Origin: an uncultured Cohaesibacter sp.
Lineage (GTDB): Bacteria; Pseudomonadota; Alphaproteobacteria; Rhizobiales; Cohaesibacteraceae
DNA: 64,000 nucleotides
Direction: 5' to 3'
Assembly (NCBI RefSeq): GCF_963676485.1
Contig: NZ_OY781114.1
Coordinates: 4,294,501-4,358,500 of the forward strand
The translations under genes were made by a program, and so were the position numbers. The notes under the pieces were generated by a model. The model was not told the origin of the DNA and did no database searches. It saw only the letters and a program-made list of their open reading frames with translations. Within the stretch, counting starts at the first letter, position 1, and each line of letters begins with the position of its first letter. Below, piece by piece: positions 1-64,000 of the stretch.

Positions 1-516
1 TATGGTGCACAAGCGGAAGTCTTCCGCATGATACCGGGCTTGGAAAATGCGCAATTTGCTCGGCTTGGCGGTATTCATCGCAACACCTTCCTGAATTCAC
101 CCAAGCTGCTTGATGAAACCTTGCGCCTTCGGGAGCATCCGCATCTACGCTTTGCCGGACAAATCACCGGCTGCGAAGGTTATGTTGAGTCGGCATCGAT
201 TGGCCTGCTTGCCGGTCGTTTCATTGCGGCTGAAATGGCAGGACGGACAGCAGTGCCACCGCCTGAAACAACCGCCTTTGGTGCCTTGCTGGCCCATATT
301 ACCGGTGGGCATCTGGTCGATTCAAACGGTGGCAAACGGTCGTTCCAACCGATGAATGTGAATTTTGGCTTGTTTCCGCCGGTCGAATTTTCCCGTCGGC
401 GTGAGGATGGCTCCAAGATGCGTGGTGTTGAAAAGCAGCTTTCCAAGAAAAAGGCACTCTCCAAGCGTGCTTTGGCCGACACCAGAATCTGGTTGGACAG
501 CTTGGAAATCGGCTGA
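1..516 (+). CDS. trmFO: TrmFO, folate-dependent tRNA m5U54 methyltransferase, C-terminal part
   Basis: The reading frame is open from base 1, so the 5' end lies outside the window and about 171 codons are visible. The text around residues 14-32 ([19 protein letters not shown]) and later [20 protein letters not shown] is the conserved C-terminal half of TrmFO, the FAD enzyme that uses methylenetetrahydrofolate to methylate U54 in the T-loop of tRNA. The GCEGYVES stretch belongs to the FAD-binding fold shared with MnmG, but the HITGG and NFGLFPP segments fit TrmFO better than MnmG. It ends 4 bases before the stop of the convergent gene that follows. Confidence 0.9.
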
Positions 517-520
517 TTTT

Positions 521-1390
521 CTAGAATTTTGCGGCCATGCGCCAGATGTGCCAATAGCTGCGCCAGTTTGATATCTCAAGAGGATCATGAGGTCTCTTCT
601 GGCGCATTTTCAATATCATCGGAACGGGGGCTAGCTCCAAAAAGGCAAGGGCCAGATGAGCGTTGTTCTTGGCTTTTAGCTTCTTGAGGCCCGCCATTGC
701 CTCTTCGTGCAGGCTAGCCGCTCTATGACACAAGTCGATGATTGCCTCTGCGCTTTGATCGGGATGCCCAGACGCATAAAGATCATGCGCGGAAAGACCA
801 TGCTCTTCGAATGCATCGAGCGGCAGAAATAGCTGTTTTGCCTTGGTTGTCTGAGGCCAAACGCGAAGGTGCTCTGTCAGGCTGATGGTTTTTCCAGCGG
901 TGACAAAGAGGCCTGCCAACCAGTCTGTTGATTGCCCATCATTGAGAATACGACTGGCGAGTGCCAAACGCATCCCTGTCGTGGACTTGCTGTAGATGTC
1001 ATAGCTTTTTTCATCCGGCATCGGACTGGAGGCAAGATCGAACGCATGGGCATCGACTATGGCCTCAAGTTGATCGCAAGGAAGCTGATATTGCTTCTGA
1101 ATCTGTTTGAGGGCTCCTGCCAAGGGGCCTATATTGGCGAAACCGCATCCGCTTTCAAAGCTTGACTGGGTATCCAGGATGACATCTCGCCACCATTGAA
1201 GCCTGATTTCGCCCATTTCTGGAGAGCTTACCTGCGTAGCTATTCGGCGAATGGTGATATGGAAGGCATAGAGAGCCATCAATGCTTGCCGCTTGTCTTG
1301 CGGTGCCGTCAACGCCGCAAAATGGCTGACGGGGTCAAGCGATTTCAATTCGCTTTGGCAGAAAGCGAACAAATCCTCATAACCAGACAT
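521..1390 (-). CDS. Squalene/phytoene synthase-fold protein, NDUFAF6-like
   Basis: A 289-residue protein of the trans-isoprenyl diphosphate synthase (squalene/phytoene synthase) fold. The LMALYAFH segment near residue 40 matches the first helix of the family, where true synthases carry an Asp-rich DxxxD motif; here it reads HITIRRIA with no aspartate. The second Asp-rich site reads DAHAFDL (about residue 112), only partly preserved. Loss of the first metal-binding motif is typical of the NDUFAF6-like branch linked to respiratory complex I assembly rather than of prenyl synthases. GGAGGG sits 4 bases before the ATG. It is last in the run yajC-secD-secF-NDUFAF3-like, and that neighbourhood supports the complex I assembly reading. 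A catalytic role in isoprenoid metabolism is less likely but not excluded. Confidence 0.8.
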   Translation of the reverse strand: MSGYEDLFAFCQSELKSLDPVSHFAALTAPQDKRQALMALYAFHITIRRIATQVSSPEMGEIRLQWWRDVILDTQSSFESGCGFANIGPLAGALKQIQKQYQLPCDQLEAIVDAHAFDLASSPMPDEKSYDIYSKSTTGMRLALASRILNDGQSTDWLAGLFVTAGKTISLTEHLRVWPQTTKAKQLFLPLDAFEEHGLSAHDLYASGHPDQSAEAIIDLCHRAASLHEEAMAGLKKLKAKNNAHLALAFLELAPVPMILKMRQKRPHDPLEISNWRSYWHIWRMAAKF

Positions 1391-1416
1391 GGAGCCCTCC
1401 GCAGTGTGTGGTCGGT

Positions 1417-1935
1417 TTATGATACTGGAAACAGGGCAGCCGCGACAGCGCGGTCTTCAGACAGAAGGATATTCAATGTTCTGACCGCAGCGCCGGTATC
1501 CATAACATCAAGCTTTATGCCGGATTGACGGATATGATGGGCAAGCGGTTGGGGAAGCGGCACAATGTTTTTACCCGTTCCAAGGATCAGGATCTCGATA
1601 TCGTGGCTTTCAGCCAACACCTTGTCGAAGTGGTCTTTAGAGAGAGTGGCCACCGTTTCTACATCCCAACGATGCACGCCGCTTGGTAGAAACAGAATGG
1701 CACCCTGATGGGACATTTCGCCAAAGCGGAAGCCGCCATTGCCATAATAGTCAATCGGATCATGGCCGGGATAATAGGCATCAGTCATTTCAAGCCCTGA
1801 TGCGGGGGCTGATGCGTCATTGTCTGAACCGGAAACCGTATCAGCGTCCACGCCAGAGAGAGACTCTCTGGCGTGGGAATCATCTTCTTTCAAACTGGGC
1901 GAGGCTTTTTTGCCCTTTAGCCATTTGAAAAGCAT
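1417..1935 (-). CDS. Mth938-like / NDUFAF3-family protein (DUF498)
   Basis: About 172 residues. An acidic, low-complexity N-terminus (residues 10-50) leads into a Mth938-like domain of about 120 residues with YYGNGGFRFG, the GAILFLPSGV strand, and ILILGTGKNIVPLP, which are family hallmarks. Homologues include the mitochondrial complex I assembly factor NDUFAF3. The preferred ATG lies 3 bases after the secF stop; a TTG immediately upstream could also serve. It sits between secF and an NDUFAF6-like gene, an arrangement known in alphaproteobacteria that hints at coupling between membrane insertion and complex I biogenesis. Molecular function is not established. Confidence 0.85.
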   Translation of the reverse strand: MLFKWLKGKKASPSLKEDDSHARESLSGVDADTVSGSDNDASAPASGLEMTDAYYPGHDPIDYYGNGGFRFGEMSHQGAILFLPSGVHRWDVETVATLSKDHFDKVLAESHDIEILILGTGKNIVPLPQPLAHHIRQSGIKLDVMDTGAAVRTLNILLSEDRAVAAALFPVS

Positions 1936-1938
1936 CAA

Positions 1939-2898
1939 TCAGGACGCCGGTGCGCCTTCTATTCCTTCTCCTTCGTCCGGTTTCTCAACATCATCAGAAC
2001 GCAGGTTGAAGAAGATCAGCAGAGGGGCTGCGATGAAGATCGACGAATAGGTGCCGACAAATACGCCCCAGATCATGGCGAAGGTGAAGGATCGAATGAC
2101 CTCCCCGCCAAGAAAATAGAGCGAGCCGAGCGCCAGCAACGTCGTGAAGGACGTTAGGGTCGTACGTGAAAGGGTCCTGTTGATGGACTGGTCAAGCACT
2201 TGCTTGAGCGGCATCTTCTTGTATTTGCGAAGATCTTCGCGAATACGGTCATAAACCACCACTGTATCGTTGAGCGAGTAACCGACGATCGTCAGAATGG
2301 CGGCAATCGTTGTCAGGTTGAAATCGATCTGTAACAGCGCGAACACACCAATGGTCATGATCACGTCATGGGCCGTCGCGGCAACAGCACCAACAGCAAA
2401 CTGCCATTCGAACCGGAACCAGATATAGACCATGATCGCGAGCAAGGCGGACAGAACCGAAATGGCGCCTGTCGTGGCCAGCTCTCCGGAAACTCGGGGC
2501 CCAACCACCTCAACGCGGCGGTAGTTCACGGTGTTGCCGAGGGTTTCCTTGACCAGAGAGACAACGCGCTGCTGCGCTTCTTCGGCGCTCTCGCCCTCAC
2601 CACCCTGGGTCTGGACGCGTATCAATACGTCATTCGGCGCGCCGAACTCCTGCACTTCCACATCGCCCAGATCCAGCGCATTGAGGTTGCTGCGGATGGA
2701 TGCCAGATCGGCAACATCTTCAGCAGTCTGGATTTCAATCAGCGTGCCGCCCTTGAAGTCGATGCCGTAGTTCAGGCCCGAGATCAGGAACAGTACGATG
2801 GATGCGACAAGCAAGGTGGCTGAAAGCGGAAAGCTCCAGTACCGATGCCGCATGAACCGGATTTTGGTGCCATCCGGGATAAAACGAATTGGTTTCAT
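1939..2898 (-). CDS. secF: Protein translocase subunit SecF
   Basis: 319 residues, the usual length for SecF. The first membrane span (residues 19-44) is followed by the periplasmic FKGGTLIEIQ motif, then five further spans. The signature GYSLNDTVVVYDRIRE (about residue 205) and NRTLSRTTLTS are diagnostic. SecF pairs with SecD in the inner membrane and uses proton flow to pull exported proteins from the SecYEG channel. It lies 18 bases downstream of secD with a GGAGAT ribosome site before the ATG, so the two are one operon. Confidence 0.97.
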   Translation of the reverse strand: MKPIRFIPDGTKIRFMRHRYWSFPLSATLLVASIVLFLISGLNYGIDFKGGTLIEIQTAEDVADLASIRSNLNALDLGDVEVQEFGAPNDVLIRVQTQGGEGESAEEAQQRVVSLVKETLGNTVNYRRVEVVGPRVSGELATTGAISVLSALLAIMVYIWFRFEWQFAVGAVAATAHDVIMTIGVFALLQIDFNLTTIAAILTIVGYSLNDTVVVYDRIREDLRKYKKMPLKQVLDQSINRTLSRTTLTSFTTLLALGSLYFLGGEVIRSFTFAMIWGVFVGTYSSIFIAAPLLIFFNLRSDDVEKPDEGEGIEGAPAS

Positions 2899-2916
2899 TT
2901 TCTTATCTCCGGTGGG

Positions 2917-4551
2917 TCAGATTGGCAGATTGGATGGGCGACGATATTTAATCCATGTCGCGACCAGCAGTCTGTTAAAGGTGAATGCCGAAAAGACCGT
3001 GGTTACGATACCGACAGCCAGCGTAATAGCGAAGCCTCGGACCGGACCAGAGCCCAGCGAGAAGAGAATGATCGCGGCAATGAATGTCGTGATGTTCGCA
3101 TCAAGAATGGTGCCCAAAGCTCGGGAATATCCCAAGTCGATTGCAGCAATCGTTGAACGACCATAATTGTTTTCTTCTCGTATGCGCTCGAAAATCAGAA
3201 CGTTGGCGTCCACGGCCATACCGACTGTCAACACAATACCCGCAATGCCGGGCAATGTCAGCGTTGCGCCCAGGAAGGACAGAACCCCGAGCAACAGGCA
3301 AACGTTCACCACGAGCGCGATATTGGCAAAGATGCCGAACAGTCCGTATGCGATAATCATGAAGACCACAACGGCAAAGGCACCCACGATACCAGCGATT
3401 TCACCAGCGGCAATGGAGTCGGCACCAAGACCAGGACCAACGGTCCGTTCTTCGACGATGGTCAGCTTGGCGGGCAACGCACCTGCACGCATCAGCACGG
3501 CAAGGTCATTGGCGCTTTCTGCTGTAAAGGAGCCAGAAATAATGCCGGAGCCACCGCGGATGGGTTCGCGGATGGTTGGAGCCGAAATCACTTCGTCATC
3601 AAGTACGATGGCGAAAGGCAGGCCGACATTCTGCTCTGTAATCCGGGCAAACTTTTTAGCACCCGACGTATTGAAGCGGAAAGAGACAACCGGTTCGTTG
3701 GTGCGCGAGTCAAAGGTTGGCTGCGCATCATCCAGTTCGTCACCCGAAATCAGAACCCGTTTCTTTACAAGGTAAGGAACACGGTTTTTCTGATCCTTCG
3801 GATTTTGCGGATCTTCTGCTTCATAGAGAATTTCCGAATCAAGTGGAGGACGTGACTGCAGGGCCGTTTCCGGCGCCATGGACGTGTCGACCATGCGGAA
3901 GGACAGATTGGCAGTCGTTTCCAGAATATCTTTCAGACGATCCGGGTCTTGCAGGCCGGGCACCTGGACCAGAATGCGATCTTCGCCTTCGCGCTGAATG
4001 GAAGGCTCTGTGGTTCCGAGCTCGTCGACGCGTCGGCGAATGACTTCAACCGACTGTGCAACCGCGCTGGATACGCGGGCGGTGATACCTTCTTCGGTCA
4101 GGACAAGGCGGATGAGGCCATCATCATTGACTTCGAGGGAGGTTTCCATCGCCCCGCCCCCGGAGAGCAGAGAGGTTGAAACCGGCTGAACCAGATCCTT
4201 CAGCTTCTCACGGGCTGCATCAAGCTGAGAGATGTCGCGGATACGGACCTGAACGGCGCCATCTCTGGCGGCAAGACCTGTGTAACCGATTTTATCTTCA
4301 CGCAAGGCAGAGCGGACATCGCCGCGGAGAATTTCGAGACGATCCTTGATAATACCGTCTTTCTCCACCTGCATGAGGATGTGGGCACCACCTTGCAAGT
4401 CAAGGCCGAGAACAATCTTGCCGTTTGGCAGCCAGCTTGGGTACTCGTCTTTGATCTCTTGGGCGGTAAAAAGGTTGGGAATAGAAAAGAGAAGGCCTAA
4501 AAGTACCACCAGTAAAACCAGCGTCACCTTCCATCGGGCAAAATGTAGCAT
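2917..4551 (-). CDS. secD: Protein translocase subunit SecD
   Basis: 544 residues. An N-terminal span (residues 7-28) is followed by GLDLQGGAHILMQV, the periplasmic domain with VEVIRRRVDELGTTEPSIQREG, and a C-terminal block of five spans. The block includes GMAVDANVLIFERIREE, the conserved segment with the proton-relay aspartate. The length and domain order are those of a normal SecD, partner of SecF and YajC. The gene follows yajC after about 76 bases; an AGGATAG site precedes the ATG. Confidence 0.97.
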   Translation of the reverse strand: MLHFARWKVTLVLLVVLLGLLFSIPNLFTAQEIKDEYPSWLPNGKIVLGLDLQGGAHILMQVEKDGIIKDRLEILRGDVRSALREDKIGYTGLAARDGAVQVRIRDISQLDAAREKLKDLVQPVSTSLLSGGGAMETSLEVNDDGLIRLVLTEEGITARVSSAVAQSVEVIRRRVDELGTTEPSIQREGEDRILVQVPGLQDPDRLKDILETTANLSFRMVDTSMAPETALQSRPPLDSEILYEAEDPQNPKDQKNRVPYLVKKRVLISGDELDDAQPTFDSRTNEPVVSFRFNTSGAKKFARITEQNVGLPFAIVLDDEVISAPTIREPIRGGSGIISGSFTAESANDLAVLMRAGALPAKLTIVEERTVGPGLGADSIAAGEIAGIVGAFAVVVFMIIAYGLFGIFANIALVVNVCLLLGVLSFLGATLTLPGIAGIVLTVGMAVDANVLIFERIREENNYGRSTIAAIDLGYSRALGTILDANITTFIAAIILFSLGSGPVRGFAITLAVGIVTTVFSAFTFNRLLVATWIKYRRPSNLPI

Positions 4552-4627
4552 AAGGCTATCCTACCACCATTGGCAGAGCACCCGGATTGTGTCCGAGTGC
4601 ATATGGTTATCAAACATTCGAATGCGA

Positions 4628-4963
4628 TTATTTAGCGTCGCCAGCTGGTTCGCTCTTAGAGCGGACTTCGGCAATCGACTTGCGCATCAATTTGATCTTT
4701 ACGCCTTCTGCGATTTCGACAGTAATTTCACTTTCGTCAGTCGCATTGGTCACTTTACCGACAATACCGCCATTGGTGACGATTGCATCGCCGCGACGGA
4801 CATTGGAAATCAGTTCTGTATGCTTTTTCATCTGCTGACGCTGCGGACGAATGATCAGGAAATACATGATCACGAAAATCAGGATGAACGGCAAAACGGA
4901 AATCAGAAATTCCGGACCGGCGGCGGCACCTGCGCCCTGTGCATAAGCTGGCGTTACAAACAT
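4628..4963 (-). CDS. yajC: Preprotein translocase subunit YajC
   Basis: 111 residues with a single membrane span (about residues 19-41), the conserved YFLIIRPQRQQMKKH at the cytoplasmic face and GDAIVTNGGIVGKV in the soluble domain. AAAGGAGC precedes the ATG by a normal distance. It leads the secDF operon on the minus strand, and the segment 4964-5215 to its right holds the divergent promoters for this operon and the DUF815 ATPase. Confidence 0.95.
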   Translation of the reverse strand: MFVTPAYAQGAGAAAGPEFLISVLPFILIFVIMYFLIIRPQRQQMKKHTELISNVRRGDAIVTNGGIVGKVTNATDESEITVEIAEGVKIKLMRKSIAEVRSKSEPAGDAK

Positions 4964-5215
4964 TTCTTGCTCCTTTGAGGCCAGTATGGACGTATCCCGT
5001 CCTTTTAGGCTTTTGTAGATTTGAGCGGACTATAGCGGTCCCGGCGGAGTTTGCAAATAGTCAGTTGATGGTTTGCAACGCCCGGTCCATTTCTGCTAAT
5101 CAAGGCCTACACATAATGATCCTTTGTGCAAAGGGAAAGGGCGAAGACACGCTTTATTGCTGTTTTTCTGCGCCTTATTCGGCACAAGGCAACAAAAGAC
5201 CGGGGCTCTTGTTTC

Positions 5216-6094
5216 ATGACTGCCAAAACACTTTCTGATATTGCCGCAATTCTGAAGGATATTCACGCCAGCATCGAGCGTGCCGTCCCTCCTATTCCGG
5301 AAGATGTGGATCTTGGCGCGGCAGATGCCTTTATCTGGCATGCAGACCCGGTGCCGCATTTGCAGGCGGTGGACAGAGTGAACAGAGTGGACCTATCCCT
5401 CCTTAAGGCCGTTGATCGCAATCGTGACATGATCCTTGAAAACACTCAGCGGTTCGCAAATGGGTTGCCAGCCAACAATGCCCTTCTCTGGGGTGCGCGT
5501 GGCATGGGCAAAAGCTCTCTTGTGAAAGCCTGTCATGCCGCAGTGAACAAGGAACTGAATGGCAAAAGCACAGCGCTCAAACTGATCGAGATCGCGCGGG
5601 AAGACATCGACAGTCTGCCTATTCTGATGAATATGCTCAGAGAGCATGAAGAACGCTGCATCCTTTTTTGCGATGATCTGTCGTTCGATACCGGCGAAAC
5701 CGCTTATAAGTCTCTCAAGGCTGTTCTGGATGGAGGCATCGAAGGTCGGCCGGGCAATGTGTTGTTTTATGCTACCTCGAACCGCCGCCACCTGATGCCG
5801 CGAGACATGATCGAGAATGAACGCTCTACGTCGATCAATCCCAGTGAGGCCGTGCAGGAGAAGGTGTCTCTTTCGGATCGCTTCGGGCTCTGGATCGGAT
5901 TCCACAATTGCTCGCAGAATGACTATCTGGCGATGGTCGAGGGCTATGTTGCCGAATATGGCATAGAGGTGGACGCGGATGAATTGCGCGCTTCTGCGCT
6001 GGAATGGGCAACCACCCGCGGATCCCGCTCAGGCCGCGTGGCTTGGCAGTTCATTCAGGATCTGGCAGGCGCCAAGGGCGTGCAGATTTCGTAA
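5216..6094 (+). CDS. DUF815-family AAA ATPase
   Basis: About 292 residues from the ATG at 5216, which starts MTAKTLSDIA. The open frame extends 30 codons upstream to a GTG, but that stretch looks non-coding. A P-loop LLWGARGMGKSSLVKA lies near residue 92 and a Walker B ILFCDDLSF near residue 148, followed by YATSNRRHLMPRDM, typical of the DUF815 group of AAA+ proteins. No partner gene is evident. It is divergent from yajC and convergent with the small gene that follows. The biological role of DUF815 proteins is not settled. Confidence 0.88.
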   Translation: MTAKTLSDIAAILKDIHASIERAVPPIPEDVDLGAADAFIWHADPVPHLQAVDRVNRVDLSLLKAVDRNRDMILENTQRFANGLPANNALLWGARGMGKSSLVKACHAAVNKELNGKSTALKLIEIAREDIDSLPILMNMLREHEERCILFCDDLSFDTGETAYKSLKAVLDGGIEGRPGNVLFYATSNRRHLMPRDMIENERSTSINPSEAVQEKVSLSDRFGLWIGFHNCSQNDYLAMVEGYVAEYGIEVDADELRASALEWATTRGSRSGRVAWQFIQDLAGAKGVQIS

Positions 6095-6117
6095 GGGCTG
6101 CAAGCCCCTGAATGGCG

Positions 6118-6369
6118 CTAGTGGGTAATTCTCTGGGCAATAAAGCGCAGCCTGGAGCCGATTGCCATTGTTTTGCCGATACGGTCAGGGTGGGTGACGA
6201 TGAAGGAGGCATCCCCGTTTATCGTGTCGCGCGTTCTGTCGTTGATCGAAAGTGTTTGTTCATAGAGCTTCTTGAGCAGATGCTCTATCTGGCTTTGTTC
6301 CATGCGTCTGAAGGATTTGGAGTAGAATTCTTCGGCGCAATCATATCCCTTGATGACCCAGTCAGACAT
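6118..6369 (-). CDS. Small hypothetical protein, 83 aa
   Basis: A short soluble protein beginning MSDWVIKGYDCAEEFY. A strong ribosome site GGGAGG lies 5 bases before the ATG, which is the main reason to accept it. It is rich in charged residues and has no signal peptide or membrane span. I do not recognise a family. It is isolated between the DUF815 gene and the valS terminator, on the valS strand. Confidence 0.55.
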   Translation of the reverse strand: MSDWVIKGYDCAEEFYSKSFRRMEQSQIEHLLKKLYEQTLSINDRTRDTINGDASFIVTHPDRIGKTMAIGSRLRFIAQRITH

Positions 6370-6464
6370 GAAATCCTCCCAGTTTTAAGGTGTAATTGAT
6401 GAGCCTTACAGCTCTATTCTACGCCTCTTTTACGCCTTACTCAATTCTAACAAGGGATATAGAA

Positions 6465-6491
6465 AACCCCGCCAGAAAGGCTGGCGGGGTT
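6465..6491 (-). terminator. Rho-independent terminator of valS
   Basis: An 11-bp perfect stem (AACCCCGCCAG with CTGGCGGGGTT) closes a 5-base loop. Read on the minus strand it is followed by TTTTC, and it lies 28 bases after the valS stop. Confidence 0.85.
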
Positions 6492-6518
6492 CGGATTCCA
6501 TCGCGTCAGGCTAGGAGC

Positions 6519-9377
6519 CTAGAGCGCGGCGAGAATGCGGTTCAGCGCTTCCTGAATCTTGGCTTTGAGCTCATTCTGCTCGGCCAGTTTGGCTTTCTGC
6601 TCTTCAACGATTGCGGCGGGTGCATTGGCGACGAATTTCTCGTTGCCCAGCTTCTTCTCGAATTTCTCTGCGACCTTGGCAATCTTGTCGAGATCTTTTT
6701 CGAGACGTGCCTTTTCCGCATCCAGATCGATAATACCGGCCAGTGGCAATGCGACGGTCGCTTCGTGAACGACAACCTGCGCAGAGCCCTGTGGCACGGT
6801 ATCGGAGACTTTGATGTCTTCTACGCGCGCCAGACGCTTGATGATGGCATCATGGGCTTCAAGGCGAGCCTTGGTTTCATCCGCCGCACCAACGATTTCC
6901 AGTTTGAGCTGGGTGGATGGCTTGATATTCATCTCCGAACGGATGGAGCGGATAGCAGAGATCATGTCGACAAGCCAGTTGATGTCATCCGCTGCGCCTG
7001 TGTCCTTGATGTCATAGCTCGGCCAGTCTTCCAGAATCAGCAGTCCCTTGCGGGCCGGGCCGGTTTTGCCGGTTTCAGCCCAAAGTTCTTCCGTGATGAA
7101 CGGCATGATCGGATGCAGAAGCAGGCAGATCTGGTCCAGTACCCACGCCGCACAGGCCTGTGTTTCGGATTTGGCTGCGCTCTCGCCCTCAGCCTGCAAG
7201 ACAGGCTTGGAAAGCTCGATATACCAATCGCAATATAGGTTCCAGACAAAGCGATAGAGCGTATTGGCGGCATCGTTGAAGCGATAGGATTCAATGGCCT
7301 CTGATACGTCTTTCGCCGTTTTGGCAAGCTCGGCAACAATCCATTGGTTGACCGTTTCCTTGACCGCAGACGGGTCAAAATCAGCGGTACGTTCGCAGCC
7401 GTTCATCTGGGTGAAACGGGTTGCGTTCCAAAGCTTGGTGCCAAAGTTCCGGTAGCCAGCAACACGACTGGTCGCCAGCTTGATGTCACGCCCCTGTGCA
7501 GCCATGGCCGTCAAGGTGAAGCGAACGGCGTCGGCTCCATATTCGTCAACCAGATCGAGCGGGTCGATCACGTTGCCTTTTGACTTGGACATCTTGGCGC
7601 CATGCTCGTCGCGCACCAGTGCGTGAACATAAACGGTGTGGAACGGCTCTTTCTTCATGAAGTGCATGGACATCATCATCATGCGGGCAACCCAGAAGAA
7701 GATGATGTCAAAGCCGGTAACCAGAACGTCTGTCTGATAATAGCGTTCAAGCTCAGGGGTCTCGTCTGGCCAGCCAAGGGTGGAAAATGGCCAAAGAGCC
7801 GAGGAGAACCAAGTGTCCAGAACGTCTTCGTCGCGCTTCAGTTCTACGTCTTTGCCATAATGCGCCTTGGCCTGTTCCGCAGCTTCCGCGTCATCATGAG
7901 CAACGAAAATGTGATCATCCGGGCCGAACCAGGCCGGAATGCGATGGCCCCACCAGAGCTGGCGGGAGATACACCAGGGTTCAATATTTTCCATCCACTC
8001 GAAATAGGTCTTTTCCCAATTCTGTGGAACGAACTTGGTGCGCCCTTCCCTTACGGAGTCAATCGCCGGACCTGCAAGGGTCTTGGCGTCAGCAAACCAC
8101 TGGTCCGTCAGCATCGGTTCGATGACAACGCCGGAGCGATCGCCGAACGGCTGCATGATTTTCTTGTTTTCAACAAATGGAATATCGTTGCCTTCGTCAT
8201 CCTTGGCGAAAACGCAAAGGCCTTCGGCATTGATGGCTTCAACGATCTGCTTGCGCGCTTCAAAGCGATCAAGGCCGCGATACTCATCTGGAACAAGGTT
8301 GATTTCGTCAACCTCACGCTCACCGGGAAGCTCGCCAGATTTGGCAATTTCCAGCGCCTTGGCAGCGCATTCGGCATAGGGTGCGCCATCTGATCGCATG
8401 GCAGCCTGAACGTCCATGAGACGATAGCAAGGGATCTTGTTGCGGCGGGCAACCTGATAGTCGTTGAAATCATGCGCACCGGTGATCTTAACGGCACCGG
8501 AGCCGAATTCCGGATCAGGATATTCGTCGCGAATGATCGGGATCAGGCGGCGATGCTCTTTCGGTCCGACCGGAATTTCACACAATTTGCCAACGATTGG
8601 TGCATAGCGCTCATCGGATGGATGAACCGCAACGGCGCCATCGCCCAGCATGGTTTCCGGGCGTGTCGTGGCGATGGAAATATAATCGCGCTCCTCGGTG
8701 AAGATGACATTGCCGTCTTCATCCTTCTCGACATAGGTGTAGGTTTCCCCTCCTGCGAGCGGATATTTGAAATGCCACATGTGGCCTTCGACTTCCTTAT
8801 TCTCGACTTCGAGATCGGAGATCGCGGTTTCAAATTTCGGGTCCCAGTTGACCAACCGTTTGCCACGGTAGATCAGGCCTTCATTGTAAAGCTGAATGAA
8901 AACCTTCTGAACGGCCTTGGAAAGCCCCTCGTCCATAGTGAAGCGTTCGCGAGACCAGTCAGCGGTGGCGCCAAGGCGGCGCAGCTGATTGAAGATCGTG
9001 CCTCCGGATTCGCCCTTCCACTGCCAGACGCGATCAACAAAGGCATCACGGCCCATGGAACGGCGGTCTGGTTCATTGTTTGCGGCGAGCTGGCGCTCGA
9101 CGACCATCTGCGTTGCAATGCCGGCATGGTCCATGCCCGGTTGCCAGAGAACATCCAGCCCCTTCATGCGGTGATAGCGGATCATGACGTCCTGAAGGGT
9201 GTTGTTCAGGGCATGTCCCATGTGCAAAGAGCCGGTTACGTTCGGCGGTGGGATCACGATGGAGAAGCTGTCCTGTCCATCTTTCTTGCCAGCGCCGGCT
9301 TTGAATGCGCCGGCTTCTTCCCATGCATCATAAAGGCGCGGCTCTACGGTAGCCGCATCAAAAGTTTTTTCAAGCAT
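6519..9377 (-). CDS. valS: Valyl-tRNA synthetase
   Basis: About 952 residues from the ATG at 9377 (MLEKTFDAA), the usual beginning of bacterial ValS; an in-frame ATG 17 codons upstream (9428) is the alternative. Class I signatures are both present: PNVTGSLHMGHALNN (HIGH motif) near residue 45 and AKMSKSKGN (KMSKS) near residue 545. The editing domain carries TTRPETMLGD, and the C-terminal coiled-coil arm is rich in Lys/Glu (LDAEKARLEKDLDKIAK). It charges tRNA-Val with valine and clears mischarged threonine. It ends in a clear intrinsic terminator. Confidence 0.97.
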   Translation of the reverse strand: MLEKTFDAATVEPRLYDAWEEAGAFKAGAGKKDGQDSFSIVIPPPNVTGSLHMGHALNNTLQDVMIRYHRMKGLDVLWQPGMDHAGIATQMVVERQLAANNEPDRRSMGRDAFVDRVWQWKGESGGTIFNQLRRLGATADWSRERFTMDEGLSKAVQKVFIQLYNEGLIYRGKRLVNWDPKFETAISDLEVENKEVEGHMWHFKYPLAGGETYTYVEKDEDGNVIFTEERDYISIATTRPETMLGDGAVAVHPSDERYAPIVGKLCEIPVGPKEHRRLIPIIRDEYPDPEFGSGAVKITGAHDFNDYQVARRNKIPCYRLMDVQAAMRSDGAPYAECAAKALEIAKSGELPGEREVDEINLVPDEYRGLDRFEARKQIVEAINAEGLCVFAKDDEGNDIPFVENKKIMQPFGDRSGVVIEPMLTDQWFADAKTLAGPAIDSVREGRTKFVPQNWEKTYFEWMENIEPWCISRQLWWGHRIPAWFGPDDHIFVAHDDAEAAEQAKAHYGKDVELKRDEDVLDTWFSSALWPFSTLGWPDETPELERYYQTDVLVTGFDIIFFWVARMMMMSMHFMKKEPFHTVYVHALVRDEHGAKMSKSKGNVIDPLDLVDEYGADAVRFTLTAMAAQGRDIKLATSRVAGYRNFGTKLWNATRFTQMNGCERTADFDPSAVKETVNQWIVAELAKTAKDVSEAIESYRFNDAANTLYRFVWNLYCDWYIELSKPVLQAEGESAAKSETQACAAWVLDQICLLLHPIMPFITEELWAETGKTGPARKGLLILEDWPSYDIKDTGAADDINWLVDMISAIRSIRSEMNIKPSTQLKLEIVGAADETKARLEAHDAIIKRLARVEDIKVSDTVPQGSAQVVVHEATVALPLAGIIDLDAEKARLEKDLDKIAKVAEKFEKKLGNEKFVANAPAAIVEEQKAKLAEQNELKAKIQEALNRILAAL

Positions 9378-9638
9378 TGCACATCCATATTGCAGATCGC
9401 CCAGCGATGTCGCTCGCAGATCTGTCATTCTGAGGCTTGAACCAACACAAGAAAAGCTACGACAGCTCTCCGGTCGGTACGAAAACTGTATCGGTTATGG
9501 TGTAAATCCCATTCCCCCAAAGCTGTCAACCATTTGCGCAACGAAGTGGCCAAACTTCATGCTATGGGCGCAATTTTTGGGACAAAATACGCGATTGGGG
9601 GGGCTTTGAGACGATTGTGAAGGAGTTGGTGCGGGCGA

Positions 9639-10376
9639 TCAACGGTAATGCTGCTCGCCCCTGGACACTCGTTCGATTTCTGCACGTACTAGCCGTTCCA
9701 CCATCACTGGCAAATTCTGATCAAGCCATGCCTTGAGCATCGGACGCAACATATCCTCGACGACATTTTCTATCGTGCGTGAATTGTTGTTCAGAATCGT
9801 GTGGGTCAGGTCACCAAAGGCACTGGTGACTTTCTGCGAGGTGTCATCGGAAACCAGAGGCGCACCACGCTCAATATTTGGCAATGGCCCTTCTGGCATG
9901 GGAGCGGCATTAAATGCCGACTGAAGCGCTTCAGGGACGGCTTCTTCAAGCTTCTGATTGACGAGATTCTCGAGCGGTGCTGTTTCTTCAGCTTCGCTGG
10001 CGGGCTGTTCGGCACTGGCGAACATGACGTCATCTTCTGCAGGCTCAACGAAATCGGCTTCCTGCCACTCGGAAGAAAGCTCGAGAACGTCCTCATCTTC
10101 CTTGGGGGCTTCTTCCTCTTCCATGGCTGCCATAGCAGCGGCCATGTCGATTTCTTCTTCTTCCTCTTCTTCAGGCTCAGGTTCCGGCTGTGGGGCTGGC
10201 TCATCAAAAAGGGCGTCGAGCGCTTCCTGGCTCATAGCTTCTTCGGGTTCCGCTTTCGGCTCTTCTGCCGGAGTTGCTTCATCTCCGATGGCAGCTTCTT
10301 CATCCGAGATGATTCTGCGGATGGAAGCGAGAATCTCCTCCATGGAAGGTTCTTGAGCTGCACTGGAATTTGACAT
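9639..10376 (-). CDS. popZ: PopZ-like polar organizing protein (DUF2497)
   Basis: About 245 residues from the ATG at 10376 (GGTGAGG just upstream). Three parts are visible: an N-terminal helix EPSMEEILASIRRIISDEE, a long acidic Pro/Glu-rich linker (about residues 20-110), and a C-terminal helical oligomerization region with SRTIENVVEDMLRPMLKAWLDQ. That tripartite layout is characteristic of PopZ, the alphaproteobacterial scaffold that forms condensates at cell poles and tethers ParB-parS. Its place next to valS is common in the class. The symbol is by family; the polar function is inferred. Confidence 0.85.
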   Translation of the reverse strand: MSNSSAAQEPSMEEILASIRRIISDEEAAIGDEATPAEEPKAEPEEAMSQEALDALFDEPAPQPEPEPEEEEEEEIDMAAAMAAMEEEEAPKEDEDVLELSSEWQEADFVEPAEDDVMFASAEQPASEAEETAPLENLVNQKLEEAVPEALQSAFNAAPMPEGPLPNIERGAPLVSDDTSQKVTSAFGDLTHTILNNNSRTIENVVEDMLRPMLKAWLDQNLPVMVERLVRAEIERVSRGEQHYR

Positions 10377-10639
10377 GGCCTCACCCGAAACTAACGACAA
10401 ACAGGTCATCAAGCTGAACATATTCCGCCGTGAATATGATTCGCTTGTGCTTTAACTATAGAGTGTTTGTCAATTTGTTGAAATCTGTTCCGCAAAAAAG
10501 CATCAATGAGATGTGGAGTGAAGGAAATAAACGTTAATTTCCACGCAATCCTGCTCTTTTCTCTCGTGTCTTGCGAATGACCGATGCCGAAATGCTGCCC
10601 TCATGAAGCGACCCATTTGGCTTTCGATCTGTAAAGACG

Positions 10640-10668
10640 CGAAAAGCCAGCATGAAGCCGGCTTTTCG
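10640..10668 (-). terminator. Inverted repeat downstream of tolC, possible terminator
   Basis: A 9-bp stem (CGAAAAGCC / GGCTTTTCG) with an 11-base loop lies about 40 bases after the tolC stop. The T-tract on the minus strand is weak, so termination is only probable. Confidence 0.4.
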
Positions 10669-10709
10669 TTCGCGATTCTTGCTCAAGCAATATTCGCGCA
10701 AACTTGTGT

Positions 10710-12095
10710 TTAGCGTCCATCCGGAGTGCGCAAACCAACCCATTTGTCGCGAACAGCGTTGTAATGCTCGTTCGGGTCGTAGCGTTGCACTTTCAGCTTC
10801 AGATTGGATGCAGATAGGTTGCCGGTTGCCGAAGCAACCGCGAAGGATGCCACAATACGGTCATGTTGAGCTTGTACCAACGCGATACGGGCAGAAATCA
10901 GATCTTCCTGCTGGTCAAGAACATCAAGCAGCGTGCGCTGCCCTACTTTCTGTTCTTCGATCACGCCCTGTGTTGCCAATCGCGCCGCTTTGACCTGAGC
11001 TTGGGCTGCCGTGATGGATGGAATGCTGGCCTGCAGAGCGGCCCAGGCAGACGCGATACCCGCACGCACCTGCGCGCGCGCCAGATCGAGCTGGATGCGT
11101 GCTTGGCCGAGGCTTTCCTTGGCCTGACGGACTGCGGAATGATTCGCGCCACCGGAGTAAAGTGGAATGCTGATATTGCCGGTAATGGACGCGCTGTTGG
11201 TTGCCCCATCAATATTGGCATTGTTGTTATTGTTCGACCAGCTCCTGCCCGCCTGCCCTGTAACAGAGACCGTGGGGAGCAATGCACCTTGAGCGATTTT
11301 TACAGCCAATTCAGACACATCAACATTATATGTTGCAGCGAGAATGCCCGGATGACGGGACAGGCCCTGACTGATGGCGGTGTTCAAGGATTTTGGAAAC
11401 AGATTATCGACCGAGTAGCCAGCAACAAGGGTGCCTGCCTTCTTGCCGACCAACTGTTCGTAGGTCGCACGACTGGCTGTCAGGTTTGCCTCAGCTGCGT
11501 GCACCAATGAGATTGCAGCAGCAAGGCTTGCTTCTGCCTGATTGACGTCCGTGTTGATGGTTTCACCAACGGCGAAGCGATCTTTGGCGGAACGCGCCTG
11601 CTCCCGAAGGAACGCGACATTCTGCTTGCGCAATTCGAGAATGGCCTGATTTTGCAGGATGTCCATATATGCTGTGGCTACTTCGAGCAAGACGGACTGT
11701 TCTGTGCTTTTGAGGCTTTCCCTTGCGGCCTTGATGGCGGCTTCAGCTTGTTTCACGCCATTTTGGGTGCGGTTGCCGCGATAGAGGATCTGTTGGACTT
11801 GCAACACCATGTTGAGTGTGTTGGCCTGACTGTTCTCCAGATAACCGGAGCGGAATTCTGAATTCGTCCAGCTGCGCTGTGCCGACGTCGTACCGGTAAT
11901 GGTTGGCCGGTAGCCCGCCATAGCCTGAGGCACTTTTTCGTCGGTTGCGCGCAAACCAGCGCGCGCTGCGTTGAGCGTCGGGTTGTTGCTATATGCCAGC
12001 GACAATGCGTTTGATAGATTTTCAGCAGAAGCACCATGCACATTGCATAGCAGTGCAGTTAAAGCACATAGCGAAATTGTCCGAAGCCTAGCCAC
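10710..12095 (-). CDS. tolC: TolC-family outer membrane efflux/secretion channel
   Basis: About 461 residues. I prefer the GTG at 12095 because AGGAG lies 7 bases upstream and the protein then opens with a clean signal peptide (cleavage near HGASA-EN, about residue 24). An upstream ATG at 12173 lacks a ribosome site. Two TolC repeats are visible, each with long Ala/Gln-rich coiled-coil helices (AEAAIKAARESLKSTEQSV; AQAQVKAARLATQGVIEEQ). Family motifs such as LSLAYSNNPTL and VGQRTLLDVLDQQ are present. The protein would form the trimeric outer-membrane duct for type I secretion or drug efflux. No inner-membrane partner is adjacent. Confidence 0.93.
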   Translation of the reverse strand: MARLRTISLCALTALLCNVHGASAENLSNALSLAYSNNPTLNAARAGLRATDEKVPQAMAGYRPTITGTTSAQRSWTNSEFRSGYLENSQANTLNMVLQVQQILYRGNRTQNGVKQAEAAIKAARESLKSTEQSVLLEVATAYMDILQNQAILELRKQNVAFLREQARSAKDRFAVGETINTDVNQAEASLAAAISLVHAAEANLTASRATYEQLVGKKAGTLVAGYSVDNLFPKSLNTAISQGLSRHPGILAATYNVDVSELAVKIAQGALLPTVSVTGQAGRSWSNNNNNANIDGATNSASITGNISIPLYSGGANHSAVRQAKESLGQARIQLDLARAQVRAGIASAWAALQASIPSITAAQAQVKAARLATQGVIEEQKVGQRTLLDVLDQQEDLISARIALVQAQHDRIVASFAVASATGNLSASNLKLKVQRYDPNEHYNAVRDKWVGLRTPDGR

Positions 12096-12448
12096 ACCAA
12101 TACTCCTAAATAAATTTTCGACAGAGGTAGCCCCACCATGTCGATACTTAGATCTTCTTTTGCCGAGGACCATAATAGCAAGAGAAATTTATTCCTAGTG
12201 GTCAGTCGCCCGATTCTCTTAAAAAAATGTGAATACAGCTTTATTGCAACACTTTAAGAAACAGTACTCAAAAAAAGTAGCTACTATATTGTCGCACGAG
12301 TGTATCACGCAGGCGTATCATATTGTGGAAATTGATAAAATTCCCATGGATATGCCCCTGAATAGAGAGAGCCAAGCCACCCAGTTGGTGTTGTCTGATT
12401 CTGAGGGAGCGAGAGCCCTTGATGGTCTCTTCGCAATCCGGGAATGCC

Positions 12449-13102
12449 TTAAAAATGAAAGGCTTCTGCTTTCTGGAATTCCCTTAGCACAGGAGCATTT
12501 GTGTCAAAGGCTGAAAAGCTGGAAAAGCTGTCTCCGGTGCGCATAATACGGATCGCTTCTGCCATATTGCTGTCTCCCTTTGCTGCCACCAGTGTTCCGC
12601 CGTCTTTCAATTGCATGAGCAGAGATTCTGGCACTTCTTCTACTGTGCCGTTGATGAATATGATATCATAAGGCCCTTCTGAAGGTACGCCCTCTTTAAC
12701 ATCCCCCGAGATCACCGCCACATTGTCGTAGCCAAGATCCGAAATGGCGGCTTCAGCTGCTGTTGCCAGCGCTTCATCGCTCTCAACAGCAACAACGGTG
12801 TTGGATAGCCAGGAGGCAATGGCGGCGGTGTATCCAGTGCCGGAGCCGATGATAAGCACGAGATCGTCGGGCTTTATGTCTGCCAGCTGCAACATCTTTG
12901 CCAGAGGGGATGGCTGTGTCATGACGCGCGTATCTGAAATACGGATATCCGCATCGGAATAAGCCAGGGCACGTTTATTCTCTGGAACGAATTTTTCGCG
13001 CGGCACCGACAAGAAGGCTTTCAGGATAGTGTAGGACGTTACATCCGTTGTGCGGATCTGGTTGTCTACCATATTGCGCCGCGCTTGATCGAACTGGATC
13101 AT
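12449..13102 (-). CDS. pcm: Protein-L-isoaspartate O-methyltransferase
   Basis: 217 residues of the Pcm family. It shows MVDNQIRTTDVTS, LADIKPDDLVLIIGSGTGYTAAI (SAM-binding glycine loop) and DIIFINGTVEEVP. The enzyme methylates isoaspartyl residues in damaged proteins. This alphaproteobacterial type, which lies upstream of tolC, has a glycine loop reading GSGTGYT. GAGGAG lies 8 bases before the ATG. It is on the same strand as tolC with 353 bases between the two genes. Confidence 0.88.
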   Translation of the reverse strand: MIQFDQARRNMVDNQIRTTDVTSYTILKAFLSVPREKFVPENKRALAYSDADIRISDTRVMTQPSPLAKMLQLADIKPDDLVLIIGSGTGYTAAIASWLSNTVVAVESDEALATAAEAAISDLGYDNVAVISGDVKEGVPSEGPYDIIFINGTVEEVPESLLMQLKDGGTLVAAKGDSNMAEAIRIMRTGDSFSSFSAFDTNAPVLREFQKAEAFHF

Positions 13103-13392
13103 TTTCCGAACTCCTCATCACTTCACGGTTTAAAGCCTTGGCGGCTCGCACTGGCAATGCGCTATGGTGGCACTACAAATCCGTGGGAAGACGTATTTCT
13201 AGCATTTTTCTTATCGCCACGATAGCATCGTGGCAAGGGTAAAGCCTGTATATATACTTAAAGGCGTATGACTTTCGGCCGCGGGAGACAAAAATTCTGG
13301 GGGTGTTATCAAAAATGTCAAAAATGTCGTAGATTGGGGCTTGAGACATCAATGGCCATTTGCTATGCACCTCCCACCACATACGCAAGGAT

Positions 13393-13466
13393 GGCTCGAT
13401 GGCGGAGTGGTGACGCAGCGGATTGCAAATCCGTGTACGCCGGTTCGATTCCGGCTCGAGCCTCCA
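13393..13466 (+). tRNA. tRNA-Cys (GCA)
   Basis: A 74-nt cloverleaf including CCA. The acceptor stem GGCTCGA pairs with TCGAGCC, discriminator T. The anticodon stem GGATT/AATCC holds GCA at 13425-13427, and the T-arm contains GGTTCGATTCC. Confidence 0.95.
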
Positions 13467-13591
13467 ACTTTTCCAATAAATCAGATGGTTATGGATATAT
13501 CCCCTCTTTGGGGGAAGCTCTTTCAGTTGCTCGGAACGTATTCTGATTGCGCAATACTGCCGCGATTTTTCCTGATCTTCTTGGCAGGAAA

Positions 13592-14563
13592 TCAGGCCGC
13601 CACAGAAACGGTTCTGTTTCGGCCCTTGCTTTTTGCTTGATAAAGACACTTATCCGCAACGCGCAACAATTCGGTGACGGAATAGACGTTACTCGTGTTG
13701 ATGGACGCAACGCCAAAGCTTGTTGTGATGAAAATGTCGTTGTCGCAATAATGGGTCGGCGTGTTGGCAATTGTCGTGCGGATTCGTTCTGCAATCTTAT
13801 AGGCGTCGGTTATTTCGGTCTGGGGTAGCAAAATCGTAAACTGCTCCCCTCCTATACGAGCGGCCGTATCGAATGCACGGATTTGGCAGCGGCAAATATC
13901 GGCCAGCTGTTGCAAAACCCTGTCACCCGCCGCATGACCATATGATGCATTGATCCCTTTAAATCCATCGACGTCGAACAGCAATAAACTGAGGTCGGAA
14001 TCATATCGTTTTGAGCGCTCAAGCTCTTGCCGAGCTTTGAGCCAGAAGCCTTGCCTCTGTTGTAGTCCTGTGAGGCAGTCATAGGCTGCCAATGAGCGCA
14101 ATTCAATCTCATCAATGACCATTCGCCCCATATCATAAAGACTGGCCAACTGTTCGCAGGTTAGTTTGCGCGGCTTGTGGTCCATGATGCACAGAACACC
14201 GAGATGATATCCTGAAGGGGTCGTAAGTGGCACTCCTGCATAGAAGCGGATGTTATATTCGCCTCGGACGATTTCCTTATCTTTGAAACGGTCATCGAGC
14301 GTTGTGTCTTCAACGACAAAGGGCTGTCCATTTTTCAATGCATGAGCACAGAACGACCCATCCTTTGAAGCCTCGTCAAGCTGCACACCCTGCTTGGACT
14401 TGAACCATAGTCGGTTTTCGTCAGCGAGGGTAATAAGGGCGATTGGCGCGTTGAGCAGCTCTCTTGTCAGGCGTGTGATGCGGTCGAATGTCTCTTCCGG
14501 TTCGGTATCCAGAATTGCATAGCGCCTTAGTTCCTGCAGGCGGCGATTTTCAATATAAGTCAC
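13592..14563 (-). CDS. GAF-GGDEF protein, putative diguanylate cyclase with GGEQF site
   Basis: About 323 residues from a GTG start at 14563, chosen because GGGAGG lies 6 bases upstream. An N-terminal GAF sensor domain (about residues 10-150; FCAHALKNGQPFVVEDT, YAGVPLTTPSGYHLGVLC) is followed by a GGDEF domain (about 165-320; DCLTGLQQRQGF, FDVDGFKGINASYGHAAGD). The signature reads RIGGEQF instead of GGDEF/GGEEF. The third, catalytic acidic residue is kept as Glu, but the fourth, metal-contacting Glu is Gln. It may make cyclic di-GMP weakly or act as a GTP-binding sensor. There is no signal peptide or membrane span. Confidence 0.9.
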   Translation of the reverse strand: MTYIENRRLQELRRYAILDTEPEETFDRITRLTRELLNAPIALITLADENRLWFKSKQGVQLDEASKDGSFCAHALKNGQPFVVEDTTLDDRFKDKEIVRGEYNIRFYAGVPLTTPSGYHLGVLCIMDHKPRKLTCEQLASLYDMGRMVIDEIELRSLAAYDCLTGLQQRQGFWLKARQELERSKRYDSDLSLLLFDVDGFKGINASYGHAAGDRVLQQLADICRCQIRAFDTAARIGGEQFTILLPQTEITDAYKIAERIRTTIANTPTHYCDNDIFITTSFGVASINTSNVYSVTELLRVADKCLYQAKSKGRNRTVSVAA

Positions 14564-15083
14564 CCGTAGCCTCCCTTGACTGAATGAGGGCGTTATCGGA
14601 CCTATTTTGCACAAGGGTTATTAATAAAATGTGACCACAAGTTGTATTAAAAACTAAATAAAACTTGATATAAATTTCTCTTTCATAAGGGATGAAATGA
14701 TTTCTGAATCACCCTTGCGGCACCTTGTTGGTCTTGGAAAATTACTGATAAAAACAATATATATTACAGTATTTTAATTCGGTTTCATTGATCTTGAAAT
14801 GTCATGTATTTTGGCTTCTGGAGAATACCTCAAATTGCTTGAAGTGGAGCGCGAATAGCGCCATATGGGGTTGATAGTCTGCCGGCCATAAAAGTAAACA
14901 CAATCAATGCGATCCATTCTTAAGAGAGATGACTTTGGAGTAGCTCCAAAATCGATTTTGCATGGGAAATTATTCTGGTCATATCGATCCGGACGGTGCG
15001 CTAAAAGCCCGTTTAGGTTTGCATCCCATTGTTAAAAGGTCTATGCGTTAGTTTTAATTGCGGAACAATTTGGGGCTTGGATT
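14564..15083. other. Intergenic region upstream of cobC
   Basis: 520 bases, AT-rich in the left half. It holds the divergent upstream sequences of the GGDEF gene and cobC. I see no ORF with a ribosome site, no tRNA and no B12-riboswitch box. Confidence 0.6.
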
Positions 15084-16112
15084 ATGGTAGCCAGTGACGA
15101 CAACATTATGATGCACGGGGGCGATCTGTCCGCCGCAATGAACCGATATGGTGGTACACGGGAAGGCTGGTTGGACCTGTCTGCAGGTATCAACCATGTC
15201 TCTTATCCGTTTGATAGGGATTCGGCACTGGATTCAATTGGTTGCTTGCCTACGCAGGCAGATTTGGTGGACTGTCTGGCGGCGGCGCGTGTGGCTTATA
15301 ACGTTCCTGATGAGGTGTCGATTGTCGCTTCACCAGGTACTCAGTCACTCATTCAGTCCATGCCGGTGCTTTTAGGCACCAACCAGAGTTGCCTCATTCT
15401 CGGCCCGACCTATTCAGAGCATCAGCGTGCCATGGCGAGAGCCGGTGTTGATGTCGCAATGGTCAATGAAGTGCCGAAGGAATTTTTCCCCGGCGATTGC
15501 CTGTTGGTGTGCAATCCGAACAATCCGGACGGGCGGACACTGGACGCCGAGTTGCTGGTTGAACTGGCAAGCAAGCTGCATCGTCAGCGCGGGTTGCTTA
15601 TTGTCGATGAGGCTTTTGCCGATGTGAATCCGCAATTGAGCGTGATGCCGCATCTGGCGGAAATGCCAAACTGCGTGATTCTCAGATCTTTCGGTAAATT
15701 CTTTGGCCTGTCCGGTATCCGGCTTGGGTTCCTCATGGGGCATGAAGTCCAGATCAGCAAGATCCGCGATATGCTTGGTCCGTGGGCGGTATCCACCCCT
15801 GCCCTGCGCGTCGGTGCACAGGCGCTTAACGATCTGGAATGGCAGAAGAGCCAGCGTGAGAAACTCCATGCCCAAGCAGAGATCATGGACAAGGTGCTCG
15901 AAAAGCGCGGTCTCTACAAGGCCGGTGGCACGTCTCTCTTCCGGTTGGTGATCAAGGAAGATGCATGTGATCTTCATCGCAAGCTGGCCGAAATGCACAT
16001 CTGGTCGCGTATTTTTGACTATCGTTCGGATTATATCCGTTTCGGTATTCCTATCGATCAGAAGGCGATGAACCGATTTGACGAAGCACTTGGCAAGGTT
16101 ATGTATCGGTGA
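15084..16112 (+). CDS. cobC: L-threonine-O-3-phosphate decarboxylase (CobC/CobD-type)
   Basis: 342 residues of the PLP-dependent aminotransferase class I/II fold. The start MMHGGDLSAAMNRYGG and WLDLSAGINHVSYPF are typical of the cobalamin enzyme that makes (R)-1-amino-2-propanol phosphate. CNPNNPDGR and VDEAFAD are PLP-site segments, and the Schiff-base lysine is in LRSFGKFFGLSGIRLGF. It overlaps the next gene by 4 bases (GTGA), so the two are translationally coupled. The product is joined to adenosylcobyric acid by the CbiB protein encoded immediately downstream. Confidence 0.92.
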   Translation: MVASDDNIMMHGGDLSAAMNRYGGTREGWLDLSAGINHVSYPFDRDSALDSIGCLPTQADLVDCLAAARVAYNVPDEVSIVASPGTQSLIQSMPVLLGTNQSCLILGPTYSEHQRAMARAGVDVAMVNEVPKEFFPGDCLLVCNPNNPDGRTLDAELLVELASKLHRQRGLLIVDEAFADVNPQLSVMPHLAEMPNCVILRSFGKFFGLSGIRLGFLMGHEVQISKIRDMLGPWAVSTPALRVGAQALNDLEWQKSQREKLHAQAEIMDKVLEKRGLYKAGGTSLFRLVIKEDACDLHRKLAEMHIWSRIFDYRSDYIRFGIPIDQKAMNRFDEALGKVMYR

Positions 16113-17104
16113 TTCTCTTTGGCGGGCTGTTCGCTGGTGCGGTCCTTCTGGCTTTGCTTCTGGACGCGGTTTTTGGTGAGCCTGAATGGCTATGGCGCCG
16201 AATGCCGCATCCGGTTGTTATTTTTGGCAAAGCGATTTCCTTTTTCGAAAAACGTCTCAATCACCCGCAAGATCAGACCGCCCTCAATGGGCGATTGTCT
16301 GGAAGCTTCTCCCTTGCCATCCTGCTTCTGCTGGGTGCTGGTTTGGGTACATTGCTTCAGATCGGAGCGATGGCGCTTGGCGGCGTGGGATACGTTCTCA
16401 TTGCTGTGATTGCCTCAACGCTCCTTGCTCAGAAAAGCCTTTATGAGCATGTCGAGCGCGTTGCCTCTCCTCTTTCCCACCCTGATTTACCCGCTGCGCG
16501 CACTGCGGTTTCAATGATTGTCGGGCGTGATACCAGCAAGCTTGATGAGGCGGGCGTTACGCGTGCTGCCATTGAAAGTCTTGCGGAGAATTATTCTGAT
16601 GGAATCGTTGCTCCGCTTTTCTGGCTGGTGCTTTTCGGATTGCCGGGTCTCATCTGCTACAAGATCGTCAATACTGCAGACAGCATGATCGGGCATCGCA
16701 ATGAACGCTACCTCTATTACGGTTGGGCAGCGGCGCGGCTGGATGATGTGCTCAATCTCGTCCCTGCTCGCCTGACGATGATTTTGCTGCTCTTTTCGCC
16801 CGTTTCCCTGCACAAGGAGCGGGCCGTCTCATTCCAGCCATGGAGCCGTTTCTTTGCCGATGCACGGCGTCATAGGTCTCCCAATGCAGGATGGCCTGAA
16901 GGAGCGATGGCGCGTAGGCTGGATATCGCCCTGTCCGGTCCGCGCTTCTATGAAGGCGTTCTGGTGGACGAGCCATTTGTGAATGACGCCGGTCGGCGTC
17001 AGATCGGGGCTGAGGATATTACGCTCGCTTTGCGGCTCTATCATCGCGCTTGTCTGTGTCAGTTCTTGATCGTCGCGATGCTTGGTGTCTTGGCTGTGAT
17101 CTAG
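16109..17104 (+). CDS. cbiB: Adenosylcobinamide-phosphate synthase CbiB (CobD of the aerobic pathway)
   Basis: 331 residues starting at a GTG inside the cobC stop. An integral membrane protein with about four to five spans. Family motifs are LLLDAVFGEPEWLWRRMPHPV at the N-terminus, SMIVGRDTSKLDEAGV, ESLAENYSDGIVAPLFW, and NTADSMIGHRNERYLYYGWAAARLDD. It attaches the aminopropanol arm to the corrin ring in cobalamin synthesis. The final MAGVI-like hydrophobic tail is intact. Confidence 0.95.
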   Translation: MILFGGLFAGAVLLALLLDAVFGEPEWLWRRMPHPVVIFGKAISFFEKRLNHPQDQTALNGRLSGSFSLAILLLLGAGLGTLLQIGAMALGGVGYVLIAVIASTLLAQKSLYEHVERVASPLSHPDLPAARTAVSMIVGRDTSKLDEAGVTRAAIESLAENYSDGIVAPLFWLVLFGLPGLICYKIVNTADSMIGHRNERYLYYGWAAARLDDVLNLVPARLTMILLLFSPVSLHKERAVSFQPWSRFFADARRHRSPNAGWPEGAMARRLDIALSGPRFYEGVLVDEPFVNDAGRRQIGAEDITLALRLYHRACLCQFLIVAMLGVLAVI

Positions 17105-17158
17105 GCGAAACCTAGATGCTGTCGCCTTTAGCGAAAGATCTCTGGATGTCTCATCCGG

Positions 17159-17713
17159 TCAAAGAATGATCTTGGGCTGGTCATTTGGTTTGAGTAGCAA
17201 TGGCAATCCACATCTCACCTCTACGACCCGCTCGCAGGCTTTGGCTAGCTGTTGGTTCAATCGCCCCTGATGGTCGCGAAATTGCCTTACCTCGGGGGAG
17301 GTTGGTACGATTCCCTGTCCCACTTCATTTGAAACGATAACAATATGTGCGCGGGACGCTGCCATGGCCATCAAAAGGCTTCTGACATGGTCTTGAATTG
17401 GAAAAGCATGATAGATCAGATTGTTGAGCCATAGAGTGGCGCAATCGATCAGGATCGCCGTATCGGGGTTGTCGTGTTCAGTAACGATGCGCTCAATTGC
17501 AATTTCTTCTTCTATGGCTTGCCAGCGCGGCCCCCTGTCGTCTTTGTGTTTCTGGATGCGCGCCGTCATTTCCTTGTCATCTGGAAAGACTGGAGAGGTT
17601 GCCACATAAATCAGATTGAACGGGCTTTCTTCACAGAGCGTCTGTGCAAATGCGCTTTTGCCAGATCTCGCTCCACCGACAACGAGGGTTGTCCGAGCGG
17701 AATGGGTCTTCAT
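17159..17713 (-). CDS. cobU: Adenosylcobinamide kinase / guanylyltransferase (CobU/CobP)
   Basis: 184 residues from the ATG at 17713. A longer frame reaching 18151 exists, but its first 146 codons overlap the upstream gene and look non-coding. The P-loop VVGGARSGKSAFAQ is at about residue 10. HKDDRGPRWQAIEE carries the guanylylated-histidine region, and IVIVSNEVGQGIVP is the classic C-terminal motif. It phosphorylates adenosylcobinamide and activates it with GMP for nucleotide-loop assembly. It is convergent with cbiB and overlaps the preceding membrane-protein gene by 4 bases (ATGA). Confidence 0.94.
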   Translation of the reverse strand: MKTHSARTTLVVGGARSGKSAFAQTLCEESPFNLIYVATSPVFPDDKEMTARIQKHKDDRGPRWQAIEEEIAIERIVTEHDNPDTAILIDCATLWLNNLIYHAFPIQDHVRSLLMAMAASRAHIVIVSNEVGQGIVPTSPEVRQFRDHQGRLNQQLAKACERVVEVRCGLPLLLKPNDQPKIIL

Positions 17714-17994
17714 GCCAGATCTTGCTCCTGTGCTTTCTGTGGCGCAGGAACCTCGTAGCCCCTCTTGCGCTTTTCTATTTTGATGGCGATCTTTCTGCGA
17801 TATTTGCGCAAGAATGGCAAATCGATCGAAAGGATCAGTAATCCTAGTGGCAGCATCCAGAATCCGAGAATTGGCAGGAAGCCGAGTATGCCACCCAGAA
17901 TCAAAAGCACCCCCAACAGCTTTCTGGCAAAGGGCGATTGAGGAATTTTCACAGTCTTGGGGCCGATGCGGAATTCTTTTTGCGGGGTAATCAT
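17710..17994 (-). CDS. Small membrane protein, 94 aa
   Basis: Two hydrophobic helices (about residues 25-42 and 44-60: LLGVLLILGGILGFLPILGF, MLPLGLLILSIDLPFL) are followed by a very basic tail (RKYRRKIAIKIEKRKR). It resembles the short putative transmembrane proteins often annotated next to cobU in alphaproteobacteria. Its stop overlaps the cobU start, so translation is probably coupled. Function unknown. Confidence 0.7.
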   Translation of the reverse strand: MITPQKEFRIGPKTVKIPQSPFARKLLGVLLILGGILGFLPILGFWMLPLGLLILSIDLPFLRKYRRKIAIKIEKRKRGYEVPAPQKAQEQDLA

Positions 17995-18258
17995 CTAGGG
18001 GGCAATCTTTGTGATGTCTTTGATAATTTTCTCTTTTAGCCCGTTTAAGCATCATAAAACAGCAGAAATAAGGCCTTGCTGCGCGGTTGGGATCCGTCTG
18101 GCCGTTTATGCTTTCTGTGACAGTTGGGTCGTCTTTTCCACTGATCCACAAGAGAAATCAAAAAGATGAAAAAAGGGGCTTGGCAAGTGCGGCTCTCTCC
18201 ATTAGAAACCACCTCACCAACGTTGAGGCGACAATGATCGCCAAGCGAAATAGAGTTT

Positions 18259-18334
18259 TCCCCAGTAGCTCAGTTGGTAGAGCAAGCGACTGTTAATCGC
18301 TGGGTCGCTGGTTCGAGTCCGGCCTGGGGAGCCA
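18259..18334 (+). tRNA. tRNA-Asn (GTT)
   Basis: A 76-nt cloverleaf including CCA. The acceptor TCCCCAG pairs with CTGGGGA, discriminator G. The D-arm reads AGCTCAGTTGGTAGAGC, the anticodon GTT lies at 18292-18294, and the T-arm reads GGTTCGAGTCC. A degraded integrase gene begins 128 bases downstream, so the 3' end probably served as an attachment site. Confidence 0.96.
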
Positions 18335-18339
18335 TATTA

Positions 18340-18372
18340 GGGTCTTCTGATTGATTTCAGAAGGCCCTTTTT
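18340..18372 (+). terminator. Intrinsic terminator after tRNA-Asn
   Basis: An 11-bp stem with one G-T wobble (GGGTCTTCTGA / TCAGAAGGCCC) and a 6-base loop, followed by TTTTT, lies 6 bases after the tRNA. Confidence 0.85.
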
Positions 18373-18411
18373 CGCAGAAATCAGCCATCTTCATTGAATC
18401 GCAAGGACTAT

Positions 18412-18446
18412 TGCAATAGAAAATGCAATAGGAATGCAATAGAAAA
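18412..18446. repeat. Three tandem 11-12 bp direct repeats before the integrase
   Basis: TGCAATAGAAAA, TGCAATAGGAA and TGCAATAGAAAA follow one another without spacer, 17 bases upstream of the integrase ATG. They could be arm-type recombinase or excisionase sites, or simply a slippage expansion. Confidence 0.7.
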
Positions 18447-18462
18447 TGGGATGGATTCTGCC

Positions 18463-19542
18463 ATGGGTAGCATGCGAGAAACAAAATACATTACCAAAAA
18501 TCGTGGCGTGTTCTATTAAACCCGATCTATTCCCAAAGATGTCCGTGGTCTCGACGACAGGCCCAATCCAATCCAGAAATCGCTTAAGACAAAGAATGCG
18601 GATATCGCCATGTCTCGCCGCGATGTTCTCGCCGATGCGGACGAACGTTTGTGGCGATCTTTGCGCGTGACCGGAAAGCCCTTTCAAAGCGCCTCTGACC
18701 TCGCTGTGGCAAGATTCATAGAGCTGGTGGGCGATGTGTCGTTGAAAAGCATAACACGCGATCAGGCCATTCTGTTCAAGGATCACTGGCTCAATTTAAT
18801 CCATAGACCGGCGCAGGGGGTAAAGCCACTCACCCGTTCCGGCGCGCTCAAAGAGCTGCAGGACCTTTCCTATATATGGCAGTGTTATGCGGATGAGCAA
18901 AACTGGTTGAACAAGTATGGACAACGGAAAGAAAACCCCTTCGCAGGCCTGAAGAAGCAATTTTCGGTTCCGCAGAAGACTTCGCCACGCGATTCTACCG
19001 AAACGCGCGTAACATTTTCAACCGCAACAATAAGGGACAAATGGCTGCAGGGAGCCGGATTGACCGGAACCAACGAACAGGCACGGCGAATTTTGTATAC
19101 AATCGTCGAGACCGGCTGCGGACCCCAGGAGCTCCTTCATCTGACGGCCGAGAAAATCTGCCTCGATCATCCTATTTCTCACATCCTGATAGCCCCGACG
19201 TTGCAAGGCGAGCTTAGAAATATAGTTAAAACCAATAGCAGGGTCAGAGCAGTACCGTTGGTCGGTATTGCTTTGGAATCGATCAAAAGGCACCCTGAAG
19301 GCTTCCTGCGCTATTACGACAAGTCTAATGCCTTCAGTTCGACCGCCAATAAGTTTCTCTTGGGCAACGGCCTTCGCACCGAGAAAACCACAGTATATTC
19401 CCTGCGACATGAGTATACTGAACGGTTGCGCCAAAATGCGGTGCCTGAGCATATTCAGCGCCACATCACGGGGCATGCAGAGGATACTCATGGCAGATAT
19501 GGTGCTTTTCCCGACGATCCTGATTTTGATGAAAAATTGTAG
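18463..19542 (+). pseudogene. Tyrosine recombinase (phage-type integrase), disrupted by an in-frame stop
   Basis: Reading from the ATG at 18463 gives MGSMRETKYITKNRGVFY, then TAA at 18517-18519, then in the same frame TRSIPKDVRGLDD and the rest of an integrase, about 359 codons in all. The stop falls in the conserved opening of this family (usually Y-x-RRxIPKDL), so it is a nonsense mutation and not a misplaced start. The C-terminal catalytic part keeps YSLRHEYTERL (Arg II), ITGH and the terminal HGRYG tyrosine. However, the first catalytic arginine (normally TGxRxxEL) is Gly in ETGCGPQELL. Lying next to tRNA-Asn, it is the relic of an integrative element. A shortened product could still start at an internal codon such as 18610. 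Confidence 0.82.
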
Positions 19543-20195
19543 GAGATGGCATGCGGGATGGAAAAGGCTGCCCTGCCCTTCGACGTCAATGTGGTTTAGC
19601 AAATGTGGTTGAGCGTACATTCGGATTGTTCGGTCGATGTCGGAGATTGGCAAAGGATTGGGAGACTTCCATTGTCAGTTCAACCGCATGGGTCAATATT
19701 GCGAGCATAAGAGAGATGATCCGGCGATTGGCGGCCTACTGTTATGTCGGATGAATTTTTGAATCGGGCTCTAAAAGCCAGACTTCACCTTTTGCTGCCC
19801 CCCCCCAAAAAAAAATACGGCATGCCAAGGAGCGGATAGCACACTTTTGCTTTAGGGCAACCTTCGCTGAAATGAAAAATCTCATCTGATACAATCAGTT
19901 ATTATATGACTTATCAAAAAAGTAATGTGATTGATCATTTAGTATCTTGTCGAACCTCCCAAAAGCGAGTAAACATCATTGCTAACACGTAGCAGCATAA
20001 TTGCTGCCAACGATGTAAGCTGCAGAAATCTTGCTGGCTTTCCGTGAAATGCAGTTTTGCGCAGCTGCCTTTCCAAGAGCTCCATGAGGCATTTTTTGCC
20101 GTGTCCTGGACACTGCAAAGCTGCGGCTCAGACCAGAAATAGACGCGGGGCGGTGGCCTTGAAGAAGGTGCACTTCCTGCAGCAAGGAAAGACAA
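19543..20195. other. Intergenic region between integrase relic and sugar operon
   Basis: 653 bases with no convincing gene. It contains nine consecutive C followed by nine consecutive A at 19798-19815. The right part must hold the promoter of the sugar operon, but I cannot pick a clear -35/-10 pair. The aldolase ribosome site AAGGAAAG lies at its right edge. Confidence 0.55.
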
Positions 20196-21188
20196 ATGAC
20201 TAAGGCACTCGAAAGCGCGCACGACCACCACACAGGCATCTGGCCTGTTATGCTGACCCCGTTTACCGAGAACCTCGAGATCGACTGGGCGTCGCTTGAA
20301 AGCTTGATCGACTGGTATCTAGCGGCCGGCGTTCACGGCCTCTTCGCCAACTGCCAGTCGAGCGAAATGTTCTTTCTGAGCGATGCTGAATCGGAAAAAC
20401 TGACCCGTTTCGTCGTTGATTATGTTGATGGCCGCGCACCGGTTGTTGCGTCGGGCCACACCGCCAATTCTCCCAGCCATCAGGCAGAGCAACTGCAAGC
20501 AATTGCTGATTGCGGCGTTGACAGTGTCATTATGATTTCCAACCGGCTGGCCGTCCAGGATCAATCCGATGCCGTGTTCCTGGAAAATCTCGCAGCTCTG
20601 ACAGAAAAGCTTCCAACCAATGTCAGTCTTGGCGTTTATGAGTGCCCCTACCCCTACAAACGCCTCTTGAGCGAAGAAGCCGTATCGTGGGCGGCCAAGT
20701 CCGATCGTTTCACTTTTCTAAAAGATACCTGCTGCAACATCGACATGCTGCGCCGTCGTGCCGAACTGGCCAAGGGAAGCCGATTGCATATCGCCAATGC
20801 CAATGCTCAGACACTCCTGGAAAGCCTGAAAGCAGGTTGTCATGGCTACAGCGGCGTGATGGCAAACTTTCATCCGGCACTTTATGTCTGGTTGTTTGAA
20901 AACTGGCAGAAAGAGCCGGAAAAAGCAGAGATTCTATCCAAATTCCTGTCTCTGGCAGCCCTGACAGAAAGCATGAGCTACCCAGCCTGTGCCAAGGATT
21001 TCCAGAAGGCCATCGGCAATTTTGCATCAATGAAGTGTCGTTCGCTGACCACCGGTAGCTACTTCGACAATCACTTTTCGTCAACAGTTTCGCAGATGAT
21101 TACCCTCGGAGACTGGCTTAACCAGACGCTGGAACTCGGTCTTCCTGCGACTGCTTTTCAGCAAAAAGACTGGGGTGCTGCCGAGTAA
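20196..21188 (+). CDS. Dihydrodipicolinate synthase / N-acetylneuraminate lyase family aldolase
   Basis: 330 residues of the DapA/NanA TIM-barrel family. PVMLTPFTENLEIDW opens the barrel. YECPYPYKR (about residue 149) holds the conserved tyrosine, and FTFLKDTCCN (about 177) the Schiff-base lysine. The GTT/S pyruvate-binding motif of true DapA is replaced by NCQSSEMFFL, so it is not a lysine-pathway enzyme. It probably cleaves or dehydrates a sugar acid with a pyruvate product. First gene of the uptake/catabolism operon, with a good ribosome site. The substrate cannot be named from sequence. Confidence 0.85.
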   Translation: MTKALESAHDHHTGIWPVMLTPFTENLEIDWASLESLIDWYLAAGVHGLFANCQSSEMFFLSDAESEKLTRFVVDYVDGRAPVVASGHTANSPSHQAEQLQAIADCGVDSVIMISNRLAVQDQSDAVFLENLAALTEKLPTNVSLGVYECPYPYKRLLSEEAVSWAAKSDRFTFLKDTCCNIDMLRRRAELAKGSRLHIANANAQTLLESLKAGCHGYSGVMANFHPALYVWLFENWQKEPEKAEILSKFLSLAALTESMSYPACAKDFQKAIGNFASMKCRSLTTGSYFDNHFSSTVSQMITLGDWLNQTLELGLPATAFQQKDWGAAE

Positions 21189-21229
21189 TCTGAACGATCA
21201 CTGCCATCGAAGAGGAGGAGAACTTGTCG

Positions 21230-22282
21230 ATGCCGAATTTAAAGCTACAGACGAAAACCTTTATCGTTCCGCTAGACCATACCCTGTTTCGGAACTGCCA
21301 CGCTTCAACTGTGATTGTCCTCCCAGACAATACACGGCTCACCGCCTTTTTTGGCGGTGAGCGCGAAGGCGAAGGCGATGTCGCCATCTGGACTGTGCGT
21401 GGAGAAGGCGAAAACTGGGAGGCCCCCCGCCGCCTCTTAGCCGAAGACGGGCTTGCGCACTGGAATCCGGTTCTCCTCAACCAAGGCAATACGGTCTGGT
21501 TGTTCTACAAGGTCGGCCCGACGGTCCATACATGGACGACTCGCTGGAGCGTTTCACACGATGGCGGACTGACATGGTCAGATCCAGCTGAGCTGGTTCC
21601 CGGTGACAGCGCACCGCGAGGCCCGGTGAAGAACAAGCTTCTTGTGATGTCCAATGGTGAATGGCTGGCTCCGGCTTCGGTTGAAACCAATGAGATCTGG
21701 GACGCATTCGCGGATATTTCCGCAGACGATGGCAAAAGCTGGACCCGCTGCGATGTTCCCTTCACCCACCACAGTAATAGTGACACGCACGATAATGGCG
21801 GCGTCTGGGGCGGACTGGCCGAAAACGCTTTGTGGGAAACCGATCCACAGAAGGTTTTCAGATGGGATGGGGTGATACAGCCAAGCGCGTGGGAATCGGC
21901 TCCCGGCAAAATCCATATGCTGATGCGCTCGACCCGCGGTCACCTTTACAGAACAGATTCTGATGATTTCGGCCGGACATGGTCTGAGGCCTATCCGACC
22001 GAAACCGTCAATAACAATTCCGGCATCGATGTTGCCGAAACTGGCGGCCTACTTGCGCTTGCCTATAACCCGAATGGCGGCAACTGGGGCCGTCGTACGC
22101 CTCTTTCCCTAGCGCTTTCAAATGATAATGCTGAAAATTTTCATAGAGTTATCGACCTCGAGACTGAAGAGGGCGAGTTCTCGTATCCGGCAATCATTGC
22201 TAGAGGCAAAGAGCTTCACCTGACTTACACACACAACCGTAAGTCAATCGTCTACTGCCATTTAACATTGGAGGATGGCTAG
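21230..22282 (+). CDS. Sialidase-fold (BNR repeat) protein, cytoplasmic
   Basis: About 350 residues from the ATG at 21230 (GAGGAGGAG upstream; a TTG two codons earlier is possible). Three Asp-box turns are visible, S-x-D-x-G-x-x-W: SHDGGLTW, SADDGKSW and SDDFGRTW. A six-bladed beta-propeller of the sialidase / neuraminidase-like superfamily is therefore expected. There is no signal peptide, so it works on an imported saccharide, consistent with its place between an aldolase and a transporter. IQPSAWES, HMLMRSTRGHLYRTDS and NNNSGIDV are shared with uncharacterised BNR proteins of carbohydrate clusters, some of which are polysaccharide lyases or exo-glycosidases. Confidence 0.82.
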   Translation: MPNLKLQTKTFIVPLDHTLFRNCHASTVIVLPDNTRLTAFFGGEREGEGDVAIWTVRGEGENWEAPRRLLAEDGLAHWNPVLLNQGNTVWLFYKVGPTVHTWTTRWSVSHDGGLTWSDPAELVPGDSAPRGPVKNKLLVMSNGEWLAPASVETNEIWDAFADISADDGKSWTRCDVPFTHHSNSDTHDNGGVWGGLAENALWETDPQKVFRWDGVIQPSAWESAPGKIHMLMRSTRGHLYRTDSDDFGRTWSEAYPTETVNNNSGIDVAETGGLLALAYNPNGGNWGRRTPLSLALSNDNAENFHRVIDLETEEGEFSYPAIIARGKELHLTYTHNRKSIVYCHLTLEDG

Positions 22283-22287
22283 TTTTT

Positions 22288-22314
22288 CGGTCTGTAAACC
22301 AGATTGACAGACCG
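22288..22314 (+). other. Intergenic hairpin before the substrate-binding protein gene
   Basis: 8-bp perfect arms CGGTCTGT / ACAGACCG around an 11-base loop, directly after the sialidase-fold gene and 31 bases before the tctC-type ATG. There is no T-tract. It is likely an mRNA processing or stabilising element. Confidence 0.6.
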
Positions 22315-22344
22315 GGAATAACCAGCACAACAAGGGAGTTGAGA

Positions 22345-23322
22345 ATGCTGAAAGAAATTGGACTGGCGCTTTGTGGCGTACTGGCTTTGGCCAGCGTGCA
22401 GGCTACAGCGCAGGAGTTGACTTATCCGAAGAAGAACATCACCGTCATCATCCCGAAGAACCCGGGTGGCGGCACGGATACATCAGCCCGCCTAACACTG
22501 GAATATGCCAAAAAATATCTGCCGGAAGGCGTGATTTTCGTTCCGGAAAACAAGCCTGCTGGTAACGGCGTGACCGGCCTGATCGAAGCCGCCCGCGCAA
22601 AGCCCGATGGGCAGACACTGGTCATGACAACCGTTGAGCTGGCCATGTTCCCGCACCAGAACAAGTCGCCGGTCAACTACGAAAACTTCACCGGTCTTTA
22701 TGCTCCGATCGCCGACCCGGCTTCTCTGGTTGTCAACGCTGACAGCCCATATAAGACGCTGGAAGATTTCGTCGAAGCGGCCAAGGAACACCCGGGGAAA
22801 ATCCAGGTTGCCAACTCTGGAACGGGCGCGATCTATGATCTTGCCACGATCAACATGGAACAGCAGCTGGGTATCGAACTGAAGCGGATACCGTATTCTG
22901 AAGGCATTGGCCCAGCAATCGCCGCACTCGTTGGCGGTCACGTTGATGCCGTTGTCACCACACCGGGTGCAGCCAAGCCGCAGATCGATGCCGGTGCACT
23001 GCGTATGCTAGGCGTCATGGACTCCAAGCGTTTTGCACTGTTCCCCGATGTTCCCACTTTCAACGAAGCTCTGGGCGCAGGCACAGATACGCAGCTGCGT
23101 GCATGGGCAGCCATTGCTGGCCCGGCCAACATGCCGGAAGACGTCAAAGGTCAGCTGATCGAAGTCTTCAAGGCAGTTGCTGCGGATCCTGACTTCCAGC
23201 AGGCCATGAAAAACCAGGGCATCATGCCCAGCACGCTGGTTGGTGACGAAGTTCAGGACATGATGAAGCGTGACGACGAAATGTACGCCAAGCTCATCAA
23301 AGACTCCAAAAAATCCCAATAA
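22345..23322 (+). CDS. TctC-family tripartite tricarboxylate transporter substrate-binding protein
   Basis: About 325 residues from the ATG at 22345, with AAGGGAG 6 bases upstream. A signal peptide (LALCGVLALASVQATAQE) directs it to the periplasm. The TctC (Bug) signature follows: YPKKNITVIIPKNPGGGTDTSARL, then PAGNGVTGLIEA. It binds the imported acid and delivers it to the TctAB membrane unit encoded next. In this family the ligand is usually a carboxylate held by two water molecules, which favours a sugar acid as substrate. Confidence 0.93.
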   Translation: MLKEIGLALCGVLALASVQATAQELTYPKKNITVIIPKNPGGGTDTSARLTLEYAKKYLPEGVIFVPENKPAGNGVTGLIEAARAKPDGQTLVMTTVELAMFPHQNKSPVNYENFTGLYAPIADPASLVVNADSPYKTLEDFVEAAKEHPGKIQVANSGTGAIYDLATINMEQQLGIELKRIPYSEGIGPAIAALVGGHVDAVVTTPGAAKPQIDAGALRMLGVMDSKRFALFPDVPTFNEALGAGTDTQLRAWAAIAGPANMPEDVKGQLIEVFKAVAADPDFQQAMKNQGIMPSTLVGDEVQDMMKRDDEMYAKLIKDSKKSQ

Positions 23323-23342
23323 GCAATAATTGTTGCGCTCAA

Positions 23343-23370
23343 CCGCGGCTCTGAAAATTCAGGGCCGCGG
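23343..23370 (+). other. Intergenic hairpin between tctC- and tctB-type genes
   Basis: 12-bp arms with one wobble (CCGCGGCTCTGA / TCAGGGCCGCGG) and a 4-base loop. There is no T-tract after it. It probably protects the upstream mRNA for the abundant binding protein. Confidence 0.7.
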
Positions 23371-23391
23371 CCCCGGGCGGGGAGGAAAGCA

Positions 23392-23853
23392 ATGAAAAAA
23401 TATAATGTCCTGGTGGCTGCAGTTTCCATTCTTTTTGGCCTTGCCATCTTCTGGTTCTCTCGTGGTCTTTCCACAATGTCATCAGATGGTGTTCCCGGAG
23501 AAGCCTTCTGGCCACACATGATTGCCTGGCTTCTGATCGGCCTCGGTATTCTTCAACTGATTGAGGTTTTCGCCTTTCCGGCTATCAATGCAGGTCGCGA
23601 GGTTATTCTTGGTGCTCCGGGAAACCTTTGGGCCTATCTCACCGCAGCCGTTGCCTTTGGCTTTGCAACGCTGATGGCATGGGCAGGCTTTGTGATTGCA
23701 GGCGTCATCATGATGCCGATCATCATGGTGATCATGGGTGAACGACACCCGGTGAGTATCGGTGTTACAACCGTCGCCGCCATCGGCATCATCTGGTTCT
23801 TCTTCGTTCACATCTTCAACATTTCGCTGCCGGCCCCGACATTTCTGTTATAG
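23392..23853 (+). CDS. TctB-family small membrane subunit
   Basis: 153 residues with four predicted membrane spans (about 7-25, 42-60, 80-112 as two helices, 122-145). GEAFWPHMIAWLLIGLG matches the TctB family pattern (FP.....L..LG). GGGGAGGAAAGC gives a strong ribosome site. Lies between the binding protein and the large TctA subunit, as is standard for tripartite tricarboxylate transporters. Confidence 0.88.
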   Translation: MKKYNVLVAAVSILFGLAIFWFSRGLSTMSSDGVPGEAFWPHMIAWLLIGLGILQLIEVFAFPAINAGREVILGAPGNLWAYLTAAVAFGFATLMAWAGFVIAGVIMMPIIMVIMGERHPVSIGVTTVAAIGIIWFFFVHIFNISLPAPTFLL

Positions 23854-23873
23854 CCCGGGAAGGAACCAAGATC

Positions 23874-25403
23874 ATGTACGACATTATACAAGCCGCAGGC
23901 ATCGTCTTCAGCTATCAGGCGCTTCTGATCTTATTCATGGGCACGCTTGCCGGCATTCTGATTGGTTCACTGCCGGGCCTGACTGTGAACATGGGCATCG
24001 CTTTGCTGATGCCGATGACATTCTCCTTCCAGGGTCTGGAAGGTATCCTGATGCTGCTCGGTGTCTATTGCGGCGCCATTTATGGCGGCTCGATCAGCGC
24101 CATTCTGATCAATACCCCCGGAACACCTGCATCCGCCGCAACGGTGCTGGATGGTTACCCAATGACGCTGAAAGGTGAAGCCGGAAGGGCCTTGGGCCTT
24201 TCAACCGCAAGCTCGATGTTTGGCGGTCTTTTCAGCACGATCGCACTCATCATCATCGCACCGCAACTGGCAAAGGTTGCCACCGGTCTTTCTGCTCCTG
24301 ATTATTTCGCGCTCGGCGTTTTCGGGATATCCATCATCACCTCGGTTTCCTCCCAATCGGTTATCAAAGGCCTGATGGGTGGCTGCATCGGTCTGTTTAT
24401 CGCCACGATTGGCCTTGACCCGATGACCGCAGGCATGCGCTTCACATTCGATTCCTTCTATCTGATGGGCGGTATCTCCTTCGTTCCGGTTCTTGTCGGC
24501 TTGTTTGCTTTCTCGCAGGCGCTTCTGGGCATTGAAGAGAACTGGAAGGAAATCCACGAAAACGCCCCAGCGCGTCCGAAAACCAAAATCAACCGCGTTC
24601 TGCCGACATGGGTTGACTTCCGGCGCGTTCTGCCGACCTATATTCGGTCTTCCGCGATTGGTACTGCCATCGGCTCGATTCCGGGTACGGGCGGCGATAT
24701 TGCCTCCTTCATCTCTTATACAGAAGCCAAGCGCTGGTCCAAGCATCCGGAAGAATTCGGCAAAGGCTCAATTGAAGGGGTTTCCGCACCTGAAGCCGGA
24801 GCCAACTCAGTTGCGGGTGGCGCCATGGTACCCCTGATGACGCTTGGCATTCCCGGCGATGGCGCAACAGCCATTATGATGGGCGCCTTCATGGTGCAGG
24901 GTCTCCAGCTTGGTCCGCTGCTGTTCACAGAGCATCCGGTTGAGGTCAACACGATCTTCATCGGCCTTCTGGTCGCCAACCTGATGATGGGGCTTCTGGG
25001 CTTCTCCTCGATCCGTCTGTTCACCCGCGTCATGTCGGTTCCGCGTAAGCTGCTGGTTCCGATTATTCTGGTGCTTTGCACCGTCGGCGCTTATTCAGTG
25101 AATAATACGATGACCGATGTGTTCGTCATGATGATTGCAGGTGTCTGCGCCTACGTCATGCTGAAGCTCGACTTCTCGATGTCGCCGGTCATCATCGGCA
25201 TTATTCTTGGGCCCATGGTTGAAGGCAATCTGCGGCGTTCGCTGATCATGTCAGATGGCGACTTCTCGATCTTTGCGACCAGCCCGGTTTGTGCAATTTT
25301 CCTGATTATTGCACTTCTGACCCTGACGATCCCGGTTATCGGCCCGAAGATCAAGGCGCGCCGTGCGGCTCGCAAGGCAGCTCAAGACGGCTCGAGCGTT
25401 TAA
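23874..25403 (+). CDS. TctA-family large membrane subunit
   Basis: 509 residues, about 11-12 spans. GTLAGILIGSLPGLTVNMGIAL (residues 22-43), YCGAIYGGSISAILINTPGTPASAATVLDGYP and GSIPGTGGDIASFISY are diagnostic TctA motifs. APEAGANSVAGGAMVPLMTLGIPGD follows. It forms the transport channel driven by a cation gradient. 20 bases after tctB with GGAAGGAACC upstream of the ATG. Confidence 0.95.
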   Translation: MYDIIQAAGIVFSYQALLILFMGTLAGILIGSLPGLTVNMGIALLMPMTFSFQGLEGILMLLGVYCGAIYGGSISAILINTPGTPASAATVLDGYPMTLKGEAGRALGLSTASSMFGGLFSTIALIIIAPQLAKVATGLSAPDYFALGVFGISIITSVSSQSVIKGLMGGCIGLFIATIGLDPMTAGMRFTFDSFYLMGGISFVPVLVGLFAFSQALLGIEENWKEIHENAPARPKTKINRVLPTWVDFRRVLPTYIRSSAIGTAIGSIPGTGGDIASFISYTEAKRWSKHPEEFGKGSIEGVSAPEAGANSVAGGAMVPLMTLGIPGDGATAIMMGAFMVQGLQLGPLLFTEHPVEVNTIFIGLLVANLMMGLLGFSSIRLFTRVMSVPRKLLVPIILVLCTVGAYSVNNTMTDVFVMMIAGVCAYVMLKLDFSMSPVIIGIILGPMVEGNLRRSLIMSDGDFSIFATSPVCAIFLIIALLTLTIPVIGPKIKARRAARKAAQDGSSV

Positions 25404-25416
25404 AACGACACATCAG

Positions 25417-25462
25417 ATCCGGACAAAAAAACGGCGGGAAACTGCCGGATTTTTGTCCGGAT
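25417..25462. terminator. Large bidirectional hairpin after the transporter genes
   Basis: 13-bp perfect outer arms (ATCCGGACAAAAA / TTTTTGTCCGGAT) enclose a second short stem CGGC/GCCG. Either strand reads a GC stem followed by five or more T. It lies 13 bases after the tctA-type stop. It may terminate or attenuate the transporter transcript before the isomerase gene, which begins 246 bases further on. Bases 25463-25708 contain no gene that I can support. Confidence 0.75.
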
Positions 25463-25708
25463 AAGTGCGACGTGAACGGATTTGTGGGCGTCGCCATTTG
25501 ATTAATCTCGTCTCGTTTTCTCAGGAAAAATCGCGGCCTGTATCTAGGCTTTGGCGGATTTAGCCTGTCAGTCATCGCATCAGGCAGAAGATCGGCTGGC
25601 GGGAAACTAACAGGCCGGACATGCTCTTTCAAAGCTGTGCTTTGGAACCGGAGCCGATCTGAAACATCACTCTGCGCAAAAGGCGCAATTGTGGAAAGGA
25701 GATATAAC

Positions 25709-27331
25709 ATGTCAACGGGACCCCATATTTTAATGGTGGCAAGCGGAGACCTTCGTGAAAGTGCGAATGTTAAATGTTGGCCTGCTCAACAGGTGCTTGA
25801 AGCCGAACTTACGGCGGCAGTTGAAAAGCTCGGCGGCTCGGTTGGGCGCGCCCATCCGGTCAAGGCTGACCTTGGCCATGGCTTTATTGCCACCCAGAAG
25901 GAAGGCCTCGATGTTTTCGCCAATATCGACAAGAAGGCACCGCTTATCGTCGCAGAGGCCGTCTGGCAATATTCGCTGCATGTTTTGCCCGGTTTGATGG
26001 CGCATGAAGGCCCGATTTTGACTGTGGGAAACTGGTCGCCGACATGGCCTGGACTTGTTGGTCTGCTGAATCTCAATGGCTCTATGACCAAGGCCGGAAT
26101 CGACTATTCGTCCCTCTGGACCATTGATTTCAAGGATGAATGGTTCCTGACCCGCCTTGAGCAGTGGATGAAGACAGGTAAGGTTGATCAGGATACTTCG
26201 CACGTCGTAGCTTACTCCGGCGCCAAAAATGAAAAGGCTGCTTCGCTGGCCAAAGACATCGCTGGGGATCTGAAATCTCACCGCACGATTATGGGCGTGT
26301 TCGATGAAGGTTGCATGGGGATGTACAATGCCATCATTCCTGATGAGCTTCTGTTCCCGCTAGGTATCTTCAAGGAACGTCTGTCGCAGTCGACACTTTA
26401 CTATGCAACGACGCAGGTTCCAGACGCGGAAGCGCAGGAAGCCTTTGACTGGCTGAAAGGAAAGGGTCTGAACTTCCACTTTGGTGAAAACGGTGCCGAA
26501 GAACTAACGCCGGATCAGGTTCTGCTTCAGTGCAAAATGTATATCGCTGCCGTACGTCTGGCCGAACAGTTCGGCTGCGAGGTCATCGGTATTCAGTATC
26601 AGCAGGGTCTGAAAGATCTGCTGCCGGCATCTGACCTTGTAGAAGGCCTGCTAAACAACTCAGAACGCCCGCCAGTCAAAGGTTTTGATGGCAAGATCAT
26701 TCGTGAAGGCAAGCCAATTGTCCACTTCAATGAAGTTGATGAGTGCGCCGGTCTTGATGCGTTGATTACCAACCGCATTCACACCGCGCTGGACCAGCCG
26801 GTGGAAACCACCCTGCATGATATTCGTTGGGGCGACTATGATCCGACCGGCTCTACGGACGCCTATGTCTGGACTTTCGAGATATCCGGTGCTGCACCGG
26901 CTGCGCATCATGGCGGATATGACAAGTCATCATCCATGCGCCAGCCGCCGATGTTCTTCCCCGCTGGTGGCGGAACGCTGCGCGGTATCGCAAAGCCCGG
27001 TGAAATCATCTGGTCACGTATCTTCCTGCAGGATAACAAGCTGCATATGGACCTTGGCCGTGGCAAGGCTGTTGAACTGCCGGAAGAGGAGAACGAACGC
27101 CGCTGGACGTTGACCGACTATGCATGGCCGATGATGCATGGTGTTCTTTACGGCGTTTCTCGCGATCAGATGATGGCGCGGCACAAGTCTAACCACATTC
27201 AGGTCGTCTACGCCAATGATGCAGACGCTGCGGATATGGCTATGGCCGCCAAGGCCGCTCTTGCCCATGAGCTTGGAATGACGGTCAGTTTTTGTGGCAC
27301 GGCTGCTGATGGCAGCCCACTCAAGGCCTGA
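25709..27331 (+). CDS. L-fucose / D-arabinose isomerase family protein
   Basis: 540 residues from the ATG at 25709 (AAGGAG upstream). It belongs to the fucose isomerase superfamily: an N-terminal segment ASGDLRESANVKCWPAQQ, GNWSPTWPGLVGLLNLNGS, and metal-site regions VFDEGCMGMYNAI (Glu), HFNEVDECAGLDA (Asp/Glu) and MARHKSNHIQVVY (His). The family converts an aldose to a ketose using Mn2+; FucI accepts L-fucose and D-arabinose. The FGGY kinase that follows would phosphorylate the ketose. There is no fuculose-phosphate aldolase in the cluster, which argues for a route ending in a pentulose 5-phosphate. Confidence 0.85.
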   Translation: MSTGPHILMVASGDLRESANVKCWPAQQVLEAELTAAVEKLGGSVGRAHPVKADLGHGFIATQKEGLDVFANIDKKAPLIVAEAVWQYSLHVLPGLMAHEGPILTVGNWSPTWPGLVGLLNLNGSMTKAGIDYSSLWTIDFKDEWFLTRLEQWMKTGKVDQDTSHVVAYSGAKNEKAASLAKDIAGDLKSHRTIMGVFDEGCMGMYNAIIPDELLFPLGIFKERLSQSTLYYATTQVPDAEAQEAFDWLKGKGLNFHFGENGAEELTPDQVLLQCKMYIAAVRLAEQFGCEVIGIQYQQGLKDLLPASDLVEGLLNNSERPPVKGFDGKIIREGKPIVHFNEVDECAGLDALITNRIHTALDQPVETTLHDIRWGDYDPTGSTDAYVWTFEISGAAPAAHHGGYDKSSSMRQPPMFFPAGGGTLRGIAKPGEIIWSRIFLQDNKLHMDLGRGKAVELPEEENERRWTLTDYAWPMMHGVLYGVSRDQMMARHKSNHIQVVYANDADAADMAMAAKAALAHELGMTVSFCGTAADGSPLKA

Positions 27332-27356
27332 TCTGCGTTATTGAATGACCCAAAAT

Positions 27357-27388
27357 TGCAGCCGCCGTTTTCGGAGACGGCGGCTGCA
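27357..27388 (+). other. Intergenic hairpin between isomerase and kinase genes
   Basis: A 12-bp perfect stem (TGCAGCCGCCGT / ACGGCGGCTGCA) with an 8-base loop and no following T-tract. Probably an mRNA-stabilising structure within the operon. Confidence 0.7.
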
Positions 27389-27451
27389 GCTTAGAGATAA
27401 TGTTGCGGCTTTTCCTTCAGGCCGCCGGAATGACCTTCAGGGAGAAATGAT

Positions 27452-29077
27452 ATGGGCCATCACTTCATCGGTGTGGATGTCGGCACTGGCAGTGCTCGTG
27501 CCGGCGTGTTTGATGAAACCGGCCGTCTTCTGGCTTCGGCCAAACAAGATCTAGCGATCTGGCGTGAAGACGGAGACATCGTCGAACAGTCATCAAGAAA
27601 TATCTGGTCGGCGATTTGCTATTCTACACGTGAAGCCATTAAAAAGGCTGGGGTAGCACCGGCTTCTGTTAAGGGGCTGGGCTTCGATGCCACATGCTCA
27701 CTGGTCGTCCTTGATGAGAATGCAGAGCCGCTTGCCGTCGGTCCGTCCGAGGATCCTGAACGCAATATCATGGTGTGGATGGATCACCGCGCGATGGAAC
27801 AGGCCAGGCGGATCAATACCGGTGGTTACAATGTGTTGAAATATGTTGGTGGCAGTATCTCTCCCGAAATGGAAACACCGAAGCTTCTCTGGCTGAAGGA
27901 GAACCGCCCGGAGACCTTTGCGAAGGCGGCTCATTTCTTTGATCTTGCCGACTTTCTGACGTGGCGTGCAACGGGGTCTGCGATCCGCTCTGTTTGCACT
28001 GTTACATGTAAATGGACCTATATGGCCCATGAAAAACGATGGGATGCCGACTATTTCCGCGCCATTGGGCTGGAAGAGCTGGTTGACGATAACTTTGCCC
28101 GTATAGGTTCAGACGTTGTAGATATCGCCACGCCACTGGGCGAAGGCTTAACAGCGGACGCAGCCGAAGAACTTGGTCTTGTCGCAGGTACGCCGGTTGG
28201 CGCATCGCTTATTGACGCCCATTGCGGCGGCGTTGGCACATTTGCTTGCCGTGGTCCGAGCGGTGAAGATCTGCCGCCGGAAACACAGATGGCGCTGATC
28301 ATGGGAACATCTGCATGTGCGATGACGTTGACACAAGAAACCAACTTTGTTGATGGCGTCTGGGGGCCTTATTTCGGGGCTATGGTTCCAGGTTACTGGC
28401 TGTTGGAAGGTGGACAATCGGCCTATGGGGCCGCTCTTGATCACTTACTGACACTGCATCCGGCCTATGCCGGGATGAAGGAAAAGGCCAAAGCCGAGGG
28501 CATCGCACTGCCAGTCTATCTGGAGACCCTTGCGGTGGAAAAGGCTGGATCCGCAGAAGAAGCCGCAATGCTCGCTCGAAATATCCATGTTGTTCCAGAG
28601 TTTCTCGGCAATCGCGCGCCGTATGCTGATCCGCAAGCAACCGCGGTTATCAGCGGGCTTACGCTGGATGCGACTGAAGACAGCTTTATCCGACTTTATG
28701 TCGCAGGACTTTGCGGGCTATGCTACGGTACGCGGCAGATCATCGAGGCCGAAAAGGCAAAGGGATTGCCGCTTGAAACGCTGGTTGTTTCCGGTGGTGC
28801 TGCACAAAGTGCCCTCCTGCGTCGCATTCTTTCGGATGCTACGGGCATGAAGGTTGCGTTGCCGGAGACCGCAGAACCGGTGCTTCTGGGGGGTGCTATT
28901 ATCGGTGCTGTTGCCGGCGGTTATCATGATGACCTTCGCAGCGGCGCTGAACAAATGTCGAAGATACGGGAGATCATATCTCCGGCGAGCGGTGAGATTA
29001 CTCGGCTACACGACAAGAAGTTCAAGGCTTTTGCCATGCTTCAGGACACTGACCGGAAGATCCGCGAACTCGCGTGA
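27452..29077 (+). CDS. FGGY-family carbohydrate kinase, ribulokinase-like
   Basis: 541 residues. HFIGVDVGTGSARAGVFD at the N-terminus is the FGGY phosphate-binding loop in the pentulokinase form. GFDATCSLVVLD, WMDHRA, FDLADFLTW and GASLIDAHCGGVG belong to the D-ribulokinase group, and the C-terminal VVSGGAAQSALLRRILSDATG is the ATP-site signature. GGGAGAAATGAT provides the ribosome site. It probably phosphorylates D-ribulose or a related ketose made by the upstream isomerase. Which pentulose is used is inferred. Confidence 0.88.
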   Translation: MGHHFIGVDVGTGSARAGVFDETGRLLASAKQDLAIWREDGDIVEQSSRNIWSAICYSTREAIKKAGVAPASVKGLGFDATCSLVVLDENAEPLAVGPSEDPERNIMVWMDHRAMEQARRINTGGYNVLKYVGGSISPEMETPKLLWLKENRPETFAKAAHFFDLADFLTWRATGSAIRSVCTVTCKWTYMAHEKRWDADYFRAIGLEELVDDNFARIGSDVVDIATPLGEGLTADAAEELGLVAGTPVGASLIDAHCGGVGTFACRGPSGEDLPPETQMALIMGTSACAMTLTQETNFVDGVWGPYFGAMVPGYWLLEGGQSAYGAALDHLLTLHPAYAGMKEKAKAEGIALPVYLETLAVEKAGSAEEAAMLARNIHVVPEFLGNRAPYADPQATAVISGLTLDATEDSFIRLYVAGLCGLCYGTRQIIEAEKAKGLPLETLVVSGGAAQSALLRRILSDATGMKVALPETAEPVLLGGAIIGAVAGGYHDDLRSGAEQMSKIREIISPASGEITRLHDKKFKAFAMLQDTDRKIRELA

Positions 29078-29086
29078 CAAGGTTGT

Positions 29087-29120
29087 TGACCGGCACCATG
29101 AGATGCCGGTCACATCTTTT
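29087..29120 (+). terminator. Intrinsic terminator after the kinase gene
   Basis: A 9-bp perfect stem (TGACCGGCA / TGCCGGTCA) with an 8-base loop, followed by CATCTTTT, begins 10 bases after the kinase stop. Confidence 0.8.
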
Positions 29121-29192
29121 CCGCGCTATTTGTTTGTGACAATAAGAACTGGATAAAAAGGCCTGTCGGGCTTTGTATGTCGGACAAGCAGG

Positions 29193-29212
29193 CTGAAACG
29201 ATCCCGTTTCAG
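29193..29212. promoter_or_regulatory. Palindromic operator upstream of the LacI-family gene
   Basis: CTGAAACG and CGTTTCAG arms separated by 4 bases, ending 27 bases before the regulator ATG. It has the size and symmetry of a LacI/GalR-family operator, so the regulator probably controls itself and perhaps the operon to its left. Confidence 0.65.
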
Positions 29213-29239
29213 AAGGTATGAGGGGATAAGCTCGACAGG

Positions 29240-30244
29240 ATGGCCAAGACGATATCCGAGATTGCCGAGGCGACCGGTTATTCGCGAACAACAATCACGA
29301 TGGTGCTCAGCGGTCGCGCTGGCGATTATCGGATCAGTGAGCGTGCACAGAAGATTATTCAGACCTATGTCGATAAACACGGAGTCACGATCAATCAGAC
29401 GGCACGTAACTTAAAAACGAGACGCTCGCACACGGTTGGTTTCATCGTCCCTGATATTGCCAACGCCTTTTTTGCAAATGTGACGGCACATCTGGAAGTG
29501 TTGTGCCGTGCAGAAGGCTTGGTGCTTGTCACAACCTCCAGTCTGGAAGACCCGGAGACAGAAAAGCGTGCGATCAGCAGTCTTCTGGCCCGCGGCGTTG
29601 ACGGTCTGGTGCTCGCTCCATGCGCGCCGCGCCCGGCCGAGACGGCCAGCAAGCGTGGTAAAACAACACCATTAATTCTCATTGACCGCGCATACCCGCA
29701 AGATCAAGCTCCGGTTATTTCCAGCAACCATGAGGCCAGTGCGCATCTGGTGACTCACGAAATGATCGCGGCCGGTGCTTCACGTATCGCCTTTTTATGC
29801 GGGCACCCAGATAATCCGAGCATTAAGGACCGTATCAGAGGTTTCTGTGAGGCCGCTGGTGATGCCGGACTGACACATGATGATGTTCAGGTTCTCACGG
29901 CGCCTGAAGACAGCACAGAAGCCGGACATGCATTGATGGGGCAGCTGATGACTGAGGGGGGTGATGACCCACAAGCGATTCTTTGTTCATCGCTTCTAGT
30001 TCTCGAAGGTGCGCTGAAGCGGATGAAAGAAGCACTTGGCGCTGTGCCGCGTGATGTGGTCATCGGAACATTTGACTATGACGGCCTGCTGGAGTTTCTG
30101 CCCAACAAAGTGCTCGTGATACAGCAGGACGAAGAGGCAATGGCGCGCGCTGCCTTCGAGCTTCTCCTGCAGCAGATGTCAGGCCAGAAGACCGTAAAGC
30201 CTGGCCGGACGATCCTAGAAACGCAGCTTGTTCGCCTGGGTTGA
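29240..30244 (+). CDS. LacI-family transcriptional regulator
   Basis: 334 residues. An N-terminal helix-turn-helix (TISEIAEATGYSRTTITMVLSG) and hinge (INQTARNLKTRRSHTVGFIVPD) are followed by a periplasmic-binding-protein-like effector domain (FFANVTAHLE, ARGVDGLVLAPC, LIDRAYP). It is the local repressor or activator for the sugar operon. The recognition helix RTTITMVLSG differs from the common VSxxTVSRVLN form. The frame runs directly into an IS-derived ORF; its stop overlaps that ORF's first codons. Confidence 0.92.
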   Translation: MAKTISEIAEATGYSRTTITMVLSGRAGDYRISERAQKIIQTYVDKHGVTINQTARNLKTRRSHTVGFIVPDIANAFFANVTAHLEVLCRAEGLVLVTTSSLEDPETEKRAISSLLARGVDGLVLAPCAPRPAETASKRGKTTPLILIDRAYPQDQAPVISSNHEASAHLVTHEMIAAGASRIAFLCGHPDNPSIKDRIRGFCEAAGDAGLTHDDVQVLTAPEDSTEAGHALMGQLMTEGGDDPQAILCSSLLVLEGALKRMKEALGAVPRDVVIGTFDYDGLLEFLPNKVLVIQQDEEAMARAAFELLLQQMSGQKTVKPGRTILETQLVRLG

Positions 30245-31107
30245 TGTGCTCGATTTGGCCTCGCCCTCCGAAAACATCACAGTGTCAGCGATGCCGAAAT
30301 ACTGAACCTACCGCTGGGGGTTGGTTTTACCTGTCCGCTATCCTGGACGATTATAGTCGGCACATCATCTCGTGGAAACTTTGCACCAACATGAAGGCAG
30401 AGGATGAGACGGATACCTTGGATCTGGCACTGCAAGCTTCAGTGTGTGATCAAGTTCATGTCGCTCATAAACCACGCTTGCTCAGTGACAATGGCTCCAG
30501 TTATGTCTCGTCTGATCTGGCCTACGGGCTGAAAGACAAGGGCATAAAACATTCTTGTGGTGCTCCATATCGTCCGCAGACGTTCGATCAACTGGTTGAC
30601 CGTGTTCCAAACGCTGGCGCGAACATACTGGACCTCGGCTGCGGTGCGGGTATCCCAGTCGCCCGCGACTTATGTTCGTTGGGTCACAACGTGATAGGTG
30701 TTGATGGATCAAAAGAACAAATAGCTAAAGCAAAGATCAATGTACCCGACGCTGACTTCATACAATCGGACATGACAGAGCTCGATTTTCTTGAATCATC
30801 ATTCGATGGCATATCTGCATTTTATTCAATGACGCACTTACCAGCGCAGAAGCAGTGCTGTCTCATCTCAAATATATCTTTTTGGCTTAAGCCGGGAGCA
30901 ACCTTCATAGTAAGTTTTGGTTCTGGAGATGCCGGGTCTTGGACCGGCGAATGGCTAGGCGTTCCCATGTTCTTCGATCACAACTCCGAAACTACAACAT
31001 TAAACTGTTTTCTGAACAACAATCTCAATATTCGCGAATACGCCGTAGAGCAGCAAGACAACGAAGATGTATTTTTTCTTTGGGTCGAAGCAATAAAGAT
31101 AGATTAA
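30241..31107 (+). CDS. Chimeric ORF: IS3 transposase fragment fused to a class I SAM methyltransferase
   Basis: 288 codons from TTG/ATG next to the LacI stop. Residues 26-114 are the transposase fragment. From about residue 115 (FDQLVDRVPNAG) it becomes a methyltransferase: ILDLGCGAGIPVARDL (SAM glycine loop), VIGVDGSKEQIAKAK, FIQSDMTELDF, SFDGISAFYSMTHL, and the late motif WTGEWLGVPMFF. The methyltransferase lacks its first 35-45 residues (substrate cap) and the ORF has no visible ribosome site, so it is probably a remnant created by an IS-mediated deletion. A fused product is possible but unproven. Confidence 0.75.
   Translation: MMCSIWPRPPKTSQCQRCRNTEPTAGGWFYLSAILDDYSRHIISWKLCTNMKAEDETDTLDLALQASVCDQVHVAHKPRLLSDNGSSYVSSDLAYGLKDKGIKHSCGAPYRPQTFDQLVDRVPNAGANILDLGCGAGIPVARDLCSLGHNVIGVDGSKEQIAKAKINVPDADFIQSDMTELDFLESSFDGISAFYSMTHLPAQKQCCLISNISFWLKPGATFIVSFGSGDAGSWTGEWLGVPMFFDHNSETTTLNCFLNNNLNIREYAVEQQDNEDVFFLWVEAIKID
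30316..30582 (+). mobile_element. IS3-family transposase (rve integrase core) fragment
   Basis: About 89 codons match the DDE core of IS3-type transposases: WFYLSAILDDYSRHIISWKL, TDTLDLALQAS, HKPRLLSDNGSSYVSSDLA and GAPYRPQT. Both the upstream part (OrfA, HTH, first Asp region) and the downstream part (after PYRPQT, including the final Glu) are missing. No terminal inverted repeat is visible on either side. This is a decayed fragment. Confidence 0.85.
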
Positions 31108-31589
31108 TCGAAGTGAGGTGAAGTAGCAATTCAGCCGCTTCCATACGGGCGAGCGCCTTCTTCCTCTTCGCAATTACCTCAGGATCGTTCGTGAAATCCG
31201 TCCGTCGATTTGGTTTACGCGGCTCTGCATTTGGACGTGTTCAGAAGAAAGGAACTGCTACGCCCTGCTCTCTCGAGCGAATAGTAGGCTTTATCCTAAT
31301 CAGAACGGGCGTATCGATGTTATTGGCATATGCACTGTTTCACCTGCTGTAGCTTGTCACTGTATCCGCATTGGTGTGGATCGCATTCGTTGGGAAAATT
31401 CTACCGGGGGGCCGATGAAACTTTACTGCATCAGTGAAATGGCTTCGCCCTTTCCAAGGTCGTAAAAGGGCTATTTTGGTAAATTCGCTGCACGATCAAC
31501 GAATTAACACTCTGCGGACAAAGAAGACATGAAATGATAAGATAGTGGTGTTCTATGTTTCACAATCAGCGTTGTCTGGGTTTGATAAA
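31108..31589. other. Decayed intergenic region
   Basis: 482 bases without a credible complete gene. On the minus strand around 31116-31240 one frame reads as a coding-like fragment (RTDFTNDPEVIAKRKKALAR) bounded by a stop and by the methyltransferase gene; I do not recognise it. Confidence 0.45.
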
Positions 31590-32033
31590 ATGTGCGAAGA
31601 ATGCGTGTTCTTCAGGATTGCCAAATCCGAAATTAAAGTGCACGAGGTATATCTGGATGAAGATTTGGTCGCATTTTTGGATATAGGGCCGATCAGGCCT
31701 GGGCATATCCAGATCATTCCAATCCAGCACTACGATTACTTTGACGATTTGCCATCTGATATTGCCCATAGAATTATAGATTTGGGTCAGAAAATTGCTC
31801 GCCGACAGAAATCTCTTTTCAACGTCAAGAGGGTCGCTCTTCTCTTCACCGGCGGTGATATTGCCCACGCACACTGTCATCTTGTACCAGTGGTTGAGGA
31901 GACTGATATCACTTCTGCTCGATATATAGTCGAAAAGAATCTGACCTATAAATCCCTTCCCCATCCCGGCGATGCAGAATTGGCAAAAATTGCTATAAGT
32001 TTGTCGAAGGAGTTCGAAGTTGTCCTAGGTTGA
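31590..32033 (+). CDS. HIT-family nucleotide-binding protein
   Basis: About 147 residues from the ATG at 31590; an in-frame GTG at 31545 would add 15 residues. CEECVFFRIAKSE at the N-terminus, VHEVYLDEDLVAFLDIGPIRPGH, and the histidine triad AHAHCHLVPV (H-x-H-x-H) near residue 98 define the HIT fold. These proteins hydrolyse or transfer nucleotides from dinucleoside polyphosphates or adenylated substrates. The gene stands alone in an accessory patch between IS debris and other remnants. Confidence 0.88.
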   Translation: MCEECVFFRIAKSEIKVHEVYLDEDLVAFLDIGPIRPGHIQIIPIQHYDYFDDLPSDIAHRIIDLGQKIARRQKSLFNVKRVALLFTGGDIAHAHCHLVPVVEETDITSARYIVEKNLTYKSLPHPGDAELAKIAISLSKEFEVVLG

Positions 32034-32075
32034 GCGTCAATGGAATAGTGTGATCCCAGCTCTTAATCTGCGTTA

Positions 32076-32095
32076 GCGGCCCTAACCCGACATTC
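32076..32095. repeat. Short dispersed intergenic repeat, copy 1
   Basis: GCGGCCCTAACCCGACATTC. A second copy at 32579-32598 matches 18 of 20 bases. A 16-base piece at 32139-32154 (TTCGAGCAAGCCGCAG) recurs with one change at 42416-42431. Confidence 0.6.
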
Positions 32096-32201
32096 GCAGG
32101 TTGCCACAAGCCGCTAGGCAGCTTCCGCATTCCTGCCGTTCGAGCAAGCCGCAGCATTTTCAGTGGCTAGGTGACGGGTGGGCGGACGAAGCTGCCGTTG
32201 C

Positions 32202-32420
32202 TCAAGCTCCCGAACGGATCATGTCTCGGATCTTAGTTGCCTTCTCGAAGTGATCAAGTTCATGGGTCTTGATCCACCATTCGGCTGCTTCCATGAGCAG
32301 CTCTGGATCATCATTTTTGTTCGCAAAAAACGCATAGAAAGAAAGACCTACCGTCTCGCCTTTCTTGTCAATTTTGTCGTTGCAGATTCCGATTGCTTTG
32401 GCTCTCAGCGATTGGCGCAT
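32202..32420 (-). CDS. Small DUF6500-like protein, 72 aa
   Basis: A compact acidic-basic protein, MRQSLRAKAIGICNDKI, with the strongly patterned segments GLSFYAFFANKNDDPELL and WWIKTHELDHFEKA. From memory these fit the DUF6500 family; the assignment needs a profile search. The coding pattern is good but the ribosome site is weak. No function is known. Confidence 0.6.
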   Translation of the reverse strand: MRQSLRAKAIGICNDKIDKKGETVGLSFYAFFANKNDDPELLMEAAEWWIKTHELDHFEKATKIRDMIRSGA

Positions 32421-32578
32421 TGGTAATTCGTTTCTTCAGCGTTTACATTTATCTGCAAGAACATATAGAAAACAAACGTACCCTGCAAGGCGATAGAAGC
32501 CGTTGGTATGGGCGCGAACCAGCCTAACGCGGCGCATCATCATGCGAAAACGCTCTTCTGGGGCCGGGATTAGAAATC

Positions 32579-32598
32579 GCGGCCCTAAGGCGACATTC
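32579..32598. repeat. Short dispersed intergenic repeat, copy 2
   Basis: GCGGCCCTAAGGCGACATTC, 18 of 20 bases identical to 32076-32095. Confidence 0.6.
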
Positions 32599-32830
32599 AT
32601 CGATGGACAAGCTTGTCCAGCGTAATGCTGCCGATGCCGCTACCCATAAGCTCTATCGCCGATGAACGCAGGACAGCACTTGGCAGGGCAATGGTCTGGG
32701 CACTGACAGACCCGATCTGCGCGAAACGAACCGGCACGGCGTCAGCGCTGGTTTTTGCCGCCTCGACCGGCAGGCGTTCGGCGCTCTTGCCCCAGAGATA
32801 GTCGATCACACCATCGATCCCTTGGGCAAA
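32597..32830 (-). pseudogene. C-terminal remnant of a medium-chain (quinone/alcohol) dehydrogenase
   Basis: The minus-strand frame reads GIDGVIDYLWGKSAERL, then VRFAQIGSVSAQTIALPSAV, then LRSSAIELMGSGIGS and a stop. This is the end of the Rossmann region and the following segment of zinc-independent MDR oxidoreductases. The N-terminal two thirds are absent, the frame is not continued upstream and the normal C-terminal helix is missing, so it is a decayed fragment. Confidence 0.6.
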
Positions 32831-33285
32831 TTGGTCCCGGAAGCGCGTCGGAAGCGGCCATCGTTAACGGGGGTTGCAACGACAATCCCATCCGATAGGG
32901 CTGCTTCGCGCTTCATGCTGTACGAGACTGAACCGCGATGGGCAGGTGGTTTTTGACAATTATGATCGCTTGGTCGCATTTGCTGATTTTGACTCATCTT
33001 ACCTCGACCAGGCCGGCCCTCTGCTGACATAGACCAATCAGACCACTCGTTTCCATGCCTGAGCTTGTTCTGCAGGATTAACATCAATCAGTGCGGATTT
33101 TTAAAAGGCTGATAGCTTTAACAGATGACCTCTGGCAAGTGGTCCGGTCTTCATGCTGTGCGTTCGCATGGAAAGAAGCAGATCAATCTTCTTGTCTCCC
33201 AATTTTTTAAAGCGAAATGACTGTCAGCGGCCAATGGTTTCTGCATTGCTTTGTCATCCCAGTGGCACAGTGTGAAAGGGTTACA
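32831..33285. other. Upstream region of ndvB
   Basis: 455 bases. A minus-strand open frame (to 33087) has no ribosome site or recognisable family and is not accepted. The right part presumably carries the ndvB promoter; I see no clear operator. Confidence 0.5.
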
Positions 33286-36200
33286 ATGATATCTCTGTCA
33301 TTTCTTGCCAATTTAAATGGACAAACCTCCAAGCTTTGGAGGGACACCACTCCGATCAGGGAAGAGTTATTCAGCGCGGAACGGCTGGAGCTTCATGCGA
33401 AAACGCTCGCAGTTGCACAAGTGGTTTCGCCAAACCCTCCAAGAGTGCCCACGCTACAAAAGCGCCTCAAAGAGAATGCCAATGCGATCCATGCCGCTTA
33501 TCTTTCCAACGCTGAAGAGCTGGAAAATCACCAAAATTTGGTTCCCGCTGCGGAATGGCTTCTCGATAATTATTATCTGATAGATGAGCAGATACGCGCC
33601 ATTAAAAGCAGTCTCCCTCCAAGCTACTACCAACAGCTGCCCAAATTGATTGATGGACCCTTGGCTGGCTATCCTCGCGTTTTCGGCATAGCCTGGGCCT
33701 TTGTTGCCCATACAGACAGTCATTTTGATCCCGAGATATTTCTACGATTTATTCGTGCCTATCAAACAATCCATCCGCTTTCCATGGGCGAGCTTTGGGC
33801 GCTTCCGATTACGCTCCGTATTGTGTTGATAGAAAATCTCCGACGTTTGGCAGATCAGATCGTCGCCGGACGAAACAGCCGTATTGCGGCAGACACCCTC
33901 GTCGATCAGGTGCTGGTGAAGAAAATCGCTTCTGATATTGCTCTGGCCGGGATTTCATCAGCCCCTTTGCCTGAACGGTTTGCAGCGCAACTGGCCAAGC
34001 GCCTGCGTGATCATGATGCAGATGACATACCCATACTGGCTTGGCTTGAAGAACGCCTATCCAGCGAAGGCTGCTCTATTGATGAAGTTGTTTTGCGCTC
34101 TCAACAAAATCTTGGCGCCTCCAACCTGTCCGTCCGTAACATAATAACCAGTTTGCGCCTTATTTCCGGCATTGAGTGGTCGGACGCGTTTGAAAGCGTG
34201 AATCTGGTTGATGCCGAGCTGCGCAAAAGCAAAACTTTTGCTCTGATGGACTTTGCAACGCGAGACATGTATCGCAACGCGATTGAGGTTCTGGCACGCA
34301 GATCGCCAGTATCGGAAATCGAGGTGACGAGGCAGGTCATGGCGCTGGTTTCAAGCGCGGGCGGTGCAGATTCGCAAGACAGCCTCTCAGATCCCGGTTA
34401 CTATCTGCTTTCAGATGGGCGGCCGCTGCTTGAAACCCAAATAGACTTCACCCCCCCCATGCGCCTATCGATACTCCGCTTCAGTCAACGGTTGGGCGTT
34501 GGCGGCTATGTCGGTCTTATCTCCTGTCTTGCCCTCATGATGCTATGGGCATGCATTTGGGCTTTGAATATCTCAAGTATCCCTGTCGGGATTCTGCTTT
34601 GTTTGGCCGGCTTCATTCCCGCAACGGAGGTTTCGACTGCATACGTAAACCGGTTCGTGACCTGGAGCTTTGGCGCGGTGATCCTGCCCAGCATGGAGTT
34701 TGAGCACGGCGTCTCCATAGACTCGCGAACCATGGTGGTCGTCCCGACCATGTTGAGCAATTCTGAAGAGCTTCTCAGGCAGATCGAACACCTCGAAATC
34801 CATTATCTGTCCGGCCCGGAAGACGATCTCACATTTGCGTTGCTGCTTGATCGTATAGATGCAGACCAGCAGTTCATCGCTGCAGAAGTTCCCATGATCG
34901 CTGATGGAGAGGCGGCAATCGAGCAACTGAACAAACGCTATGGAGCAGGCGTAGCTGGCAAGCGTTTTCTTCTTCTTGTTCGAGATCGACAATTCAATGC
35001 TTCTGAAGGCAAATGGATGGGCTGGGAGCGCAAGCGCGGAAAGCTGCAAGAGCTCAATCAATTGCTGCGAGGGGCAAAGGACACCACTTTCAACGCTCTT
35101 GATGGCACAATTCCATGGGTGCCGGACCAAGTTCGCTATGTAATTACGATGGATGCTGACACCCGATTGCCAAGGGATGCCGCGCGCAAGCTAATCGGTA
35201 AAATGGCTCATCCCCTCAATCATCCGATTTTCGATAAAAAGACACAACGCATTATTCACGGCTACGGTATTCTCCAACCACGAGTAACCCCTACGTTGAC
35301 AGCCAAGGGGAAGAACACTCTTTTTCACCGGGTCTTTTCTGCACCCGGAGGCATAGACCCTTACTCTTCGGCCATTTCCGATGTCTACCAGGATCTATTT
35401 GGTGAGGGCTCTTATACTGGCAAGGGAATTTATGACGTTGATGCCTTTGAGGCGGCTCTGGCCAATCGCATTCCGGAGAATACGGTTCTCAGCCACGATC
35501 TGCTCGAAGGGATATTCGTTCGTTCAGGTCTGGTTTCAGACATTGAAGTCATCGACGATTTCCCCTCTCGCTACGACGTGGCATGCAAACGCCAAGACCG
35601 CTGGGCCCGAGGCGATTGGCAATTGCTTCCATGGATATTGGCATGGCACAGCCACATAAAGTCGGTCGATCTGATCGGCTTTGCAAAAATTCTCGACAAT
35701 TTGCGGCGATCCCTTGTTGCCCCCACCTTGTTAGCCTGCCTCGGGCTCGTTTGGATGTTGCCCTTTACGTCGGCGCTGTTGGGCACGTGTTTCGTTCTTT
35801 GTGCTGTGGCTATTCCCGAATTTGTTTCTTGCTTCTTTGCCGTTATTCCCAGGAATATGGGGATACGCATCAATAGCCATTTCCAGATGCTGGGGGCGGA
35901 ATTCAATGCAGCCGCAATCAAGACCTTGTTGTCACTCGTCTTTCTGCCTCATCAGGCCGCGATCATGGGGCGCGCCATTATAAAATCAGTCACGAGACTC
36001 TACGTGACGCACAACCATATGCTGCAGTGGGTTACGGCGGCTCAGGCAGAACTTGCATGTGAACTGAAGCTTTCGGGGTTTTACCGACTAATGATCGGCG
36101 GAACAGCGTTGGGCCTTGTCATGATCGCAGGACTGGCGGCTTTGTCCCTTCAGTCATTGCCGATCACGGGAGTCTTTGCCTGTCTTTGGCTTATCGCTCC

Positions 36201-39200
36201 TCTCGTTGCTTTTCAGATCAGCCGCACATCTGACAAGGCAAAGAACGCCGAATTAACACCGACTGAGAAAGAGCGTCTGCGTGCGATAGCACGCCGCACC
36301 TGGCGCTATTTCGAAAGATTCGTCACTCCCGCTGACAATATGCTTCCTCCTGACAATTTTCAGGAAGACCCCAAGCCAGTCATCGCACACAGGACATCTC
36401 CGACCAATATTGGGCTTTATCTTTTATCGGCTGGCGCTGCCTATGATTTCGGATGGGCAGGAAAAAGCGAGACGGTCGAACGGCTGGAATCTTGCTTTGA
36501 AACCCTGCGTCGCATGGAACGTTTCCGCGGACATTTCTTCAACTGGTATGACACAACCAACTTAAAGGTTCTCGAGCCAGCTTATGTCTCCACGGTGGAT
36601 AGCGGAAACCTTGCTGGCCATCTGATCGCTCTGTCAAAAGCATGTACTGAATGGAAAGTTGACTTACCCATTGCTACAGTGCGAATGGGAATGAACGACA
36701 CGCTCATGTTGGCGCTTGAGGCATTTGAGACCGTCATGGTCAAGTCTGCCAGCACTCAACGCCTTGGCCTGCTCTATGAAGAACTCAAATCCGGACTGAA
36801 TGGGGCTCAGGACCTAGAGGTAATCGCGCCAAGATTGGGTCGCATTGCGAGAAAATCGGTTGTGCTGGCAAATGAGGTTTCCATCATTCCGGAAAAAGAC
36901 CGTATGCCAGACATGGTCTACTGGACCACAGCGCTATCGCGCAGAATTCGCGAGTTTGAAAGGGACCTGTCCGCTTCCCCAGAGGTACGGGATCATTTGC
37001 ACCTTCGTTTGGACGCTCTGGCTGATGAAGCGCGAACCATGGCGTTGGCCATGGATTTCACATTCCTCTTTGTCCAAAAGCGGAAACTGCTCTCCATCGG
37101 TTATGCGCGTGCCGAGAACAAGCTTGATGAGAATTGCTATGATCTTCTCGCTTCCGAAGCCAATCTTGCGAGCTTTGTAGCCATCGCAAAAGGGGATATT
37201 CCGACACGCCACTGGTTTAGACTCGGACGACAATCGACGCCAGACAAAAATGGGTCTGCCCTTGTTTCCTGGTCAGGATCGATGTTTGAATATCTGATGC
37301 CTTCTCTGGTGATGCAGGCCCCCACTGATAGCCTTCTTAATGACACCAACCGTCGCATTGTGGCGCTTCAGCAAGGCTATGGCAGAAAGCTGAACCTACC
37401 TTGGGGCATCTCTGAATCTGCGTTTAACGCCCGGGATATTGAGTTTACCTATCAGTATTCCAATTTTGGGGTTCCCGGTTTGGGGTTGAAGCGCGGGCTT
37501 TCGGAGAACCGTGTGATCGCTCCCTATGCGACGGGGTTGGCCGCAATGTTCGACGCCCGCAATGCCTCGATCAACTATGATCGGATAGCTGATATGGGAG
37601 GATCTGGACCTTACGGATTTTACGAGGCCCTGGATTTCACGCAATCCCGATTGCCCGATGGGCAGAAAGTGGCAATCGTCCGCAACGTAATGGCTCATCA
37701 TCAGGGCATGACCATTGTTGCCATCGCCAACGTTATGCATGACGGGCTCATGCGATCGCGTTTTCACAGCGATCCGCTCATCATGGCCAGCGAACTTTTG
37801 TTGCAAGAACGCAGGCCGCGTTATGTGCCTCTGGTTCATCCCGGAGCCGAAGAAGTGAAAGCCTCAACTGAAGAGGCCATATTCAACGAGCCCACAATCC
37901 GGCGCTTCAAGTCTCCACTGGTTGGGGCACCAATTACCCATTTGCTCTCAAATGGCAGCTATAGTGTGATGTTGACAGCACGCGGCGCCGGTTACAGCCG
38001 GTGGGGCGAGATTGCCATTTCGCGCTGGAGTGAGGATTCCACCCACGAAAACTTCGGTTCTTTCATCTTCCTCAAAGATGTCGATTCCGGCTCTGTTTGG
38101 TCTCCTGCCGGTCATCTGGCCAAACGAGACCTGAAACAACAGCAAGTGGTCTTTGCCGAGGATTATGGGGAGTATTCCTGCCGCAACGGATTGCTCTCCA
38201 GCCGAATGGATGTGCTGGTTTCGGGTGAAGATGATGGTGAAGTGAGACGGATAACGCTCTCCAATGCGGGGCTAAGAGCGCGTCATATTGAAGTCACGTC
38301 CTATAGCGAGTTGGTTCTCGCCTCCCCGATATCGGATGCCGCTCATCCGGTCTTTTCCAAGATGTTTGTTGAAACGGAATATCTGCCCGAATTTGGGGGG
38401 CTCCTGGCAAATCGTCGTCGTCGTTCACCAGACGAGCCGGAAGTCTGGGTTAGTCATTTTGCAATTGTGGAAGGGGAAATAGCTCAAGAGCCACAATATG
38501 AAACGGACAGACTGAAGTTTTTGGGGCGCAATCGCTCGCTTCCCAACGCAAAGGCTTTAAACGACAAGGCTTCGCTTTCCAATACAACGGGCACAGTCCT
38601 GGATCCGATCTTTTCCCTAAGGCATCGGGTCAGCATCGCTCCCGGCGAAACATTGCACATCACTTTTTGGACGTTGGTGGCAGCGTCTCGTTCCGAGTTG
38701 ATGAATTTGCTTGATAAGCATCACGACCACAATTCCTATGATCGAGCAAAAACTTTGGCCTGGACACAGGCGCAGGTGCAATTGCGCCACCTGAACGTGT
38801 CTTCAAGCGAAGCGGCAGATTTCCAGAGTTTGACCTCGGCACTTCTCTATTCAGATGCCCGATTCCGTGCGTCTGCTTCAGTGGTCGCCAGTGGGGCTGG
38901 ACGCCAATCAGCGCTGTGGCCATTGTCAATTTCCGGAGACCTTCCCATCGTCCTGTTACGGATATCAGACATGGATGGCTTGCCGCTCGTGAGACGGCTG
39001 CTTCGTGCCTATGCCTATTGGCGTATGAAAGGGCTCCATATCGATCTCATCATATTGAACGATCTTTCAACCAGCTACATCCAGGATTTGCAGTCCGCAA
39101 TACAAACGGCGATGAGATCGTCTCAGATCCGCAATGAAAATGAACATGGATCTGTCTTGCTTCTGCGCTCAGACCAGATCAGTTTGGAAGCAAAATCCCT

Positions 39201-41784
39201 TCTGATTTCGGTTGCGCGCGTGTCGCTTGTAGCCAATCACGGGTCCCTATCTGAGCAATTGGGCCGTATTTTCCAGTCGGACGAGGCGTCAAGGACTGGT
39301 GTTGGTAGTGCATCTCCTATTCCAGTCATTGTCTCAGACCAGGACCTCTTGCCTCAGCCAAAGGATCTGGAATTTTTCAACGAGATTGGAGGCTTCGATA
39401 AAGATGGCACAGAATATGTCATCACTCTGAAGGATAACGACACTACGCCTGCACCATGGATCAATGTGATTGCCAATCCACATTTCGGCTTTCAGGTCTC
39501 GGAGACGGGGAGCGGATATTGCTGGGCAGAGAATAGCCGCGAGAACCAGCTAACGCCGTGGTCCAATGATCCGGTTGCCGATCCTGCGGGTGAGGCAATT
39601 TATATCCGCGATGAGGAAAGCGGTGCGGTTTGGTGTCCAACCGCAAAGCCCATTCGCGACAAAGGCACCTACATAACGCGCCATGGGTTCGGCTACAGCA
39701 GGTTCGAGCATGCCGCCGGAGGGATCCATTCCAATCTGGTGCAATTCGTTCCTCTGTCAGATCCGATCAGAATTTCCAAGTTAACATTGACCAACAGGTC
39801 CAACCGGAGGCGGCACCTATCCGTCACCCTCTATAACGACTGGGTTCTGGGCTCATCCCGGGTCAAGTCCGAACCTTTCATTCTAAGCGAGCGAGATGAA
39901 GAAACCGGGGCTCTGTTTGCAACCAAACCGTGGAATATAGCCTTCCCCGATAGGGTTGCATTTGCCGATTTTAACGGTCTTCAGCAGGAATGGACGGCCG
40001 ACCGAACCGGCTTTATCGGACGAAACAGCAGCCTTGCCCATCCGGAAGCCATGAGAGGCAAAAAAGCACTCTCCGGCACCATGGGTGCGTGCCTTGATCC
40101 GTGTGCAGCACAGCGCACCACCATTGTGTTGGAACCGGGTGAGAGCCATGATTTTGTCTCCCTTCTTGGACAAAGTCGCACCAGAGAGGGCGCTCGTGAA
40201 GTTATCACCCAATACCGCACCTGTGATATCGATGCGTGTCTGTCCGGGGTTCAACGCTATTGGAAGGATAGTTTGGGAGCGGTTCAGGTTAAAACCCCCG
40301 ATCGTGCCATGGACATCATGCTCAATGGTTGGCTCCTCTATCAGACGCAAGCTTGTCGTATCTGGGCGCGCTCTGGATTTTATCAGGCAAGTGGAGCCTA
40401 TGGGTTCCGAGACCAGATGCAGGACCATATCGCACTGACCTTCTCTCAACCGGAGGAAACGCGAAAGCATCTTCTCCTTGCTGCCGGAAGGCAGTTTGTG
40501 GAAGGTGACGTCCAGCATTGGTGGCTCCCTCATTCGGGCCAAGGGGTCCGAACGCATATTTCCGATGACCGAGTGTGGCTGGCCTTTGCCACGGCAACCT
40601 ACATTGCCCAAACCGGGGATGAGGCCATTCTCGGCGAAAAGTTGCCGTTTCTAGATGGTCCTTTGTTGACGGCAGGGACCCATGATGCCTTCTTCGTACC
40701 GGATATTTCCGACAAAACAGGAAGCCTGTTTGAGCACTGCGCCCGTGCGCTGGATCTGTGTCTGGCTTTAACGGGAGAAAACGGGTTGCCGCTGATCGGG
40801 ACTGGCGACTGGAATGACGGTATGAATCGTGTTGGCGAAGCAGGTAAGGGAACCAGCGTCTGGCTCGGTTGGCTGCTTTTGCGGAGTATTCATCTTTTCG
40901 CACCGTTGGCAGAAAAAAGAGATCCCGAACGGGCCAAACTCTGGACCGCACATGCAACCTCCTTGCTCTCATCCCTTGAAAATACGGCATGGGATGGAGA
41001 ATGGTATCGCCGGGCAACCTTTGATGACGGCCTCTGGCTTGGGGCTTCGACCAGTGAAGAATGCAAAATCGATTCCATCGCCCAATCATGGGCTGTCTTG
41101 TCTGGTGCGGCAGACAGGGATCGCGCACGAATGGCCATGCAGTCTCTAGATCAACATCTGGTACTCAGGGATGAGGGCTTGGCCTTGTTGTTCACTCCCC
41201 CTTTCGATCAATCTGCCAGTGATCCCGGTTATATCCAGGGCTATCCGCCGGGGTTACGCGAGAATGGTGGACAATATACCCATGCAGCGATGTGGGCGAT
41301 CCTAGCCTTTGCTCAACTGGGGGAAGGCGAGAAGGCACATGCGCTTTTGTCATTGGTCAATCCGGTCAATCATGCACTAACCCCAGAGGCAACAGATCGA
41401 TACAAGGTGGAACCCTATGTGATTGCCGCAGATGTCTATTCTGTCGCGCCTCATGTCGGGCGCGGAGGGTGGACATGGTATACAGGATCGGCCGGATGGA
41501 TGTATCAGGCTGGCATCTCTGGGATTCTTGGCTTGAGACGCGAGGGAAAAACGCTGATTATCGCTCCTTGTATTCCGAAAAGCTGGCCAAGCTTTCACCT
41601 GCATGTGCGGGTCGATGAGACGGACTATGACGTTGCCGTTTCGCAGTCTTTTGTAGGCAGAGAGGACAGGGCAATCGCCATTCTGGATGGCAAGTCATGT
41701 CCGGTGTCTCACAACAGTGTAAGCGTTCAACTGGATGGACTACATCATAGTTTGCAATTGGAATTGCAAAGACAAAAGGGGTGA
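33286..41784 (+). CDS. ndvB: Cyclic beta-1,2-glucan synthase NdvB
   Basis: About 2,832 residues from the ATG at 33286 (AAGGG upstream), the usual giant size of NdvB/Cgs. An N-terminal region of about 400 residues is followed by two spans (about 405-450) and a GT84 glycosyltransferase domain. That domain has YVITMDADTRLPRDAA (DxD near residue 623) and KRQDRWARGDW (QxxRW near 769). Four further spans follow (about 805-980), then a glycoamylase-like domain (about 1330-1510, YQYSNFGVPGLGLKRGL) and two beta-sandwich units. A GH94 phosphorylase-type domain with GTGDWNDGMNRVG lies near 2505. It self-primes, elongates, trims and cyclises beta-1,2-glucan, used for osmoadaptation and host interaction. 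No ndvA exporter is adjacent. Confidence 0.96.
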   Translation: MISLSFLANLNGQTSKLWRDTTPIREELFSAERLELHAKTLAVAQVVSPNPPRVPTLQKRLKENANAIHAAYLSNAEELENHQNLVPAAEWLLDNYYLIDEQIRAIKSSLPPSYYQQLPKLIDGPLAGYPRVFGIAWAFVAHTDSHFDPEIFLRFIRAYQTIHPLSMGELWALPITLRIVLIENLRRLADQIVAGRNSRIAADTLVDQVLVKKIASDIALAGISSAPLPERFAAQLAKRLRDHDADDIPILAWLEERLSSEGCSIDEVVLRSQQNLGASNLSVRNIITSLRLISGIEWSDAFESVNLVDAELRKSKTFALMDFATRDMYRNAIEVLARRSPVSEIEVTRQVMALVSSAGGADSQDSLSDPGYYLLSDGRPLLETQIDFTPPMRLSILRFSQRLGVGGYVGLISCLALMMLWACIWALNISSIPVGILLCLAGFIPATEVSTAYVNRFVTWSFGAVILPSMEFEHGVSIDSRTMVVVPTMLSNSEELLRQIEHLEIHYLSGPEDDLTFALLLDRIDADQQFIAAEVPMIADGEAAIEQLNKRYGAGVAGKRFLLLVRDRQFNASEGKWMGWERKRGKLQELNQLLRGAKDTTFNALDGTIPWVPDQVRYVITMDADTRLPRDAARKLIGKMAHPLNHPIFDKKTQRIIHGYGILQPRVTPTLTAKGKNTLFHRVFSAPGGIDPYSSAISDVYQDLFGEGSYTGKGIYDVDAFEAALANRIPENTVLSHDLLEGIFVRSGLVSDIEVIDDFPSRYDVACKRQDRWARGDWQLLPWILAWHSHIKSVDLIGFAKILDNLRRSLVAPTLLACLGLVWMLPFTSALLGTCFVLCAVAIPEFVSCFFAVIPRNMGIRINSHFQMLGAEFNAAAIKTLLSLVFLPHQAAIMGRAIIKSVTRLYVTHNHMLQWVTAAQAELACELKLSGFYRLMIGGTALGLVMIAGLAALSLQSLPITGVFACLWLIAPLVAFQISRTSDKAKNAELTPTEKERLRAIARRTWRYFERFVTPADNMLPPDNFQEDPKPVIAHRTSPTNIGLYLLSAGAAYDFGWAGKSETVERLESCFETLRRMERFRGHFFNWYDTTNLKVLEPAYVSTVDSGNLAGHLIALSKACTEWKVDLPIATVRMGMNDTLMLALEAFETVMVKSASTQRLGLLYEELKSGLNGAQDLEVIAPRLGRIARKSVVLANEVSIIPEKDRMPDMVYWTTALSRRIREFERDLSASPEVRDHLHLRLDALADEARTMALAMDFTFLFVQKRKLLSIGYARAENKLDENCYDLLASEANLASFVAIAKGDIPTRHWFRLGRQSTPDKNGSALVSWSGSMFEYLMPSLVMQAPTDSLLNDTNRRIVALQQGYGRKLNLPWGISESAFNARDIEFTYQYSNFGVPGLGLKRGLSENRVIAPYATGLAAMFDARNASINYDRIADMGGSGPYGFYEALDFTQSRLPDGQKVAIVRNVMAHHQGMTIVAIANVMHDGLMRSRFHSDPLIMASELLLQERRPRYVPLVHPGAEEVKASTEEAIFNEPTIRRFKSPLVGAPITHLLSNGSYSVMLTARGAGYSRWGEIAISRWSEDSTHENFGSFIFLKDVDSGSVWSPAGHLAKRDLKQQQVVFAEDYGEYSCRNGLLSSRMDVLVSGEDDGEVRRITLSNAGLRARHIEVTSYSELVLASPISDAAHPVFSKMFVETEYLPEFGGLLANRRRRSPDEPEVWVSHFAIVEGEIAQEPQYETDRLKFLGRNRSLPNAKALNDKASLSNTTGTVLDPIFSLRHRVSIAPGETLHITFWTLVAASRSELMNLLDKHHDHNSYDRAKTLAWTQAQVQLRHLNVSSSEAADFQSLTSALLYSDARFRASASVVASGAGRQSALWPLSISGDLPIVLLRISDMDGLPLVRRLLRAYAYWRMKGLHIDLIILNDLSTSYIQDLQSAIQTAMRSSQIRNENEHGSVLLLRSDQISLEAKSLLISVARVSLVANHGSLSEQLGRIFQSDEASRTGVGSASPIPVIVSDQDLLPQPKDLEFFNEIGGFDKDGTEYVITLKDNDTTPAPWINVIANPHFGFQVSETGSGYCWAENSRENQLTPWSNDPVADPAGEAIYIRDEESGAVWCPTAKPIRDKGTYITRHGFGYSRFEHAAGGIHSNLVQFVPLSDPIRISKLTLTNRSNRRRHLSVTLYNDWVLGSSRVKSEPFILSERDEETGALFATKPWNIAFPDRVAFADFNGLQQEWTADRTGFIGRNSSLAHPEAMRGKKALSGTMGACLDPCAAQRTTIVLEPGESHDFVSLLGQSRTREGAREVITQYRTCDIDACLSGVQRYWKDSLGAVQVKTPDRAMDIMLNGWLLYQTQACRIWARSGFYQASGAYGFRDQMQDHIALTFSQPEETRKHLLLAAGRQFVEGDVQHWWLPHSGQGVRTHISDDRVWLAFATATYIAQTGDEAILGEKLPFLDGPLLTAGTHDAFFVPDISDKTGSLFEHCARALDLCLALTGENGLPLIGTGDWNDGMNRVGEAGKGTSVWLGWLLLRSIHLFAPLAEKRDPERAKLWTAHATSLLSSLENTAWDGEWYRRATFDDGLWLGASTSEECKIDSIAQSWAVLSGAADRDRARMAMQSLDQHLVLRDEGLALLFTPPFDQSASDPGYIQGYPPGLRENGGQYTHAAMWAILAFAQLGEGEKAHALLSLVNPVNHALTPEATDRYKVEPYVIAADVYSVAPHVGRGGWTWYTGSAGWMYQAGISGILGLRREGKTLIIAPCIPKSWPSFHLHVRVDETDYDVAVSQSFVGREDRAIAILDGKSCPVSHNSVSVQLDGLHHSLQLELQRQKG

Positions 41785-42451
41785 GCAGACTTTGTGAACG
41801 CGCAAAATCCCGATGTGTTGGTGCTCTACGAGCGCCAACGGGTTGAGCGTGTCAGTCGTTCGGCACATGACGGGAGGTTCTATCTCTTCGTCCGTCTTCG
41901 GTAACAACCAAACTTCTTATATTTTGCTGTGTCCGCCCACCGGTCACATCGTGACTAAAAATGCAACATTTTGTTCGAGTGGCAGGAATGAGAAAGTTGC
42001 CCTGCGGAATTTGCTGACAGACGAACGGCAGGATAGAGTCTGGGATTTCAACATGCCAATTGTTGCACCCATGAATGGCCCATAAATCTCAATGTACACC
42101 TTGGGCTGATTTTGATGAAAAAGGGTTTCTCTCAGATTTCTTGCCGAAATCCTAGAATGCAATTTCTCATAGTGGTACTGAGGAGGATTGGAATCCGGCT
42201 TTTCAAGAGATCAGGAATGAATTTTTACAAAACTGAACGCCAAGTATAGATCATCGCCTTTTTCATCAAAATCGGCTCAATCCGGACTGGTGCACTGCAT
42301 CAATGATTTAAAACGTGATTTAAAACGGCCATTCAGGCCCTGTTTTGCAATGGCGGCCCATTGCTGCCGTTCCCCAGTCAGCATATTCCATAATGCTGGC
42401 TCCACGTTCCGGACATTCGATCAAGCCGCAGAAAGTTGCTTGTTGTGAAGG
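41785..42451. other. Intergenic region at the left edge of the plasmid-like insertion
   Basis: 667 bases with no supported gene. It holds a 12-bp tandem duplication (42304-42327) and a 16-base match (42416-42431) to the dispersed repeat at 32.1 kb. This is probably the left junction of the mobile segment, but no attachment repeat could be paired with the right side by eye. Confidence 0.45.
42304..42327. repeat. 12-bp perfect tandem duplication
   Basis: TGATTTAAAACG occurs twice without spacer. Confidence 0.8.
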
Positions 42452-44608
42452 CTAATCGTCATCTCGACGCCTTTGATGATCCCATGCTTCGAGAAAGACA
42501 CGCACAGTTTCTTTCTCTTCAGCAGTGATCGCCTCACTATCTTGAACGGCTCTGAGCGCCTCTCGAAAAGACGTGACGTCAATGATATCCGTGTCATCAT
42601 TGATTTGTGCCGTAACGTTACGCCTCGGCACTCTATCACCGAGTGAACCAAAGCCGCCCATGCCCATAGACCATGACTCTCCGGTCATCGCTTGCGCAAG
42701 CGAGACTAATCCTTTGGGGTCGAGTAGTAATGCATTCGTCCACGCACGAACCTCAGATGGGTCATTGTCCATAAAATCTATCCACCGATAAAGAATGTAG
42801 AGCAAATCCGGATGGCCTAGGAGCGTTCCATTTGCGGCAGCAGAACGAATTGCGCCTAGCGCTCGATTAGTAAGCGCTGGTAAGACAGCTTCTGTAGTGA
42901 GGCAATCTTCCTCTCGTGTTGGCTGCCGACCTTCACGGACCTGGTAATCGCCTTTGGCCGAAGACACAAAATCCACGAGCCACCCTAACGCCGCGTTTCG
43001 GGTAGCAACCAAATATAGATCCGATCGCTCTTGGATCGTAAAACGATCGCGCGTAAGACGTCTTATGAGCCAGTGGTAGCGAAGGCTAGTGTTTGCCATC
43101 GCCATAAAGCCCCTTTCAGCATCCCCTTTTTGATCGATTTCGTCGTGGATTTCAAACAGGGCACATATTAGTGGTTGAACCTTTGCCTTTTCGACACGTG
43201 CTCCATTCGTCGTGAGTTCGTCGAGATACACTGGAACCATTGACTGACCTGTCCGGCGTTCGACCTGAGATGCCTTACGAAATGCTGACTGTATGAAATC
43301 CCGATCTTCAGCCTTATCAATGAGTTCATCGATTTGTGCGGCCGACAAAACCTCATCACTAAGGGAAAGACGAAAGTAAGTGTCGAAATGCGTTTCGATG
43401 CAGATTCGGCGTTCAGCACTCCACTCGCGAGTCCATTCTCCGGTATAGCCCATGTTTTCTAACCGAGGGAATATCCGCTGAAGAGCCGACTTGGCACGCT
43501 CATGCCTATCTTCGGGCATGTCCCGAAGAAATACATCAAATCGGCTTTCGTCGTTTCCGTTTGCGCCGTGCTGGCCTTGCGTACCGCATACCAACTGTTT
43601 GTTTGATTTGATAGCTGAAAAAAGAACTGGTTCATAAAGCCTGAGAGCTTCTAGAGCCACAAAATCGGCCGAATTTATATCGCCCGCAATCGCAGGCCAC
43701 GTCACGCTAATAGCATTTTGGAAGCGGCTGACGTGACGAGGAGAAGTTATGTACGGCGCAACAACGTCGTAAAAGACATTCATGAAGCGGACTATTTGCT
43801 CCTCGTCGGGCGATCCACAGATCTCGGAGATCGATGCTAACACTGCATTGTTAAGGTCCGTAGGAAGCGGAGCCGGAAGCTCAAACCCTGCCTGTATGAT
43901 CTTTTCAAGAAAGTGAGGGCCTTCTGATGGGTACTTCTCGCTAACCGCATTTTCAGCAAGTTGTCTATCAAACACTACAAGGTACATCACGTTTGGCAAC
44001 CGCCCCACTGACTTGATCAGTCGAAAAATGGCGAGAGCTTCGTCTGGAGCCAACCGATCTAAATCATCAATAACGACGAGAAACCTTTGATCTTGTTCAG
44101 CAAGTACTTCGGCCAGCTTTTGAAAGGTCGTTTCCAAGGTGTCTCCCTCAGGGAAGAAGCGCTTTGCGAAATCAAACGCCCCACCGATCAGCCCGGCAAA
44201 CGGTCCTGCCGGAGTGAGAGCAATTGCAGGTCCTATTATAGGACCTGCCTGCAAGACCCCACGCCCCAACCTCGGAACCAGATCTTTGACCTTGTCTTTG
44301 AGCGTTGAGCCTAGCACTGCGTTAAGGTTTTGAAGGAACGCAAGGGCCAGTGCCTCTTCGCCCCTGTACCACCAACACTTGAATTCAGTAATGACAAGTC
44401 GAGAATCATTGGCTTCTTTCAGCGCTGATCGGATAAGATTAACCGCGCTGCTTTTCCCAGAGCCCCACGGTCCATTTAAGGCAATTGTGGTGCCGATCGG
44501 TTCTTCAATTTTCAAGATGCTTTTCGCCAAAGAAGTGGCGAACGGAGCAATTCCATATCGGTCATCTTCACTGCTTTCGATTGGGCTATCGTTGAAATAG
44601 TTTTTCAT
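42452..44608 (-). CDS. KAP-family P-loop NTPase
   Basis: 718 residues. Walker A GPWGSGKSS is at residues 46-54 and Walker B FLVVIDDLDRL at 176-186, with KCWWYRGEEALALAF after the P-loop, all typical of KAP NTPases. A hydrophobic Gly/Pro-rich segment lies between the two motifs (about 119-146, GPIIGPAIALTPAGPFAGLI), matching the membrane insert characteristic of the family. The C-terminal 400 residues are helical with no domain I recognise. GGGGA precedes the ATG. KAP proteins include phage-exclusion factors, and here the gene is divergent from the small membrane protein / TPR-PIN pair inside a mobilizable element, so a defence role is the leading inference. Confidence 0.85.
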   Translation of the reverse strand: MKNYFNDSPIESSEDDRYGIAPFATSLAKSILKIEEPIGTTIALNGPWGSGKSSAVNLIRSALKEANDSRLVITEFKCWWYRGEEALALAFLQNLNAVLGSTLKDKVKDLVPRLGRGVLQAGPIIGPAIALTPAGPFAGLIGGAFDFAKRFFPEGDTLETTFQKLAEVLAEQDQRFLVVIDDLDRLAPDEALAIFRLIKSVGRLPNVMYLVVFDRQLAENAVSEKYPSEGPHFLEKIIQAGFELPAPLPTDLNNAVLASISEICGSPDEEQIVRFMNVFYDVVAPYITSPRHVSRFQNAISVTWPAIAGDINSADFVALEALRLYEPVLFSAIKSNKQLVCGTQGQHGANGNDESRFDVFLRDMPEDRHERAKSALQRIFPRLENMGYTGEWTREWSAERRICIETHFDTYFRLSLSDEVLSAAQIDELIDKAEDRDFIQSAFRKASQVERRTGQSMVPVYLDELTTNGARVEKAKVQPLICALFEIHDEIDQKGDAERGFMAMANTSLRYHWLIRRLTRDRFTIQERSDLYLVATRNAALGWLVDFVSSAKGDYQVREGRQPTREEDCLTTEAVLPALTNRALGAIRSAAANGTLLGHPDLLYILYRWIDFMDNDPSEVRAWTNALLLDPKGLVSLAQAMTGESWSMGMGGFGSLGDRVPRRNVTAQINDDTDIIDVTSFREALRAVQDSEAITAEEKETVRVFLEAWDHQRRRDDD

Positions 44609-44851
44609 TTAATCCCCATTCACAGCGGCCGGAAACAGCCTGAGATTGAATCAATATCGCAACAAAGCAGTTGCAAAAGTTCGGATCTGATTAGAATCAA
44701 ACATTGACAATAAATCGCGCAAGCTCAACCTATTATCGAATACTATAGAACTTGCACCCAATTCTGCTCTATATTGGGTGAATAACAGCGACGGGGGCAA
44801 TAGACGTGTTTCGTGGCATCCTCATGCTAAACACAAGATTGGAGGCGCAGA

Positions 44852-45025
44852 ATGTTGGAAAATGCATACTGGATTGCGGGCATCGTTTTAGCGATAGCTA
44901 CGGTTATCGGACTTTTAGTCAAGCTCAATAGAGGGAAGTCAATAACCACAAATCAAAACGCCCGAATCTCGGGCCAAAATAATACGGTAAATCAGAGCGC
45001 CAAGAGCCGCGACGGAGACAGCTAA
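44852..45025 (+). CDS. 57-residue single-span membrane protein with C-terminal SGxxNxVNQ motif
   Basis: MLENAYWIAGIVLAIATVIG begins a single hydrophobic helix (about residues 5-24), followed by basic KLNRGK and a polar tail carrying NARISGQNNTVNQSAKS. A strong ribosome site GGAGG lies 6 bases before the ATG. The stop is 5 bases before the TTG of the large TPR-PIN gene, so the pair is an operon. The tail motif matches residues 23-35 of that large protein at seven of thirteen positions plus an Ile/Val exchange. Topology would put the tail in the cytoplasm. I know no family; it could be a membrane anchor or a small membrane-damaging effector for its partner. Confidence 0.75.
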   Translation: MLENAYWIAGIVLAIATVIGLLVKLNRGKSITTNQNARISGQNNTVNQSAKSRDGDS

Positions 45026-45030
45026 GTAAG

Positions 45031-48000
45031 TTGGGCAAGTTCAATTTTTCAGAGATTGCGTATTTTGTTAGTTCGAAGCTTAATAGAAGCGCTCAAACTG
45101 CGACCGTCAGCGGCGAACGCAACGTGGTCAATCAAACTATCAATAACTTCATCATCAGCGATGAGAGTGGTCCCACCGCCAAGCAACTGGTGGAATCCAC
45201 GCAGTCGAGCCAACAGTCGGCGAGCCATACTTCATTTGCTGTTCAGACTCCAGAAAGTGATGACCGCGAAGAGATTAAACGCATTCTGGAATACCGGCAA
45301 ATTGCTTCCGATGGAGATAGTTCTACAGCACTTGTCCTTTTGCAAAAGCTCACTCAGGATGTCAAATATCAATCGGGCTACTTCGGGTTTAGACTTCATT
45401 TCAACATAGGTATTATTCAGCAAAATATTGGTGAATATGAGAAGGCTAGCACATCACTTAGGCTAGCACACTCTTTGTGTCCAGAAGATAAAAAAGCCCA
45501 AACCGCACTAGCTCTTGCTGAGCTACTCGACGGGGAGTGTCTCACTGCATTTGACCGAAGCTTTGATTTGTTGAAACATGACGGTGATCATCGGAGTTTG
45601 GCAGCTAGTGTCCTCTGTCACTCGGCGCGAAAAATTGAAACTAAGGTGGTTCTTGAGGAGACAATAGACAAAGACCTGTCTTCTCCCGAAGTCATCGCTG
45701 CGTATCTGGAATATCTTCGCGATATACGACCTGACGATTACCGAGAAACCCTGATAAAAGCTTTCGAAGATCATAATGAGTTCGAAGCGATAAGGTCTTT
45801 GTGGGCGTTAGAATCGCTCAACGATGCTAGGCAAAACCAAGCATTCTTGCTGGGTGCGGTAATGCCAGAGGGCTTTGAAGATCGCCTCGCTGAATCTGCT
45901 GAAATACTCAAAAAGGAATTGGAGGAGGCCCTCGAACTTCGACCTGCTAATAAATTGCTTCTCCCATCCCAAGCAAACAACGCTGCTGTCGCGCTACGTC
46001 TGTCAGGCAGAGTGTCTGAAGCAGCGCAGCTCATCGATAGAACGCTTTCCGAGCACCGAGATCTCCTTGATCAACTTGCCCAAATCCGAGCAGTATTGTT
46101 TCTACAGGAGGACAAGGACATCAAGGCGCTAGAACTGATCCGTCCCTTGTCAGACTGCGCCGAGCTGCAAATTATGGCATCGGAGATAGAGGCAAAACTT
46201 GGCGATCATGCAACAGCACTGTGTAGAATAGAAGCGGTTCTTGACAATGAGCTTCCCGCCGAACTGTTGTCGCTGGCCCTTGAGACCAAGGGGCGAATCG
46301 CGATCAACTATATGCTGCAAGAACCAGCTGATCAGGCAATAGAAGAGCTGACCGCAATTTCTTCCGAAAAGAATGAACTTTTGTTGCTGCGCTCGGCCTA
46401 CGAACGCGCCTTCGTCATTCATACTGATAAGGATCAATTTGAAGAATTACCCATTGCCGTCTCTTCCGAAACAAAAGATGAGCGGAAGCTGCTGGCTTCA
46501 CTCAAAAATGCCGATGATTGGGATTTTGCTACTGTTCTCATGACCGCAGATGAACTGCTGGCCCGAGGATTCTTTCGGGAATGCTCTGATTTGCTAAACG
46601 GAAGAGTGAGATTTTCTTCAGAAAGTCCCGCTTTGAGTACTCTATGCGATGCTTGTTTGCGCGGTCATTTGGGCCGCCTCTCCAAGGAGATCAACGAAGC
46701 TCTCTCTCAAAGTGTAAAGAACTCCGTTTTCGGATGGAGGTTTGCTGCTAATGTCGCCATTCTGAATGGTGAAGTTGCAAAGGCCGTGCCTCTAGCCAGA
46801 AAGCTTTTTGAGCACAGCTCTGGTTCAATCAGTGCTTTGGACTGGTATGTGCAGTCGCTCTTGCGAACCAACGCCAGAGAAAGGATTCATCGCCTCATTA
46901 ATAGCCTGAATGACTCCGAGCTAAGTGGCACGATTGGCGATAGATCCCAATATGTAAAAATCTTGGTTTTCTGTGGTGAGGTCGAGAGGGCTCGTTCATT
47001 CGCCTATAGACTATTCTGCGGAAACCAGAATGATCACCGCGCCTGGATGGCACTAAGTGCTAGTGTTCTCGCCTTTGGACGCCCATTTCCCTCCGACGAC
47101 GATTTCAAAATTACAACCATCCAAGAAGATGCGACATTTGAAGTCGAGAAGCCTGATGGAACTCGACAAACTTTCACGATTGAAATGCACGAAGATTTGT
47201 ACAATCTTCGAGACGGCAACATCAAACTAAGTCACCCCGTTGCCATGGCCGCGCTTGGTAAGGCATCTGGCGAAAGATTCCATTGGCCTCTGAAAGGAAA
47301 TGGCGAAGCAACCATAGTCTTTGTCAAACACAAGGTTTTGGCAGCGTTTCATCAAATCATAGAGAGGTTTGAGGAGCAATTTCCAGAAGCATCGGGTTTC
47401 AAATCAGTATCCGTCAACTTTGAGAATGAGAATGGTCTTGATGAGATGAAGTCGGTTCTGCGGGAGCGCGCCGAATATTCTCAGCAGAAGGCGCAGGAGT
47501 ATTCAGAAGGTTCTTACCCTATATACATCCTCGGCTTTCATCTTGGCATTGACCCGATAGATGCAATTCTTGGTCTGAAAAGCGATTGTGGAATTGCTCC
47601 TAAGGTTTCGTCTTGCTCGCAGAAAGATCAAAATGACGCAGAGAAAGCACTGACCATAGCAAGAAAAAACGGACTAATTGCAGATGCCAGTGCATGCTAC
47701 TTGATCCGAAGGTTAGGCATCGAAAAAGCAATCGAAGGCGAATTTGGGAAGATTGGAATTACACAAGAAACCATCGATATTTTTCTTCGGAGACTGGATA
47801 ATTTTGAGAGTTCGATTTTTCATGATACCGAGACTGGTGCCCCAAAGGCTGGCAATATTTCCGTGCGCAACGGGCGCATTGTCCTAACCGAGCTTTCCGA
47901 GTGCGAAGTCAAATCCAAAATGGAGCTGATACGCTCTGATCTGGACTGGCTACAGAATGAGTGCGCATTGCTTCCCGCAGTCCCCAAGGCAGATCCAGCC

Positions 48001-48585
48001 GATATCATTCTTGACTTTCGGCAGCAGGACGGCGGACGCTTCTTCGATGACATATTCGCCGCTAACGGTGCTGATCGTTTGCTGCTTTCTGATGACTACC
48101 ACCTGAGGAGATGGGCTGACGAATTCTTTGGTGTCAAAGGTGCTTGGATCCAAGCTCTTTTATTTCACTTGGAAAGTTCTGGTCACCTCGAAACGCGGGA
48201 TGTTGTGAAATGCACTCTTCACCTCCAAGGACTGGGTGAAGATGCGCTCAGCACCAATTCATACAGAGTTTTAGTAGCTGCTGAACTGCTTTCAAGTGGT
48301 GAGCTTTCAGAGCGTGAGTTTACGAAATTCGTCGCGCTTTTGGGTCAAAAAGGTGCGGGAATGAGCTCCCATATTCAGGTTACGGTTAGCGCTCTACGAG
48401 GACTTTGGACGACTAAAAGTCTGGTAGGAGTGAAAAATCAGGCGACGAGTATAATTCTTCGAAACTTAATTCGCTTTCAAGGTTCCGACAGTAAGGAGGT
48501 TTTGAATACTGTTCAGGCTATGTTACGAAACACTGAAGCTAGCGACTACATTTCTGGCTGGCGGATCGGCCATTTTCTGGCCTAG
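45031..48585 (+). CDS. Large TPR / GreAB-C-like / PIN-like conflict-system protein
   Basis: 1,184 residues from a TTG, the only available start after an in-frame stop at 44980. Residues 23-35 (TATVSGERNVVNQ) repeat the motif of the upstream small protein. About 80-680 is an array of TPR-like helical repeats (FNIGIIQQNIGEYEKASTSL; NNAAVALRLSGRVSEAAQLI). Around 690-790, LSHPVAMAALGKASGERFHW resembles the GreA/GreB C-terminal domain. About 880-1045 reads as a PIN-like nuclease: LIADASACYLIRRLG, then LLLSDDYHLRRWADEFFGVKG with acidic residues suited to metal binding. This order matches what is called TPR-GreAB-C-PIN, as I recall it from domain databases. Target is probably RNA, possibly at RNA polymerase or ribosome; both are inference. 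Confidence 0.72.
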   Translation: MGKFNFSEIAYFVSSKLNRSAQTATVSGERNVVNQTINNFIISDESGPTAKQLVESTQSSQQSASHTSFAVQTPESDDREEIKRILEYRQIASDGDSSTALVLLQKLTQDVKYQSGYFGFRLHFNIGIIQQNIGEYEKASTSLRLAHSLCPEDKKAQTALALAELLDGECLTAFDRSFDLLKHDGDHRSLAASVLCHSARKIETKVVLEETIDKDLSSPEVIAAYLEYLRDIRPDDYRETLIKAFEDHNEFEAIRSLWALESLNDARQNQAFLLGAVMPEGFEDRLAESAEILKKELEEALELRPANKLLLPSQANNAAVALRLSGRVSEAAQLIDRTLSEHRDLLDQLAQIRAVLFLQEDKDIKALELIRPLSDCAELQIMASEIEAKLGDHATALCRIEAVLDNELPAELLSLALETKGRIAINYMLQEPADQAIEELTAISSEKNELLLLRSAYERAFVIHTDKDQFEELPIAVSSETKDERKLLASLKNADDWDFATVLMTADELLARGFFRECSDLLNGRVRFSSESPALSTLCDACLRGHLGRLSKEINEALSQSVKNSVFGWRFAANVAILNGEVAKAVPLARKLFEHSSGSISALDWYVQSLLRTNARERIHRLINSLNDSELSGTIGDRSQYVKILVFCGEVERARSFAYRLFCGNQNDHRAWMALSASVLAFGRPFPSDDDFKITTIQEDATFEVEKPDGTRQTFTIEMHEDLYNLRDGNIKLSHPVAMAALGKASGERFHWPLKGNGEATIVFVKHKVLAAFHQIIERFEEQFPEASGFKSVSVNFENENGLDEMKSVLRERAEYSQQKAQEYSEGSYPIYILGFHLGIDPIDAILGLKSDCGIAPKVSSCSQKDQNDAEKALTIARKNGLIADASACYLIRRLGIEKAIEGEFGKIGITQETIDIFLRRLDNFESSIFHDTETGAPKAGNISVRNGRIVLTELSECEVKSKMELIRSDLDWLQNECALLPAVPKADPADIILDFRQQDGGRFFDDIFAANGADRLLLSDDYHLRRWADEFFGVKGAWIQALLFHLESSGHLETRDVVKCTLHLQGLGEDALSTNSYRVLVAAELLSSGELSEREFTKFVALLGQKGAGMSSHIQVTVSALRGLWTTKSLVGVKNQATSIILRNLIRFQGSDSKEVLNTVQAMLRNTEASDYISGWRIGHFLA

Positions 48586-48599
48586 TAAATGTAGTCGCT
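48541..48599 (+). repeat. Inverted repeat spanning the stop of the TPR-PIN gene
   Basis: 13-bp perfect arms (AGCGACTACATTT / AAATGTAGTCGCT) are separated by 33 bases that include the stop codon. It could form a 3' hairpin on the mRNA. Confidence 0.75.
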
Positions 48600-48914
48600 T
48601 CAGCCGAAGAATTTTACATTGGGTATCCCCATTGGCCTCGTTCGATCATAAAGTCACTTTAGATCGAAATGGCCGAATACAGGACGACAATGTCCACTCC
48701 CCAAAGCGCCGTAAATTTCTCTCGCCTACGGAGAGAGTCCGCAATCCACCCGAACAGATCACGATGGTCAGAACGAGTTTCGAGAATCTTCGAATGGCCG
48801 CTTGAGCCTGCGGTATCGATGATGTGGCAACTGCGCCAAATGTCAGCAATCCGCCCACATTGACGTTCCCCATGAACTTTCTGCGTCTGCGCCAGAGGAC
48901 AACCAGTGTACGGG
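48600..48914. other. Intergenic region left of the repeat array
   Basis: 315 bases. Two short overlapping frames exist on opposite strands, neither with a ribosome site or a recognisable product. Possibly part of the former plasmid origin. Confidence 0.4.
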
Positions 48915-49018
48915 TTCTAGAATTCTATGCTTCTTGTTATCTAGACATATAGGAATATAGGAATATAGGGATCTATGAACCCAGAACCCTAGAACCCTAG
49001 AAATCTAGACTTCTATGG
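48915..49018. repeat. Array of thirteen 8-bp repeats, putative centromere (parS) or iterons
   Basis: Exactly contiguous 8-bp units: TTCTAGAA, TTCTATGC, TTCTTGTT, ATCTAGAC, ATATAGGA twice, ATATAGGG, ATCTATGA, ACCCAGAA, CCCTAGAA twice, ATCTAGAC, TTCTATGG. Positions 3-6 centre on CTAG or ATAG. The array lies 138 bases upstream of parA. Ribbon-helix-helix partition proteins bind tandem short repeats of this kind, and the gene after parA encodes such a protein, so a centromere/operator is the best reading. Replication iterons are the alternative, but no Rep gene is nearby. Confidence 0.75.
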
Positions 49019-49156
49019 CCGTTCAATGAGCATTTCGCTGTCTCTGTAGGGCCGATCCAAAAAATTTAGTAAAATTCGCATTTGCGTTTTTCTTTCGGTG
49101 ATATCGAACCCACTTCCCTTCCATTTGAATGTTTCAACCGAATGAAAGGAAAGCCA

Positions 49157-49825
49157 ATGCCCTATATTATTTCTGTTGTCTCCCAGAAGGGAGGGGTCGG
49201 CAAAAGCACGATTGCCCGCATGATCGCGGTCGAATTTGCACGGATGGAGGGTGGCTGCTGGCAAGTGTTGCTTGCCGATCTGGATCCATCGCAAGCAACT
49301 GCCTATAGATGGTCACAATGGCGCAAGGAAAACGCCATGAAGCCAGATATCGATGCCAGACCATATGCAAGTCCCGAACAGGTGTTGGCGGATTCAGGCA
49401 AATATCACATTGTTATCGTCGATGGTGCCCCCAATGCATCCCGCGACACGCTACGCGTTGCTCAAGCTGAGGATGTTGTCATCATCCCAACCGGCACATC
49501 ACGCGACGACCTCATTCCAACGGTCCAACTGGCAAACGAGCTCGAGAAAAATGACATATCACCGCAAACCATCGTCTTTGGTCTCAACCGGCTTGGCTCC
49601 AGCCCTGTCGAAAACAAAGAAGCCAGAGACTATCTCGAACAGACTGGCTATCGCGTGGCATCAGGTGAACTGCGCGACATGGTAACCTACCGAAGGGCAA
49701 GTGATCTTGGTCAAGCGATCACGGAAACATGTCTCGGAGAACTCAACAATCGCGCCCGTGTATTTTTCCGGTCGCTGATGAAAGAGCTGTTCGAAGCCAA
49801 TGAGGAACAATCAGGAGAACGATGA
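49157..49825 (+). CDS. parA: ParA-family partition ATPase
   Basis: About 222 residues from the ATG at 49157 (AAAGGAAAG upstream; the frame opens earlier). The deviant Walker A SQKGGVGKST is at residues 9-18 with the signature lysine, followed by LLADLDPSQATAYRW and VIVDGAPNASRDT. It is a short ParA of the plasmid type without an N-terminal HTH, which usually leaves autoregulation to a small RHH partner. It overlaps that partner gene by 4 bases (ATGA). Confidence 0.92.
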   Translation: MPYIISVVSQKGGVGKSTIARMIAVEFARMEGGCWQVLLADLDPSQATAYRWSQWRKENAMKPDIDARPYASPEQVLADSGKYHIVIVDGAPNASRDTLRVAQAEDVVIIPTGTSRDDLIPTVQLANELEKNDISPQTIVFGLNRLGSSPVENKEARDYLEQTGYRVASGELRDMVTYRRASDLGQAITETCLGELNNRARVFFRSLMKELFEANEEQSGER

Positions 49826-50064
49826 TGCCTCTGAAAAAGCCCAGCATCGATAATCCAAACCGCAAAGGCAGCCCTGAAGCCGACCTGCAGGTGGCAACCA
49901 CAACCAATCTGATCAAATCACCAAGGGGCATGAAGAGACAGCTCAATATGCTTGTTTCTGAGGAGACCTTGCGAGATTTCAAAATGACCTGCGTGGCACG
50001 AGGCATTCCGATGGGACAGCTATGGCAGCTGGTTTGGGAAGAATGGCGAGCAAGAAATCCATAA
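49822..50064 (+). CDS. Ribbon-helix-helix partition/repressor protein
   Basis: 80 residues. A disordered N-terminus (about 1-30) precedes an RHH motif: KRQLNMLVSEETLRDFKMTC forms the strand and first helix, and GIPMGQLWQLVWEEWRA the second helix. Size, layout and coupling to parA match ParG/Omega-type centromere-binding proteins with a flexible arm. GGAGAAC precedes overlapping ATG codons at 49822 and 49825. It is the likely binder of the 8-bp array at 48.9-49.0 kb. Confidence 0.82.
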   Translation: MMPLKKPSIDNPNRKGSPEADLQVATTTNLIKSPRGMKRQLNMLVSEETLRDFKMTCVARGIPMGQLWQLVWEEWRARNP

Positions 50065-50304
50065 CCCCACCACCCCAATTGAGCCGTTTTCAAGTTCAGG
50101 ATGATGGAACATCTTTGGCATGGATCAATGTGACTGGATAGTTCGAGAATTGACTGTCACAACTGACTATAGTGTTCGCCAATATATGGGAAAAGGTGAT
50201 GAACTTCGAGATAAACAAGGAACTGAAATAGTTTGACGCTGGCTTCAGTTGACTTGCCAATCTCTGGTGTTCGCTGGGGAATTGGTCGGCACATTTATCG
50301 AGTC

Positions 50305-52197
50305 TTATCTGCTTCTTGTGCCTTGTGGTCTTTCTTGCTGATCCGCCCGGTTTGCGAATTGATCTGCATTATTTACGACCCAAGCTGCCTTTCGGCGGAA
50401 TTTGTCATAGTCCGATGGGTGCATATAGTCGCGGGCTGATCTCACAATGCCTGCAATCTGCTCATAGGCCTTGTTCCACCTGCTTTCGGCCGTTTGAGCC
50501 CGTTGCTCTGCCTTCTTGGCTTTATCTTTCACGGCTCTATTGATCGTCGCATTGACTGCCCGACCAACTCTGGAAGCAAGTCTTTTGTCTAGCTTCATCC
50601 TTACCTCAAGACCCTTGACCCTTTCGGGATTTGCTCCGTTGAGCGCAATAAAACCGTCATTGGGTTTGTCTGCATCAAAGTCAAACAAACCTTCCGCCGC
50701 GGTAAAAACTGCGGCCGACCCCACAATTGCGGCATTTTCAGCCTGCTTTGTCCGTTTTAGAATGTTGACCAAGGGCATGACCGCCCCCAGTGCAGTTTTC
50801 GGAGCAAGCCGGATTCGTGAGAGTAGTGTATCCGCTGTTTGTTTATCAGTATTTTCTGCTACCCGGAATTCGTTGCCTTCCCGACTATGATCGACCGTTC
50901 CGCATTCCTCAGACACCCATTCGATTGCCGCCAATTGCGCGTCCAGCTTATTCTTCAGAGGTCTGAAAGCTGCCCTAAGGGCCTTTGTAGCATCAATGGC
51001 CGCTTTTGGTGATGTCTTGATCGCAGCCAGAAGGGGCTTTGCTTTATCGGAATCGGCATCCTTGGCTACTTTAGATGGCTCTTCCGCGTTCGTCAGATCC
51101 GCAACAATAGTGCCTTCGGCGATCCCTTTCGTTGCGGTCAAACGCGCATCTGCCTCTTGTTTTGCTTCTTCTGCCTTGGCAATGATCTGATCACCCTCCG
51201 CCTGTTTTTGCCGCTGTTCGAAATATAGCTCGTCTTGACGTTCAAACAGCTCCTCTTCTGCAATCTGGATCTTGCATTCTTTAGAAGTCACATACTCTTC
51301 AAATTCCCGCTTTTCCTTTTCCAACTCCTGCCGTTTTGCCTCGATGCTTTCCTGCAGGCTATTTGATTCGTCGATTGTTTTTCTAGCCTCCGGCAGATCT
51401 CTTCTCATCAGCGCAAGCTGCTCATGAGCAGCCATTTGCTGTAGGTATTCTGCTCGTGGCAGGCGAAATCGCTTGGGGCCATATCGCATCAGGCCAGCGT
51501 CCCTGAAAACTGAAGTATAGAAATCATCTTGCCACTGACGCATGGCATCACAATAGGCTCGACCCTGTTCGGCCACATTGTCTTTCTTCCAGCCAGCGCC
51601 TCGACGGATATTGTCAACGGCCACTTTTCCAGGATGAAGCCATGTGATCTCTCCACGCACAGGATCAATGCCATAAACATGGATATGCATATGCGCTTCG
51701 TCTCGGTGCACAACTGCCATTGCAAATTGACCACCAGCCGCTTCGAGCCGGTCCTTTTCGAAGCGCACAACTTGATGAAACAATTCCATACACTCGTTCA
51801 TCAGGTCGGGCATTGCCCATGCATCAGCACTCAGTATTGGAAGCGAAATCACAGATGAATAAAGCGTGTGTTTATCGACTCGCAGGGCTTTGGTTCGTAC
51901 GGATTTTTTTCCATTCTTTGGATTTGTATATGGCACCTGCTGCTTGACTTTGCAGGCATCATTGTGAGCTTGGCGTAGCTCATCAAAATTTTTACAAGAG
52001 CCCGCGATGACATCGCCACGGTAACCAATCACCACCCGATCAACATAGCTGCGCGCCCAGACCTCTTGATGGCCACAGGCCACGGGAACCGAGCCGTCAT
52101 TGGTGTCGTAGCGAACCAGAGATTGGGAGCTGACGCGACCTCTGGTCTGATTGCAGGCCCCAAAGGAAGCTTCTGGCAAAGGCATGAACATGCCCAT
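50305..52197 (-). CDS. MobV-like (Pre/Mob) relaxase
   Basis: About 630 residues from the ATG at 52197, chosen for a CGGAGG site 9 bases upstream; the open frame extends to a GTG at 52251. The metal-binding motif VVHRDEAHMHIHVYGID (H-x-H-x-H, about residues 165-178) is that of plasmid mobilization relaxases, preceded by EKDRLEAAGGQFAMA. The middle is a long coiled coil (about 255-360, SIEAKRQELEKEKREFEEY), and the C-terminus is Ala/Lys-rich. It would nick oriT to start transfer. No type IV secretion genes are present, so the element would be mobilizable only with help. Confidence 0.85.
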   Translation of the reverse strand: MGMFMPLPEASFGACNQTRGRVSSQSLVRYDTNDGSVPVACGHQEVWARSYVDRVVIGYRGDVIAGSCKNFDELRQAHNDACKVKQQVPYTNPKNGKKSVRTKALRVDKHTLYSSVISLPILSADAWAMPDLMNECMELFHQVVRFEKDRLEAAGGQFAMAVVHRDEAHMHIHVYGIDPVRGEITWLHPGKVAVDNIRRGAGWKKDNVAEQGRAYCDAMRQWQDDFYTSVFRDAGLMRYGPKRFRLPRAEYLQQMAAHEQLALMRRDLPEARKTIDESNSLQESIEAKRQELEKEKREFEEYVTSKECKIQIAEEELFERQDELYFEQRQKQAEGDQIIAKAEEAKQEADARLTATKGIAEGTIVADLTNAEEPSKVAKDADSDKAKPLLAAIKTSPKAAIDATKALRAAFRPLKNKLDAQLAAIEWVSEECGTVDHSREGNEFRVAENTDKQTADTLLSRIRLAPKTALGAVMPLVNILKRTKQAENAAIVGSAAVFTAAEGLFDFDADKPNDGFIALNGANPERVKGLEVRMKLDKRLASRVGRAVNATINRAVKDKAKKAEQRAQTAESRWNKAYEQIAGIVRSARDYMHPSDYDKFRRKAAWVVNNADQFANRADQQERPQGTRSR

Positions 52198-52516
52198 CCA
52201 TCCAGGCCTCCGCCGTTGCCGCTGGATGGGCCCGAATGAAGTAGGCGTCACTATGATTGCTCGGTATTGGGGCCACGGGTTCGAAGCCTCTCAGCGCACA
52301 TCGTAAGTTCGGTTAGGCTTCGAGATGCTCATCCTAGATGCATTCTTGAGGGAGATTTTAGTCGAAAAACTGAATGGTAGAAAACCGGTGAACTGGCTGA
52401 AAGTGACACAGCTGCATGCATTGGGAATAAAACGAACCTTTTTTTGCAAAGGAGGCACCAACAGATAAGACAGATTGTGGGTATGTTTTTTTTAAGCCCG
52501 AAAACAGGAGGCGAAT
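52198..52516. other. Region upstream of the relaxase, likely site of oriT
   Basis: 319 bases between the divergent relaxase and cytochrome b561 genes. MobV-type oriT sites usually lie just upstream of the relaxase, but I could not identify a clear inverted repeat plus nic site. The right half also contains the b561 promoter and its AGGAGG site. Confidence 0.4.
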
Positions 52517-53095
52517 TTGCTGGAGCCGGACACAAAATCGCAATTGCTATTGCAAAGCACGCAACCAACTCAGAAACTGGTGAATACGGAATGCTATCCG
52601 GCAACCTCACGTGTCTTACATTGGGTGGTTGCTCTGCTGGTACTGGTAACTTGGCCACTCGGTTTTGTCATTCATCTGATCAAGAGTGAAGCTGCCATGA
52701 CTTTCTATATGTTGCACGAGGGCTTTGGATTCCTGGTGTTGTGGGTGATGCTCCTGCGCGTCGGAAACAAACTGTTGGTTCGTAGTCCGATAGTGGAAGG
52801 GCACCGGCTTGAACAAATCGCTGCACACTCGGTGCATGGTTTGCTTTATGTGCTTTTGATCGTGATGCCCGTCAGCGGCTTTCTGGCAACCAATGCCCAT
52901 GGTTTTCCTTTGCACTGGTTCGGACTTTTCAAGATCTGGAGTCCTGTCGGCAAGGCCCCCGATATCGCGGGTTTTCTATCCGGCATCCACTTCTGGAGCG
53001 CATGGCTGCTGCTTGGCCTTTTCGCTCTTCATATGGGCGCCGTGCTGATGCATCACGTGATCAAGCGGGATCATACGCTCTACAAAATACTCTGA
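52517..53095 (+). CDS. Cytochrome b561-family membrane protein
   Basis: 192 residues from a TTG placed 6 bases after AGGAGG. Four spans (about 32-52, 65-85, 106-126, 152-178) carry the haem-ligand histidines: RVLHWVVALLVL, MLHEGFGFLVLW, AAHSVHGLLYVLL and LFALHMGAVLMHH. This is the bacterial cytochrome b561 / CybB type, which takes electrons from quinol. It is 17 bases before the RibD-like reductase gene on the same strand, so it may provide redox power or simply share a promoter. Confidence 0.88.
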   Translation: MLEPDTKSQLLLQSTQPTQKLVNTECYPATSRVLHWVVALLVLVTWPLGFVIHLIKSEAAMTFYMLHEGFGFLVLWVMLLRVGNKLLVRSPIVEGHRLEQIAAHSVHGLLYVLLIVMPVSGFLATNAHGFPLHWFGLFKIWSPVGKAPDIAGFLSGIHFWSAWLLLGLFALHMGAVLMHHVIKRDHTLYKIL

Positions 53096-53112
53096 TAGAG
53101 GAGTTTGCAGCT

Positions 53113-53886
53113 TTGGCTATTCAATCCATCGAGATGACGAGCAAGGCATGGGACTGTGTGCTGGCTTTGTTACAGGGACGGTCGCAAGGAGCGATCGCTT
53201 CGGATGCGATTTTCGAGCTTTACGGCACTCTCGCCCAAAAGACCGGTCCTCTGGTGCTTGCGCAAGTGGGGCAGTCTCTAGATGGGCGGGTTGCAACGCC
53301 CACAGGCGATGCGCGAGATATTTCCGGTCCTGATGGTCTTGCGCATTTGCATCGTTGTAGGGCTCTGGTCGATGCGGTCATCATTGGCGAAAATACCGTA
53401 ACAAGCGACAATCCGCGCCTCTCTGTGCGCTTGGTCAAGGGGCACGATCCTGTGCGGGTGGTCATAGATTGTCATGCAAGGCTTACCGGCGAGGAAGGCA
53501 TTTTCCATGATGGGGGTGCTCCGGTCATCCTGTTCCAGAGCATGGCCGCCAGATCAAGAGTGTTGCCAAATGCGGAGATCATCCCCCTGGTGCCGAAGTC
53601 TGGTACGGGGTTGAAGCCTCAAGATATATTGAAAGAGCTGGCTGCGAGAGGGCTGTCTCGCATTCTGGTGGAAGGCGGAGCCAAAACCATCGCACGTTTT
53701 GTCAATGCTGGGCTTGTTGACCACCTTCACGTCGCGATTTCGCCGATCATCATAGGGGCTGGTCCGACTGGTATAAGCCTCCCTCCCATAGAAAAGCTTT
53801 CAGCGGCTCATAGACCCGAAACGAAGGTTTTCAGTCTGGGGAGCGACATCCTGTTTGATTGCCGGTTTTCGCCTCAAAATTTTTAA
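53113..53886 (+). CDS. RibD C-terminal-type reductase without deaminase domain
   Basis: About 257 residues from a TTG at 53113, 9 bases after GAGGAG; an ATG at 53134 is the alternative. It has the pyrimidine reductase fold (dihydrofolate reductase-like): VLAQVGQSLDGRVATPTGDA, RCRALVDAVIIGENTVTSDN and ILVEGGAKTIARFVNAGLVD. In riboflavin synthesis this domain reduces the ribosyl side chain of the GTP cyclohydrolase II product, but here the zinc deaminase half is absent. With a GTP cyclohydrolase II gene 3.5 kb away, it probably acts in a side pathway. It overlaps the convergent methyltransferase stop by 4 bases. Confidence 0.85.
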   Translation: MAIQSIEMTSKAWDCVLALLQGRSQGAIASDAIFELYGTLAQKTGPLVLAQVGQSLDGRVATPTGDARDISGPDGLAHLHRCRALVDAVIIGENTVTSDNPRLSVRLVKGHDPVRVVIDCHARLTGEEGIFHDGGAPVILFQSMAARSRVLPNAEIIPLVPKSGTGLKPQDILKELAARGLSRILVEGGAKTIARFVNAGLVDHLHVAISPIIIGAGPTGISLPPIEKLSAAHRPETKVFSLGSDILFDCRFSPQNF

Positions 53887-54680
53887 ATCGGGAAAGCGAA
53901 GAGGTCTGTATGCCCTACCCTGCAAAAGCTTCCGGCTTTTTCAATGGCAGAAAGACGATAAGACAACCAGTCTTCGATTGCACAATCCTCTAGTTCTCCG
54001 ACTTCCTTGACCGGCTTGGGGAATCCCTGAAGAAAGGCTATCTGCAGGTCCTTGTTTTCAGAAGTCATATGCCATGGACTTGACCCCGTTTTTACTAGAT
54101 ACCCATTTTTGCGCAGTATATCTGCGAGATATTGACAGGAATCTGGCCCCAACGCTTCTCCAAAACCCTTGTCTGTGTGCTGATGGCGATTGAACAGTTC
54201 AACAATCCTGCCGTCGAGCGGATGAGTAAGAGACCAATCTATGGCTCCGTCATAATTAAGGGCTGCATATAAGCCGCAACATTGATGCTTCAGCTTCAGG
54301 ATCAGCTGATCGCAGAAAGCTGGCGATGCCAGATCGAAGAATGCCGACGCCGTGACGATGGCATTTTCCGCTAAAGGCAGGTGTTCCAACTCAGTGAGAT
54401 CGAACTGACGATAAGAAATGGTCTGAGCTGAGCCAATCCGGTCCTTGGCCTCGGCCAGAAGACGCGGATCGTGATCCAAAAGCAACCATTCTGTGTTCGA
54501 TGGCATATGAGAGGAAAGTGCTCGCCAAGTGGCCCCTGTTCCGCAACCTATATCAATGACCGCGGGAAAATGACTTTGACTGATGAAACCGGACACGTCA
54601 CCGATCAGGGATTGATCACGGGCGGCGCTATCTACTGGCTCACGCAGGGCAAGCCACTCCTTGTCGAAGCCGCCGCTCAT
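53883..54680 (-). CDS. Class I SAM-dependent methyltransferase
   Basis: 265 residues from the ATG at 54680, which overlaps the glycosyltransferase stop (ATGA). PAVIDIGCGTGATWRALSSH is the SAM glycine loop (about residue 40), followed by WLLLDHDPRLLAEAK and the LTELEHLPLAENAIVTASAF region. The C-terminal half (DGAIDWSLTHPLDGRIVELF, GSSPWHM) is typical of small-molecule methyltransferases found with pterin-like clusters. Last gene of a tightly packed four-gene minus-strand operon. The acceptor is not known. Confidence 0.86.
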   Translation of the reverse strand: MSGGFDKEWLALREPVDSAARDQSLIGDVSGFISQSHFPAVIDIGCGTGATWRALSSHMPSNTEWLLLDHDPRLLAEAKDRIGSAQTISYRQFDLTELEHLPLAENAIVTASAFFDLASPAFCDQLILKLKHQCCGLYAALNYDGAIDWSLTHPLDGRIVELFNRHQHTDKGFGEALGPDSCQYLADILRKNGYLVKTGSSPWHMTSENKDLQIAFLQGFPKPVKEVGELEDCAIEDWLSYRLSAIEKAGSFCRVGHTDLFAFPI

Positions 54681-55732
54681 TGGAGAGCCTCCAATCTGGT
54701 CGAGATAATTTGTGCGCTCTCGGCCCATCTGGGCAGATTTTTGCTTGCCTCTTTTGCTGCCGACGCCATTTGTTTTCGTATGGCGGGCCTCTCAAGCAAA
54801 GTTCGAAGAGATGCAGCAAGGGCCTTGGCGTCATCAACCGGGACAAGATACCCCGCATCTGCCGGTATGACATCGGGAACGGCGCCGGCCTTACATGCGA
54901 CAATAGGTAGACCGTGCGACAGGGCTTCTGCAAAAACCATCCCATACCCTTCATACCGGCTGGCTAGGGCAAAAATATCGGCTTTGGCCAAGATCTCGCT
55001 GGTGTCGTCTACTTCGCCAACAAGCGCAATTCTGTTGCCGAGACCAGAGATCTGTATTTGTTCTTCCAGTGCTTTTGCCGTTTGTGGCGACAATGTCTTG
55101 CTGCCAACGAGGGTGGCTCGCCAAGCAAGATCGTCAATCATTTTCAGAGCTGCAATGAGGATATCATGTCCCTTGCGCGGTATCATCGTTCCTATAGAGA
55201 CGATATGGGGTGTCACGCCATCGCCGACAGCGCGTGGAGCCGGATTTGTGCCCGGAAGAGCGATTGTGATCTTGCCTTCTCCCACCCCATAGTGCGCGAT
55301 CAACTCCTTTTGGGTGTTGGGCGATGTAACGATGACATGTCTGCAGGCGCAAAGAGCCTTTCGCTCTGACTTCAGAAGTCTGTCACGATGGTTAGACGTC
55401 AATCCCGTTTCCAGCGCCAGTGGGTGATGAACAAGGGCAACGATCTTGAGGCGGTCAGTCTCTTGGTGTGCCCAGTCGTCCAGAACGCCGAAAGCAAGTC
55501 CGTCGATGACAACAAGTGTATCGTCTGGCAACGCTGACAGATTTGCTTCCGCTTCCTGCTTTGTCAGCAGAGGGGGAGCTGGAAAGCCTTCCCCCAAAGA
55601 TACACGCTCGATATCCCACCCCAGACATTTGAGTTCCGCAAGGATCCTGCGATCATAGCCATAACCGCCAGTTTTGAGGTCAAGGTTTCCGGGATAGGCG
55701 AAGGTGAGCTTGCCGGGGATGGTTATGCTCAA
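54677..55732 (-). CDS. GT4-family glycosyltransferase
   Basis: 351 residues of the GT-B fold. The N-terminus YPGNLDLKTGGYGYDRRIL carries the glycine-rich acceptor loop. SIGTMIPRKGHDILIAAL and SRYEGYGMVFAEALSHGLPIV (E-x7-E) form the donor-nucleotide site. It transfers a sugar from a nucleotide-sugar to an unknown acceptor. It overlaps both neighbours by 4 bases (PTPS-like upstream, methyltransferase downstream), so the three are translated together and probably act on one molecule. Confidence 0.92.
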   Translation of the reverse strand: MSITIPGKLTFAYPGNLDLKTGGYGYDRRILAELKCLGWDIERVSLGEGFPAPPLLTKQEAEANLSALPDDTLVVIDGLAFGVLDDWAHQETDRLKIVALVHHPLALETGLTSNHRDRLLKSERKALCACRHVIVTSPNTQKELIAHYGVGEGKITIALPGTNPAPRAVGDGVTPHIVSIGTMIPRKGHDILIAALKMIDDLAWRATLVGSKTLSPQTAKALEEQIQISGLGNRIALVGEVDDTSEILAKADIFALASRYEGYGMVFAEALSHGLPIVACKAGAVPDVIPADAGYLVPVDDAKALAASLRTLLERPAIRKQMASAAKEASKNLPRWAESAQIISTRLEALQ

Positions 55733-56127
55733 AGGTCTGCCTCATACCAACCTTTGGCGACATGGGACTCGTGCAGGGTAACCCTGATCTTGCAGATCCT
55801 GCTGCTACCTGGGCCAAATCGCTCCTCATGGACGCACGTGGCAAGCTGATCGAAGATATATTTGGCAATCACTTCGGTTGTCGAAATTTTGTGTCTGAAC
55901 GCTTCGATCTCATCCAGATTCTGATAATTGAGAGGATTGAGAACATCGTTGAGAGCTGTCGTCGCTTCGCCTATATCGACAGCAAGGCCATCGTCGTCAA
56001 CGTCCCGAGTGAAGAATGTCGCATCTACGATAAAGGTGGCCCCATGCATGCCTTGTGCTGGCCCAAAGACTGGGCGGGGTAAACTGTGTGCGATCATGAT
56101 GTGATCACGGACTTCAACTGCAAACAT
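55729..56127 (-). CDS. PTPS/QueD-family protein with altered active-site residues
   Basis: 132 residues, the normal length for 6-pyruvoyl-tetrahydropterin / 6-carboxytetrahydropterin synthases. Zinc ligand His14 (IAHSL) and His28 (MHGAT) are present, but the HGH pair reads HGA, the upstream catalytic Cys is missing, and the usual LDH reads LNY. VDIGEATTALND and the C-terminal ESHVAKGWYEA keep the fold and the substrate-binding Glu. It probably binds a pterin or pyrimidine but uses different chemistry or a different metal site. GAAGGAGCC lies 5 bases before the ATG. Coupled to the glycosyltransferase. Confidence 0.85.
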   Translation of the reverse strand: MFAVEVRDHIMIAHSLPRPVFGPAQGMHGATFIVDATFFTRDVDDDGLAVDIGEATTALNDVLNPLNYQNLDEIEAFRHKISTTEVIAKYIFDQLATCVHEERFGPGSSRICKIRVTLHESHVAKGWYEADL

Positions 56128-56139
56128 AGGTCGGCTCCT

Positions 56140-57138
56140 TCAATATCGAATCCGGTGGCAAAGGGTTGAGTTATCGAGAAGAATGGCTGGATACGCGTCC
56201 GCGATGGAAGCAAAGGGTGTTTCACCCGAAATAAGGGCGTCAAGGCGGGTGTCAACCAGCAAGTCTATTGCTTTGGAGAGACGTCGCGCTAGTGGCCAGC
56301 GGGCACGCCTGTCAGATGGCACCGCGCCCACCTGTGAGCTGATGAGTGACAGCCTTTTGGAATGAAAGGCTCCGCCAAGAGGCACGGTCACAGACAAATT
56401 TCCGTACCAGCTTGCTTCCACAATCCGCGCTTCAAATGCTGCATGCTTCAAAGTGGTTGCGAGAGCCTCCCCGGAGGCTGTGGCGTTGATAAGGACATCA
56501 TAGGTGCCGTTGATAGCCTCGTTGGTGAGAAATGTCAGACCGAGTTTTGCCGCAAGTTCCCCCCGCGAGCCGTTGCTATCGATGAGCGCGACTTCTGTTC
56601 CTATGATGCGGGACGCGAGATAGGCAACAAGGGAGCCAACAACGCCCGCACCAAAGACGGCGACCCGGTCTCCCGGTTGAATGCGGGCATCCCAGACGAT
56701 ATTGAGCGCGGTTTCCATGTTGGCTGCAAGAATGGCGCGATCTGGCGGAACGGAGCTGGGCAGAACAGTCACCATGTCCCTGTTTGTGACGCAGGCTGTC
56801 TGATGGGGATGCAGACAGAACACCTGCTTGTCAATCAATTCCCGAGGACCGTCTTCAACCAAGCCGACAAGACAATAGCCGTATTTTACGGGAAAGCCGA
56901 AATCTCCCGCCATATGCGGACCTCGCATCCGGTCAGCTTCTTCGCGTGGTACCTCGCCGTGAAAAACGAGTGCTTCGGTGCCTCGGCTGATGCCGCTGAA
57001 AAGCGTCTTGATAAGAACCTCGTCCTGCTCCGGGATGCGGAGAGATTCCTCGCGGAGTTCGCAGCTTTGCTTTGAAGAGAACCAAAGTGCACGTGCATGT
57101 ATGGGCGTTTTGTCTTCTAGATGAATGGGCTTGTTCAA
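56140..57138 (-). CDS. Medium-chain dehydrogenase (zinc-type alcohol dehydrogenase-like)
   Basis: 332 residues from a TTG with GGGGAGGA 6 bases upstream. An N-terminal GroES-like domain (SGISRGTEALVFHGEVP, PVKYGYCLVGLVEDG) precedes a Rossmann domain GDRVAVFGAGVVGSLVAYLASR. The structural-zinc cysteine cluster of classical alcohol dehydrogenases is absent, and SRGTE resembles the BchC-like branch. It would oxidise or reduce a hydroxyl or carbonyl on the pathway intermediate. First gene of the minus-strand operon, 12 bases before the PTPS-like gene. Confidence 0.87.
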   Translation of the reverse strand: MNKPIHLEDKTPIHARALWFSSKQSCELREESLRIPEQDEVLIKTLFSGISRGTEALVFHGEVPREEADRMRGPHMAGDFGFPVKYGYCLVGLVEDGPRELIDKQVFCLHPHQTACVTNRDMVTVLPSSVPPDRAILAANMETALNIVWDARIQPGDRVAVFGAGVVGSLVAYLASRIIGTEVALIDSNGSRGELAAKLGLTFLTNEAINGTYDVLINATASGEALATTLKHAAFEARIVEASWYGNLSVTVPLGGAFHSKRLSLISSQVGAVPSDRRARWPLARRLSKAIDLLVDTRLDALISGETPFASIADAYPAILLDNSTLCHRIRY

Positions 57139-57353
57139 CAGGCGTCCTCCCCGGCGCGCGTGACTCAGATTAACTATAAGTGCCTCATTCCAGCGAAAGG
57201 GTTTGGCTGTTGGAACATTTTATCTGTACCGCTGGTGGGCCGCTTTAAGAGGATAAAGCATCATCAATTGAAAGCAATGAACCTTCTTGGCTCAGGCTGG
57301 AACTAATGTGATATCATTCAAGCTGGTATATCCAGACAGTCGGGGACCAATCC

Positions 57354-58460
57354 ATGCTCAATTCGGCTCATTTTACCTTTCAGAATTCTACAGCGCAGAT
57401 GGACGTAGAGCGTGTTGTTGCGGAATTAAGGTTTGGTCGACCGGTTATTCTGAAAGACAACAGGCAGCAGCTTGCCGTCTTGGCTCTTGATTGCGCGACG
57501 CCTCAAACTTTTAAGTTGTTTGCTCAGGCGGTGGATGATCAGCATAGGCTTTTTCTTTCGCCCCCCCGCGCTGCACGGTTGGGTATCGCGAGTGGTGCAG
57601 GCTTAGCCATCCCGCTATCGGGCATGAGCTTTGAAGGCGCCTCACGACTATCCTATGGCCTTGATGCCGACGCTCCGCAAGAATGGGAGCAACCGAAACA
57701 GATCATGGCAACAGCGGCAGAGCTGGCCCGCAACGCACTTCTGCTGCCTGCCGTGGTCTGTGCCGAAATCGAAGCAGGAGACATGCGTTTTAGTGCCTGT
57801 CTTCAGCTCAATGTCGAGGCGTTAAACCAAGCAGGAGATGTGCGCCAGTCCTTTGAAATCATAGCTCGAACGCTGGTTCCTCTGAAAGATATCGGAGAGG
57901 CGGAATTCATCGTTTTTCGTGGGGGCCTTGCGCAAAGAGACCAGATTGCTATTGTGGTGGGAAAGCCTGACACGACCAAACCCGTTCCGGTTCGCATTCA
58001 CTCATCATGCATCACCGGAGATCTCTGCGGCTCTCTCAAGTGTGATTGTGGTGACCAGCTTTGCAACGGTCTGGGGCATTTGAAAGATGCCGGTGGCGGA
58101 GTTCTTCTTTATCTTGATCAGGAGGGGCGCGGCACGGGGATCGGCGCGAAAATGCGCGCCTATGGCTATCAACATCTGGGAATTGACACCATTGATGCCG
58201 ATGCCGAGCTCGGCTTCGAAGCCGATCATCGTCGCTACGAAGCAGCGGTTTCCATGCTCGAATTGCTTTCGATTTCTCGCGTCGTGCTTTTCACCAATAA
58301 CCCGACCAAGATCGCGGCATTGCGAGCCGGCGGCATTCGCGTCGAGGAGAGGAAACCAGTATTGGGCGAGGTTACAACCGAGAATATGAACTATCTTCGG
58401 ACCAAGATTCTGCGTGCCGACCACATGCTTGATATCGACAAATTGGCAAAACTTGGTTGA
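57354..58460 (+). CDS. ribA: GTP cyclohydrolase II with degenerate N-terminal extension
   Basis: 368 residues. The C-terminal 200 residues are GTP cyclohydrolase II: zinc cysteines in RIHSSCITGDLCGSLKCDCGDQL, the catalytic loop LDQEGRGTGIGAKMRAYGYQ, and LFTNNPTKIAALRAGGIRVEER. The first 150 residues sit where a fused enzyme carries the DHBP synthase domain, but they lack its acidic metal motif, so only the cyclohydrolase is expected to work. GTP would be opened to the 2,5-diamino-6-ribosylaminopyrimidinone phosphate. It is divergent from the dehydrogenase operon with 215 bases between them. It may be a dedicated second RibA rather than the housekeeping one. Confidence 0.9.
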   Translation: MLNSAHFTFQNSTAQMDVERVVAELRFGRPVILKDNRQQLAVLALDCATPQTFKLFAQAVDDQHRLFLSPPRAARLGIASGAGLAIPLSGMSFEGASRLSYGLDADAPQEWEQPKQIMATAAELARNALLLPAVVCAEIEAGDMRFSACLQLNVEALNQAGDVRQSFEIIARTLVPLKDIGEAEFIVFRGGLAQRDQIAIVVGKPDTTKPVPVRIHSSCITGDLCGSLKCDCGDQLCNGLGHLKDAGGGVLLYLDQEGRGTGIGAKMRAYGYQHLGIDTIDADAELGFEADHRRYEAAVSMLELLSISRVVLFTNNPTKIAALRAGGIRVEERKPVLGEVTTENMNYLRTKILRADHMLDIDKLAKLG

Positions 58461-58469
58461 TGGTGGACG

Positions 58470-59267
58470 ATGGTCATTAAGCAAATCATCATTGAAGCGC
58501 CGGGCGCAGGCAGCCGCTTGCTCAATCAGGCGCTCTTCAAACGGTTGAAAGCCAGAACTCTGGCTATATTGGCGATCGCCTTCAGTCTTTCCATTGGTAT
58601 TTATTGTGCGGCCCTGCCCTATCTGGGGCTTGCTCATGAGGCAATCATCGTCGCTGGTGCGCTGTTGTTGATCATCTTTTCTCTCGTATTAAGAGGGCTT
58701 CGCAATCACCCTTATCAACGGTTCGGTGCGGCGAATGTCGTAACGACCATTCGGGCCGTAATTGTTTGTCTGGTTGCTGCGGCGATGCTTTTTGCAAGAG
58801 ATTTGTCTGTTGCTTCCTCAGCATTATGGCCCATCATCGGCCTCATCACTCTCGCTCTGCTCCTTGACGGGATAGATGGCTATCTGGCCCGCACCCTGAA
58901 TCTGGCGTCGGAATTGGGCGCGCGTTTTGATATGGAGGTGGATGCTTTCCTCCTTCTCGTTCTGTCGATTGGCGTCTTCTTGCTCGATAAAGCGGGGCCT
59001 TGGGTCCTTGCCATCGGAATGATGCGCTATTGCTTTGTCATTGCACAATTCTTCGTTCCGGCTCTGAAGGGGAAGCTTTTACCTTCTTTTCGCAGAAAGC
59101 TGATCTGCGTTATTCAGGGCGCGATATTGTGCCTCTGTCTTGTGCCTTTTATCCCTCCGGTCTGGTCCGGCAGTTTGGCTTTTGTTGCGCTGGTCTTGTT
59201 GAGCTATTCCTTTTCGGTCGACACGATCTTTCTATTGCTGAGAGCCAAGGGAGAACCCGGACAATGA
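58470..59267 (+). CDS. CDP-alcohol phosphatidyltransferase family membrane protein
   Basis: 265 residues with about six spans. The complete signature is present: LLDGIDGYLARTLNLASELG then ARFDMEVD, that is D-x2-D-G-x2-A-R-x8-G-x3-D-x3-D (about residues 131-153). The family moves a phospho-alcohol from a CDP-activated donor to an acceptor lipid or alcohol. Its place 9 bases after a GTP cyclohydrolase II gene and 4-base overlap with a FkbM gene (ATGA) suggest a lipid-linked product rather than general phospholipid synthesis. The substrate is unknown. Confidence 0.92.
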   Translation: MVIKQIIIEAPGAGSRLLNQALFKRLKARTLAILAIAFSLSIGIYCAALPYLGLAHEAIIVAGALLLIIFSLVLRGLRNHPYQRFGAANVVTTIRAVIVCLVAAAMLFARDLSVASSALWPIIGLITLALLLDGIDGYLARTLNLASELGARFDMEVDAFLLLVLSIGVFLLDKAGPWVLAIGMMRYCFVIAQFFVPALKGKLLPSFRRKLICVIQGAILCLCLVPFIPPVWSGSLAFVALVLLSYSFSVDTIFLLLRAKGEPGQ

Positions 59268-60010
59268 ACGGGAATCTCAATACCTCCTTCGGCATTGTGC
59301 GTTCTCTGCTTGTTTACTACGGGCAACCATGGCGTCGCAGAGCGCTGAAGCGCTTTTATAGAGAGATGATCCGGCCCGGGGACCTCGTTTTCGATATCGG
59401 AGCCCACGTTGGCAACCGTGCAAAAAGTATGCTGTCGTTGGGAGCCAAGGTTGTTGCTGTTGAACCGCAACCCGTTTTTGCATATTTGCTGGAAAAAATA
59501 CTCGCACAAAAACTGAACGGGCTCGAACGATGTGCTGTTGGAGCTGAAGAACGTCTGGTTACGCTCCAGATCTCGAGCCTTCATCCCACAGTGAGCAGCA
59601 CGTCAAGCGCCTTCGTGGATGGAGTGCGCATGACCGATGGATTTCGCCAGGTTACCTGGGATCGGGAAATCACAGTGCCCATGACCACTCTTGACGTGTT
59701 AATTGATCATTATGGCATGCCCGCCTTCTGCAAAATAGATTGCGAGGGTGCCGAAGCCGATATTCTCAAAGGGCTTTCAAAGCCGATCAGACTTATTGCC
59801 TTTGAATATACACCTGCCATGCCAACGTTAGCCTTTGAGGCGATCAAACGACTTGGGGAGCTTGGATCCTATAAGTTCAACCGCGTGATTGGCGAGAGCC
59901 ATAGGTTTGTTGAAACAGGCTGGAAAGACGGGACGGAAATGCGCCGTGAACTGGCCAACCTGTCTCCGTCGAGCCCGTTTGGTGACGTGTATGCCCGTCT
60001 TGAAAGCTGA
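59264..60010 (+). CDS. FkbM-family methyltransferase
   Basis: 248 residues from the ATG at 59264, which overlaps the preceding stop; a longer upstream frame is only overlap. MIRPGDLVFDIGAHVGNRAK is the SAM site, VVAVEPQPVFAYLLEKIL the next strand-helix, and VPMTTLDVLIDHYG then FCKIDCEGAEADILKGL the FkbM signature. Such enzymes O-methylate sugars or alcohol groups. Third gene of the ribA-led operon, convergent with the flippase-like gene that follows. Confidence 0.9.
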   Translation: MNGNLNTSFGIVRSLLVYYGQPWRRRALKRFYREMIRPGDLVFDIGAHVGNRAKSMLSLGAKVVAVEPQPVFAYLLEKILAQKLNGLERCAVGAEERLVTLQISSLHPTVSSTSSAFVDGVRMTDGFRQVTWDREITVPMTTLDVLIDHYGMPAFCKIDCEGAEADILKGLSKPIRLIAFEYTPAMPTLAFEAIKRLGELGSYKFNRVIGESHRFVETGWKDGTEMRRELANLSPSSPFGDVYARLES

Positions 60011-60026
60011 TGCCAGCAACACAATG

Positions 60027-61034
60027 TTACCGGAACTTTTTTGCTTTGCTGATACGCCCTTTACTGATCGCTATGAAAACGGCAATCATACCGGGAATGG
60101 AAGCTCCGGCAAGCGAAAGCCCGCCGTAAAGCAGGCTTGCCGCAAGGCCCTGGGTGCTGTCGAAGCCCAAAACGGGCCAGAGGACAGCCGCTGCGGCTTC
60201 CCGTGTTCCCCATCCTCCAATGCCTGCCGGGATCAGCATTGTCAAAAGACAAAGTGGAATAATGGTGAAGGCGGCGATTGGCGGCAAAGATGCACCAACA
60301 GCATCCGAAGCAATCATGAATGTTGCTATATAGCCTGTCACGACGATGACATTCAGCCCTGCCTGAACGATCCATGCTCCGTCTCGCCAGAAGACACTGG
60401 CAAGGCTCGGTCCCAGTTTACGGAGCTGCTCGGAAAGCCGAGTATACTTGGCAGCCAAGACGCAGGTTCCAACAATAAGGATCAAGGTGATAAGAGCCCA
60501 GATCGCAACATTGATCTGTTCTGCAAAATGAACTTTCAGGAAGAGCGGCCACGCAAAGACTCCCATTGTGCAAAGGAAGAAAAAGGCGATCTGTCCGGAC
60601 AATCGTTCGAGCAAAACTGCCGCTGCAGGTCTTTTCCAGCCACCTTCGCACTCGGTTCTATTGCGATAGGCCCGGATGGCATCGCCGCTCATACCACCTG
60701 GCAGAATGAGATTGAGCGCGCTGCTTACGTAATATTCTTGAATGGCAAGTCCAGCTGCTATTTCGTGTCCAAGGCGTCCGGCAGTGAAACGCCAACGGTA
60801 GGCCGAGGCGAGGATCTGGATCTGTACTGCCAGAAAAGCCGCCGCCACATGTCCAGCCGGTACGGTCTTGAGCGTTTCGATCAAGCGGGCCGGATCAGTC
60901 ACCAGAACCAATACGGCAAGCAAACCAAGGCTTGCGAGGGCTGACATGAAAGCAAATTTTCGCAATTGCAGTTCTTTCCTTAGCGACGGGAGCAAGGCTT
61001 TGTCTCGGTTTCTGCCTTTTCTGTTAGTGCTCAT
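60027..61034 (-). CDS. YbhN/AglD-like flippase-type membrane protein (lysylphosphatidylglycerol synthase TM region family)
   Basis: Up to 335 residues with about eight spans. NLILPGGMSGDAIRAYRNR and LIPAGIGGWGTREAAAAVL are conserved motifs of this family, whose members are proposed to flip lipid-linked intermediates or regulate glycosyltransfer. The listed ATG lacks a ribosome site. A Met at residue 30 (60947) would shorten it to 306 residues and remove an 86-base head-to-head overlap with the sulfatase-like gene. Context next to a CDP-alcohol transferase supports handling of a membrane lipid. Confidence 0.85.
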   Translation of the reverse strand: MSTNRKGRNRDKALLPSLRKELQLRKFAFMSALASLGLLAVLVLVTDPARLIETLKTVPAGHVAAAFLAVQIQILASAYRWRFTAGRLGHEIAAGLAIQEYYVSSALNLILPGGMSGDAIRAYRNRTECEGGWKRPAAAVLLERLSGQIAFFFLCTMGVFAWPLFLKVHFAEQINVAIWALITLILIVGTCVLAAKYTRLSEQLRKLGPSLASVFWRDGAWIVQAGLNVIVVTGYIATFMIASDAVGASLPPIAAFTIIPLCLLTMLIPAGIGGWGTREAAAAVLWPVLGFDSTQGLAASLLYGGLSLAGASIPGMIAVFIAISKGRISKAKKFR

Positions 61035-62595
61035 TATCAGCTTTGTGGTTCTCTCACTACCCGATAATCCTGGCGCTTTTTATTGGAACAGCTTTCTGCG
61101 CCTTCCACTTGAGGTGCCGATCATCCTTCTTCTTCTTTGCCTGCTGCCGCGTAAGCTTGCGGTCACCAGCTCTGTTGTCATCTCTGCTGCATTGTTTCTG
61201 CTGCTGTTTCTGAAAATTGCAGATATCGGTGTTCAATCTGCCTTCCGAAGGCAATTCAATCCCTATCTGGATCTGAAGATGCTGGTAGATGGCTGGAACC
61301 TTCTTTCCGGCACCATCGGGAGAGTTCAGGGAGGTGTGATAATTGTAACCGTTGGTGCGGCATTTCTGGCGCTACTGGTGATATTTCTCTGGGCAGGAAA
61401 CCGCCTGATCAAAGCCGACGCTGGCATGAAAAGACCTATTGTGTCGATCAGCGTTGCTTTTCTTGTTGTTGGCACCGGACTTCTGCTTGTCGGGCCTTTT
61501 CCCTTCGCTCGCGCCGATCTGCAATCCTTGCCATATCTGGGCAAACGACTGGTTCTGGTCAAGAATTCCATTCTCGAAATGCAAACCTTCGAGCGCGATA
61601 TCAAGAAATATGATGACGTTTCTCTAGGTGAGGATCTGTTCGCCGGGATCAAAGGGCGAGATGTCATCCTCGTTTTTGTTGAATCCTATGGACGCAGCGC
61701 CATTGAGGATCCGCTTTATAGCCCTCTGATTGGCCCCAGGCTCGAAAAAGTAGACAACCAGTTGGCTTCTGCCGGATTCGCTTCTGCCAGCGGATGGCTC
61801 ACCTCTCCGACCATGGGAGGCTTGAGTTGGCTGGCCCATGGCACATTCCTGTCAGGATTATGGATAGACAGTCAATCGCGCTATGACCGGCTCATGATCA
61901 GCCAGCGCAAGAGCCTCAATCGACTTTTTCAGTCATCAGGTTGGCAAACAGCGGCGGTCATGCCCGCCATAACCATGGATTGGCCCGAAGCGGACTATTT
62001 CGGATATGATCAGGTGTTCGCCGCAAAAGATCTGGCCTACAAAGGCAAGCCTTTCAACTGGATCACTATGCCCGATCAATTCGCCCTGACGGCTTTTGAA
62101 CGCCTTGTCAGGCAACCAGCCCGGAAAGCGGGGCACCCTGTCATGGCTGAATTGGCCCTTGTGTCCAGCCACGCCCCCTGGACACCGGTCGCCAAGCTGA
62201 TCGACTGGCGGAACGTTGGCGATGGTACCATTTTCAATGAACAAGCTGAGAGCGATCAGTCACCCAAGGTCGTCTGGGCCGACCGCGACAATATCAGGGA
62301 TCACTATATCCGGACGATAGATTATTCAATCCAGACGCTTGGAGACTATGTCTCCCGATTTGGAAAAGATGCCATTGTCATCATTCTGGGCGATCATCAA
62401 CCCGCGCCCGTGATTACCGGCGAGAATGCGTCTCGTGCCGTACCGGTTCATATCATAAGTCGGGACAAGGCAGTGGTTCGCAGGTTCCAAGACGAGGGGT
62501 TTTCCCAAGGGATGACTCCTAAAAAGACTGCGCCAGTGTTGCCTATGGACAGCATGCGAGAGCGCTTGGTGCGTGTCCTCAGTCACTCGGAATGA
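60946..62595 (+). CDS. Membrane-anchored sulfatase / phosphotransferase-like protein
   Basis: 549 residues from the ATG at 60946 (GAGGG upstream). Five N-terminal spans (about 20-205) are followed by an alkaline-phosphatase-superfamily domain outside the membrane: ILVFVESYGRSAIED (metal Glu), TSPTMGGLSWLAHGTFLSG (nucleophile region) and VIILGDHQPAP (metal Asp/His). The layout is that of LTA-synthase or phosphoethanolamine-transferase-like enzymes, which move a phospho-headgroup, as well as true sulfatases. No Cys/Ser sulfatase C-x-P-x-R motif is visible, which favours phosphotransfer. The 5' end overlaps the divergent flippase-like gene. Confidence 0.85.
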   Translation: MKANFRNCSSFLSDGSKALSRFLPFLLVLIISFVVLSLPDNPGAFYWNSFLRLPLEVPIILLLLCLLPRKLAVTSSVVISAALFLLLFLKIADIGVQSAFRRQFNPYLDLKMLVDGWNLLSGTIGRVQGGVIIVTVGAAFLALLVIFLWAGNRLIKADAGMKRPIVSISVAFLVVGTGLLLVGPFPFARADLQSLPYLGKRLVLVKNSILEMQTFERDIKKYDDVSLGEDLFAGIKGRDVILVFVESYGRSAIEDPLYSPLIGPRLEKVDNQLASAGFASASGWLTSPTMGGLSWLAHGTFLSGLWIDSQSRYDRLMISQRKSLNRLFQSSGWQTAAVMPAITMDWPEADYFGYDQVFAAKDLAYKGKPFNWITMPDQFALTAFERLVRQPARKAGHPVMAELALVSSHAPWTPVAKLIDWRNVGDGTIFNEQAESDQSPKVVWADRDNIRDHYIRTIDYSIQTLGDYVSRFGKDAIVIILGDHQPAPVITGENASRAVPVHIISRDKAVVRRFQDEGFSQGMTPKKTAPVLPMDSMRERLVRVLSHSE

Positions 62596-62761
62596 AGCAT
62601 CGGCTTTATCCCTTTTAATAGCTAAAAGGGCCGACGAACCAACGAGAGAAGAGCTGCCCAGGCATTTGAGCCCAATAAGGGTGAACCATAACGCGTGTCG
62701 GGAGCACTCACTCGTGACAACCATGCCGTATATGGCCTGATGGAAACCACGAGAGGGGCTC

Positions 62762-62866
62762 ATGCGCAAGACTTACGCCGACAAGCCGAAGGGCAGAAAT
62801 TTGCTGGACGCTATAGCAATTATGATCAGCCGAAACGATTTCTCTGGCAGGCTCCAGTTACCATGA
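62762..62866 (+). CDS. 34-residue ORF coupled to the M15 peptidase gene
   Basis: MRKTYADKPKGRNLLDAIAI and 14 more residues. It has a GAGAGGGG site 2-3 bases before the ATG, and its TGA overlaps the peptidase ATG (ATGA). It might be a translated leader that couples initiation, or a chance ORF. No family is recognised. Confidence 0.35.
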   Translation: MRKTYADKPKGRNLLDAIAIMISRNDFSGRLQLP

Positions 62867-63693
62867 TCCGTATCTTTTCAGCACTGCTGATTGCCATAGC
62901 GATATCCATTACACCTTTGACCTGGCATTTTGGAAAACTGTATTTCGAGCCGACACAGCCTGAGCAGGTTGTCCCCCGTGACGATACTGCACTCAGAGTA
63001 GAAATAGATGCCTTGCGCAATCACGTGCGCGAGCTACAAACCCGGATTGATGGTCTGGATGCGCGCCTGTCACTTGGGCTTCGCAGCGATGCAAAAGATG
63101 ATGTGCCCGCAAGCGAAGGCATTGCGCCTGCGTCAGACAGCCTCAAGGATTCTTTTGCTAAGGTCGTGCTGATTGCTGATCGCCGCAACGCCAACAACGG
63201 CCTGAGAATCGCCTCGCCATCTTTTCTTTCGAACCTACTTGGATTGCCACGCGAAAACCTGACCGATGATTGCCAACAGGCAACCAATCCCAAGCTAGCT
63301 ACTCTGCTCAAAACCGAAGATGTCGGGCCGATTCAAGCCAGGATGCTGGAACCCGCCCTCATTTCTCTTCGACAGGTTTTTGCCAATGTGCAGGTTTTCG
63401 AACCTGAGCTTTACACACGGATCAAAAGCGCTGGCTCACTTTGCGTAAGACGTATTCGGGGATCGGCCAGCTCAGCCTCCGCCCATGCCTACGGTTTGGC
63501 GCTGGACATCAATATTGATGGTGTGCTCGATAGCCTGGACGATGGCAAGACGCAGCTCGGTCTTATCCTGCTGGCTGACTTCTTCAAGAAGGAAGGCTGG
63601 ATCTGGGGCGCAGGGTTTGGACGCGAGGACTCCATGCATTTCGAGGTCAGTCGCGAAAAGCTGCAACAGTGGCGAAGATTGGGTGAAATCTAA
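62863..63693 (+). CDS. M15-family (VanY/extensin-like) D-Ala-D-Ala carboxypeptidase
   Basis: About 276 residues from the ATG at 62863, giving an N-terminal anchor or signal helix (FSALLIAIAISITPLTWHFG) and then a short coiled coil (EIDALRNHVRELQTRIDGLD). The frame is open back to 62695, but the extra 56 residues look non-coding. Zinc motifs of M15 peptidases are present: SAHAYGLALDIN (S-x-H-x-x-G-x-A-x-D) and DSMHFEV. LCVRRIRGSASSASAH matches the extensin-like C-terminal group common in alphaproteobacteria. It probably trims peptidoglycan stem peptides in the periplasm. Confidence 0.88.
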   Translation: MIRIFSALLIAIAISITPLTWHFGKLYFEPTQPEQVVPRDDTALRVEIDALRNHVRELQTRIDGLDARLSLGLRSDAKDDVPASEGIAPASDSLKDSFAKVVLIADRRNANNGLRIASPSFLSNLLGLPRENLTDDCQQATNPKLATLLKTEDVGPIQARMLEPALISLRQVFANVQVFEPELYTRIKSAGSLCVRRIRGSASSASAHAYGLALDINIDGVLDSLDDGKTQLGLILLADFFKKEGWIWGAGFGREDSMHFEVSREKLQQWRRLGEI

Positions 63694-63737
63694 CGACACC
63701 TCACTCGGGAAGCGATAGTCAAAGACCTTTTATAGGA

Positions 63738-63992
63738 CTATGCAAAAGGGCAGTGACCGCACATGTCGAACGGGTCAATCTCCAGCACTTTTTGAAAGGA
63801 CCCACTAAGGGCCTGCGTGAGATTGAGAAACGGGGTTATCGCCAAATCAGGAGGCGAAAAACTGGCGTCAAAGGTCACCATGGCCATAGCTGTCCCCTGA
63901 GCAGCTTCCATTCCCAATTGAATTGCTTCCAGAGCCGGCAGGCTTTCAAGTTTTGCATTGAGCGCCAATGGCTCGAGAGGAGGCAGCGGCAT
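63738..63992 (-). CDS. Hypothetical protein, possibly cut by the window edge
   Basis: 84 residues from the last visible ATG (MPLPPLEPLALNAKLESLPA). It may continue upstream beyond 64000, since only 8 bases remain to check. The visible part is hydrophobic-acidic with a terminal CGHCPF. I recognise no family. Confidence 0.4.
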   Translation of the reverse strand: MPLPPLEPLALNAKLESLPALEAIQLGMEAAQGTAMAMVTFDASFSPPDLAITPFLNLTQALSGSFQKVLEIDPFDMCGHCPFA

Positions 63993-64000
63993 AGAAAAGC

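Follow-up and report, generated by a model that had tools for sequence, protein, structure and literature searches.

A probable two-gene form of the TPR-GreA/B-C-PIN conflict system, with a motif-bearing membrane partner, in an uncultured Cohaesibacter

Results

In a 64,000-nucleotide stretch of DNA from an uncultured Cohaesibacter sp. (the window), two adjacent genes, P0002 and P0003, probably form a split TPR-GreA/B-C-PIN conflict system, in which a short motif would recruit a separate effector, a membrane protein, to the large core protein; we put the probability of this reading at about 0.7. The core architecture is already known (Pfam PF20698; Kaur et al. 2021, eLife e70394), and the new element is the motif-bearing P0002/P0003 pair. 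For the published core, the prediction was of a protein that carries its effector by fusion and in most cases works by itself; the split form would add a motif-coupled signalling step resembling the fungal HET-S/NWD2 and animal RHIM pathways, on a non-NLR receptor. Because the tags are short and have natural variants, the pairing rules are directly testable.

Gene layout

An earlier, sequence-only reading had described three genes here, and the open reading frames match its positions exactly (Table 1). P0003 starts with TTG, 5 nt past the stop codon of P0002. Promoter and terminator scans of the locus returned about as many sites as were found in shuffled sequence. The genes flanking the insertion sit approximately 1.5 Mb apart in G1053, another genome of the genus, so that the insertion site is not definable.

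Table 1. Coordinates of the genes, domains and motifs at the locus, numbered from the first nucleotide of the window.
Feature	Position	Strand	Basis
KAP-family NTPase gene, resembling PifA	42452..44608	-	718 aa ORF
P0002, 57-aa single-span membrane protein, candidate effector or anchor	44852..45025	+	ORF, hydropathy, L071 homologue
Partner-side motif ISGQNNTVNQ, P0002 residues 39-48	44966..44995	+	motif scan, DNA, local alignment
P0003, 1184-aa TPR-GreAB-C-PIN protein, putative system core	45031..48585	+	PF20698, TPR families, GreAB-C profile comparison
Receptor-side motif VSGERNVVNQ, P0003 residues 26-35	45106..45135	+	motif scan, DNA, local alignment
TPR region of P0003 (approximate limits, residues 81-690)	45271..47100	+	Pfam TPR matches, alignment with relatives
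GreA/GreB C-terminal-like domain of P0003, approximately residues 690-770	47098..47340	+	hhalign
PIN domain of P0003, residues 883-1030	47677..48120	+	PF20698; Asp885 and Asp1022

Domain architecture of P0003

The three domains proposed for the 1,184-aa protein from its sequence were all recovered, and the idea of a conflict system holds; the core is the published TPR-GreA/B-C-PIN system. Pfam identified the PIN-TPR-GreABC family (PF20698) over the PIN region (E = 2.3e-20; bit score 73.7, cut-off 27.8), TPR_14 above cut-off (3.8e-07) and TPR_2 just under it (5.8e-06), the best TPR match covering residues 121-161. Asp885 is present in 39/39 aligned family rows and Asp1022 in 38/39, the remaining row having Glu; after realignment of the 39 rows, each was found in 38. 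The PIN assignment is based on the PF20698 match and these conserved aspartates; when the profile of the region was compared with four VapC-like or PIN proteins, no similarity emerged. Within the same region, Cys958 of the window protein occupies a position that is Glu in 28 of the 39 rows.

GreA_GreB was not reported by Pfam for P0003 at E ≤ 0.1, and the GreA/B C-terminal-like reading is borne out by hhalign. The region following residue 690, built from the 39 family rows, matched a set of 17 GreA-type proteins with 97.1% probability (E = 7.7e-11, 73 columns); a query made only of the window, L010 and L071 proteins gave 81.2% (E = 1.2e-5), and control regions compared with the same set gave 0.8% (PIN) and 0.0% (TPR). 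At the corresponding place, the L071 receptor has a sub-cut-off match to PF01272 GreA_GreB (residues 698-763, E = 0.033). An AlphaFold model of P0003 residues 690-1184 from a two-row alignment had a mean pLDDT of 46.4, too poor to use. Hydropathy indicated a weak hydrophobic span at residues 831-849 (mean 1.47).

As judged from its sequence, P0003 has no recognisable fused effector and only a short motif at its N-terminus. At E ≤ 5, residues 1-110 gave no Pfam match, and at E ≤ 0.1 the protein as a whole gave none to an NTPase family. No PADLOC model matched P0003 or five relatives and partners.

A motif shared by the membrane protein and the receptor

P0002 has one strong membrane span (residues 5-23, mean hydropathy 2.39), as the sequence-only reading had described, and matches no Pfam family above cut-off. 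That reading had also grouped it with P0003, a pairing that now gains support from a motif that it overlooked: SGxxNxVxQ occurs at the N-terminus of P0003, where most relatives have a fused domain, and again at the C-terminus of P0002. Local alignment of the two termini scored 49, the top of 5000 shuffles being 48. Among 546 background N-termini, from which P0003 is absent because of its TTG start, only one reached 49, namely the receptor of L071, which scored 56 with P0002.

L071 is a locus whose receptor is a relative at 43% identity. There, the gene of a 63-aa membrane protein, a 42%-identical homologue of P0002, overlaps the receptor gene by one base, and the two proteins carry the same motif pair as those of the window. 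Since this homologue stands at the same place ahead of the TPR gene, the 57-aa frame is likely a real gene. The membrane-partner form is known from these two loci; tblastn of both membrane proteins on plasmids gave weak matches only, the best with E-values of about 3 and 5. That the motif match is chance or low complexity, P0003 acting alone like the published standalone system, would be in keeping with the shortness of the match and its abundance of N, Q, G and S, but we consider this highly improbable, given that none of the 5000 shuffles reaches the score, that the pair is kept in L071 at 43% identity and that a separate clade has the same layout.

The presence of the same tag on both proteins suggests that it links the sensor with a membrane protein encoded by another gene, and the tag may plausibly be an amyloid motif of the kind that operates in BASS, RHIM and HET-s signalling. 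Membership in the RHIM/PP group was rejected, the G-(I,V)-Q-(I,V)-G core given for it in PMC7885112 being absent from the window motifs.

A second clade with HetE-N partners

The same split layout was found in a second clade (gammaproteobacterial plasmids and two genomes), with a different common motif and a HetE-N partner (PF20701 in 5/5 partners scanned). For ten pairs, the mean motif score was 58.0 when matched versus 42.8 when permuted (P = 0.00015; 0.00009 on repeat), and a slightly different set of 11 pairs gave P = 0.00014. The same test showed no signal in the partner body (P = 0.75) or in receptor residues 61-160 (P = 0.998). In the most divergent pairs (L058, L065 and L066) the motif changes alike in partner and receptor, and the signal depends on these three, the other seven giving P = 0.092; co-inheritance of neighbouring genes contributes to it as well. 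Because the own receptor was the top scorer in 5 of the 10 pairs, and because P0002 scores better with the L071 receptor than with P0003, the motifs alone are not proof of strict specificity.

Five receptors of this clade (L059, L060, L061, L064 and L065) lack a PF20698 match, and L066 has only one below cut-off; their family membership was assigned because they resemble L048, over nearly the whole length in L059-L062 and over 77%, 42% and 25% of the query in L064, L065 and L066, respectively.

The HetE-N partners bear on whether P0002 is an effector at all. The motif could be a plain docking strand by which the PIN protein is tethered at the membrane, or P0002 could be an antitoxin-like inhibitor that keeps this protein inactive there; in neither case would P0002 be a killer. 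In favour of this are the very small size of P0002, its single span and short tail, the lack of a match to any known toxin family, and a tight gene order resembling that of toxin-antitoxin pairs. In the second clade, however, the partner slot is taken by HetE-N, and a HetE N-terminal-type domain is one of the effectors that Kaur et al. 2021 list for this system; moreover, where the motif stands here, fused relatives have a different domain, such as PNP_UDP_1 in L037. We therefore regard a docking or inhibitory role as unlikely and retain the candidate effector.

Comparison with known systems and proposed working

Kaur, Burroughs and Aravind (2021, eLife e70394) described a TPR-GreA/B-C-PIN conflict system whose N-terminal effector is variable and part of the same polypeptide; its genes mostly stand alone, one protein containing the effector or EAD10 as well. 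The window shares the constant core of TPR, GreA/B-C and PIN and the principle of a variable element at the N-terminus, but a small gene of its own encodes the partner, and a short motif is common to both proteins. No effector domain or EAD10 was found fused at the N-terminus of P0003, which we read as a variant and not as an exclusion, because Kaur et al. describe the effector position as variable; the effector classes named in the portion of the article on which we rely do not include a membrane partner with one span. Following that work, the GreAB-C domain would dock at the secondary channel of an RNA polymerase seized by an invader, and the PIN domain would cleave the transcript. The TPR part might then detect the docked state and cluster P0003, and the exposed N-terminal motifs could engage the corresponding membrane-protein tails, by templating or by binding, a step for which the sequence pairing argues. 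The assembled spans would finally damage or depolarise the inner membrane, halting the infected cell.

Bacterial amyloid signalling sequences (BASS), reportedly the subject of a study by Dyrka et al. in 2020, offer the other comparison. They occur in NLR and Bell pairs (PMC7889193, PMC8086366, PMC12261475), and the passages of these sources on which we rely describe adjacent genes, a small effector whose C-terminus bears the motif and which has a membrane helix in the Bell case, a receptor with the motif at its N-terminus, and motif lengths of about 20-40 residues, in all of which we see a likeness to the window, where P0002 has one span. Here too, related motifs lie at the C-terminus of the candidate effector and at the start of the neighbouring receptor, in a pairing that is not strictly pair-specific. 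In contrast, P0003 is no NLR (NACHT or NB-ARC), no NTPase domain having been found in it.

The divergent KAP gene

The KAP NTPase identity proposed for the third gene was confirmed (KAP_NTPase, PF07693, 3.5e-43), and its likeness to the PifA and KAP-family exclusion proteins consists in a match to the PADLOC PifA model of 2.5e-116 over residues 3-653; hydropathy indicated a weak span (residues 124-142, mean 1.5). The sequence-only reading had joined it to the pair as a three-gene unit and proposed a survey of their co-occurrence. Apart from the neighbourhood itself, with the KAP gene divergent from the pair across 243 bp, such a unit would agree with the occurrence of KAP NTPases in other conflict systems, as mentioned by Kaur et al. 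2021. The survey speaks against it: a KAP relative was present in 0/47 related loci, in a search whose positive control worked, and the flanks vary between loci. The 14 kb piece of L071 likewise holds no KAP relative, and the pieces fetched around the KAP relatives of G1053, G197 and G1050 (the three strongest of five other genus genomes with a KAP match) and of an Agrobacterium plasmid hold no P0003 relative. We give a three-gene system almost no credence; the KAP gene looks like an independent PifA-like defence gene outside the P0002/P0003 system, with no sign of a part in the pair.

Family survey and tree

In most relatives collected here, a variable domain is fused at the N-terminus of the TPR protein. 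A motif-matched upstream neighbour was found at 13 of the 38 scored loci (scores 46-77, each reached by 0/400 shuffles), a proportion that is no population frequency because the second clade was found by a search with L048; the remaining 25 scored 18-31. The 39 family rows gave 38 scored loci because the N-terminus of L010 lies off its contig. Outside the 39 rows are L026 and L035 (interrupted or cut genes), L044, L046, L052, L053, L054 and L055 (sub-cut-off PF20698 matches), L063 (whose annotation splits the receptor into two CDS, the first of which alone was used for the ten-pair permutation) and L067 (record stops before the receptor). L068, whose 922-aa receptor has no Pfam match, was kept in the 38-locus count and omitted from the ten-pair permutation and the AU-test tree, from which L010 and L045 were also omitted; L024 was taken from its annotated start, which is internal to a longer frame. 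Neighbourhoods were fetched for 16 of 19 plasmid records (H3, H13 and H14 left out) and for 9 of 11 records from the L048 search (H75 and H76 left out).

On the tree, the split state requires two changes, and forcing the split rows together was rejected (p-AU 0.0108, in a test run after the first tree had been inspected), which favours two origins of the split arrangement. A broader reading, which we advance tentatively and with the odds somewhat against it, is that amyloid-signalling receptors include a second class, the TPR-GreA/B-C-PIN proteins, which do without the NTPase of the NLR type, watch RNA polymerase and relay the signal to separate effectors by motif templating (a one-span membrane killer in the lineage of the window, HetE-N in the other clade), the split having arisen at least twice.

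A class-wide search with P0003 matched, besides the window, 1/376 genomes, over residues 720-779 only (E = 6e-4), and this may be a GreA protein. No relatives were found in the viral contigs and phages searched. Several plasmid relatives lie close to genes annotated as SIR2, Shedu, CBASS phospholipase, TIR, AAA plus UvrD, or AbiE.

Domain content of P0003 and the published core

The sequence-only reading had proposed a KAP NTPase, a 57-aa membrane protein (P0002) and a TPR-GreAB-C-PIN protein (P0003) as a three-gene system, and all three ORFs are present at the places claimed. Its assignment of TPR and PIN domains to P0003 is borne out by Pfam (see the table). The GreAB-C domain it also named was not matched in the Pfam scan, though it was clear by profile comparison: the region from 39 family rows matched 17 GreA proteins at 97.1% (E = 7.7e-11), and a query cut down to the window and its two closest relatives still matched at 81.2% (E = 1.2e-5); the family's PIN and TPR regions served as negative controls. 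Within the PIN domain, Asp885 is kept in 39/39 rows and Asp1022 in 38/39 (the exception being Glu), each in 38/39 after realignment. Because Cys958 replaces a Glu found in 28 of the 39 rows, one acidic position of P0003 may have been lost. Residues 1-110 matched no Pfam family at E <= 5. At the level of sequence, it is established that P0003 has the core domains and no recognisable fused effector.

Features of the window and of related loci
Feature	Coordinates	Strand	Basis or remark
KAP NTPase, 718 aa	42452-44608	minus	ORF; Pfam KAP domain, 3.5e-43
P0002, one-span protein, 57 aa	44852-45025		ORF; hydropathy
P0003, 1184 aa	45031-48585		ORF, TTG start; Pfam PF20698 (PIN-TPR-GreABC), 2.3e-20, with TPR families
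ParA-like gene	49082-49825		
80-aa ORF			overlaps end of ParA-like gene
648-aa protein	50305-52251		weak MobV relaxase match; short Mu-transposase C-terminal match
Possible plasmid-derived backbone	49082-52251		
Inverted repeat, 24 nt	42101-42280		
Flanking genes	39200-41784 and 52517-54728		
Two genes adjoining the HetE-N pair, L048	10429-12166		
Two genes adjoining the HetE-N pair, L057	10203-11940		
L068 (Buttiauxella plasmid)	5061-8155		

The TPR-GreAB-C-PIN core is already known: PF20698 is described in Pfam as the "PIN domain associated with the TPR-GreAB-C-PIN system", and in section 7 of Kaur et al. 2021 (PMC8195603) TPR, GreA/B-C and PIN form a constant core, with an N-terminal slot occupied by EAD10 or one of 13 effector types, including REase, PNPase and a domain known from fungal HetE proteins. 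Those authors proposed that the protein docks at the secondary channel of RNA polymerase, that PIN cuts the transcript, and that the N-terminal effector elicits a death response, directly or via EAD-EAD interaction. Sirtuin domains with TPR-GreA/B-PIN systems are mentioned in PMC9503650. The PIN-domain systems DS-3 and DS-5 of DefensePredictor (PMC13092281) are not tied to this core in the accessible part of that paper. Keyword searches of a PMC collection for GreAB-C with PIN and TPR, GreAB-C alone and PIN-TPR-GreABC returned no paper.

The family is sparse, with matches above the cut-off in 7/297 genomes of the order sample, 2/385 of the class sample and 10/398 of the phylum sample, each count including the window's own genome. 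A variable N-terminus is confirmed by the sequences of the relatives. Many are ~1300 aa and carry an N-terminal stretch G(R/T)xGxxQxGxD followed by QCK, which, read by eye, appears to be a restriction-endonuclease-like domain; the first part of this signature is present in 21/39 family rows, and the stretch was left unnamed by the Pfam scan in loci L022 and L030. A Nostoc plasmid relative has PNP_UDP_1 instead, and P0003 has neither. Two Rhodobacterales plasmid loci (L033 and L034) show another N-terminus with a Gly-rich hydrophobic stretch (AVPAVGGPLATIG in L034) that no Pfam model named and that may be a fused membrane effector.

A motif shared by P0002 and P0003

The sequence ISGQNNTVNQ at the C-terminus of P0002 is matched by VSGERNVVNQ near the N-terminus of P0003. 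The local score of the P0002 tail against the P0003 N-terminus was 49, the best of 5000 shuffles giving 48, and in a background set of 546 N-termini none but that of the L071 receptor reached 49. This locus comes from G1049, a 64% complete genome of the same genus, and its receptor (43% identical to P0003; PF20698 at 6.8e-20) scored slightly higher with P0002 than P0003 itself (56 vs 49). The L071 receptor gene has a one-base overlap with that of a one-span protein of 63 aa, 42% identical to P0002, and the same motif pair is found there; the span of both membrane proteins contains YWIAGI, and their tails have QN and then SGxxNxVxQ. As far as sequence goes, it is established that P0002 and P0003 share a motif and that a relative conserves it.

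The nearest analogy is BASS, in which, according to PMC7889193, PMC8086366 and PMC12261475, an amyloid motif at the C-terminus of a small effector is shared with the N-terminus of the NLR next to it; the P0002/P0003 pair would have the same arrangement of effector C-terminus and receptor N-terminus. The BASS receptor is an NLR, whereas P0003 is not, and the window motifs lack the RHIM/PP core named in PMC7885112, so membership of BASS is not claimed. The word "amyloid" appears a single time in PMC8195603, among its references. P0003 might dock on RNA polymerase and cut the transcript, after Kaur et al., and cluster through its TPR; motif templating between P0003 and P0002 would then be followed by membrane damage.

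A second clade with a HetE-N partner

Plasmid searches with the receptor of L048 and with its upstream partner gave 11 and 9 records, respectively, 7 of them in both; neighbourhoods were fetched for 9/11 and 9/9. The resulting clade occurs on plasmids of Pantoea, Rahnella, Rouxiella, Pseudomonas, Pseudoalteromonas, Vibrio and Photobacterium, and in two genomes of the phylum (L048 and L057). The gene of the partner (~110 aa; HetE-N, PF20701, in 5/5 scanned) lies immediately upstream of that of the receptor, with spacing from a 29 nt overlap to a 100 nt gap. The motif at the partner's C-terminus, typically of the form QxHxGxGDNVGGNKI, is found again at the N-terminus of the receptor. Some variants are likewise present in both proteins of a locus: GDNVARDK in L060, GDAF.GDK in L065, AVYGDKVM in L066 and GHNV in L058. 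Motif sharing between these unrelated neighbouring proteins is clear.

Ten matched pairs had a mean score of 58.0, against 42.8 when permuted (P = 0.00015); the partner body (P = 0.75) and receptor residues 61-160 (P = 0.998) gave no pairing signal. When the divergent pairs L058, L065 and L066 were removed, the remaining seven scored 55.6 vs 53.1 (P = 0.092), and only 5/10 partners scored best with their own receptor, so that motif co-variation is shown in these sequences only between divergent branches. In the Pfam scan, PF20698 matched the receptors of L048 and L058 clearly and that of L057, fell below the cut-off in L066, and was not matched in L059, L060, L061, L064 and L065 (L062 and L063 were outside the scan). 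The matches that link L065 and L066 to L048 are only partial, covering 42% and 25% of the query, respectively. Two genes adjoin the HetE-N pair in both L048 and L057; they are putatively DarT-like and macro-domain DarG-like (DarTG).

Across 38 loci, the upstream neighbour carried a matching motif in 13 (scores 46-77, 0/400 shuffles each) and no match in 25 (scores 18-31). A tree of the segment that starts at GreAB-C and runs to the C-terminus separated the window and L071 from the second clade; when the 12 split rows, those with partner and receptor as separate genes, were constrained to group together, the log-likelihood fell by 17.3 (p-AU 0.0108, in a test set up after the first tree was seen and leaving out L010, L045 and L068). 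Given this tree, the unrelated partners and the unlike motifs, two origins of the split form appear likelier.

One of the 13 motif-matched loci, L068, was found by tblastn with the L048 partner. It encodes a 106-aa, HetE-N-partner-like protein ending in GDNVGGNK and, after it, a 922-aa receptor that begins with the matching motif. Because this receptor has no Pfam family match, L068 is read as a motif pair whose receptor is of another kind or has diverged strongly, and such pairs may also work with other receptors. The motif-coupled split form is in no title among the matches listed for broader searches and among 20 of the 25 papers citing a 2020 survey by the group of Kaur et al. HetE-N neighbours may already be in supplementary tables of published work.

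The KAP gene and the mobile setting

A co-occurrence survey spoke against the KAP gene as the third member of a unit. No KAP relative was detected at E <= 1e-3 in 47 loci, together 693,733 bases, that surround a relative of the receptor or of the HetE-N partner; an Agrobacterium KAP, the positive control, was found at 1.2e-158. KAP relatives occur in 5/17 other genomes of the genus; for the three strongest (G1053, G197 and G1050), pieces of 15-16 kb around the KAP relative hold no relative of P0003, and a family-wide search found P0003 only in the window's genome and G1049 (2/20). The KAP gene, whose product matches PADLOC PifA at 2.5e-116, is thus probably a bystander of the pair, and apparently an independent defence-type gene adjoining it.

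The KAP gene and the pair may both be cargo of a single mobile region: the window also holds a ParA-like gene and a weak MobV match (E = 0.0021; 18.2 bits vs a cut-off of 100). The flanking genes are ~1.5 Mb apart in G1053, and the region is therefore not a simple insertion between genes neighbouring there. Close to the KAP gene, past its 3' end, is an inverted repeat of 92% complementarity with 132 nt between its arms.
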